A stretch of 32,327 nt of DNA from Eubacteriales Family XIII. Incertae Sedis bacterium. GTDB taxonomy: Bacteria > Bacillota > Clostridia > Peptostreptococcales > Anaerovoracaceae. Each line of letters begins with the position of its first letter. Position 1 is the stretch's first letter. The stretch lies in the NCBI GenBank assembly GCA_031290135.1, contig JAITOE010000217.1:1-32327 (forward strand). Reading direction: 5' to 3'. The translations under genes were made by a program, and so were the position numbers. Below, piece after piece: positions 1 through 32,327 of this stretch. The notes below the pieces were generated by a model. The model was not told the origin of the DNA. It made no database searches and was given only the letters and a program-made list of their open reading frames with translations.

Positions 1-70
1 ACAAGAACGCCGAAGACATAGTGCGGATCCGGAAGGGATTCGAACCCGAAAGGGCTGCCCGCGTGAAGAA

Positions 71-90
71 AAGGCTCGGGGAGCCTTTTT
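71..90 (+). terminator. Intrinsic terminator-like hairpin, copy 1
   Basis: AAGGCTC (71-77), loop GGG, GAGCCTT (81-87), with the T-run continuing to 90. A seven-pair stem followed by T residues fits a Rho-independent terminator for whatever lies left of the window. Confidence 0.55.
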
Positions 91-262
91 AGCGGGCAGG
101 TTCAAGCTTTCGGAGAAAGCGCAGAACGGCAGACGCGACCAAAGGGAGCGGCTGCGAAATCCCTGTGGGCTCGCCAAATGTACGGTACGGCAACAAGAAC
201 GCCGAAGACATAGTGCGGATCCGGAAGGGATTCGAACCCGAAAGGGCTGCCCGCGTGAAGAA

Positions 263-282
263 AAGGCTCGGGGAGCCTTTTT
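263..282 (+). terminator. Intrinsic terminator-like hairpin, copy 2
   Basis: Exact duplicate of the hairpin at 71-90, carried by the second copy of the 94-bp repeat. It sits about 20 bp before the start codon of the next gene, so that gene must either be transcribed through it or have a promoter inside the repeat region. Confidence 0.5.
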
Positions 283-303
283 AGCGTTCCCGGAGGTATC
301 GGC

Positions 304-975
304 ATGGCTCCCTGTGCTGCCGGGCAAGAAAAGAAGAGGGACTACGCGAGGGTGACGATGAACAGGATACAGGCAAAACAAATCCTATCTTTTAAGAGGT
401 CGATAGCAAGCATTTTTATTGACGAATGCCCGCTCGGAGAATATCTCAGCAAAAACGGGGATTCTTCCTATGAAGACCTATGGTGCGCTTGGCTGCTGCC
501 CGGCGACGGGCAAGACGGACAAGATGGGCAATATATATGGACGCTGCTGAACGAGAAAAGAAACTGTAATCTTCCCGTGCTGCTTTGTCCGGACGACATG
601 GATTTCTGGTGTACCATCATCGTTGCGCAGGTGCGGTTTTATGAGGACACCGTCGTGTGGGAAAGAATCGGCTTGGTAAAAGAAGCGATAGATGTAAAAC
701 AGTGGCGTGAATCCGGGATTCAAAATATTGAAAAATGGTCGAAAAGCGACAGGGAAATGTACGGGGACATTCTTCAGGGAGCAGGCGCAGACGATAAAAT
801 TTGGGAGAAATGGTGGTCTGAACATTGGGCGGACGAAGAAACGCGCAGGCTGTGGAATTATTTCCATGTTTATTTTAACAATGACGAAAATATCCAATGG
901 CTGGACTGCGAACGGCTGGTTTTTCGCACAAATGACTATGACACCTGCGTTTCCGCGTTTCCCGGCAGCTACTGA
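304..975 (+). CDS. Hypothetical protein, 223 aa, acidic and Trp-rich
   Basis: I do not recognise this protein. The start at 304 is chosen because GGAGG lies at 292-296 with a seven-base spacer. An alternative ATG at 358 (beginning MNRIQAK) has a weaker GAGGG at 348-352 and would give 205 aa. The product looks soluble: no signal peptide or membrane span, many Asp/Glu, and many Trp and Tyr (for example WEKWWSEHW near the C-terminal third). A short GQDGQDGQ repeat near residue 75 interrupts an otherwise globular sequence. It stands alone between a duplicated terminator-bearing repeat and a converging nitrilase gene, so context gives no function. Acidic, aromatic-rich stand-alone proteins of about 200 aa are common among immunity-type proteins, but nothing here proves that. 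Confidence 0.6.
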   Translation: MAPCAAGQEKKRDYARVTMNRIQAKQILSFKRSIASIFIDECPLGEYLSKNGDSSYEDLWCAWLLPGDGQDGQDGQYIWTLLNEKRNCNLPVLLCPDDMDFWCTIIVAQVRFYEDTVVWERIGLVKEAIDVKQWRESGIQNIEKWSKSDREMYGDILQGAGADDKIWEKWWSEHWADEETRRLWNYFHVYFNNDENIQWLDCERLVFRTNDYDTCVSAFPGSY

Positions 976-1106
976 ACCGCAGGCAGGGTCATGGCGGGCA
1001 GCAGGGCGAGCAGCGCGAATATTTTTTTGATTGTAATTTCAACGCTAATCTGCTATACTCAGGATATGAAAGGCGGTGACTGCCGCCATCGGAGGACTTT
1101 CCAAAT

Positions 1107-1913
1107 TCAGTAAGCTTCCGGATGCCTTTGCCGGCCGAGGGGGAGCTGCGCGCGGACCGAATTGAGATAATCGAGGTCAATGTCGCCGTATAGGATGGAT
1201 TCGTGGGAATCCGCCTGCCCGCAATATTCGCCCCATGGGTTTATGATGCAGGAATGTCCGAAAGCCTGGTACGGCGCGGCGAGATCCCGCGCGGGGGAGC
1301 AGGCCGCGAAATAAACCTGCTGGTCGAGGGCGCGCGCGCGCATGAGCAAATCCCAGTGCGCCGGCCCGGTGGTCATGTTGAACGCGGCGGGAAGCAAGAT
1401 GAGCTGCGCCCCCTCCGCCGCCATGGCTGCAAAGAGCGGCGGAAACCGCACGTCATAACATACGGCGACGCCGATTTTTCCGAATTCCGTGTCTACCACG
1501 GTCTTTTTGCTTCCCGCCGACAGGGTTTCGGATTCCACGAACCGGATGCCGCCCTCAATGTCTACGTCATACAGGTGGATTTTCCGGTGCTTTCCCATAA
1601 TGCGCCCTTGCGGGGAAAAGACGAAAGCGGTGTTGTAAACGCTGTCCCCGCTGATTTCCGGTATGGAGCCGCCGATGAGCCATACGCCGTTTTCGCGGGC
1701 CAGCTCCGACATGAGGCGGACGCTTTCCCCGTCTTCACCTTCCGCATATGCGTGGAAGTATTTGCTGGAATAGGGGCAGTTCCACATCTCCGGCAAGCAG
1801 ATCATGTTTGCGCCGGTTTGCGCGGCTTCCTGTATGTAGGCCTTGGCGCTTTTGTGCGCCGCCGTTTTTTCCATATAGCCTTTCATTTGGCAAAGAGCGA
1901 GCTTAAATTTCAT
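1107..1913 (-). CDS. Carbon-nitrogen hydrolase (nitrilase superfamily, omega-amidase/NIT2-like)
   Basis: A 268-aa member of the nitrilase superfamily, about the usual length. The Glu-Lys-Cys catalytic triad is visible: E42 in LPEMW, K111 in HRKIHLYDVD and C152 in AVCYDVRFP. The family hydrolyses non-peptide C-N bonds, usually deamidating small omega-amides such as 2-oxoglutaramate or cleaving carbamoyl groups; the YDVD and YDVRFP motifs are closest to the NIT2/YafV-type omega-amidases as I know them. The protein is cytosolic, with no signal peptide. The start is supported by AGGAGG eight bases upstream, and a near-consensus sigma-70 promoter lies at 1949-1977. It diverges from the radical SAM gene that follows. 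The exact substrate cannot be read from sequence. Confidence 0.9.
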   Translation of the reverse strand: MKFKLALCQMKGYMEKTAAHKSAKAYIQEAAQTGANMICLPEMWNCPYSSKYFHAYAEGEDGESVRLMSELARENGVWLIGGSIPEISGDSVYNTAFVFSPQGRIMGKHRKIHLYDVDIEGGIRFVESETLSAGSKKTVVDTEFGKIGVAVCYDVRFPPLFAAMAAEGAQLILLPAAFNMTTGPAHWDLLMRARALDQQVYFAACSPARDLAAPYQAFGHSCIINPWGEYCGQADSHESILYGDIDLDYLNSVRAQLPLGRQRHPEAY

Positions 1914-1948
1914 GGCACGGTCCTCCTGTTGAAATGTTGTTTTTACTT

Positions 1949-1977
1949 ATTATACCCCTTTTAAAAAAAATATGCAA
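1949..1977 (-). promoter_or_regulatory. Sigma-70-type promoter for the nitrilase-family gene
   Basis: On the minus strand, TTGCAT (1972-1977) and TATAAT (1949-1954) are separated by exactly 17 bp, 36 bp upstream of the start codon. On the plus strand the same interval holds TTGAAA (1929-1934), 16 bp, then TATACC (1951-1956), which could serve the diverging radical SAM gene. Confidence 0.6.
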
Positions 1978-1999
1978 GATGGGTGCGGGCGGAAAAGAT

Positions 2000-3916
2000 A
2001 TGGAAATGACAAACGCCGGATTTTTGCCGGTTACAAAACAAGACATGGAAGAGCGGGGATGGGAGCAGGCGGACTTCGTGCTGGTCACGGGGGACGCTTA
2101 CGTGGACCATCCTTCCTTCGGCGCCGCCATCATTGCGCGGGTGCTGGAAAATGACGGATACAAAGTGGCCGTGCTGGCGCGTCCCGGCTGGGCGGACCCC
2201 GAAGATTTCCGGCGTTTCGGCAGGCCCCGGCTGGGCTTTCTGATCACGGGCGGCTGCGTGGATTCCATGGTCAACCATTATTCGGTCATGAAACGGAGGC
2301 GGAGAAAGGACGTGTACGCGCCGGGCGGGGTCGCGGGGGGCAGGCCGGACCGTGCGGTCATCGTCTACGCCAACCGGGCAAGGGAAGCGTACAAAGGGAT
2401 TCCGGTGGTGATTGGCGGCTTGGAAGCCAGCCTTCGGCGTTTCGGGCACTATGATTACTGGGATGACCGGGTGCGCCGTTCCATCCTGCTGGACGCGCGG
2501 GCGGACATCCTGATCTACGGGATGGGGGAGAAAAGCATGCTGGAAGTGGCTGCGGCGCTGAATGACGGTTTTGACGCGCGCGACGTCACCTGGGTTCCCG
2601 GCACGGCGTACCGGACGGCGGAACCGCCGGCGGACGCGCTGTGCCTGCCCGGTTTTGAGACCCTGTCCGATCCGGCCGCCTACGCGGAAAGCTTCAAATT
2701 ACAATATGAAAACATCGAAAGCTTCAGCGCGAAGCCGCTGGCGGAGGCTTACCCAAACGCGTCTTATGTCGTCCAGAACACGCCGCAGCCGCCCTTGACC
2801 CAGACGGAAATGGACGCGGTCTACGAACTGCCGTATACGGGCGTCGGGCACCCCGCCTATAGGTCCGAAGGCGCCCCTCCTGCGGCGGAAGAGATAAAAT
2901 TCAGCCTGGCGGCGAACCGCGGCTGCTTCGGCGGTTGCGCGTTTTGTGCGCTGACGGCGCACCAGGGACGCATGGTGACGGGGCGCAGCCGGGATTCGCT
3001 GCTGCGAGAGGCGAAAAAACTCACGGAGCGCGAAGATTTCAAGGGTTATATCCATGATGTGGGCGGCCCTACGGCCAATTTCCGGGAAAACGCCTGCGCC
3101 GGCATGGCAAAGCGGGGCGCCTGCAAGGAGAAAGACTGCCTGTTTCCGGCACCCTGCCCGAACCTAAAGGCCGATCACGGGGAATTTCTGGGAACCCTGC
3201 GGGCGCTGCGCGGGCTGCCCGGCGTGAAAAAGGTTTTTATCCGTTCCGGCATCCGTTACGATTACCTGATGGCGGACCCGGCGCACCGCGCCGTCCTGCG
3301 CGAAATATGCGAACATCACGTCAGCGGCATGCTGAAAGTGGCGCCGGAGCATATCGCGCCGGGCGTTCTGAAGCGCATGAGAAAGCCGGGAAAAACGGTA
3401 TACGACGCCTTCGCGGCGGAATACGCGAAGGCGAACAAGCGTCTTTCGATGAACCAATACCTGCTGCCTTATTTTATTTCGTCCCATCCGGGCAGCACCT
3501 TGCGTGATGCGGTGGATCTGGCGCTGTATCTGAAACAGTCCGGTTTTGCGCCGGATCAGGTGCAGGATTTTTACCCCGTGCCGGGCACGCTGGCCACCTG
3601 CATGTACTATGCCGGCATGGATCCGCTGACAGGCGAGGCGGTTTATGCCGCGAAAAGCGCGCAGGAAAAAGAATGGCAGCGGGCCTTGCTGCATTTTGCC
3701 AAGCCGGAGAACCGCCGACGGGTCATGGAAGCGCTCGCGGCGGCCGGGCGGGAGGACGCCATGCCCGTCCTGTTTCCGCCGAAGATCGGGCGCGGGCCGG
3801 CATCCGGACGCGGGACGAAGCCCGGACATGAAACGGCGCCCAAGCGAGGGACGAATCCCGGACGTGAAACGGCGCCCACGCGCGGGACGAAGCCCGGACG
3901 CAGAGGAGGCGGGTAA
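2000..3916 (+). CDS. ygiQ: YgiQ-family radical SAM protein (UPF0313)
   Basis: A long YgiQ/UPF0313-type protein, 638 aa from the chosen start. The radical SAM cluster motif is C309-x3-C313-x2-C316 (in NRGCFGGCAFC). An N-terminal Rossmann-like region contains the family stretches GDAYVDHPSFG, GLEASLRRFGHYDYWDD and DARADILIYGMGE. Function is not settled for this family; a radical-mediated modification is assumed. The frame opens at 1934, but that would place the start inside the promoter interval, so I chose ATG 2000, preceded by GGCGG at seven bases; ATG 2006 is also possible. The C-terminal about 40 residues are a Gly/Pro/Arg-rich tandem repeat (12-residue unit, 36 bp) outside the conserved domain. 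The stop overlaps the next gene's start (TAATG), indicating translational coupling. Confidence 0.92.
   Translation: MEMTNAGFLPVTKQDMEERGWEQADFVLVTGDAYVDHPSFGAAIIARVLENDGYKVAVLARPGWADPEDFRRFGRPRLGFLITGGCVDSMVNHYSVMKRRRRKDVYAPGGVAGGRPDRAVIVYANRAREAYKGIPVVIGGLEASLRRFGHYDYWDDRVRRSILLDARADILIYGMGEKSMLEVAAALNDGFDARDVTWVPGTAYRTAEPPADALCLPGFETLSDPAAYAESFKLQYENIESFSAKPLAEAYPNASYVVQNTPQPPLTQTEMDAVYELPYTGVGHPAYRSEGAPPAAEEIKFSLAANRGCFGGCAFCALTAHQGRMVTGRSRDSLLREAKKLTEREDFKGYIHDVGGPTANFRENACAGMAKRGACKEKDCLFPAPCPNLKADHGEFLGTLRALRGLPGVKKVFIRSGIRYDYLMADPAHRAVLREICEHHVSGMLKVAPEHIAPGVLKRMRKPGKTVYDAFAAEYAKANKRLSMNQYLLPYFISSHPGSTLRDAVDLALYLKQSGFAPDQVQDFYPVPGTLATCMYYAGMDPLTGEAVYAAKSAQEKEWQRALLHFAKPENRRRVMEALAAAGREDAMPVLFPPKIGRGPASGRGTKPGHETAPKRGTNPGRETAPTRGTKPGRRGGG
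3816..3902 (+). repeat. 36-bp tandem repeat in the ygiQ 3' end
   Basis: About two and a half copies of a 36-bp unit encode variations of GTKPGHETAPKR. Differences between copies are mostly substitutions at single positions, suggesting slippage-type expansion of a disordered, basic tail. Confidence 0.7.
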
Positions 3917-5283
3917 TGGAATTATTTATAAAGTTACCACAGATTATGGAAGAGGGCAGACTTGCGTGGGAAGAAGCGCACGCGGAACCGTTGACGCGCA
4001 CAGAGACGGTTTCCGGGGTTGACGGAAGCACCCGGCATTCACCCGCGGACGGTCCGGCAAACCGCATGATTTTCGCAGACAACCTGAGCGCCATGAAATC
4101 CTGCGCGGACCAAGGAATGGCGGGCGCCTTCCATCTGATCTACGCGGATCCGCCCTTCTTCTCGAAAAACAACTACGAGGGCGGCACCAAACTGAAATTG
4201 CCGGCGGGGGAAACACAGCTCTCCCGGCAGACGGCCTACCGGGACAGCTGGCAGGACGGCATGGAGGGGTATCTGCGCATGCTGGTTCCCCGGTTCTACG
4301 CGTTCCGGGAACTGCTCGCCGACACGGGCAGCTTCTGGATCCATCTGGACTGGCACGCCGTCCACTATGTCAAGGTAGTCTTGGACGCCATATTCGGCGG
4401 CGAAAATTTTATAAACGAAGTCATATGGAATTACAAGTCCGGCGGGGTGAGCCGGCGCCGCTTCGCCCGGAAGCACGACAGCCTGCTTTTCTATGGAAAA
4501 ACCAGCAGGTACTACTTTGCCCCGCAGCAGGAAAAATCCTACAACAGGGGTCTCAAACCCTACCGTTTCAAGGGCGTGAAAGAGTACCGGGACGAAACGG
4601 GATGGTACACGTGGGTCAACCGGAAGGACGTCTGGCAGATCGACATGGTGGGACGGACCTCCGGCGAACGCACCGGATACGCGACGCAAAAGCCCGAAGC
4701 CCTGCTCGCGCGCATTCTGGAAAGCTGCACGAAAGAAGGGGATCTCTGCGCGGATTTTTTTGGCGGGTCGGGCACCTTGGCGGCGGTTGCGCAGCGCATG
4801 GGGCGCCGCTGGCTGTTTTGCGACGCGGGACAGCTTGCCCAGGTAAGCGCGCAGAAGCGGATGCTAAGCGCGGGCGCGGATTTCGAAGTGCTCGCCGGCG
4901 CGGGAACAAAGCTGTGTGCCGAAGGAACATTCGAAGCGGCCTGCCGGGCGGAACCCTCGCCGGATCCGGGAAAAACGGTGTTCAGGGTGGAGCTTACGCG
5001 CTACGCGTTCCCGGCCGGCCTGCCGGACGCAGAGGAAAAACAGGCGGACCTGATAAAGTCCGCCCTGCGGGAGGATTCGATGCAGTTTGTCGCCTACTGG
5101 AGCGTGGACTTCCGTTATGACGGCATCTGTTTCAGGCCGCAGGCTTCCCTGTGCAGGGAAAAAGATACGCTCGAAAGCGCCTGTGCGAGGCTTCTGGCGG
5201 TTGCCGGCCCGGTTGCCGTCCGCGTTGCGGACATCTTCGGCAACCGCAGCATGAGGCTGCTGGAGGTGGAACGGCGGGCATAA
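3916..5283 (+). CDS. Orphan beta-class DNA N-methyltransferase (adenine/cytosine-N4)
   Basis: A 455-aa DNA methyltransferase that transfers methyl from S-adenosylmethionine to an exocyclic amino group. Motif order gives the beta class: catalytic motif IV DPPF at 78-81 (YADPPF), a target-recognition region at about 110-245, the YATQKPEALL block at 255-264, then the SAM-binding motif DFFGGSGT at 280-287. The family's FADNLSAM block is at 53-60. The last about 150 residues after the SAM motif (from about 305) are longer than in minimal enzymes and I do not recognise them. It starts inside the stop codon of ygiQ with AGAGGAGG upstream, so the pair is translationally coupled. No restriction endonuclease is adjacent, which makes it a probable orphan, possibly regulatory, methyltransferase. 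The recognition site cannot be predicted from sequence. Confidence 0.88.
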   Translation: MELFIKLPQIMEEGRLAWEEAHAEPLTRTETVSGVDGSTRHSPADGPANRMIFADNLSAMKSCADQGMAGAFHLIYADPPFFSKNNYEGGTKLKLPAGETQLSRQTAYRDSWQDGMEGYLRMLVPRFYAFRELLADTGSFWIHLDWHAVHYVKVVLDAIFGGENFINEVIWNYKSGGVSRRRFARKHDSLLFYGKTSRYYFAPQQEKSYNRGLKPYRFKGVKEYRDETGWYTWVNRKDVWQIDMVGRTSGERTGYATQKPEALLARILESCTKEGDLCADFFGGSGTLAAVAQRMGRRWLFCDAGQLAQVSAQKRMLSAGADFEVLAGAGTKLCAEGTFEAACRAEPSPDPGKTVFRVELTRYAFPAGLPDAEEKQADLIKSALREDSMQFVAYWSVDFRYDGICFRPQASLCREKDTLESACARLLAVAGPVAVRVADIFGNRSMRLLEVERRA

Positions 5284-5284
5284 T

Positions 5285-5324
5285 CCCCGTCATTGCGAGG
5301 AGCGAAGCCCCCGTCATTGCGAGG
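5285..5324. repeat. Two 16-bp direct repeats between convergent genes
   Basis: CCCCGTCATTGCGAGG occurs at 5285-5300 and again at 5309-5324, 24 bp apart, in the short gap between the converging methyltransferase and ABC ATPase genes. The core CCGTCATTGCGAG is also the arm of the large inverted-repeat element at 6377-6580, so this is a reduced member of the same repeat family. Confidence 0.8.
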
Positions 5325-5326
5325 TC

Positions 5327-6334
5327 CTACCGGTAAAAGAGCGCCTTTCCGTCCTGGATGCGCAGGTCGATCATGTCACCCGTCCGGTACCGGCCCGACA
5401 GATCGGTCACAAAGTTGAGCGTGCAGTCGTTGCGCCGGACGTAGAGGCGCTGGTAGTCCCCCAGATATTCCACGTGTTCCACCGCAAAATCCCCCGGATC
5501 CAGCGCGACGGAGATGATGCCGGGGCGGATCATGGCCATGCAGGGGCCGTCCGGCAAGCCGGGCGCCGAAAGGCGTATGGTTCCGCTTTCGAAACGGCCG
5601 TTTTGCACGGTGCCGGGCAGGGTGTTCCCGTTGCAGAAATATTCGGCGATGTCAAGCGTTCCGGGAAAGTTGTAGACTTGATCCGGGGTGTCGCACTGCA
5701 TGATTTCGCCCTCCATCATAAAGGCCATGTGGTCGGAGAGCATCAACGCGTCGTCCCGGTCGGCCGTGACTTGTATGACGGTCAGTTCAAAGCGCTCATG
5801 CAGTTCGCGGATCAGCTTTCGCATCCCGGCGCGAGATTCGGTTTCGAGCATGGAAAAAGGTTCGTCCAGCAGCAGAATCCGGGGGTGCATGACCAATGCC
5901 TGCGCAAGCGCCGCCCGTTCGCGTTCCTCTACGGAAAGCGCCGCCGGGCGTTTCGTGCCGAGTGCCTTGCCGTACACCGCCCCCAGCGCGTCCGCCGCCT
6001 GGGAAAGGCGTTTTTTTTCAGGGACGTCCGCCATCTTGAGCGGAAAGCAGATGTTTTCCAGCACGGTCAGGTGCGGAAAAAGACGCAGATCCCTGCATAC
6101 AAGGGAGACGGGGCGCGCTTCCGGCGGCAGCCCGTCTAACGGTTCGCCGTCTAAGAGGATGGCGCCGGCCTGGGTTGCAATCAGTCCGGCGACGGCTTTG
6201 AGAAGGGTGCTTTTTCCGCAGCCGGAATTGCCCAGGACCGAAAAGAATTCGCCGTCCTCCACATGCAGGCTCACCTCAAAAAGCGTTTGCTGTTCGCCAT
6301 GGAACACGTCCAGATTTTCTATTGTCAGGCTCAT
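5327..6334 (-). CDS. ABC transporter ATP-binding protein (PotA/FbpC-like) with degenerate motifs
   Basis: A 335-aa ATP-binding subunit: nucleotide-binding domain (1-235), then a TOBE-like C-terminal domain (about 240-335), the layout of importers for polyamines, iron(III), sulfate or thiamine. Walker A is intact (GNSGCGKST, 35-43) and Walker B is present (ILLLDEP, 153-159). Several catalytic positions depart from the family: the Q-loop glutamine is R81 (VCRDLRLFPH against VFQ), the signature LSGGQ is LSVEE (133-137), the switch histidine is A191 (VTADRDDA against VTHD), and the D-loop region reads SMLE. This suggests weak or lost hydrolysis, or dependence on an unseen partner ATPase. A permease lies upstream on the same strand after a 284-bp repeat-filled gap. 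No substrate-binding protein is in the window. Confidence 0.88.
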   Translation of the reverse strand: MSLTIENLDVFHGEQQTLFEVSLHVEDGEFFSVLGNSGCGKSTLLKAVAGLIATQAGAILLDGEPLDGLPPEARPVSLVCRDLRLFPHLTVLENICFPLKMADVPEKKRLSQAADALGAVYGKALGTKRPAALSVEERERAALAQALVMHPRILLLDEPFSMLETESRAGMRKLIRELHERFELTVIQVTADRDDALMLSDHMAFMMEGEIMQCDTPDQVYNFPGTLDIAEYFCNGNTLPGTVQNGRFESGTIRLSAPGLPDGPCMAMIRPGIISVALDPGDFAVEHVEYLGDYQRLYVRRNDCTLNFVTDLSGRYRTGDMIDLRIQDGKALFYR

Positions 6335-6346
6335 GGGGTTCCCTTT

Positions 6347-6364
6347 CTGTTATGAATCTTAGGT
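6347..6364 (-). repeat. 18-bp dispersed motif, copy 1
   Basis: CTGTTATGAATCTTAGGT read on the plus strand. On the minus strand (ACCTAAGATTCATAACAG) it sits 12 bp upstream of the ABC ATPase start codon, reaching into the likely ribosome-binding region. The same 18 bases recur exactly at 15293-15310 and 18244-18261, and a degenerate form is at 12905-12920. Confidence 0.8.
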
Positions 6365-6376
6365 ATGAACGGCACC

Positions 6377-6580
6377 GCTGCGGGGCGGGCATATCTCCCG
6401 TCATTGCGAGAAGCGGAGCGCCGAAGCAATCCAGTGCCTGTGGATTGCTTCGCTTTGCGCACCTATCTCCATTTGCGCAGCAAATGGCTGGCAGGTGCCA
6501 ATCGAGAACTCCCCGGCTTTAGCCGGGTAGGAGTTCACCGTAGCTCGCAATGACGGAGGATGTGACGCCCGCCCCGCAGC
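6377..6580. repeat. Nested inverted-repeat element (copy A of a structured repeat)
   Basis: A 204-bp palindromic element lies between the ABC permease and ATPase genes. The outermost stem is 14 perfect pairs (6377-6390 with 6567-6580). Inside it is a 13-bp stem, CCGTCATTGCGAG (6398-6410) with 6544-6556. Inside that are an 11-bp hairpin (6422-6432 with 6442-6452), the hairpin CCATTTGC/GCAAATGG (6469-6476 with 6480-6487), and a two-part stem (6506-6518 with 6521-6536). The segment from 6454 onward is shared with 22644-22742. There is no coding content. Nested stems of this kind are typical of REP/BIME-like or MITE-like elements and would form a strong RNA structure in the permease-ATPase transcript. 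Confidence 0.85.
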
Positions 6581-6618
6581 TGGGTAGTTTCGTTCCGTTT
6601 GGCTACAAAACTCCGGCC

Positions 6619-7416
6619 TCATCCGCGCTCCGCGGTCCGGAACAGGCCGGAAACGGCAAAAAAGATCAAAAGCATCAGGACGGAGGGCAGGACGAAGGTC
6701 TCGCGCAGCGCGTTCGCCGCGTTTTCGCCGGAAAGACGCAGGACAAAGCCCGCCGGCGTTCCGGCTTTCTCAATCCCCGCGATGAAAGCGAGGACGTACT
6801 GCGTCAAAGACAGCAGGAACGCAATGGCGCCCGCCGCCGCCAAACAGCCTTTCATGGACGGGAGCGACCCGCGGAAAAAGGCCGCGGACGGCGAAGCGCC
6901 CAAATTCCGCGCATGTTCTTCGAGATCCATGGCGGTTTTTCCCATGACGCTTTTCAGGATCCGCAGCGCAAAGGGGAGGGCCAGGATAACATGGGTACAC
7001 AAGGCGGCGGCAATCATATGGCGGTCCGGGACAAGCCGCGCCAAAAATACAAAAATCCAGGCACCCAAAACAGAGACCGGCACAAAGACCGGCAGCGTCG
7101 TCAGGACAAAAAGCGCGCGCCGGCCTTTAAATTCATAAAAAATGAGCGCGCGGGCGGCGAGCAGCGCAACGGCGGCGGCAAGCAGGGCGGCGACGGCGGA
7201 GAGGGCGGCGGCGCGGAGCATGAGCATGAGGATGCTGATGCCGCCGGGGAACAGAAAAGAAACGCCGCGGCCGCCGGGCAGGGACGCCGCGCCGAAGCCG
7301 TGCAGAACGCCCTCCGCTATCCCGGCCAGATTCAGGACCAGCACAAGCAGCAGGGGCGTGAGGAGAATATAGGGGATCAGGCGGCCGTCCAGCTTTATGG
7401 CTGGCAAACGTTTCAT
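6619..7416 (-). CDS. ABC transporter permease (binding-protein-dependent inner-membrane component)
   Basis: A 265-aa integral membrane protein of the MetI-like superfamily, with about six hydrophobic spans. The EAA loop that contacts the ATPase is present as EEHARNLGASPSAAFFRGSLP in the second half (about residues 168-188; family pattern EAA-x3-G-x9-I-x-LP, here with EEH for EAA). It is somewhat short but complete. The start follows AGGAT at eight bases and lies 15 bp after the stop of the sigma-54 activator gene, so activator, permease and ATPase probably form one minus-strand transcript. The partner ATPase is 284 bp downstream. Only one permease gene is present, so it would act as a homodimer or with a partner encoded elsewhere. 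The substrate is unknown. Confidence 0.87.
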   Translation of the reverse strand: MKRLPAIKLDGRLIPYILLTPLLLVLVLNLAGIAEGVLHGFGAASLPGGRGVSFLFPGGISILMLMLRAAALSAVAALLAAAVALLAARALIFYEFKGRRALFVLTTLPVFVPVSVLGAWIFVFLARLVPDRHMIAAALCTHVILALPFALRILKSVMGKTAMDLEEHARNLGASPSAAFFRGSLPSMKGCLAAAGAIAFLLSLTQYVLAFIAGIEKAGTPAGFVLRLSGENAANALRETFVLPSVLMLLIFFAVSGLFRTAERG

Positions 7417-7431
7417 GATGCAGATCCTTTC

Positions 7432-9444
7432 TCACCACAGGCGGAAATCGCGAAGTTCTATCTCGAATTTTTTAATCTGCCGGTACAACGTGCGCTTCGG
7501 CGTGCGGAGGAGCAGCGCCGCCTTGGTGACGTTGCCGCGCTCCTTTTTCAGGGCGGCCATAATCAGGCCGGGATCGTTTTCGCGGCCGCGCGGAAGGTCG
7601 GGCTCGCCCCGGCTTCCCCATATTTTTTGAAGCGGCAGGGCCGGGATTTCGATGCCCAGTTCTTTTTCCGTGATGCAATCCCCCGTCGCCAGGTTCAGGG
7701 CGCGTTCTATGATGTTTTCAAGCTCGCGGATGTTGCCGGGCCATTCGTAACACATCAGGCGGTGCAAGGCGCTTTCGGAAATGCCTTTCATGTCCAAAGA
7801 CATCCGGGCGCTGTATTCGGAAATAAAGTGGTCAATCAGGAGCGGGACGTCCGACATGTGCCGACGCAGGGGCGGGAGGGAGAACGTCAGCACGTTCAGC
7901 CGGTAGTACAGATCCCTGCGAAACCGGTTTTCTTCGATGCGCGACGCCAGATCGACGTTGGTCGCCGCGATGATGCGCACGTCCACGGGGATGGAGGCGG
8001 TTCCGCCGATGCGGATGATATGCTTCGTCTGCAGGACGCGGAGCAGGGTCGCCTGGATCTCAATGGACATGTCGCCTATTTCATCGAGGAAGATCGTGCC
8101 GCCCTCCGCCAGCTCGAACTTGCCGGGGCAGCCATTTTTGCTGGCGCCCGTGAAAGAACCGCTTTCGTAACCGAAGAGCTCGCTTTCCACAAGCCCCTTG
8201 GGGAGCGAACCGCAGTTGATGGGGATAAACGGGCCGGAAGCGCGCCAGCTGGCGTTGTGGATCGCCTGCGCAAGAAGGTCTTTGCCCGTCCCGCTTTCCC
8301 CCAGTATCAGCACGTTGGAATTGCTTCGGGCGGTGATCTGCCCCAGGGCTTTCACCTCCGCAAGGGCAGGCGACGCGCCGATGATGTCGTCAAAATTGTA
8401 TTTTGCCGTGAAGCCGCTGATCCGCGTCGCCATTTTGTTCAGATTGTGCTGTTCCTCCATAACCAGCACCGTGGAACGCTTTTCGCCCTGTTCGTTCCGG
8501 ATGACGGAGGCGGACACGGACAGGTTCAGCTTTGCGCCGGCGGCGTTCATCACGGAAAATTCGAGCCGCGAGATGTTCTCTGAAAGATCCAGGAGATCGG
8601 CGGGGCCGGCATTCAAATCCAAGACATCCGCCATATTATGCCCCCGGATATCGTCATAGGGAAGCTTGAGGATCAGCGCCGCGCGCTTGTTGCACTGGGT
8701 GACGACGCCCATGTTGTCAAACATGACAATGCCGGAAGAGATGGATTCCAGCGTACTGCTCAGCTGGTGGTTGATGATGAACATTTTTTCGTAAGCTTCG
8801 CGCATCTTCATTTCTTTTTCGATGCCGTCCGCCGCCGCGCAGACCATGGCGAGCGTGTGCTGCGTGGTCGTGTCGCCGGGCCCGATCACGTCAAGGCAGG
8901 CGATGACGGCGCCGTCTTTGTTGCGGATGGGCGCCGCCGAACACACATAGTTGTGGTGCGGCTGGATATAATGCTCGTAACCCCAGATCTGCACCGGCTC
9001 GCCGATGGCGATGCAGGTTCCGATTCCGCAGGTTCCGGCGTAGCGCTCGCTTCTGTTGCAGCCGACGGTAAGGGAGCTTTTCTGCGCCCGCGCCTCTATT
9101 TGCCCCTCCACGCCGATCAGGTCGATCACGTATCCGTCGCTGTCCGTCAGCGCGATGATAAAATTTGAATCCTTGACGAAATGATACAGGTTTTGCGTGT
9201 AAGAGTGGGCGACGGAAAGCAAGGACTTGTTTTGCGCCGTGATTTGCGCAAGCTCCGGCTGCGAGAGGATCTTGTCCTTTACTTCTAAGGGGGATATCTT
9301 ATGGCGTTTCGCGCGCCGCCAGGATTCGAAGATGACCGGGCGGATCCCGTCCGGCGGCGCGTCCGGCATGGACGCGTCATTTTCGATGTAGCGCCGCCAA
9401 AGACGGGCTATGGCGTTTTGGTATTCGTCGTTGTTCGGCGTCAT
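7432..9444 (-). CDS. Sigma-54-dependent activator, AcoR/DhaR-type
   Basis: A 670-aa enhancer-binding protein that uses ATP hydrolysis to open sigma-54 promoters. Domains in order: N-terminal helical and GAF-like sensor (about 75-215), PAS-like domain (about 228-335), AAA+ domain (about 352-590) and a Fis-type HTH (626-665). Walker A is GESGTGKD (382-389). The sigma-54-contacting loop reads GSFTGA (429-434), a Ser variant of GAFTGA. Walker B is IFLDEI (451-456). The frame is open to 9621, but that extension runs through the palindromic operator region, so I chose ATG 9444, which has AAGGAG at seven bases and an extended -10 promoter upstream. It diverges from the M24 operon, whose -24/-12 promoter it presumably activates. 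It may be co-transcribed with the ABC genes below it. Confidence 0.92.
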   Translation of the reverse strand: MTPNNDEYQNAIARLWRRYIENDASMPDAPPDGIRPVIFESWRRAKRHKISPLEVKDKILSQPELAQITAQNKSLLSVAHSYTQNLYHFVKDSNFIIALTDSDGYVIDLIGVEGQIEARAQKSSLTVGCNRSERYAGTCGIGTCIAIGEPVQIWGYEHYIQPHHNYVCSAAPIRNKDGAVIACLDVIGPGDTTTQHTLAMVCAAADGIEKEMKMREAYEKMFIINHQLSSTLESISSGIVMFDNMGVVTQCNKRAALILKLPYDDIRGHNMADVLDLNAGPADLLDLSENISRLEFSVMNAAGAKLNLSVSASVIRNEQGEKRSTVLVMEEQHNLNKMATRISGFTAKYNFDDIIGASPALAEVKALGQITARSNSNVLILGESGTGKDLLAQAIHNASWRASGPFIPINCGSLPKGLVESELFGYESGSFTGASKNGCPGKFELAEGGTIFLDEIGDMSIEIQATLLRVLQTKHIIRIGGTASIPVDVRIIAATNVDLASRIEENRFRRDLYYRLNVLTFSLPPLRRHMSDVPLLIDHFISEYSARMSLDMKGISESALHRLMCYEWPGNIRELENIIERALNLATGDCITEKELGIEIPALPLQKIWGSRGEPDLPRGRENDPGLIMAALKKERGNVTKAALLLRTPKRTLYRQIKKFEIELRDFRLW

Positions 9445-9465
9445 GGCATGGCTCCTTCTGCTTCT

Positions 9466-9494
9466 ACTATAGCACAGGGCAAGGCGTAAAACAA
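9466..9494 (-). promoter_or_regulatory. Sigma-70-type promoter for the first activator gene
   Basis: On the minus strand, TTGTTT (9489-9494), 17 bp, TATAGT (9466-9471), with TG one base before the -10 (extended -10). It lies just upstream of the AAGGAG ribosome binding site of the activator. Confidence 0.6.
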
Positions 9495-9509
9495 GCCGTT
9501 TAAAAACAA

Positions 9510-9564
9510 TGGCACACTTGGCACACTGTGTCACCCATAAGTGCCATTTGGCACAGGTTGGCAC
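9510..9564. promoter_or_regulatory. Upstream activating sequence cluster, TGGCACA half-sites
   Basis: Six half-sites in 55 bp: TGGCAC(A) at 9510, 9519, 9549 and 9559, and inverted TGTGTCA at 9527 and GTGCCA at 9541. Two palindromes result: TGGCACA-C-TGTGTCA (9519-9533) and GTGCCA-TT-TGGCAC (9541-9554). The cluster lies about 155-210 bp upstream of the -24/-12 promoter at 9720, the usual distance for a sigma-54 enhancer. I infer that the diverging AcoR-like protein binds here. Confidence 0.6.
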
Positions 9565-9718
9565 TTGGTTTTGAACATCGCGCGGGCGCCGCCGCATTGT
9601 GTTTTTCGTTATTTTTTTCAAAAACGGGGAATTTACAGCGTCAGAAGCCCCAATACCCCGTAGTCTTGTTGCGGGGCAGTTTATTTTATTCAGGACAACC
9701 CGCCGAAACAGAAGGGAA

Positions 9719-9735
9719 TTGGCACAGTCCTTGCT
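9719..9735 (+). promoter_or_regulatory. Sigma-54 (-24/-12) promoter of the M24/dehydrogenase/bicupin operon
   Basis: TTGGCACAGTCCTTGCT: GG at 9721-9722 and GC at 9733-9734 with exactly ten bases between, and the full consensus blocks TGGCAC and TTGC. The start codon of the first gene is about 92 bp downstream. Transcription would begin near 9745. Confidence 0.85.
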
Positions 9736-9826
9736 TTAAATATACCGGTAAAAGTTTTTTCGGGGAAACGTACCGCCCGATTGCTTATGGAAACGAAAGC
9801 GTTTGCGTCAAAAGAGGAGGAAAACA

Positions 9827-11062
9827 ATGCCAAGGTCAGGGATGAACGGAGTGGATTTTGAATCGAATGTCAACTTTTATCGTCTGAGAAGCGACAGGCT
9901 GGCAAGAGCCAAGGCAAGCATGAAGAATTACGGCTTGAATGCGGTGATCTGTTATGATTTCGACAATATCCGCTACATCACGGGTACGCATATCGGCGAG
10001 TGGAACCGCAACAAAATGAACCGCTACTGCCTTTTGATCGAGGGGGTTGAGCAGCCGTACCTGTTTGATTCCGCCGCGCCCTCCAAACGCAAACGGGTGG
10101 ACTGGTTGGACGCGGACCATATCATGCCGGCCGTGGGATCCATGCGGGGCGCCATCCCCGAAGAAGCGGGCATGGTGCAGAAGGTGGCGGAGCAGATCAC
10201 GGGCTACCTGAAAGAATACGGCGTCACCGGGAAAGTCGGGATGGACATTATTGACAGTCCGCTCATCCGCGCGCTGGAAAACGAAAAAGTGGACATCGTG
10301 GACGGCCAGCAGGCCATGCTGGACGCGCGGATCATTAAAACGGATGATGAAATCCAGTTGCTGAAACAGTCGGCGGCCATGGTGGACGGGGCGTATTACG
10401 ATCTGGCAAAGGCGCTCCGGCCCGGCATTCTGGAAAATGAGCTGGTGGCCATCGCGAATTTCAAACTGTATAACTGGGGCTCCGAGCTTGTGGAGTTCGT
10501 CAACAGCATCTCCGGCGAGCGCGGGAACCCGCATTGCCATACGTTTTCAAACCGCATGGTGCGTCCCGGCGAGCTGATTTATTTTGACATCGGCAACACC
10601 TACAACGGCTACAAGACCTGCTATTACAGGACATTCTCCTGCGGCGTGCCGAACGCGGCGCAGCGGGCGGCGTATGAGAAAGCGTCCAAATGGATCAAGG
10701 ATTCCATCTCCCAGATCAAGGCCGGGAACACTTCCGCGGACGTAGCGAAGATGTGGCCTGCCGCCACGGACCTGGGATTCAAAAATGAAGAAGAGGCTTT
10801 CTTGCTGCAATTTGCCCATGGCATCGGCCTTGGGCTCTGGGAGAAGCCGATCATTTCAAGGCTGTTCTCCTTGGAGAACCCGTTCGAACTCAAAGAGGGG
10901 ATGGTTTTCGCCATCGAAACCTGGTGCCCGGCGGAGGATGGCTCCGGCAGCGCGCGCATCGAGGAAGAAGTCGTCGTGCGCAAAGGCGGCTGCGAGATCA
11001 TCACCAAGTTCCCTTCGGATGAAATCACGTCCTGCGGCCTGCCAGGCTGCCAGTTCTTGTAA
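9827..11062 (+). CDS. M24-family (creatinase/aminopeptidase P fold) protein, DddP-like branch
   Basis: A 411-aa two-domain M24 protein: N-terminal creatinase-like domain (about 15-160) and C-terminal pita-bread domain (about 170-405). In the family the metal ligands are two Asp, one His and two Glu. Here D254 (FDIGNTYNGYKTC), H331 (FAHGIGLGLWE), E364 (AIETW) and E380 or a neighbour (RIEEEV) are present, but the second Asp is C265 (KTCYYRTF). Stretches such as NIRYITGT and ITKFPSDE recall the DMSP lyase DddP as I remember it, rather than proline peptidases. Substrate unknown; it may be a lyase or hydrolase on a small molecule, possibly with altered or no metal. ATG 9827 is preceded by AGAGGAGG at six bases. 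First gene of a sigma-54 operon. Confidence 0.82.
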   Translation: MPRSGMNGVDFESNVNFYRLRSDRLARAKASMKNYGLNAVICYDFDNIRYITGTHIGEWNRNKMNRYCLLIEGVEQPYLFDSAAPSKRKRVDWLDADHIMPAVGSMRGAIPEEAGMVQKVAEQITGYLKEYGVTGKVGMDIIDSPLIRALENEKVDIVDGQQAMLDARIIKTDDEIQLLKQSAAMVDGAYYDLAKALRPGILENELVAIANFKLYNWGSELVEFVNSISGERGNPHCHTFSNRMVRPGELIYFDIGNTYNGYKTCYYRTFSCGVPNAAQRAAYEKASKWIKDSISQIKAGNTSADVAKMWPAATDLGFKNEEEAFLLQFAHGIGLGLWEKPIISRLFSLENPFELKEGMVFAIETWCPAEDGSGSARIEEEVVVRKGGCEIITKFPSDEITSCGLPGCQFL

Positions 11063-11077
11063 TATCCCGTTTATCGC

Positions 11078-11110
11078 CCGCCGCCCGCAAAGACACAGGC
11101 GGCGGTTTTT
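11078..11110 (+). terminator. Intercistronic terminator or attenuator
   Basis: CCGCCGCC (11078-11085) pairs perfectly with GGCGGCGG (11098-11105), followed by five T. It lies between the M24 gene and the dehydrogenase gene of the same operon, so it may set a high M24-to-dehydrogenase ratio by partial termination. Confidence 0.65.
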
Positions 11111-11147
11111 GTTGCGGTTTTGTCACGCTGTGCGAAGGAGGAAAAAC

Positions 11148-12029
11148 ATGGCAAAAGTTGGTTGGATCGGATTGGGAAACATGGGAAGCCCTATGAGCGG
11201 AAACCTGATTAAGGCGGGGCATGAAGTCACCATCTGGAACAGGACGAAGGCAAAAGCGGAAGCGGTCCTGGCGGCCGGCGCAAAGTGGGCCGACACGCCG
11301 GAGGCGGTGGCTGAAAGCAGCGACTTCATCTTCACGATGGTTTCGGACGGCCCGGCTCTGCATGCGGTCATTCTGGACGGCAACGGCGTGGCCGATGGAT
11401 TGGCCGCCGGAAAGATCGTCATCGACATGAGCACGGTTTCGCCCGCCGAATCCGTAAAGGCAAGCAAGGCGGTGGAAGCCAAAGGCTGCAAGTTCCTGCG
11501 CGCGCCGGTGACGGGCAGCACGGTTCTGGCGCAGAACGCGACCCTCGGCATCCTCGCGTCCGGCGACAGGGCGTCCTATGACAAGGCATTGCCTTTGTTT
11601 GAAGCCATGGGGAAAAATCAGTTTTACGTGGGCGCGAACGAAGAAGCGCGCGTCTTGAAGCTTTCCCTGAACATGATGATCGGCACGTCCATGCAGATGC
11701 TGGCGGAAGCCGTCACCCTTGCCGAAAAGGCAGGCTTGGACGTGGCGCAGGTATGCGATGTGATCGCAGGGAGCGCGGTGGGCTCCCCGGTCGTTGGCTA
11801 CAAAGTGGCGCTGGTGTCCGCAGGCCAGTACAACCCGGCTTTCTCCGTAAAGCTCATGATGAAAGATTTCGATCTGGCGTTCGACGCCGCCAAGCAATAT
11901 GGCGTGCCGCTCCCCATCACGGCCGTGACGAGGCAGGCGCTGCAGTCGGCGGCCGCCACCGGACGGGGCGACAAGGATTTCTCGGTGCTGGTGCAGGTGC
12001 TGGAAGAGCAGGCGAACATCAAACGCTAA
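11148..12029 (+). CDS. NAD(P)-dependent beta-hydroxyacid dehydrogenase (HIBADH/GLYR family)
   Basis: A 293-aa member of the 3-hydroxyisobutyrate/6-phosphogluconate dehydrogenase superfamily. The N-terminal Rossmann motif is GLGNMG (8-13), the substrate-site block is APVTGS (119-124), and the catalytic Lys with its Asn is K171-x3-N175 (KLSLNMM). APVTGS and LNMMIG are closer to glyoxylate/succinic-semialdehyde reductases (GLYR1-like) than to classical 3-hydroxyisobutyrate dehydrogenase, so an aldehyde-acid reduction or the reverse oxidation is likely. It uses ATG 11148 with AAGGAGG at six to seven bases. It is the second gene of the sigma-54 operon, separated from the M24 gene by a terminator-like hairpin. 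It presumably processes the product of the M24 or bicupin step; the actual substrate is unknown. Confidence 0.88.
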   Translation: MAKVGWIGLGNMGSPMSGNLIKAGHEVTIWNRTKAKAEAVLAAGAKWADTPEAVAESSDFIFTMVSDGPALHAVILDGNGVADGLAAGKIVIDMSTVSPAESVKASKAVEAKGCKFLRAPVTGSTVLAQNATLGILASGDRASYDKALPLFEAMGKNQFYVGANEEARVLKLSLNMMIGTSMQMLAEAVTLAEKAGLDVAQVCDVIAGSAVGSPVVGYKVALVSAGQYNPAFSVKLMMKDFDLAFDAAKQYGVPLPITAVTRQALQSAAATGRGDKDFSVLVQVLEEQANIKR

Positions 12030-12073
12030 GGAAGCCGCGCAAAATTATCATGGCATTTGCGCAGCATGGATGG

Positions 12074-12079
12074 TATACT
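12074..12079 (+). promoter_or_regulatory. Possible extended -10 element before the bicupin gene
   Basis: TGG-TATACT (TATACT at 12074-12079) is an extended -10 with no convincing -35 hexamer. It could give the bicupin gene its own weak promoter inside the 100-bp gap after the dehydrogenase gene. Confidence 0.3.
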
Positions 12080-12129
12080 TATAGGGAAAATCATTTAATA
12101 TTTTATGGTGAATTGAGGAGGAATACAAA

Positions 12130-12849
12130 ATGGCAAAAGCTTATGTAAAAAATTATTATGATCTGTCGCCCGCCGCGCCGCTCAGGCACCTCGCGGCACA
12201 CGCCTTCGCGTTTGGCGTGCCGGCGACGATGGATTCTGATACCTACGGCTTCTTCTCCATCTGCGAAATCAGATTCGGGGGCGCTGCCATCCTCGACAAC
12301 CACAAGGACGCGGATCATTGCTATTTCATCCTGTCCGGCAAAGGATACTCGTTCATTAAAGGCAAACGCTATGAATATCAGGTGGGCGACGTGATGTGGA
12401 TTCCGGGCAACAGCGACCACGAAATGTATCCCATCGGCGTGCAGACCCTTAAATTCTTGGTCACGCTGACCCCGAAAGAGTTCAACCAGACCGAGCCGTT
12501 CATCCGGAACATCAACGAGATCTCGCCGGCTACGGCGGCGGGGTACAACAAGGCGAACATCTTCTCCATCTCGACCCCGAAAAACGGCGGCAGCAATACC
12601 ATCGAATTCCATGTCGTCGAAATCTTGCCGGATGGCTCCGTCGTAGGCGAAGCGGTCAAGGAATCCGATCAGATGACCTATGTCATTTCAGGCAAAGGTT
12701 ACGCCGTCGTGGACGGCGAAAAGCTGCCGCTCAAAGCGGAGGACGGGCTTTATGTCCCCAAGGGCGCCAAGTACGAGCTGCATCCCGAAGGCGGCCAGGT
12801 ACTCCGCGTAGCGCAGACCTTCGGGCCGGCCAGGCTTTCCTCGCGGTAA
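12130..12849 (+). CDS. Bicupin protein
   Basis: A 239-aa protein with two cupin domains: about 40-112 and about 155-230. The first keeps possible metal ligands H58, H63 and H97 (NHKDADHCYFILSG and GDVMWIPGNSDH), although the canonical Glu of motif 1 is not in its usual place. The second (SDQMTYVISGKG, YVPKGAKYEL) has no His in the metal positions and is probably structural. Bicupins include ureidoglycine aminohydrolase, dioxygenases and isomerases, and cupins also occur as DMSP lyases; nothing here decides between these. GAGGAGG lies about eight bases before ATG 12130. It is the last gene of the sigma-54 operon and ends in a strong bidirectional terminator. Confidence 0.85.
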   Translation: MAKAYVKNYYDLSPAAPLRHLAAHAFAFGVPATMDSDTYGFFSICEIRFGGAAILDNHKDADHCYFILSGKGYSFIKGKRYEYQVGDVMWIPGNSDHEMYPIGVQTLKFLVTLTPKEFNQTEPFIRNINEISPATAAGYNKANIFSISTPKNGGSNTIEFHVVEILPDGSVVGEAVKESDQMTYVISGKGYAVVDGEKLPLKAEDGLYVPKGAKYELHPEGGQVLRVAQTFGPARLSSR

Positions 12850-12904
12850 ACGAGCTTGTTACAAACGGTAGGTACGCCCTGCGTTGCGGCGAAGATCCTA
12901 TATA

Positions 12905-12920
12905 TCTAAGATTCACAATA
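12905..12920 (+). repeat. Degenerate copy of the 18-bp dispersed motif
   Basis: TCTAAGATTCACAATA matches the core of the minus-strand form ACCTAAGATTCATAACAG with a few changes. It sits directly before the terminator stem between the convergent bicupin and activator genes. Confidence 0.45.
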
Positions 12921-12950
12921 CAACAAAAGCGGCTTCGGCCGCTTTTGTTG
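12921..12950. terminator. Bidirectional intrinsic terminator with UUCG loop
   Basis: CAACAAAAGCGGC (12921-12933), loop TTCG, and the exact complement (12938-12950): 13 perfect pairs capped by a UUCG tetraloop. The A-rich and T-rich arms make it usable from both sides, for the bicupin gene on the plus strand and the activator gene on the minus strand. Confidence 0.88.
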
Positions 12951-12954
12951 CGTT

Positions 12955-15015
12955 TCATCGATAATCCGAATAATCGATGTTGAATTTTTCCATTTTGCGA
13001 TAGAGGGTGCGGCGGCTGATTCCCAGCAGATCAGCTGATTTTTTGACGTTTCCGCCGGTCTTTTCCAAGCTGGACAGGATCATGCTGTAGCCGCTTGTGC
13101 GCAGGTTCAGCTGCGGCGGGTCGCCCTCCCAGCCCTTCGCGTCCGCGCCCGCAGCTGCCCGCCCGCCGCGCTGTCCGTCCGGCGTCCGGATGCCGTATGC
13201 GGCGTCCCGCGCGTTTTCGGAGACTTGAAGCGGCAAATGCGCCGCGCGGATCGTGGAACCGTCTGCGATGTTCATGGCGCGCTCGATGGCATTTTCCAGT
13301 TCGCGGACATTCCCAGGCCAGGGATAGGCGCGGAGCAGGCCGTACACCTCCGGATCGAAAGACAGGCGCGGTCCTTTGGAGCCGGGAGGCGGCTGAAGGA
13401 AATGATCCGCAAGCTCGCAGACGTCGTCGTCCCGGTCGCGCAACGGCGGGACGTTGATGATCAGCACGTTCAGACGGTAATAGAGATCCTCGCGGAAGCT
13501 TTTGTTTTCCACGGAATCGCGGAGGTTCCTGTGCGTGGCGGCGATGATGCGCACGTTGATCTTTTTGGAGTATTTCGCGCCGATGCGCACGATTTCCCGC
13601 GTCTGGATCACGCGGAGAAGGGATGCCTGCACGTCTAAGGGCATGTCGCCGATTTCATCCAAAAATAGGGTTCCGCCGTCGGCCAGTTCGAATTTCCCCG
13701 GATTCCCGTCCTTGTTGGCGCCGGTAAAGGCGCCGCCTTCGTAGCCGAACAGTTCGCTCTCGATCAATCCTTTCGGAAGGGCGCCGCAGTTTATCGCCAC
13801 GAATGGGCCGCCTGCGTAGTTGCTGCTGTTATGGATGGCCTGCGCTACCAACTCTTTTCCCGCGCCGCTATCCCCCAGAATCAGAATGTTCGAAGAGCTT
13901 TTCGCGGCGTGGCGGCTGAATTCGATCATTTGCCGGAGCGCCGTGGAATTCCCCAGGATGCTGTCGAAGGTAAAGAATGCCTTGAAACCGCCCACCTTGT
14001 TCACCAAGCTGTGGATTTGTTTGGATTCCTCGAAACGCACGACGATGTTTTTCCGGTCCGCTTCCGAAAAATTCACGGACATGGTAAGCTTGACGGGAGG
14101 GAGGCCGGAACCCCGCAGGTAGAAATTGGTTTCCCTGTTCAGGACGGGGCGGGTCAGCTGTGAAAAACGGAACGCGGTGCTTTTTGCGTCGTTGATGGTG
14201 AAAAGGTCAAAAAAATCGCTGCCGTCCACACTGTCCGCGGGATGGATCCCCAGCATGCCGCGCGCGATTTTGTTGATTTGGACGATCCGGTCCTCCCCGT
14301 CCAGCATGATGAAACCGGAGGCGAGGGAGTCAATGATGACGTTCCGCTGGGCGCTGATCGATTCTATGGCGGTGTAGGCCGCCCGGATCTTGAGCTCGTT
14401 GGATATGCCGTCCACGGCGCAGAGCACCATGCCGAGGGTGTGGGGATGGACCCGGTCGTGATGGCCGGTCAGGGTGAGGCAGCCGATGAGTTCGCCGCCG
14501 GGGTCGTAAATGGGGCCCGCGCTGCACGTATAGGCTTTGTGGGGGGAAATGTAATGTTCGTCGCTCCAGATCTGGACGGGCCGGCCCAGGACAAGGCACA
14601 GGCCGATGGCGTTGGTCCCGGCAAAGGATTCGCTGCGGTCGGCGCCGACGACGAGGTTGCTGTGGTCCCTGGCGTTGCTTACGATGTCGGCATCGCCCAG
14701 CAGATCCAGTATGACGCCGTCCCGGTCGCTCAGCATCAGATAAAAGCCCGAACCCTTGACGATGGAGTAAAGCCGTTCCATATAGGCGCGCACGGTCTGG
14801 ATCAGGGGCTTGTTGCCTTCTATCCGCCGGTCGATGTCGCCGGCGCTCAGAACGACGGTTTTTGCGTGTACCGGATCCACGCGGTAGCTCCGGGAACGCT
14901 GCCAGGAAGCCAGGATTTCAGGGCGGACCGTGGAGTCGTCGCAGGGTTCAAAGGCGATGAAATGCTCCCAGGTCGCTTTCAGTTCTGCGCGGTATTCTTC
15001 CGTAAAATTATGCAT
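12955..15015 (-). CDS. acoR: Sigma-54-dependent activator of the acetoin/2-oxoacid dehydrogenase operon (AcoR-type)
   Basis: A 686-aa paralogue of the activator at 7432-9444. Order: GAF-like sensor (about 75-210), PAS-like domain (about 222-330), AAA+ (about 345-590) and Fis-type HTH (645-682). Walker A is GDSGAGKE (381-388), the sigma-54 loop is GAFTGA (428-433) and Walker B is LFLDEI (450-455). A low-complexity Gly/Ala stretch (about 600-640) separates AAA+ from the HTH. I chose ATG 15015 because GGGTGAG precedes it by six bases; a GTG five codons earlier (15030) is possible. It diverges from the dehydrogenase operon, which has a perfect -24/-12 promoter, as in known aco systems. An operator-like palindrome (15042-15055) lies 27 bp upstream of its start, so it may also regulate itself. 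Confidence 0.92.
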   Translation of the reverse strand: MHNFTEEYRAELKATWEHFIAFEPCDDSTVRPEILASWQRSRSYRVDPVHAKTVVLSAGDIDRRIEGNKPLIQTVRAYMERLYSIVKGSGFYLMLSDRDGVILDLLGDADIVSNARDHSNLVVGADRSESFAGTNAIGLCLVLGRPVQIWSDEHYISPHKAYTCSAGPIYDPGGELIGCLTLTGHHDRVHPHTLGMVLCAVDGISNELKIRAAYTAIESISAQRNVIIDSLASGFIMLDGEDRIVQINKIARGMLGIHPADSVDGSDFFDLFTINDAKSTAFRFSQLTRPVLNRETNFYLRGSGLPPVKLTMSVNFSEADRKNIVVRFEESKQIHSLVNKVGGFKAFFTFDSILGNSTALRQMIEFSRHAAKSSSNILILGDSGAGKELVAQAIHNSSNYAGGPFVAINCGALPKGLIESELFGYEGGAFTGANKDGNPGKFELADGGTLFLDEIGDMPLDVQASLLRVIQTREIVRIGAKYSKKINVRIIAATHRNLRDSVENKSFREDLYYRLNVLIINVPPLRDRDDDVCELADHFLQPPPGSKGPRLSFDPEVYGLLRAYPWPGNVRELENAIERAMNIADGSTIRAAHLPLQVSENARDAAYGIRTPDGQRGGRAAAGADAKGWEGDPPQLNLRTSGYSMILSSLEKTGGNVKKSADLLGISRRTLYRKMEKFNIDYSDYR

Positions 15016-15041
15016 TGGTTTCTCACCCACCGTTGTCAGCT

Positions 15042-15055
15042 TGTCACATGTGCCA
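15042..15055. promoter_or_regulatory. Operator/UAS-like palindrome upstream of the dehydrogenase operon
   Basis: TGTCACATGTGCCA is a 12-of-14 palindrome made of the same TG(G/T)CACA half-site found at 9510-9564. It is about 210 bp upstream of the -24/-12 promoter, a normal enhancer distance. Further partial half-sites (TACATGTA near 15081, TTGTCACC near 15094) follow. Confidence 0.5.
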
Positions 15056-15261
15056 TTGTTGGCGCCGTGCGATCTTGTGCTACATGTATCGTTTTGTCAC
15101 CACTCATTATAATGCAAATTACCGGAACAGGGAAGCGTTTTTTTGTTTTTCGCGGTTTTTTTATCAGCAGGAAAAACAGAACGGCGGAATCGCGGGCTTT
15201 TTCGTCCGCTTCAGGGGATCCGGCGCACCGGCGGGGATTGTTTTTAAGGGTTTCGTCATTT

Positions 15262-15279
15262 TTGGCACATTGTTTGCTT
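15262..15279 (+). promoter_or_regulatory. Sigma-54 (-24/-12) promoter of the dehydrogenase operon
   Basis: TTGGCACATTGTTTGCTT: GG at 15264-15265 and GC at 15276-15277 with ten bases between, and both consensus blocks TGGCAC and TTGC complete. The first start codon is 75 bp after the GC. Confidence 0.88.
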
Positions 15280-15292
15280 ATAAAAAATACAT

Positions 15293-15310
15293 ACCTAAGA
15301 TTCATAACAG
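15293..15310 (-). repeat. 18-bp dispersed motif, copy 2
   Basis: On the minus strand this reads CTGTTATGAATCTTAGGT, identical to 6347-6364 and 18244-18261. It lies in the 5' leader of the dehydrogenase operon, just after the expected sigma-54 transcription start (about 15288) and 41 bp before the first ATG. Confidence 0.8.
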
Positions 15311-15351
15311 TAACCTTACAGGGCAACGGAACGAGCATAAAAGGAGTCGCC

Positions 15352-16332
15352 ATGGATATGAAAAAATTTCCGAAAAAGCAGCTGCTGGGCTTCTATGAAG
15401 TGATGTACAGGACGCGCAGGTTCGAAGAGGAAGTGTTTGAGTTCTATAAAAAAGGCTTGATGCCCGGCCTTGCGCACCTTTATCTGGGCGAGGAGGCGGT
15501 GGCGGCCGGCGTGTGCGCCGCGCTTGCGGAGGACGACTACATCGGCAGTTCCCACAGGGGACATGGGCATTTGGTGGCACGGGGCGCGCGCGTGGACCGG
15601 ATGATGGCGGAAATCCTCGGAAAAAAGGACGGATACAGCAAAGGAAAGGGCGGATCCATGCACATCATGGCGCTGGACAAGGGGATATTGGGCGCAAACG
15701 GCATCGTGGGAGGGGAAATCCCTATCGCCACGGGCGCGGCCTATTCGGCGAAATACAGGGGGACGAAGCAGGTCGCGGTTTCTTTCTTCGGCGACGCCGC
15801 GTCAAACGAAGGGACGTTCCATGAAAGCGTCAACATGGCGGCCGCATGGAACCTGCCGGTCATTTACGTGATTGAAAACAACCTGTACGGCATCTCCGTG
15901 GACATACGGGACGTGACCAACACGGAAAACCTGGCGGACAGGGCGATCGGCTATGGAATACCGGGGATCGTCGTGGACGGAATGGACGTGCTGGCCGTAT
16001 ACGAAGCGGCGCAGACGGCGGTGCGGCGGGCGCGCAGCGGCAACGGCCCGACTCTGCTTGAATGTAAAACCTACCGTTGGCAGGGGCATCATGTGGGCGA
16101 TCCGGGCGAATACAGGTCGCGGAAAAACGAAAACGAAAAGACAGAATGGATGGATCGCTGCCCCGTGAAGAATTTCAGGCGCCGCCTCCTTTCGGAGTCC
16201 GGGAAGCTCACGGAAGGGGAAGTGGCGGCGGCGGAGGCGGCGGTGGAGACGGAAACACAAAACGCCGTGCGCTTCGCCGTGGACAGCTCCTATCCGGACG
16301 CACAGGAAGCCTTTCAGGATATTTTTGTATAA
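15352..16332 (+). CDS. acoA: Thiamine-dependent 2-oxoacid/acetoin dehydrogenase E1, alpha subunit
   Basis: A 326-aa E1-alpha subunit of the ThDP-dependent dehydrogenase class (acetoin, pyruvate or branched-chain). The ThDP/Mg motif runs from GDAASNEG (147-154) to ENN (175-177), about the usual spacing, with Ala in place of the usual third Gly of GDG. The active-site loop SSHRGHGH (66-73) and GSMHIMA (101-107) are family hallmarks. AAGGAG lies eight bases or so before ATG 15352. It is the first gene of an operon with E1-beta/E2 and lipoyl-E3 under a -24/-12 promoter and an AcoR-type activator, which favours acetoin (cleavage to acetyl-CoA and acetaldehyde) over housekeeping pyruvate dehydrogenase, though the substrate is not proven. 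Confidence 0.88.
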   Translation: MDMKKFPKKQLLGFYEVMYRTRRFEEEVFEFYKKGLMPGLAHLYLGEEAVAAGVCAALAEDDYIGSSHRGHGHLVARGARVDRMMAEILGKKDGYSKGKGGSMHIMALDKGILGANGIVGGEIPIATGAAYSAKYRGTKQVAVSFFGDAASNEGTFHESVNMAAAWNLPVIYVIENNLYGISVDIRDVTNTENLADRAIGYGIPGIVVDGMDVLAVYEAAQTAVRRARSGNGPTLLECKTYRWQGHHVGDPGEYRSRKNENEKTEWMDRCPVKNFRRRLLSESGKLTEGEVAAAEAAVETETQNAVRFAVDSSYPDAQEAFQDIFV

Positions 16333-16365
16333 TTCATGGCGCCGGGCGCCGGACGGGAGGGAACG

Positions 16366-18252
16366 ATGGGCACGAGAGAAATTCTGTACAGGGACGCCAT
16401 TTGCGAGGCGCTGGACGAAGAGATGGCGCGCGATCAAAACGTGCTGCTTCTGGGCGAGGACGTGGCGTTTATCGGCGGCAATTTCAAGACTTCGGTCGGT
16501 TTGTATGAAAAATACGGGGATTTGCGCGTGAAAGACACGCCCATTTCCGAAGCGGGTTTCGTAGGCATGGCCGTGGGCATGGCGCTCACGGGGCTCCGGC
16601 CTGTCGTGGAACTCATGTTCTCGGATTTTCTGTTGGTCGCGGCGGATCAGGTCGTCAACCAGATGGCAAAAATCCGCTACATGTCCGGCGGGCAGGCGAA
16701 GGTGCCGATGGTGATCCGGACGCCCATCGGCGGCGGGCGTTCGTCCGCGGCGCAACATTCCCAGAGCATGCAGGCCATGGTTTCGCATTTTCCGGGAATG
16801 AAAGTGCTCATGCCCTCCACGGCGCAGGAGGCCAAGGGGCTTTTGAAAGCCGCGATCCGCGACGACAACCCGGTTGTTTTCTTCGAACACAAAATGGAAT
16901 ACGCCAACCGTTTCCAGCTTGACGACGACGTGGAGCTGATACCGATCGGCAAGGCGAACGTGCTGCGGGAGGGCAGGGACATAAGCATCGTCGCCACTTC
17001 CTCGCAGGTCATGAAGTCTGTGCGGGCGGCCGAAAAATTAGAAAAGGAAGGCATTTCCTGTGAAGTCATCGATCTGCGAAGCATCATTCCCTTAGACAGG
17101 GAGACCATCATCCGTTCCGTGAAAAAGACAAGGAAGCTGCTCGTGGTGGACGAGGCGCATGAATTCTGCGGCATCGGCGCGGAGATCGGCGCGAACCTGA
17201 TCGACGACATCTTTTACGACCTGGATGCCCCCATCGGGCGGATCGCGACGCCGAACGTTCCGCTTCCGTTCAGCCCGGCCTTGGAATTCCCCATTATCCC
17301 GTCCGAAGATAAAATCATAGCGAAGGTGAAAGCGATGGCAGGGCAGGGCGAGGCTTTGCCACGCATGTCCCCGCTGGCGGCGAAGATAGCGGCGGCGAGG
17401 GGGATCGAGGTTTCGGGCGTGGAAGGAACGGGCATTTATGGAAAAATCATGAAATGCGACATCCTTGGCGCGGCGGCGGGTTCTGCGGCGCAGGCGGGGA
17501 CAGCAGCGGGTACGTCCGGCGCGAGTATCGCAGCGTCCGCGGCGCACGGCGGCAAGGTGATCCGGGAGATCCGGCCTTATACAGGTGTCCGCAAGATCAT
17601 CGGGGAACGTCTGGCGCACAGCAAATTCACTGCGCCGCATCTGTATTTCACGCAAAAGGTCGATATGGAGGAAATCATCGCGCTTCGCAAAAATGTCAAC
17701 GCGTCCGCCGGAACGAAGACCTCGGTGACGGACTATATTGCGAAGGCCGTGGCGCTGGCGCTTCAAAAGCACCCGGACCTGAACGCCTCCCTGATAGACG
17801 GCCATATTGAGTTTTATGAGAGCGTGAACCTGGGCATCGCGGTGGCGGCACCGTCGGGGCTCATTGTCCCGGTCATCAAAAACGCCGAAAGCAAGAGCCT
17901 GCTGCAGATTTCGGAGGCTTCGGCGCATTGCGTCGAAAAAGCGCGGAACGGCAAGCTGACGCCTGATGAATACAGCGGGGGTACCTTTACGGTCTCCAAT
18001 CTGGGCATGTTCGGCATAGAGAATTTCACTGCCATCCTCAATGAACCGGAGTCGGGGATTTTGGCAGTCAGCGCGACGAAGGACGAGCCGGTGGCGGTTA
18101 CGGATGCTTCGGGCGTCAAGCAGGTGGCGATAAAACCGATGATGAACATCACGCTCACGGTGGATCACAGGCTGATAGACGGCCTGCTGGCGGCGCAGTT
18201 TGTCACCGAAGTGAAACGGATACTGGAAAACCCGCTGGAGATACTGTTATGA
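16366..18252 (+). CDS. Natural fusion: E1 beta subunit joined to dihydrolipoamide acyltransferase (E2) core
   Basis: A 628-aa fusion in one continuous frame. Residues 1-322 are a complete E1-beta (LLGEDVAFIGG at 28-38, the C-terminal transketolase block ending near IPSEDKIIAKV). Residues 333-368 form a peripheral-subunit-binding domain (MSPLAAKIAAARGIEVSGVEG, then GIYGKIMKCDI). An Ala/Gly linker (369-396) follows, then the E2 catalytic domain (398-628) with the active-site motif HRLIDG (H601, D605). There is no lipoyl domain before the binding domain, where E2 normally carries one to three. The lipoyl domain is instead on the following E3 gene. ATG 16366 follows GGGAGGG; an upstream ATG (16336) has no clear ribosome binding site. 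Separate subunits are the norm; I infer that E1-beta is held on an E2 core. Confidence 0.9.
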   Translation: MGTREILYRDAICEALDEEMARDQNVLLLGEDVAFIGGNFKTSVGLYEKYGDLRVKDTPISEAGFVGMAVGMALTGLRPVVELMFSDFLLVAADQVVNQMAKIRYMSGGQAKVPMVIRTPIGGGRSSAAQHSQSMQAMVSHFPGMKVLMPSTAQEAKGLLKAAIRDDNPVVFFEHKMEYANRFQLDDDVELIPIGKANVLREGRDISIVATSSQVMKSVRAAEKLEKEGISCEVIDLRSIIPLDRETIIRSVKKTRKLLVVDEAHEFCGIGAEIGANLIDDIFYDLDAPIGRIATPNVPLPFSPALEFPIIPSEDKIIAKVKAMAGQGEALPRMSPLAAKIAAARGIEVSGVEGTGIYGKIMKCDILGAAAGSAAQAGTAAGTSGASIAASAAHGGKVIREIRPYTGVRKIIGERLAHSKFTAPHLYFTQKVDMEEIIALRKNVNASAGTKTSVTDYIAKAVALALQKHPDLNASLIDGHIEFYESVNLGIAVAAPSGLIVPVIKNAESKSLLQISEASAHCVEKARNGKLTPDEYSGGTFTVSNLGMFGIENFTAILNEPESGILAVSATKDEPVAVTDASGVKQVAIKPMMNITLTVDHRLIDGLLAAQFVTEVKRILENPLEILL

Positions 18253-18261
18253 ATCTTAGGT
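18244..18261 (+). repeat. 18-bp dispersed motif, copy 3
   Basis: CTGTTATGAATCTTAGGT, plus strand, overlapping the last two codons and stop of the E1-beta/E2 gene and ending 19 bp before the E3 start. It therefore encodes Leu-Leu-stop here, while the other two exact copies are non-coding. Confidence 0.8.
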
Positions 18262-18280
18262 GTTATAAGAGGAGGTACAG

Positions 18281-20080
18281 ATGATAGACGTAATTGTCAT
18301 GCCCAAGCTGGGGTTCAACATGGATGAAGGGAAATTGGTTTCCTGGTATAAAAACGAGGGAGAAAAAATCGCGAAGGGCGAGCCGCTTTTTTCGATTGAA
18401 ACGGACAAAACGAGCATCGACGTGGAGGCGACAAGGGACGGCGTGGTCAGAAAGCTGTTCGTCGAGGCGGGCGAAACAATCCCCGTCACCCTGCCGATCG
18501 CCATCCTTGCGGACGCGGCGGACGATATTGCGTCCGAAACGGAAAAAGCCTATGCGCTGCTTGGCAAAGGGGACGGGGTTCCGGCGGCGCCTGTGGCAGC
18601 GGCTCCGGTTTCCGGGGCGTCGTCAGCTTCTGCGGCGCCAGCTCCGGCTTCTGCGGCCCCGGTTCCTGCCGCCGCGTCCGGCGGGCAGCCCGCGAAAAGC
18701 GGCAAGGACTTCGACTTCGACGTCATCGTCATCGGCGGAGGCCCCGGCGGTTACGTCGCGGCCATCAAAGCGGCGCAGTCCGGGAAACGCACGGCCATCG
18801 CGGAGAAAGAAAATTTCGGCGGCGTCTGCCTGAACCGGGGATGCATCCCGACAAAAACCCTGCTGCGCAGCGTGGAAGCGCTGAACGCGGTAAAAGAATC
18901 GGCCGGATTTGGCGTCGTGGGCGTGGACGCTTCGGGCGCCGGGATCGACATGAAAAAGGTGCAGGAACGCAAGGGAAAAGTGGTGAAACAATTGGTCGTC
19001 GGCGTCGGCGCCCTGCTGAAGGGGAACGGCGTCACGGCGCTTCCGGGCGTAGGAAGCATTCTGGATCCGCACAGGGTGAAAGTGGGGGAGACGTCCTATT
19101 CCGCCGAATACATCATCATCGCCACCGGTTCTGCCGTGAAACCCCTGCCCGTCCCGGCAGACAAGGGCGTGGAACTGCTGACCAGCGACGAGGCGCTTGC
19201 GCTGACGGAAATCCCGGATGAAATCACCGTCATCGGCGGCGGCGTCATCGGCATTGAATTCGCGTATTTTCTGGCGCAGGCGGGCGCGAAGGTGAGGGTC
19301 GTGGAATTTCTGGACCGCATTCTTCCGATGGTGGACGAGGAGATTACGGCGCAGGTCACGGCGCGGCTTGCCGGAATGGGGATAGAGATCCACACCGGCG
19401 CGAAGGTGACGAAGATCACAAAGGACGCGGTCTATTTTGAGAAGGACGGCGCGGAAAAGAAGCTCGCCGCGCAGAAGGTGCTGGTGGCGGTCGGGCGCGT
19501 GCCTGACACGGGCGGCATTGACTGCGCGGGGCTGGGCATAAAGACGGACCGCGGCGCCATCGTGACGGACGGCGCCCTGCGTACCTCGGTTCCGAACATA
19601 TTCGCCGTCGGCGACGTGAACGGGAAGTCCATGCTGGCGCATACGGCTTCCATGGAAGGAATCGTGGCGGTTGAAAATATCTGCGGCCATAAAAAAAGCA
19701 TGAATTACGCGAACATTCCGAGCGCCGTTTACATCCAGCCGGAGATCGCCTGCGTGGGTCTGACGGAGGCGCAGGCAAGGGAACAGCACAAGCAGGTCAA
19801 GACGGGCAAATTCCCGCTCGCCGCCAACGGCAAGGCGAAAGTGGCGGGTGAAGCGGCGGGGCTTGCGAAGGTGATCGTAGACGCGGAATTCGGCGAGATT
19901 CTGGGGGTACATCTGTACTGCGTCCACGCCACGGACATGATTGCGGAGGCCGTGGTCGCCATGAATTTAGAATCCACCGCGGAAGAGATCGCCGCGTCCG
20001 TCCACCCGCACCCGACGGTGTCGGAGGCCGTGCAAGAAGCCGTCCACGCCGCGATCGGCAAGGCGGTGCATTTTTTGTAG
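18281..20080 (+). CDS. acoL: Lipoyl-domain-bearing dihydrolipoamide dehydrogenase (E3)
   Basis: A 599-aa E3 with an N-terminal lipoyl domain (1-78; lipoyl lysine K43 in ETDKTS), an Ala/Pro linker (about 98-138) and a full flavoprotein disulfide reductase. FAD motif GGGPGG (152-157), redox disulfide C183-C188 (CLNRGC), an NAD-binding GGGVIG motif in the middle, and the C-terminal HPHPTVSE base. It reoxidises dihydrolipoyl groups with NAD. Lipoyl-E3 fusions are known in AcoL-type and some Gram-positive complexes. Here this lysine is the only lipoylation site visible in the operon, so the E3-borne arm would have to visit both the E1 and E2 sites. AGAGGAGG lies six bases before the start. It is the last gene of the operon. 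Confidence 0.93.
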   Translation: MIDVIVMPKLGFNMDEGKLVSWYKNEGEKIAKGEPLFSIETDKTSIDVEATRDGVVRKLFVEAGETIPVTLPIAILADAADDIASETEKAYALLGKGDGVPAAPVAAAPVSGASSASAAPAPASAAPVPAAASGGQPAKSGKDFDFDVIVIGGGPGGYVAAIKAAQSGKRTAIAEKENFGGVCLNRGCIPTKTLLRSVEALNAVKESAGFGVVGVDASGAGIDMKKVQERKGKVVKQLVVGVGALLKGNGVTALPGVGSILDPHRVKVGETSYSAEYIIIATGSAVKPLPVPADKGVELLTSDEALALTEIPDEITVIGGGVIGIEFAYFLAQAGAKVRVVEFLDRILPMVDEEITAQVTARLAGMGIEIHTGAKVTKITKDAVYFEKDGAEKKLAAQKVLVAVGRVPDTGGIDCAGLGIKTDRGAIVTDGALRTSVPNIFAVGDVNGKSMLAHTASMEGIVAVENICGHKKSMNYANIPSAVYIQPEIACVGLTEAQAREQHKQVKTGKFPLAANGKAKVAGEAAGLAKVIVDAEFGEILGVHLYCVHATDMIAEAVVAMNLESTAEEIAASVHPHPTVSEAVQEAVHAAIGKAVHFL

Positions 20081-20169
20081 AGCAGCGAATGGTTAAATAT
20101 CTTGCCCCAAAAACCGTTTCCAACCGCCACAGCGTTGCGGCGTTTCAGCAAAACGGCAAATATACAGTA

Positions 20170-20436
20170 GCTCAACCGGAGGCAGACGCGAGGTTCTTAT
20201 GGTATTCCTCTGCTTGTTGAAGATGGCAGACCATTTTGTTTCCAACGTCATATCGCTCTAATAAAGCCGCTAATCGAAAATAAGGGCTATCTCTTAATGT
20301 TACTCCAGTCTCCCTGTGTGAAACAACAATGTGATGATACCGCAACAGGAACTGCTCAAAAGACGGTATCGCTGAATTCATTGCGGAATATGATAATCCC
20401 TCTCCCACCGCTTGCCGAGCAACGCCGCATAGTAGT
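20170..20436 (+). pseudogene. 3' fragment of a type I restriction specificity subunit (hsdS)
   Basis: In one plus-strand frame, without its own start, the translation contains GIPLLVEDGRPFCFQRHIAL, then LLMLLQSP, and then SLNSLRNMIIPLPPLAEQRR, the typical end of a target-recognition domain and start of the conserved helix in HsdS. In intact proteins such a stretch covers roughly 80 residues, with a helix and often a second recognition domain after it. Here it stops at about 20436, where the sequence becomes the antisense of the truncated rhuM gene. Its 5' side runs into unrecognised sequence after the E3 gene with an in-frame stop near 20160. It is a remnant and not functional. Confidence 0.7.
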
Positions 20437-20971
20437 CGAACGCCGTAGCGTAAATATCCGTCACTTTTTGATAAAACTTGCGCTCGGACAGTCGTATCTC
20501 GCGGATATATTGAAGCTGACGCTCAAAATATTCGTCAGTGAACATATGCCCTTTTTTCAGGAGGTCAACGTCCATTGTCCACCCTTGAATGGTATAATCC
20601 TTGACAATCTGTCCCGCCCATTTGCGGAAGCGCACGGCACGCTCGTTGTTCACCTTGAAGCCAACTGCGATAATCATCTGCAAATTGTAGTGCATCGTGT
20701 CGTAGTCCTTGCCGTCTGCGGCAGTTATAAAGAATTTCTTTATAACTGAATCGGACGAGAGTTCGCCGTCGTCAAAGACCCGCTTAATGTGCTGACCGAT
20801 ATTTTGTGGCGTAACGTCATACAGGACCGCAATCATCTTTTGTGTCAGCCAAATATTCTCGTCCTGATAACGCATCTCAAAACTGTCCGCGCTGTCGCCT
20901 GTGGCGGCGATGTAAGTGAGGTATTCAGCTGCCGAGCTACGGATAGTTGGAAGATTCTCTTTCTTTTTCAC
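20378..20971 (-). pseudogene. rhuM: RhuM-family protein, 3'-truncated
   Basis: The first about 180 residues match the RhuM family: IWLTQKMIAVLYDVTPQNIGQHIKRVFDDGEL, then YNLQMIIAVGFKVNNERAVRFRKWA and LSERKFYQKVTDIYATAFDY. The family is about 330 aa; here homology stops after ATAFDY, and the remaining 17 codons are the antisense of the hsdS fragment. It begins with GTG 20971, which overlaps the TGA of a preceding fragment (GTGA), so it was once translationally coupled. RhuM genes are often found inside type I restriction-modification operons; their role is unknown. The truncation and the foreign tail suggest a deletion joining rhuM to hsdS, which implies loss of function. Confidence 0.75.
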
Positions 20972-21114
20972 GCTTCCACCTCCAAAATTGCTTCAATCTC
21001 CGCAAGTATGCGGTCAATATCGGCGTTGAGGCTTGCGCGTTTCTCTTGGTACTGCTCGCGGCTCATTTTTCGGGCGAAGATAGTAAATGCTCTAATTATA
21101 CCCGAATCAGGCCA
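20968..21114 (-). pseudogene. 3' end of an upstream gene (possibly hsdM) before rhuM
   Basis: An open minus-strand frame enters from the end of dapA and terminates at 20968, overlapping the rhuM start by four bases. The readable end, FARKMSREQYQEKRASLNAD followed by IDRILAEIEAILEVEA, is a charged helical tail of the sort found at the C-terminus of HsdM or similar subunits. There is no start or body: dapA occupies the place where the rest should be. I call it a 3' remnant of the gene that preceded rhuM; assignment to hsdM is inferred from position only. Confidence 0.4.
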
Positions 21115-22008
21115 TCAGATCAAGCCCCATGCTTTCATTTCTTTCTTCAATTTTTCGAAATTCGATTCTTCCATGCGGCACAGCGGCTGCCGGTATTCGT
21201 ATTCGCATTTTCCCATCATGGAAAGAGCCGCTTTTACGGGGATGGGGTTCACCTCCAGAAAAAGCGCGTCGATGAGCGGTTTCATGTCGAGCTGGAGCTT
21301 GCATGCGCCCTGGATGTCGCCGTCTAAGTATTTGATGACCATGTCATGGGTGTCCCGCGGCGCTACGTTTGCGAGAACGGAGATCACGCCCAGTCCGCCC
21401 AAGGAGAGCACCGGGATGATCATGTCATCGTTTCCGGAATAGATGGCGAAGTCATCCGGGGTGACGCGGGCGATCTCCGCCACCTGGGCTATGTTGCCGC
21501 TCGCCTCCTTGATGCCGGTGATGTTCGGGTGCTTCGCAAGTTCCGCCACGACGTCGGGCGCAATATTCATGCCGGTACGCGTGGGCACGGAATATAAGAG
21601 GATGGGGAGATCCACGCTGTTGGCGATTTCGGTAAAGTGTTCTATGAGGCCGCGCGGGCTGGTTTTGTTGTAGTAAGGGGTCACATGCAGCAGGGCGCTG
21701 GCGCCGCGTTTCTGCGCGCCCTGGCTGAGCTTGATGCCGTGTTCGGTCTGGTTGCTGCCGACGCCCGCGATGACCGGCAGCCGTCCGGCCGTCTTTTGCA
21801 CCGCGTAAGCGATGGTTTCAAGGTGTTCGTCGTCGTAAAGGCAGGAAGCCTCGCCCGTGGTGCCGACGATGACGATGGCGTCCGTCTCCTGTTCCACCTG
21901 CCAGTCGATCAGTTCTCCGAGCCTGTCGAAATCCAGTATGCCGCCCTCCTTGAAAGGAGTCACGATTGCAACGCCTGAACCTTGAAAAATAGCCATACTT
22001 TGCCCCAT
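21115..22008 (-). CDS. dapA: 4-hydroxy-tetrahydrodipicolinate synthase
   Basis: A 297-aa DapA: condenses pyruvate with aspartate semialdehyde in the lysine/diaminopimelate pathway. The Schiff-base lysine is K167 (GIKEAS), the catalytic Thr-Thr pair is in GTTGEAS (50-51) and the active-site tyrosine is in TPYYNK (112-113). VPTRTG replaces the more usual NVPGRT, still compatible with the family. I chose ATG 22008 because AAGGTGG is four bases upstream; ATG 21996 (MAIFQGSG) matches typical N-termini but has no ribosome binding site at a good distance. Its 3' end abuts restriction-locus debris, and a MITE-like element begins 71 bp upstream of the start. N-acetylneuraminate lyase is related, but the sequence reads as DapA. 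Confidence 0.92.
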   Translation of the reverse strand: MGQSMAIFQGSGVAIVTPFKEGGILDFDRLGELIDWQVEQETDAIVIVGTTGEASCLYDDEHLETIAYAVQKTAGRLPVIAGVGSNQTEHGIKLSQGAQKRGASALLHVTPYYNKTSPRGLIEHFTEIANSVDLPILLYSVPTRTGMNIAPDVVAELAKHPNITGIKEASGNIAQVAEIARVTPDDFAIYSGNDDMIIPVLSLGGLGVISVLANVAPRDTHDMVIKYLDGDIQGACKLQLDMKPLIDALFLEVNPIPVKAALSMMGKCEYEYRQPLCRMEESNFEKLKKEMKAWGLI

Positions 22009-22079
22009 TCCGCCACCTTGTGGCCGCACAAATCCATTTATGGAAATATTTTATGATATCAATCCGCATAATTACAAGT

Positions 22080-22243
22080 ATTATTGCTCCGACAATTAAA
22101 CATTGGACAAAGTGGCGAGGATTTTTTTCGCCAGGCAAGGCGGCGGGTTCCGCTAATACTGGCTGTATCAACGGGTTCCGCCAACGAAGCCTGACGGAAA
22201 AAAGACCGTCACGACTCCAAGGGTTAGTTATCGGAGCAATAAA
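22080..22243. mobile_element. MITE-like element with terminal inverted repeats
   Basis: The 20-bp ends 22080-22099 and 22224-22243 are inverted copies matching at 17 of 20 positions (core CGGAGCAATAA). The 164-bp interior has no open reading frame but contains hairpins TGGCGA/TCGCCA (22113-22118 with 22128-22133) and TGACGG/CCGTCA (22192-22197 with 22206-22211), plus a 10-bp direct repeat CGGGTTCCGC (22144 and 22172). I see no clear target-site duplication. It lies upstream of dapA and would need a transposase in trans. Confidence 0.5.
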
Positions 22244-22369
22244 ATAATATCAAAAAAGAACACGCGCCGCAAGGGCGATTCTTTGCAAATTCATTACAGT
22301 TTAGTTTAGCTTTGGTTACAATGGCGCGCCTGGGGCGAGGGATTGGGTGACGCCCGCCCCCCGACCCCC

Positions 22370-22399
22370 GACGGAGATATACACGACGGAGATATACAA
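22370..22399. repeat. 15-bp tandem repeat
   Basis: GACGGAGATATACAC is followed directly by a second copy with one change at its last base. It lies 11 bp upstream of the -35 of the probable 6S RNA promoter. Confidence 0.7.
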
Positions 22400-22409
22400 A
22401 AATTCCGTC

Positions 22410-22438
22410 TTGTAATTTTTATGCCGATGTGATATAGT
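22410..22438 (+). promoter_or_regulatory. Sigma-70-type promoter for the probable 6S RNA
   Basis: TTGTAA (22410-22415), 17 bp, TATAGT (22433-22438). Predicted transcription start about 22445, immediately before the 5' arm of the long closing stem. Confidence 0.6.
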
Positions 22439-22444
22439 ACTTCC

Positions 22445-22646
22445 AGAAACCAAAAAATCCTGAGGTGCGCGTTTAGGTTATATAATTTATCCAACACTTT
22501 AATTCACGGGAAACCGAGTTCCCATGCTGATGTCAGGCCATTTTGGATGGAAGGCAGAGGGCGTGGGACAGGACAACCATCTTTATCTAGGGATAAGGTT
22601 GTGAATTAGTGACCTGACGGCACATCGGGATTTTTTGGTTGTTTTT
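22445..22646 (+). ncRNA. ssrS: Probable 6S RNA
   Basis: About 200 nt with the 6S layout: its ends form a long closing stem (22448-22468 with 22620-22640; AACCAAAAAATCC against GGATTTTTTGGTT is perfect, then one mismatch in the next eight pairs). The next stem is CAC-TT-TAATTCAC (22495-22507) against GTGAATTAGTG (22601-22611). Between them lies a large asymmetric bubble whose 5' strand is AT-rich and promoter-like (GGTTATATAATTTATCC), as expected for an RNA that mimics an open promoter and holds sigma-70 RNA polymerase. Near the ends, TCCTGAGGTGC and GGCACATCGGGA resemble the conserved arms of other 6S RNAs. Five T follow. No open reading frame of note. A covariance-model hit is needed for certainty. 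Confidence 0.65.
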
Positions 22647-22742
22647 GCGCACCTAACCCCATTTGCGCAGCAAATGGCTGGCAGGTGCCATGCGAGGGTT
22701 CCCCGGCTTCAGCCGGATCGGAACCTACCGCTGCGCACCTAA
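22644..22742. repeat. Structured dispersed repeat, copy B
   Basis: The first 47 bp (22644-22690) match 6454-6500 at 45 positions, including the hairpin CCATTTGC/GCAAATGG. The following stem is retained with different bases: GGGTTCC (22696-22702) with GGAACCT (22720-22726) here, against GAACTCC with GGAGTTC in copy A, around a shared CCGGCT/AGCCGG core. Paired changes that keep pairing indicate selection on structure or element-level duplication. It begins immediately at the 3' end of the probable 6S RNA. Confidence 0.8.
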
Positions 22743-22871
22743 CCCTTGCTGCCGTATACCAGCGGAGTGAGCGCAGCGAATGGAGCGTCCGCACAAGCGT
22801 CAGCGACCCGACCGGCGGGTTATGCCCGTCTCCCGGCGACGCTGTTCATATTTTAACGGAAGCGTAAACCT
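22743..22871. other. Intergenic sequence before prmA
   Basis: No gene recognised. GC-rich, palindromic stretches continue from the repeat copy. No good -35/-10 pair is visible; transcription of prmA may start here or be read-through from the 6S region. Confidence 0.3.
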
Positions 22872-23921
22872 ATGAAATATATCGAGGGAAAAATCTTCGT
22901 CTCGCCGGCCGGACTGGAGCCGCTGGCTGCCTTGCTGGACGGACACGGGGTCCATGGCCTCGCGATTGAAGACCCAAGAGATGCCGCAGATCTCCTGTCG
23001 GGGAAAATGGCAGGCACCTGGGATTATCTGGACGAGGCATTGCTGGAAGCCGGCCGGAACCCCGGAGATGAAATCACCGTCTCTTTTTATCTGGAGGACA
23101 CGCGGTCAAACGCGGAAACGCTGCAAATGCTGCGGCTTGACATCATGAAACTGAAAGGCCTGGAACTGGAAGGAAACTTCGGGACGGGACTTTCCCTGGG
23201 ACGCCTTTACATGGAAACCTCGCTTCGTTCAGACGACGAATGGAAAGATACCTGGAAGCAGTACTTTAAACCGCTGCGCATGACAGACCGGCTCACGGTC
23301 AAGCCCAGCTGGGAGAGCTACACGCCGGAAAGCAGCGAAGAACGGATCATAGAATTGGATCCGGGCATGGCTTTCGGGACGGGCCGGCATGAAAGCACGC
23401 TTCTGTGTACACGGCTTTTGGAGGAAGCGATCCGGCCCGGCGACCGGGTACTGGACGTAGGGTGCGGATCAGGCATCCTTTCCATCGCCGCCGCCCTGCT
23501 CGGCGCGGGGGAGGTGCTTGCGACGGAGATCGACGAAGACGCCGCAGCCGTGGCGACGGAGAACATCCGCCTAAACGGCTGCGCGGACCGGGTGCGCGTC
23601 GTAAAAGCGGATCTGACGCGCGGCATTTCCTTTTGCGCGGACGTCGTGGCCGCCAATCTCACGGCGGATCTGATCGCCGCATTGTCCGGCATGCTCGGCG
23701 CCTGCCTGAAAACGGACGGGATCTTCCTCGCGTCCGGCCTTTTGACCGAAAAACGCGCGGGCGCCTGCGCGGCGCTTGAGAAAAACGGCTTTCGGATTAT
23801 TGGCGGGCTGGAGGACGGGGAATGGTGCGCGCTGAAAGCGAACCGGGCGGAGGCAGCCGCTTCGCCGCAGTGGATCCTGCAAAACGGCGGGAACACCGAA
23901 AACGGCGGGGGCATAGGCTAA
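22872..23921 (+). CDS. prmA: Ribosomal protein L11 methyltransferase
   Basis: A 349-aa PrmA, which methylates ribosomal protein L11 using S-adenosylmethionine. An N-terminal substrate-recognition domain (about 1-120) is followed by a linker with WKDTWKQYFKP, then the methyltransferase domain with DPGMAFGTGRHEST (163-175) and SAM motif I VLDVGCGSG (193-201); DVVAANLTADL corresponds to the family NPPY-like N-I-L block. The C-terminal about 18 residues (rich in Gly and Asn) extend past the usual end. The ribosome binding site is weak (ACGGAAG at about ten bases). rsmE starts one base after its stop, so the two are co-translated, a common pairing in Bacillota. Confidence 0.94.
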   Translation: MKYIEGKIFVSPAGLEPLAALLDGHGVHGLAIEDPRDAADLLSGKMAGTWDYLDEALLEAGRNPGDEITVSFYLEDTRSNAETLQMLRLDIMKLKGLELEGNFGTGLSLGRLYMETSLRSDDEWKDTWKQYFKPLRMTDRLTVKPSWESYTPESSEERIIELDPGMAFGTGRHESTLLCTRLLEEAIRPGDRVLDVGCGSGILSIAAALLGAGEVLATEIDEDAAAVATENIRLNGCADRVRVVKADLTRGISFCADVVAANLTADLIAALSGMLGACLKTDGIFLASGLLTEKRAGACAALEKNGFRIIGGLEDGEWCALKANRAEAAASPQWILQNGGNTENGGGIG

Positions 23922-23922
23922 G

Positions 23923-24660
23923 ATGCACAGATTTTTTGTCGAGCCGGGACAGGTATCGGAAAATGAAATCGCGATTACGGATCCGGGGGACGTCAAACAT
24001 ATGACAAGGGTTTTGCGGGCGGAGCCGGGCGACAGGGTGGAAGTGTCGGACAGGGCGGACTGGGAATATGTCGCGGAGGTGACGCGCGTGGAACCGGACT
24101 CCGTATTTTTGCGCATCCTGGACAAACAGGGCTTTGCGCGTGAACCGGATCTGCAGATCACGCTTTTCCAAGGCATTCCGCGCGCCGCTAAGATGGATTC
24201 CGTCGTTCAGAAATCGGTGGAGCTGGGGGTGCGTGAAATCGTCCCCGTGTTCTGTGCCAGAACGGTGGTGACGGACAGCGGCAATATGGGAAAAAAGGCG
24301 GAGCGATGGCGGAAAATTTCCGCCGAAGCCGTGAAGCAGTGCCGCCGGGGGATCGTGCCTTCGGTGGCGGATGCCATGGATTTCCCGGAGGTGCCGCAGG
24401 CGCTGGCGGGCTTCGACGTCGCGATCTTCCCTTATGAAAACGAACGGGAACGCAGCCTGAAGGACTGTTTGCGGAACCTGGCGGAAAAACCAAAATCTTT
24501 GGCGGTCGTCATCGGACCGGAGGGCGGTTTTTCCGATGCGGAAGCGCGGGACATGCGCCAGGCCGGCGCCGTGTCCGTGAGCCTTGGAAAGACGATCCTC
24601 CGGACGGAGACAGCGGGGCCGGCGGCGCTGGCCATGATCCTCTATGAGCTTGAGCTATGA
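23923..24660 (+). CDS. rsmE: 16S rRNA (uracil-1498-N3)-methyltransferase
   Basis: A 245-aa RsmE of the SPOUT class, full length. An N-terminal PUA-like domain (MHRFFVEPGQV through about 70) is followed by the knotted methyltransferase domain. Family motifs: HMTRVLR near 26-32, KMDSVVQKSVELG, IGPEGGFSDAE and the C-terminal SLGKTILRTETA, which forms the SAM-binding knot. It methylates U1498 in the small-subunit decoding region. It is sandwiched in a tight operon: one base after the prmA stop, and overlapping mtaB by four bases (ATGA). Confidence 0.95.
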   Translation: MHRFFVEPGQVSENEIAITDPGDVKHMTRVLRAEPGDRVEVSDRADWEYVAEVTRVEPDSVFLRILDKQGFAREPDLQITLFQGIPRAAKMDSVVQKSVELGVREIVPVFCARTVVTDSGNMGKKAERWRKISAEAVKQCRRGIVPSVADAMDFPEVPQALAGFDVAIFPYENERERSLKDCLRNLAEKPKSLAVVIGPEGGFSDAEARDMRQAGAVSVSLGKTILRTETAGPAALAMILYELEL

Positions 24661-26051
24661 AAAAAACCATCGCGTTCCGCACCCTGGGCTGCAGGGTCAA
24701 CCAATATGAAACCCAGGCGCTGAGGGAAACCTTTGCCGACATGGGCTACGAGGTCGTTCCGGAAACGGAGCGGGCGGACATCTACGTCATCAACACCTGT
24801 ACGGTGACGAACGTGTCAGACCGGAAGTCAAGGCAGCTCATACGCAGGGCGAAGCTGCGCAACCCGGAGAGCCTTGTGGCGGTCATCGGCTGTTACGCGC
24901 AAACGCGGCCGGAGGAAGTGTCCGCCATGACGGAGGCGGACATTGTGCTTGGCAGCGGGGAGAAAGGGCGTTTGCCCGGTCTGATCGCGGCGTATGAAAG
25001 GGAGCCGCGAAAACGGACGGAGATCCGCCCCTTTGACAGCGAATCCGCGTATGAAGACATGGGCGGCGTCACTGCCATGGCCTCGCGCACGCGCGCCTAT
25101 ATCAAGGTGCAGGACGGCTGTGACCGCTTCTGCAGCTACTGCATTGTGCCGTATGCCCGCGGCCCGGCGCGCAGCCGCGCCCTTCCGGATATCGAGGCGG
25201 AGGCAAAATCCCTGCTTGCGGGCGGATATAAGGAATTGGTGCTGACAGGCGTCAACATGGCACTTTACGGCGCCGAACCGCGCAATGGACAAGATCCGCA
25301 AGGCCGCGCCCGCCCAGCGGCGGCAGTACCGGACTTGCGCGAGGCGCGGAATAACAATGAAAAGCAACAAGGTTACGGTATACATGTTATTGTAAACATA
25401 CTGAACCGGATCGAAGGGGATTTCCGGATCCGGCTGGGATCCTTGGAACCGACTGTGATCGACGCGGAATATGTGAAACGGCTGTTTTGCGCGGAAAAAC
25501 TCTGTCCCTCGCTCCATCTTTCGGCGCAGAGCGGCAGCAACCGCGTCCTCTCCGCCATGAATCGCCGTTATACGCGGGAGGCATATCTGGAACTGGCGGA
25601 GGTCTTGCGGGCGCGGGACGGGGGCTACGGAATCAGCACGGACCTGATAGCGGGATTTCCAGGAGAAACGGAGGAAGATTTTGAAGAAAGCCTGTCGCTT
25701 CTCCGCCGGCTCGATTTTTCGCATGTACACGCATTTCCGTATTCGAAGCGCGCGGGGACGCCGGCCGCAGACATGCAGGGGCAGATCCCGGCGGAGGTCC
25801 GGTCGCGCCGGAGCCGGGCGCTGATCGCGGCAGGGGAAGCGTCGGCGCGCGCTTTTTTCGAGCGAAACATAGGCGCCGTCCGCAGGGTGCTGCCGGAGAC
25901 GGCGGACGCGGGCACGGGGCTGCTGGAGGGCCTTTCGGACAACAACATCAGGGTGTATTTCGAAGGCGGGGAGGCGCTCTGCGGGCGCTTTGCGGACGTA
26001 AGGCTGTCGGGCATGATGAAGGACGGCATGGCGGGTACTTTTTTACGATGA
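24657..26051 (+). CDS. mtaB: tRNA t6A37 methylthiotransferase (MtaB-like) with an internal insertion
   Basis: A 464-aa radical SAM methylthiotransferase that adds a methylthio group to N6-threonylcarbamoyladenosine 37 of tRNA. The N-terminal UPF0004 domain has its three cysteines (C12 in TLGCRVNQYE, one in INTCTV, one in IGCYAQ), the radical SAM cluster is in DGCDRFCSYCIVPYARG, and a TRAM-like tail follows. Between GVNMALYG and RIRLGSLEP, where relatives have roughly 25 residues, this protein has about 51. The extra segment (about 25275-25385) encodes an Arg/Pro/Ala-rich then Asn/Gln-rich stretch and includes a short inverted repeat, AATAACA (25350) with TGTTATT (25385). The frame is intact and the catalytic motifs are kept, so it may still work. 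Confidence 0.9.
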   Translation: MKKTIAFRTLGCRVNQYETQALRETFADMGYEVVPETERADIYVINTCTVTNVSDRKSRQLIRRAKLRNPESLVAVIGCYAQTRPEEVSAMTEADIVLGSGEKGRLPGLIAAYEREPRKRTEIRPFDSESAYEDMGGVTAMASRTRAYIKVQDGCDRFCSYCIVPYARGPARSRALPDIEAEAKSLLAGGYKELVLTGVNMALYGAEPRNGQDPQGRARPAAAVPDLREARNNNEKQQGYGIHVIVNILNRIEGDFRIRLGSLEPTVIDAEYVKRLFCAEKLCPSLHLSAQSGSNRVLSAMNRRYTREAYLELAEVLRARDGGYGISTDLIAGFPGETEEDFEESLSLLRRLDFSHVHAFPYSKRAGTPAADMQGQIPAEVRSRRSRALIAAGEASARAFFERNIGAVRRVLPETADAGTGLLEGLSDNNIRVYFEGGEALCGRFADVRLSGMMKDGMAGTFLR

Positions 26052-26082
26052 GAGATCGCGGCAGCGAAAGGAAGGAGTAAAA

Positions 26083-26424
26083 ATGGCAGACTGTATTTTT
26101 TGTAAAATCGCGCAAAAGGAAATCCCAAGCTCCGTCGTTTACGAGGATGAAAACCTTTTGTGTTTCCATGACCTGGAACCGCAGGCGCCGGTTCATGTGC
26201 TGATCATCCCCAAAAAACACATCGCTTCCCTTGACGCAGTGACGCAGGAGGACGCGGCGCTTTTGGGAGGGCTTCTCTTGAAAACCGGGGAGATCGCGAA
26301 GCTCCTGGGGCTGGAAAACGGCTACCGCCTTGTCAGCAACTGCGGGGAAGACGGGCTGCAGACCGTCAGGCATCTGCATTTCCATTTGCTCGGAAAAAGA
26401 AAAATGACCTGGCCTCCGGGGTGA
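26083..26424 (+). CDS. hinT: HIT-family protein (HinT-like purine nucleoside phosphoramidase)
   Basis: A 113-aa HIT protein, the standard size. The histidine triad is H97-L-H99-F-H101 (RHLHFHLLG), and the zinc-binding pair C4 and C7 (DCIFCKI) found in one branch of the family is present. Members hydrolyse nucleoside phosphoramidates or AMP-lysine; the physiological role is usually unclear. It starts 31 bp after mtaB with AAAGGAGTAA upstream and probably shares the prmA-rsmE-mtaB transcript, a frequent neighbourhood for hinT. Nothing unusual in it. Confidence 0.93.
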   Translation: MADCIFCKIAQKEIPSSVVYEDENLLCFHDLEPQAPVHVLIIPKKHIASLDAVTQEDAALLGGLLLKTGEIAKLLGLENGYRLVSNCGEDGLQTVRHLHFHLLGKRKMTWPPG

Positions 26425-26524
26425 GCGGCCGAATTGTGTTGTTTGTGTAATTTTTATCCGATTACAGCCTGTGCGCGAAATTGCTTGCGGAATATGTCCC
26501 TTTGACACCCAACATAAGGACAGA

Positions 26525-27100
26525 ATGGTGGAAGAAAAAGAAAAATTAATTGAATCGATCAGAGCCGCCTTTATGGGGGAACAATATCCCGGCGATATGG
26601 ATATCGTTTACGACAATACAGGGTATTACCTCGATGTGGAAGAAATCAAACAGAAGCTCATCGGCAAATCGTGGCAGGAGGCGGACAAGGAATTTCTCTT
26701 TTCCGAGAGGAACGACGCCTCGCATTTTTTCAGCAAAGCGGGGTTCAAATACTACATTCCCGCGTTTATGGCCGCCGCCGTGGCGTATTATGATGAAATG
26801 GACGATTTGCCCGACACCCTGATCGGGAAATTCACGTTTCCCGAAGAGCGGGATATTGCGGAATTGGAAGCCGCGGCAAAAGCGGGCAACGCCTTGCTGC
26901 CGCAATTTGCGGCAGAGCCCGGCGATTTCTTCCAGCGCCGGCAGCATCACGGTAGAGCAGGAAGCTGCCGTAAAGGACGGCGTAGCGGTCGCCGCGGTCA
27001 AGCCCGAAACGGTGAAAGAACTCATTGCGCAGGCGAAAACCGGGGGCAAGGCGGATATCACCGTCACGGTGACAAAGACCGGGGACGCCGGACGCATTGA
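26525..27100 (+). CDS. DUF6714-like protein with an out-of-frame tail
   Basis: Residues 1 to about 130 look like the DUF6714 family: LIESIRAAFMGEQYPGD, then EEIKQKLIGKSWQEADKEFL and the block KYYIPAFMAAAVAYY. The function of the family is unknown. From about 26930 the frame reads an Arg/His/Gly-rich sequence that is the wrong-frame translation of an SLH protein gene, so the natural C-terminus is lost or very near the junction. ATG 26525 is preceded by AAGGA four bases upstream; the frame itself is open from 26471. It follows the hinT gene by 100 bp. Likely a 3'-truncated gene whose product would carry about 55 nonsense residues. Confidence 0.6.
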   Translation: MVEEKEKLIESIRAAFMGEQYPGDMDIVYDNTGYYLDVEEIKQKLIGKSWQEADKEFLFSERNDASHFFSKAGFKYYIPAFMAAAVAYYDEMDDLPDTLIGKFTFPEERDIAELEAAAKAGNALLPQFAAEPGDFFQRRQHHGRAGSCRKGRRSGRRGQARNGERTHCAGENRGQGGYHRHGDKDRGRRTH

Positions 27101-28070
27101 GGCCTGCCTGCTTATCGGCTCTGTAAACGACATCGTAAAATCGGGGCTGACGCTCACAGTGAAAACAGCCGCCGCCACCATCAGGTTAGACGGCAAGACG
27201 CTCTCCGGCATCACGAACGGTGCCGCGGACAGTGAAACGGTCCGGATCGCCGCGGAAATCGTCAGCGGCGGAAACGAACCTGTGTTCGACCTGTCCGTGA
27301 CGGCCGGCGAAACCGCCGTGCGCAGCTTCGGCGGCACGGTGACGGTGACCCTGCCGTACACGGCGCCCGCGGACGCCGACCCCGACCTGCTGACGGTCTA
27401 TTACCGCGGCGAGGACGGCAGCGCCGCCGAGATGAAAGACGCGAAGTACGACGCTGCGGCAAAAACGATCCGCTTCACGACCGACCACTTCTCCCGCTTT
27501 TTTATCAGCGAGTGGATCAGCCCGTTCGGCGACATCGCGAAAGGCGACTGGTACTATAAGAACGTGCGCTACGCTTATGCCGGCGGCCTGATGGGCGGCA
27601 CGGCGGCGGACACTTTCGCGCCGGACGCGAAACTTTCCCGCGCCATGCTCGTGACAATTCTGTGGCGGCAGGAAGGCTCGCCGGAAGCAAGAGGTGCCGC
27701 GTTCAGCGACGTGAAGCCCGGACAATGGTACACCGGCGCGGCGGCGTGGGCGGGCGCGAACGGAATCGCCGCCGGCTACGGCGACGGAAGCTTCGGCGTG
27801 AACGACGACATCACCCGCGAACAGCTTGCGACGCTCCTGTATAACTACGCGAAATGGAAGAACCCGAACACGGCGGGCGGTGCAAACTTAGCAGGCTTCA
27901 GCGATGCGGACGGCATATCTTCCTGGGCGCTGGACGCGATGCAGTGGGCAAACACGAACGGGCTTGTCACCGGGCGGACCGCAACGGCGCTTGTGCCGGG
28001 CGGGGACGCGAACCGCGCGGAAGCGGCGGCGATCCTGCAGCGCTTCCTCGAAAATACGGCAAAGGCATAG
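26856..28070 (+). CDS. SLH-domain surface protein fragment (5'-truncated)
   Basis: The recognisable protein begins near 26935 (SSAGSITVEQEAAVKDG) and ends in three SLH domains that anchor proteins to the cell-wall polymer: SPFGDIAKGDWYYKNVRYAY (about 27519-27680), AFSDVKPGQWYTGAAAWAGA (about 27697-27860) and AGFSDADGISSWALDAMQWA (about 27889-28050). Before them is a beta-sheet region ending TVTLPYTAPADADPDLLTVY and FTTDHFSRFFI, a common module ahead of SLH repeats. There is no signal peptide: the first about 25 codons in this frame overlap the DUF6714 gene in another frame. The 5' part of the gene was therefore lost in a join, and without a secretion signal the product cannot reach the surface. 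Confidence 0.75.
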   Translation: MRNWKPRQKRATPCCRNLRQSPAISSSAGSITVEQEAAVKDGVAVAAVKPETVKELIAQAKTGGKADITVTVTKTGDAGRIEACLLIGSVNDIVKSGLTLTVKTAAATIRLDGKTLSGITNGAADSETVRIAAEIVSGGNEPVFDLSVTAGETAVRSFGGTVTVTLPYTAPADADPDLLTVYYRGEDGSAAEMKDAKYDAAAKTIRFTTDHFSRFFISEWISPFGDIAKGDWYYKNVRYAYAGGLMGGTAADTFAPDAKLSRAMLVTILWRQEGSPEARGAAFSDVKPGQWYTGAAAWAGANGIAAGYGDGSFGVNDDITREQLATLLYNYAKWKNPNTAGGANLAGFSDADGISSWALDAMQWANTNGLVTGRTATALVPGGDANRAEAAAILQRFLENTAKA

Positions 28071-28087
28071 GGATTTTCGAATTTTAC

Positions 28088-28116
28088 TTACCATTTCCTC
28101 TGTATTTTGGTATAAT
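28088..28116 (+). promoter_or_regulatory. Extended -10 promoter placed for a leaderless mRNA
   Basis: TTACCA (28088-28093), 17 bp, TATAAT (28111-28116), with TG one base before the -10. The predicted start (28122 or 28123) coincides with the ATG of the next gene at 28122, and no ribosome binding site precedes that ATG. Confidence 0.65.
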
Positions 28117-28121
28117 ACCAT

Positions 28122-29795
28122 ATGCATACCATCCATTTTGACGACAAACACATCGTGGAAGTCCCGGAAGGAAGCACCGTTCTGGAAGCGGCGCGGGACG
28201 CGGGGCTTGTGCTGGAATCCCCCTGCAACGGCGCGGGCGTCTGCGGGAAATGCAAGGTCCGCATAGAGGCGAATGACCTGCGGAACGTGCGTTTTCCGGA
28301 GAACGCCAGCCTGCCTCGGACGGACCGCGCGCAGGGATTCGTTTTGTCCTGCGAAACCCGCGTATTCGGGAACGTCAAGGTGTTCATGCCCAGGCAGGAG
28401 GGCGGGGGCCTGAAAATCCTGGAAGAGGGGCTGGTTTTTGAGATTGCGCGAAACCCCAACATCCGCAAGCTTTATAACGCCGAAAAAAACGCCACGCAGG
28501 TATTCGGCGGCGAAACGCTTCTTTGCGAAGAGGCGGGCGACACATCCGCCGAAGCCTATGGCCTGTCCATGGACATCGGCACGACCACGCTGGTCCTGGC
28601 CCTGGTCGATCTGAACACGGGCCGCCAGTTGGGCGTGATATCCGCCATGAACCCCCAGGCGGTCTACGCGCAGGACGTGGTTTCCCGCATCCAGTTCGCA
28701 TCGGAACCCGATGGCCTGCAGACGCTGCACCGGGCGCTGGCGGAAGAGATAAACCGCATGGCGTCCGCGTTGGCGGAACGGCATGCGGTTTCAACAAGCC
28801 GCGTCTACGAGGCGGTTTACAGCGGCAATACCTGTATGCTGCATCTGGCAGCCGGGATCAGCCCGGAACCCCTCGGCAAATACCCCTATACGCCCGTCCT
28901 TGACGGCGCCCGCTCGCTGAAGGCCGCCGATCTGGGCCTGCGCTTAGCCGAAGCGGCGCGCGTCTACCTGCCGCCCTGCATATCGGCCTACGTCGGCGCG
29001 GACATCAGCTCCGGCATCCTGGCGGCGTCCCTGTTCGACAGGAAAGGCATCACGCTGTTTGTGGACATAGGAACCAACGGCGAAATGGTCATCGCGTCGG
29101 ACGGGTGTCTGCATGCGTCCTCCGCCGCCGCAGGGCCGGCGTTTGAAGGCATGAACATCGCAATGGGCATGCGCGCGGGCGCGGGCGCCGTGGAACGCTT
29201 CGCGATAGAAGACGGGGCGATCGCCGTCAAGGTGATTGGCGACGCGGAACCCGCCGGTCTCTGCGGAAGCGGGCTGATCGATGCCGTAGGGGAGCTTGTG
29301 GCAGCCGGCGTCATCGATCCGACGGGCCGCTTCGCCGCCCCGGACGAACTACCGCCTTTTCTGGCGGAACGGCTGACGGAATACAACGGCAAACCGGCGT
29401 TCCGCATTGCCGGGGACGTGCTTCTCTCCCAAAAAGACGTGCGCCAGGTACAGCTGGCGAAAGGCGCCGTCAGAACCGGCATAGAATACCTGCTTCGCGC
29501 CGTGGGGACGGCGGCGGAGGACGTGGAAAAGGTATGGATCGCCGGTTCTTTCGGCTACCACCTGCGGGCGAAAAATCTGATCCGCATCGGACTTTTGCCC
29601 CAGGCGTTCAGGGGGAAAACGGAGTTTGCGGGCAACACCTCCGCTTCCGGCGGGCGGGCCTTTCTGCTGGGGATGCAGTACCGGGAGGAGATGGAACGCA
29701 GGGCAGGGGAGGTGGAGGTTCTGGAACTGTCCGGCATGGATGATTTTGAACAGTCCTTTATACAATCCCTGAATTTCGAACCTGCGGAAATATGA
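28122..29795 (+). CDS. 2Fe-2S/ASKHA ATPase, corrinoid-protein reductive activase type (RACE/RamA-like, DUF4445)
   Basis: A 557-aa protein. An N-terminal plant-type ferredoxin domain has C35, C41, C44 and C77 (CNGAGVCGKC) for one 2Fe-2S cluster. A linker follows (about 90-140), then the DUF4445 ASKHA-fold ATPase with phosphate motifs MDIGTTTLVLAL and VDIGTNGEMV and the GLCGSGLIDAVGEL block. Relatives use ATP to drive electron transfer to inactive Co(II) corrinoid proteins in methyl-transfer systems. No corrinoid protein or methyltransferase lies in the window, so the partner is unknown. The start ATG 28122 gives the expected ferredoxin N-terminus and is almost certainly right, although no ribosome binding site is present. 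It converges with the ThDP gene; the stops are nine bases apart with no terminator. Confidence 0.88.
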   Translation: MHTIHFDDKHIVEVPEGSTVLEAARDAGLVLESPCNGAGVCGKCKVRIEANDLRNVRFPENASLPRTDRAQGFVLSCETRVFGNVKVFMPRQEGGGLKILEEGLVFEIARNPNIRKLYNAEKNATQVFGGETLLCEEAGDTSAEAYGLSMDIGTTTLVLALVDLNTGRQLGVISAMNPQAVYAQDVVSRIQFASEPDGLQTLHRALAEEINRMASALAERHAVSTSRVYEAVYSGNTCMLHLAAGISPEPLGKYPYTPVLDGARSLKAADLGLRLAEAARVYLPPCISAYVGADISSGILAASLFDRKGITLFVDIGTNGEMVIASDGCLHASSAAAGPAFEGMNIAMGMRAGAGAVERFAIEDGAIAVKVIGDAEPAGLCGSGLIDAVGELVAAGVIDPTGRFAAPDELPPFLAERLTEYNGKPAFRIAGDVLLSQKDVRQVQLAKGAVRTGIEYLLRAVGTAAEDVEKVWIAGSFGYHLRAKNLIRIGLLPQAFRGKTEFAGNTSASGGRAFLLGMQYREEMERRAGEVEVLELSGMDDFEQSFIQSLNFEPAEI

Positions 29796-29804
29796 TTTTA
29801 GTTC

Positions 29805-31505
29805 TTACAGCTCCAGTTTCCCCATGAACGGCAGCGGCGCGATGCAGTTCGGCTCCATGATCACGTCGAGAACCGCCGGGCCGTCGAAAGCGAAAGCCTC
29901 TGCCACGGCAGGTTTGATTTCATCCGCTTTGGAGATGCGGAACGACTTGACCCCGCATCCCTCCGCCACCATTGCGTGATTCACGGCGGTGAGGTCGCAG
30001 GCGGTGGTGCTGGTCCCCAGCAAAGCCCGTTCCGCATGTTTCTGGTAGCCCAGAATCTCGTTGTTGATCACCGCCAGGCACACGTTGATTTTTTCGCGTT
30101 TGCAGGTTTCAAGCTCACTCCATACATGCGCGAAGCCGCCGTCGCCCGCGAGACAGAACACCTTTCTGCCGGGCTGTGCCAGCTTGGCGCCCATTGCCAG
30201 AGGAAGCCCCCAGCCCAGGCCCGCGATTCCGCGAGGGAACACGAATTTGCGCTGCTTGACGGCAGGTATGTAATTCGCCAGCCATACAGAGGAAAGGCTC
30301 GCGTCCGCAACGATGATGTGATCGTCTGCGAGCTGCTTTTCCACTTCGGCAAGAAAACGCTCCACGCGGACCGGCGACGCGTCGGATTCCAGCATGTCTT
30401 TTGCCTCTGCCTTGTGTTCATCCCTTGCTTTCGCGATCCGTGCCTCTATGCCTGCCCGGCCTGCCTTGCGCGCCGACAGATCCTCTGCGAGCAAGGCGGT
30501 TTTCAACTGGCGCAGCGTCAACTTCGCATCGCCCGTGACACGCAGCGCTTCATAGTTGCGGCCGATCTCCATCGGATCGACGTCTATGTGGATGTAGCGG
30601 GCGCTTCTCGGCAACAGCGTCCACGCGTCCGTTCCGTTTTGGTTGGTTCGGTTGCCTACCAGCAAAATGACGTCCGCTTCATCGATCAGGGGACGCATGA
30701 ATTTCGTCGATCCCCTGCGCCCCATGTAATAACCGATCGTCCCTATGGACAGCGGATGCGATTCATCGACAGAGCCTTTCCCCATCGTGCTGTTTGCCAC
30801 GGGAATGGAACATTCTTCCTGAACCGCGCGCAGTTCCGCATTGGCCTGCGAGGAAATTACGCCGCCGCCCGCGTAGATGAAAGGACTTTTGGCGGCCGCC
30901 AGTAACCGGGCGGCCGCTTTTACGGCATCGGGATCCGCGCCGCAGCGATCCATCGGGTAGTAGCCATAAGAGGCGCTGCGCCCCGGCGGGATCGGGTACT
31001 CCGTAGGATCGAAGAGCATATCCGTGGGGCAAAGAAGGACGACCGGCCCCGGACGCCCGGATGCCGCCGCCATAAAAGCCATGTCTACAAAGTCCTCCAC
31101 GCGGTTTATATTGGAAATGCGCCGAACCCACTTCGTGACGCCTTCGAACAGCTTGATGTGATCCAGTTCCTGAAACGCGTTCCTGTCTACCGTGTTGGAA
31201 TCCACATCCTGCACGATGGCGACGACAGGGTGGGATGCTTTGAGACATTCCGCGAGGCCCGGCACGATCAGGGTGGCCGCCGGTCCGTTTTGCGCGGCGA
31301 TGACGGAAACCCGTCCCGAACACATGCTGTAGCCCTGCGCCATGTAGGTGCCGGCGTTTTCCTGGCGATAGCCTACCTGCCGGATGCCCAGCGCCTCTGC
31401 GGCAAGCAGGACGGTGGGCGGGTTGCTTTGTCCGAATATTTCCGTTACGCCGTGGCGTTTCAATGCCAGGGCAATCCTGGCGGAAACGGAAGCTTTATTT
31501 TCCAT
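29805..31505 (-). CDS. Thiamine diphosphate-dependent enzyme, acetolactate synthase-like
   Basis: A 566-aa member of the large ThDP family (acetolactate synthase, glyoxylate carboligase, oxalyl-CoA decarboxylase, sulfoacetaldehyde acetyltransferase). Three domains: PYR (1-170) with the catalytic glutamate E49 (YRQENAGTYMAQGYS), central domain (about 190-340), and PP domain (about 375-550) with the ThDP motif GDGG (454-457) to NN (481-482). It is cytosolic. GQSNPP replaces the usual FGVPG-type loop near residue 27, and the last residues (APLPFMGKLEL) are not typical of biosynthetic acetolactate synthase, so a catabolic role is more likely. AGAGG precedes ATG 31505 by about seven bases. It lies after the dehydrogenase remnants on the same strand. 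Substrate not determinable here. Confidence 0.85.
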   Translation of the reverse strand: MENKASVSARIALALKRHGVTEIFGQSNPPTVLLAAEALGIRQVGYRQENAGTYMAQGYSMCSGRVSVIAAQNGPAATLIVPGLAECLKASHPVVAIVQDVDSNTVDRNAFQELDHIKLFEGVTKWVRRISNINRVEDFVDMAFMAAASGRPGPVVLLCPTDMLFDPTEYPIPPGRSASYGYYPMDRCGADPDAVKAAARLLAAAKSPFIYAGGGVISSQANAELRAVQEECSIPVANSTMGKGSVDESHPLSIGTIGYYMGRRGSTKFMRPLIDEADVILLVGNRTNQNGTDAWTLLPRSARYIHIDVDPMEIGRNYEALRVTGDAKLTLRQLKTALLAEDLSARKAGRAGIEARIAKARDEHKAEAKDMLESDASPVRVERFLAEVEKQLADDHIIVADASLSSVWLANYIPAVKQRKFVFPRGIAGLGWGLPLAMGAKLAQPGRKVFCLAGDGGFAHVWSELETCKREKINVCLAVINNEILGYQKHAERALLGTSTTACDLTAVNHAMVAEGCGVKSFRISKADEIKPAVAEAFAFDGPAVLDVIMEPNCIAPLPFMGKLEL

Positions 31506-31552
31506 AATTTTCCTCTCTTTTCTTTCGATTTAAACCGGGATCCTGCAAATAT

Positions 31553-31828
31553 TTATAGTATGAACAGCTCTTTTATATTCTCCTTGTGTACGCTCCGTTC
31601 AAAAGCGGCCTCTGCGTCGTCCAGCCCGCTCCGGTGCGTGATGACGGCGGTCGGCAGCTTTGCGTAATGGGAATTCGCGCTCAGCCAGGCGATCATGCGA
31701 TCCCAGGCAATAGGGCCGCCATAAGTCCCGATGATCTTTTTCGCGCTGCGTACCATAGGCGTAAAATCAATGGTTCCGGGCGAACCATAGATGCCCTCCA
31801 CCACAACGCGCCCCGTCTTGTCACACAT
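31553..31828 (-). pseudogene. C-terminal fragment of a zinc-type (MDR) alcohol/threonine dehydrogenase
   Basis: About 91 codons matching only the end of the medium-chain dehydrogenase family: CDKTGRVVVEGIYGSP, then FTPMVRSAKKIIGTYGGP and the C-terminal AAFERSVHKENIKELFIL. The catalytic zinc domain and most of the Rossmann fold, about 250 residues, are missing. Upstream in its frame a TAA stop occurs within a few codons of ATG 31828, where the sequence becomes the SDR gene in another frame. The start codon is incidental. It is a remnant, 47 bp ahead of the ThDP gene. Confidence 0.75.
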
Positions 31829-32084
31829 GTTCAGCGCTTACCTGGCCCGCGTCGGAAACATCCGCCACGGCGCCCGCCGCTCTCCGCCCCAGCGCACGAA
31901 TTTCGTCCATGACCGTCTCCGCCGTCAAAAGCACCTTTTCACTCTCAAATTCCTCGTAGGACTTCAGGTTGATGTCGATCACGCCGACGTCCGCGCCCAG
32001 CGATGCCAGATGCAGCGCATAAGACCGGCCCAGACCGCGCGCGGCGCCTGTGATCAATGCGGTTTTCCCGTCAAGTTTTCCCAT
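31821..32084 (-). pseudogene. N-terminal fragment of a short-chain dehydrogenase/reductase (SDR)
   Basis: 87 codons: the nucleotide-binding start GKLDGKTALITGAARGLGRS (TGxxxGxG motif), VIDINLKSYEE and ADVSDAGQV, then a stop four codons later. SDR proteins are about 250 aa with a Tyr-x3-Lys active site, which is absent here. The start is genuine: AAAGGAG is seven bases before ATG 32084. The reading frame runs directly into the middle of an MDR dehydrogenase, so a deletion has joined the two and removed the end of the SDR and the front of the MDR. The fragment should be inactive. Confidence 0.8.
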
Positions 32085-32152
32085 TTCCGACTCCTTTCTT
32101 CCTATTAGAGATATCTTTGATATAATTATAACAATGCCAAAACAGAAATCAT

Positions 32153-32170
32153 ATCACATGCAAATGTGAT
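32153..32170. promoter_or_regulatory. Operator-like palindrome upstream of the SDR remnant
   Basis: ATCACAT-GCAA-ATGTGAT: a perfect seven-base inverted repeat with a four-base spacer, about 70 bp upstream of the SDR start and just upstream of a TATAAT-like minus-strand hexamer near 32122-32127. It would suit a dimeric regulator, but the binding protein is unknown. Confidence 0.45.
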
Positions 32171-32327
32171 TTTGCGGAACGAATCGTGATAACTATTCAA
32201 ACATCTGGCCAAGAAAGGGTGGCACGTCGGGATTTCTCGGAGAAGAGGCATCTGCGGCAGCAAAGCTGCCCGCAAAAGGTTCGCTTAGCTATTTCATGCC
32301 TGCGGCAGGAAATAGAGCGAGACCATT
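32171..32327. other. Palindrome-rich intergenic end of window
   Basis: No coding frame recognised. Two hairpins, GGCAGC/GCTGCC (32255-32260 with 32265-32270) and an imperfect ATTTC...GAAAT with TGCC/GGCA (32291-32313), resemble the style of the structured repeats elsewhere, but no clear sequence match to them was found. The element, if any, continues beyond the window. Confidence 0.3.

Follow-up and report, generated by a model that had tools for sequence, protein, structure and literature searches.

What do three genes accomplish that stand together behind a sigma-54 promoter in a Family XIII bacterium of the Eubacteriales, when their protein families form no known pathway? The genes lie on the forward strand of the window, by which we mean the whole stretch of 32,327 nucleotides analyzed, and encode an M24-family (pita-bread) non-canonical enzyme of 411 residues (9827–11062; PF00557, 1e-33), a beta-hydroxyacid dehydrogenase of the GLYR/HIBADH family with 293 residues (11148–12029; PF03446, 3e-51, and PF14833) and a bicupin of 239 residues (12130–12849; PF07883). 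In an initial annotation, the trio was described as an inducible catabolic unit that fits no known pathway. Both parts of this description are supported. In the collection of papers searched, none combines three of the terms M24 family, acetoin dehydrogenase, hydroxyisobutyrate dehydrogenase and cupin; neither the matches for M24/SSADH combinations nor a paper on Anoxybacterium hadale proved relevant. Since the trio is sigma-54-controlled and travels with an acetoin-dehydrogenase-like complex across many bacteria, its products very probably catalyze steps of one undescribed pathway that degrades a small organic acid or polyol.

The perfect -24/-12 promoter reported upstream of the trio, TGGCACAGTCCTTGCT, is located at 9720–9735 (forward strand). 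Taken alone, this match is within chance for a 32-kb window (0.6 matches expected with one mismatch allowed). A -24/-12 site recurs 62–107 bp upstream of the M24 gene in 14 of 26 orthologous loci, and sigma-54 is encoded in the same genome (PF04552, E = 3e-61). The clustered enhancer palindromes also withstood scrutiny: seven TGKCAC/GTGMCA sites occur within 400 bp upstream of the M24 gene, against a shuffle mean of 0.45 and none of 300 shuffles with seven or more, and half-sites are enriched at most orthologous M24 loci too. On this evidence, the cluster of TGGCAC/TGTCAC half-sites at 9510–9564 is a probable activator-binding region. Divergent from the trio, on the reverse strand (7435–9444), is a gene for an AcoR/DhaR-type sigma-54 activator with GAF, PAS, AAA+ and Fis HTH domains (PF00158, 1e-66; PF01590; PF02954), for which the best NCBIfam match, DhaR, is below its cut-off; a divergent activator beside M24 is kept in most orthologous loci. 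As first described, the genes have good ribosome-binding sites, GGAGG-type at each start, and end in a strong terminator, a bidirectional hairpin at about 12921–12950 (-22 kcal/mol; z = -6.9 on the forward and -6.2 on the reverse strand). Two features qualify the term operon. A terminator-like hairpin with a T-tract separates the first two genes (11078–11110, forward strand; -22.2 kcal/mol, z = -2.1), and the bicupin gene is preceded by a sigma-70-like site whose -10 is TG-extended (12050–12079), of a kind whose number is within chance expectation. The internal hairpin is possibly an attenuator and is not conserved among the other orthologous gaps examined; a single transcript for the trio is plausible. 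No Rfam family or tRNA was matched in the window.

The predicted active site of the M24 protein comprises H236, H238, D254, C265, H331, E364 and E379. Four of the five usual metal-center residues are kept, the fifth being the conserved C265, and the peptidase-type catalytic His is retained. It is least probable among the explanations weighed that the protein is a genuine Xaa-Pro dipeptidase or aminopeptidase with unrelated neighbors; prolidases are its top single-sequence PDB matches, with tied fold scores and the same catalytic His, but the M24B ligand set D, D, H, E, E found in the compared prolidases is broken by Cys at the second Asp throughout the clade, regulation and neighbors are catabolic, and the genome holds three other M24 relatives. 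The proposed resemblance to the DMSP lyase DddP extends only to the best NCBIfam match (86.4 bits against a curated cut-off of 600 for NF043017). DddP binds its metals through D295, D297, D307, H371, E406 and E421 (PMC4108388); in these columns the M24 protein aligns D254, H331, E364 and E379, with Gly at D297 and Cys at D307, and its H236 stands where DddP has Trp. In the tree, which had no creatinase row, the protein falls in a separate supported clade (99/99) that excludes DddP, which sits on a long branch with rhizobial proteins (100/100). A DddP-like lyase that beta-eliminates the leaving group of a DMSP-like zwitterion is accordingly very improbable, although DddP is a full-length solved relative with a fold Z of 32 and the N-terminal cupin domain of the bicupin weakly matches the DMSP lyase DddK (E about 3e-7). 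DMSP cleavage was rejected on residues and tree, and no DMSP genes were seen. The cupin match found no support in the fold search, where ureidoglycine aminohydrolase and DUF861 bicupins ranked on top. Fold comparison of the M24 protein was uninformative as a ranking, with tied Z scores of 31–34 to prolidase, DoeA, DddP and creatinase (31–32 for creatinase, with a profile E of 9e-22). The DoeA models gave 69.7 of 575 bits (NF038259) and 40.1 of 613 bits (TIGR02993), and DoeA occupies a separate branch. Judged by alignment and tree, the protein is neither DddP nor DoeA, and belongs to a clade of its own in which one metal Asp is replaced by Cys.

The dehydrogenase had been called GLYR-like, with good reason: it has NAD_binding_2 and NAD_binding_11 domains and the catalytic Lys and Asn, and its closest solved relative is PDB 3pef (3e-62). 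It carries the NADP-type WNRT motif and the GLYR residues T95, K170, N174, F231 and D239; by alignment it keeps the residues of NADPH-dependent glyoxylate/succinic-semialdehyde reductases except at S121, which is Thr. Tartronate-semialdehyde reductase is its best NCBIfam match, at 258 bits and below the cut-off. Geobacter relatives have been studied for succinic semialdehyde activity, according to the references cited in PMC5399074. The bicupin has one degenerate domain, as stated initially; H58, H63 and H97 are kept in the N-terminal domain, while the C-terminal domain aligns without metal ligands and has no His. Its fold is like that of (S)-ureidoglycine aminohydrolase (TM 0.80), and it reaches 40.1 bits of the 445 set as the NCBIfam cut-off for that enzyme.

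A partner that the initial annotation had missed is encoded by the next operon (15352–20080), an AcoABCL-type TPP/lipoamide complex. Its forward-strand genes specify an AcoA-like E1-alpha of the acetoin-dehydrogenase type (15352–16332; PDB E1-alpha matches, 4e-63), an E1-beta fused to an E2 acyltransferase core (16336–18252; PRK09212 at residues 15–335 with 398.7 bits, over the NCBIfam cut-off, and E2 models at 344–638) and an AcoL-like dihydrolipoyl dehydrogenase (18281–20080; TIGR01350, 521.9 bits, over the cut-off) with a lipoyl-like N-terminal domain read from its sequence. Divergent from acoA is a second AcoR-type sigma-54 activator (12955–15030, reverse strand; PF00158, 3e-68; PF01590; PF02954), and a second perfect -24/-12 promoter, TGGCACATTGTTTGCT, precedes acoA at 15263–15278 (forward strand, consensus match). 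E1-alpha, E1-beta, E2 and E3 are thus combined in one operon with an AcoR-type activator and a sigma-54 promoter, the gene content of acoABCL. The half-sites are common to both operons (15042–15095 before acoA), each of which stands behind its own AcoR-like activator and -24/-12 site; as the two activators are different paralogues, the inducers may differ as well. The PDB and NCBIfam matches do not tell pyruvate from acetoin dehydrogenase E1, and the E1 of the window could be an ordinary enzyme of either kind.

The neighborhood check named in the initial annotation found M24 and dehydrogenase genes adjacent in 21 of 32 loci, most of these also with the bicupin, and Aco-type genes in the same locus as M24 in 14 of the 32. 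Non-conservation of the trio, which according to the initial annotation would refute the claim, was thus not observed. The original claim lacked the Aco-type complex, which together with M24 and the dehydrogenase makes up the conserved core; the bicupin is the variable, least conserved member. The M24 gene (at least 63% identity) occurs in 12 of 148 related genomes, and every one of the 12 also has E1-alpha (at least 74% identity), as do three of the other 136 (Fisher about 3e-15, with the relatedness of the genomes ignored). Nearly all genomes with a close M24 among the 23 reached via the loci have E1-alpha of at least 66% identity; one M24 genome (L050/G919) is without it, perhaps through genome incompleteness. 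The dehydrogenase gene is present in M24 genomes even where unlinked. Its replacement by an Fe-alcohol dehydrogenase in loci L045 and L049 was dropped, since in each of the two genomes a dehydrogenase gene lies on another contig; the Fe-alcohol dehydrogenase of these loci is close to PDB 'Cvir-Hbd2' (1e-133). The M24 protein is 82–91% identical across Clostridiales Family XIII genomes, and 391 genomes drawn at class level contained no close M24 apart from the window's own. Farther afield, M24 adjoins E1, E2 and SSADH-like genes in Phaeobacter, Rhodobacteraceae SC52, Marinovum, Pacificitalea, Tritonibacter and Streptomyces, and in the archaeon Haloferax a 34% identical M24 lies beside E1-beta/E1-alpha. 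In genome G809, M24 is followed by E1a-E1b-E2-E3, together with SDR, TIM-barrel, Gfo/Idh and ribose-type ABC genes. Sequence comparison thus shows the M24, dehydrogenase and E1-alpha genes to be co-inherited across phyla, and the coupling of the trio to the Aco-type complex is well supported.

Ordinary acetoin/2,3-butanediol catabolism, with the aco operon degrading acetoin and the trio a loosely attached accessory feeding acetoin precursors, would account for the AcoR-like regulators, AcoABCL-like proteins and -24/-12 sites, and for the three genomes that have E1-alpha without M24. In Clostridium, AcoR and acoABCL form a known sigma-54 regulon (PMC6615313); the paper lists acoABCL and uses none of the words M24, cupin and hydroxyisobutyrate. 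We nevertheless consider this explanation improbable in view of the co-inheritance, and what accompanies M24 in its clusters is not acetoin genes but sugar, TRAP, branched-chain or symporter systems. To our knowledge, neither M24 nor the dehydrogenase has a role in acetoin use.

The reading that we prefer, at a probability of about 0.5, is that the trio and the AcoABCL-type complex are two halves of one inducible catabolic module, in which M24 feeds the complex and the dehydrogenase disposes of the aldehyde acid released. M24 would cleave or rearrange a small carboxylate, giving an acyloin or 2-oxo acid for the TPP complex to split into acyl-CoA and an aldehyde (or CO2). In the step that follows, the NADP-type dehydrogenase would reduce the small aldehyde acid, of the glyoxylate, malonic or succinic semialdehyde type, which in aerobes an additional semialdehyde dehydrogenase may oxidize. 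The bicupin, absent or replaced in several relatives, may contribute an accessory isomerase-like step. HIBADH-family members oxidize beta-hydroxy acids, and as aerobic clusters carry both HIBADH-type and SSADH-like enzymes, the dehydrogenase may instead act before the complex, converting an M24-derived 2,3-dihydroxy acid to a 2-hydroxy-3-oxo acid that the complex would split into acyl-CoA and glyoxylate. This order is unlikely, though it has in its favor the tartronate-semialdehyde reductase match, which links such compounds, and the SDRs and sugar-type ABC importers of several clusters; the WNRT motif fits reduction somewhat better, and the SSADH-like aldehyde dehydrogenase of aerobic clusters is no obvious enzyme for glyoxylate. 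Ectoine, DMSP, AI-2, trigonelline, vitamin B6 and deoxy-sugars were also weighed as substrates, but none had the evidence behind it to be adopted.

Many M24 genes are named simply 'Xaa-Pro peptidase'; for this clade, neighbors and predicted active site point to a catabolic enzyme. Its tie to the TPP complex extends over Firmicutes, spirochaetes, Alphaproteobacteria and actinomycetes, and distant relatives of the clade occur in haloarchaea. A pathway common to bacteria and haloarchaea, in which a dedicated TPP/lipoamide complex, now annotated as acetoin or pyruvate dehydrogenase, receives its substrate from a new non-peptidase M24 class whose metal site is modified by Cys, is a tentative proposal to which we give slightly less than an even chance. 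The 'acetoin dehydrogenase' annotation could then be corrected in part. The gene set is defined, a promoter is at hand, and Phaeobacter inhibens, Clostridium aminobutyricum and Eubacterium ramulus are culturable hosts, so that ordinary growth and enzyme tests should be able to find the substrate.

Compared with known systems, the M24 protein shares with DddP the two-domain pita-bread fold, a NIRY-type N-terminal motif and the metal residues D/H/E/E, and differs in lacking two of six metal ligands (C265 for D307), in having H236/H238 and in its separate clade. Like DoeA, it has the fold, has lost a canonical metal ligand and appears catabolic rather than proteolytic; in DoeA, from a separate clade, nothing of the metal site is left (the ligand columns read E, P, Y, M and T), whereas D, H, E and E are kept here. 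The dehydrogenase agrees with Geobacter GLYR (3pef/3pdu) in family, NADP-type motif, catalytic Lys/Asn and substrate residues, but has Thr for S121, is under every NCBIfam cut-off and shares an operon with M24. The bicupin has the fold of (S)-ureidoglycine aminohydrolases at 11% identity, and here the C-terminal domain is the degenerate one. The window resembles the acoABCL/AcoR loci of Bacillus and Clostridium in its TPP E1-alpha/beta, E2, dihydrolipoyl dehydrogenase, AcoR-type activator and -24/-12 promoter, and differs from them in the E1-beta/E2 fusion and in having, in addition, the genes for M24, dehydrogenase and cupin under a second AcoR-like activator of their own.

The M24 gene (9827-11062), the beta-hydroxyacid dehydrogenase gene (11148-12029) and the bicupin gene (12130-12849) follow one another on the forward strand, each preceded by a GGAGG-type site, and a strong hairpin (z -6.9) lies at the end of the trio, as described in the initial annotation. 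The proposed -24/-12 promoter was also borne out: TGGCACAGTCCTTGCT at 9720-9735 is a perfect element that could occur by chance if taken alone (0.6 expected, one mismatch allowed), in 14 of 26 loci the orthologous M24 gene is preceded by such an element at a distance of 62-107 bp, and the source genome (2.76 Mb, 274 contigs) encodes sigma-54. The clustered enhancer palindromes were recovered as seven TGGCAC/TGTCAC half-sites upstream of the trio versus 0.45 in shuffles (0 of 300 reached seven), and this enrichment was observed in most orthologous loci. Because a weaker terminator-like hairpin lies between the M24 and dehydrogenase genes, it is uncertain whether the trio, claimed to be an operon, forms a single transcript; no conserved counterpart of this hairpin was found in the other gaps examined in orthologous loci.

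Two AcoR/DhaR-type activators are encoded on the minus strand, one divergent from the trio (7435-9444) and one downstream of it (12955-15030). A second perfect -24/-12 site (15263) is located upstream of the aco operon (15352-20080), which encodes E1-alpha, an E1-beta/E2 fusion and a lipoyl-dihydrolipoyl dehydrogenase, and half-sites of the same kind precede it. The fusion (16336-18252) is a single 638-aa reading frame comprising E1-beta and the E2 catalytic core, with the lipoyl domain carried by the E3 protein; in orthologous loci, E1-beta and E2 are instead separate genes. After the divergent AcoR-like gene, 5327-7416 (minus strand) encodes an ABC ATPase and a single permease, with no binding protein seen, and in 12 orthologous loci their place is taken by an AEC (auxin-efflux-carrier-like) transporter gene. 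At 28122-31505, a RACo-like ASKHA/ferredoxin protein adjoins a thiamine-diphosphate enzyme that scores 790 bits, above cut-off, with the acetolactate-synthase-like family PRK06112.

Scanning one genome per species, we found the M24 gene in 32 loci, with 82-91% identity to that of the window in Family XIII and near genomes (Clostridiales Family XIII genomes being the nearest relatives by M24 search), 67-76% in other Firmicutes, among them Eubacterium ramulus and an Anaerovorax, as well as in a Treponema and a spirochaete MAG, and 43-60% in more distant genomes. The dehydrogenase gene adjoins it in 21 of the 32 loci, about 18 contain the bicupin gene, and in 14 the locus includes Aco-type genes. 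Of 148 relatives, 12 have M24 at 63% identity or more, and every one of these carries E1-alpha of at least 74% identity, compared with only three of the rest having E1-alpha above 70% (Fisher ~3e-15, a value that takes no account of the relatedness of the genomes). In the 23 genomes reached through the loci, E1-alpha was also present in nearly all with a close M24, and the dehydrogenase gene was found even where unlinked to M24. Comparison of gene sets across lineages shows M24, the dehydrogenase and the TPP/lipoamide complex to be the conserved core; the cupin, SDR/TIM barrel, VOC and amidohydrolase genes vary. One relative has two M24 copies of ~78% identity to that of the window (G058:C70 and G058:C26).

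On plasmids of Phaeobacter, Rhodobacteraceae SC52, Marinovum, Pacificitalea and Tritonibacter, M24 (~50% identity) comes first, followed by E1-alpha, E1-beta, a lipoyl protein, a succinate-semialdehyde-dehydrogenase (SSADH)-like gene and E2; SDRs and a ribose-type ABC importer lie beside these runs, and a HIBADH-type dehydrogenase is close by in three of the five. The order in Streptomyces is dehydrogenase, M24, SSADH-like, VOC, E1 fusion and E2, and in Haloferax mediterranei E1-beta/E1-alpha adjoin an M24 of 34% identity. In one other genome (G809), M24 precedes E1-alpha, E1-beta, E2 and E3, with SDR, TIM-barrel isomerase, Gfo/Idh and ribose-type ABC genes upstream, and in another (G702) regulators are followed by M24, dehydrogenase, a single-domain cupin and a symporter. 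A 583-aa protein annotated as an extracellular solute-binding protein (locus L072, 6270-8021) has an N-terminus resembling a winged-helix DNA-binding region and is likely a regulator derived from a sugar-binding protein.

The M24 protein is assigned to its family by Pfam, and all NCBIfam equivalogs fell far under cut-off, with DddP at the top (86/600). Comparison of its predicted fold (pLDDT 84.6) left Xaa-Pro dipeptidase, DoeA, DddP and creatinase tied (Z 31-34). In a maximum-likelihood tree, the protein falls within a 20-member clade (support 99/99) drawn from Firmicutes, Treponema, Alphaproteobacteria and actinomycetes, with DddP and DoeA both outside; the suggested resemblance to DddP thus persists as the best NCBIfam match, but not as a DddP or DoeA branch. 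H236, H238, D254, C265-Y266-Y267, H331, E364 and E379 are found in all 20 members. The ligands of DddP are D295, D297, D307, H371, E406 and E421 (PMC4108388), whereas the clade has Cys at the D307 column and Gly or another non-ligand at the D297 column; DoeA is without the entire site. These kept and changed residues argue that the protein probably still binds metal, and that it is probably neither a prolidase nor DddP. Cys is also present in a more distant M24 clade (~33% identity; L068 5131-10794 and L069 1984-10644), where the neighbours, with families assigned by eye, are thiolase, beta-keto-acid cleavage enzyme, 3-hydroxyacyl-CoA-type dehydrogenase, SDR and cupin genes, making up another unassigned catabolic cluster. 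A third clade keeps Asp (L067 8202-12923 and L071 7991-11613), next to homocitrate-synthase-like, D-2-hydroxyacid dehydrogenase and zinc alcohol dehydrogenase genes, also classified by eye.

The dehydrogenase proved GLYR-like, as first annotated: its nearest solved relative is 3pef, its WNRT motif is presumably NADP-type, and T96, T122, K171, N175, F232 and D240, which we take to be the counterparts of the plant residues at a constant offset of one, are conserved in nearly all orthologues. The plant glyoxylate/succinic semialdehyde reductase is defined by T95, S121, K170, N174, F231 and D239 (PMC5399074), T122 thus replacing S121. The bicupin has a fold like that of (S)-ureidoglycine aminohydrolase (TM 0.80), but shares only 11% identity with it. 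One of its domains had been called degenerate, and in the alignment no metal ligands were found in the C-terminal half, while H58, H63 and H97 are retained in the N-terminal one.

The trio and the aco operon most likely form one inducible catabolic module, with good support for the two being coupled (probability about 0.85), in keeping with the inducible route first proposed; the order and chemistry of the steps, which we infer, stand overall at even odds. A small carboxylate would be the substrate of the M24 enzyme, the TPP complex would split the acyloin or 2-oxo acid so formed to acyl-CoA, and the dehydrogenase would deal with the aldehyde acid. The chief rival reading places the dehydrogenase before the TPP complex. 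In the literature searched, which leaves most subscription journals outside, no description of the gene set was found, and neither the combination of families nor the Cys-site M24 clade seems to have been reported there. The gene set has a fair chance of representing a new pathway. Its individual parts are known families, and AcoR and acoABCL are already known as a sigma-54 regulon in Clostridium (PMC6615313).
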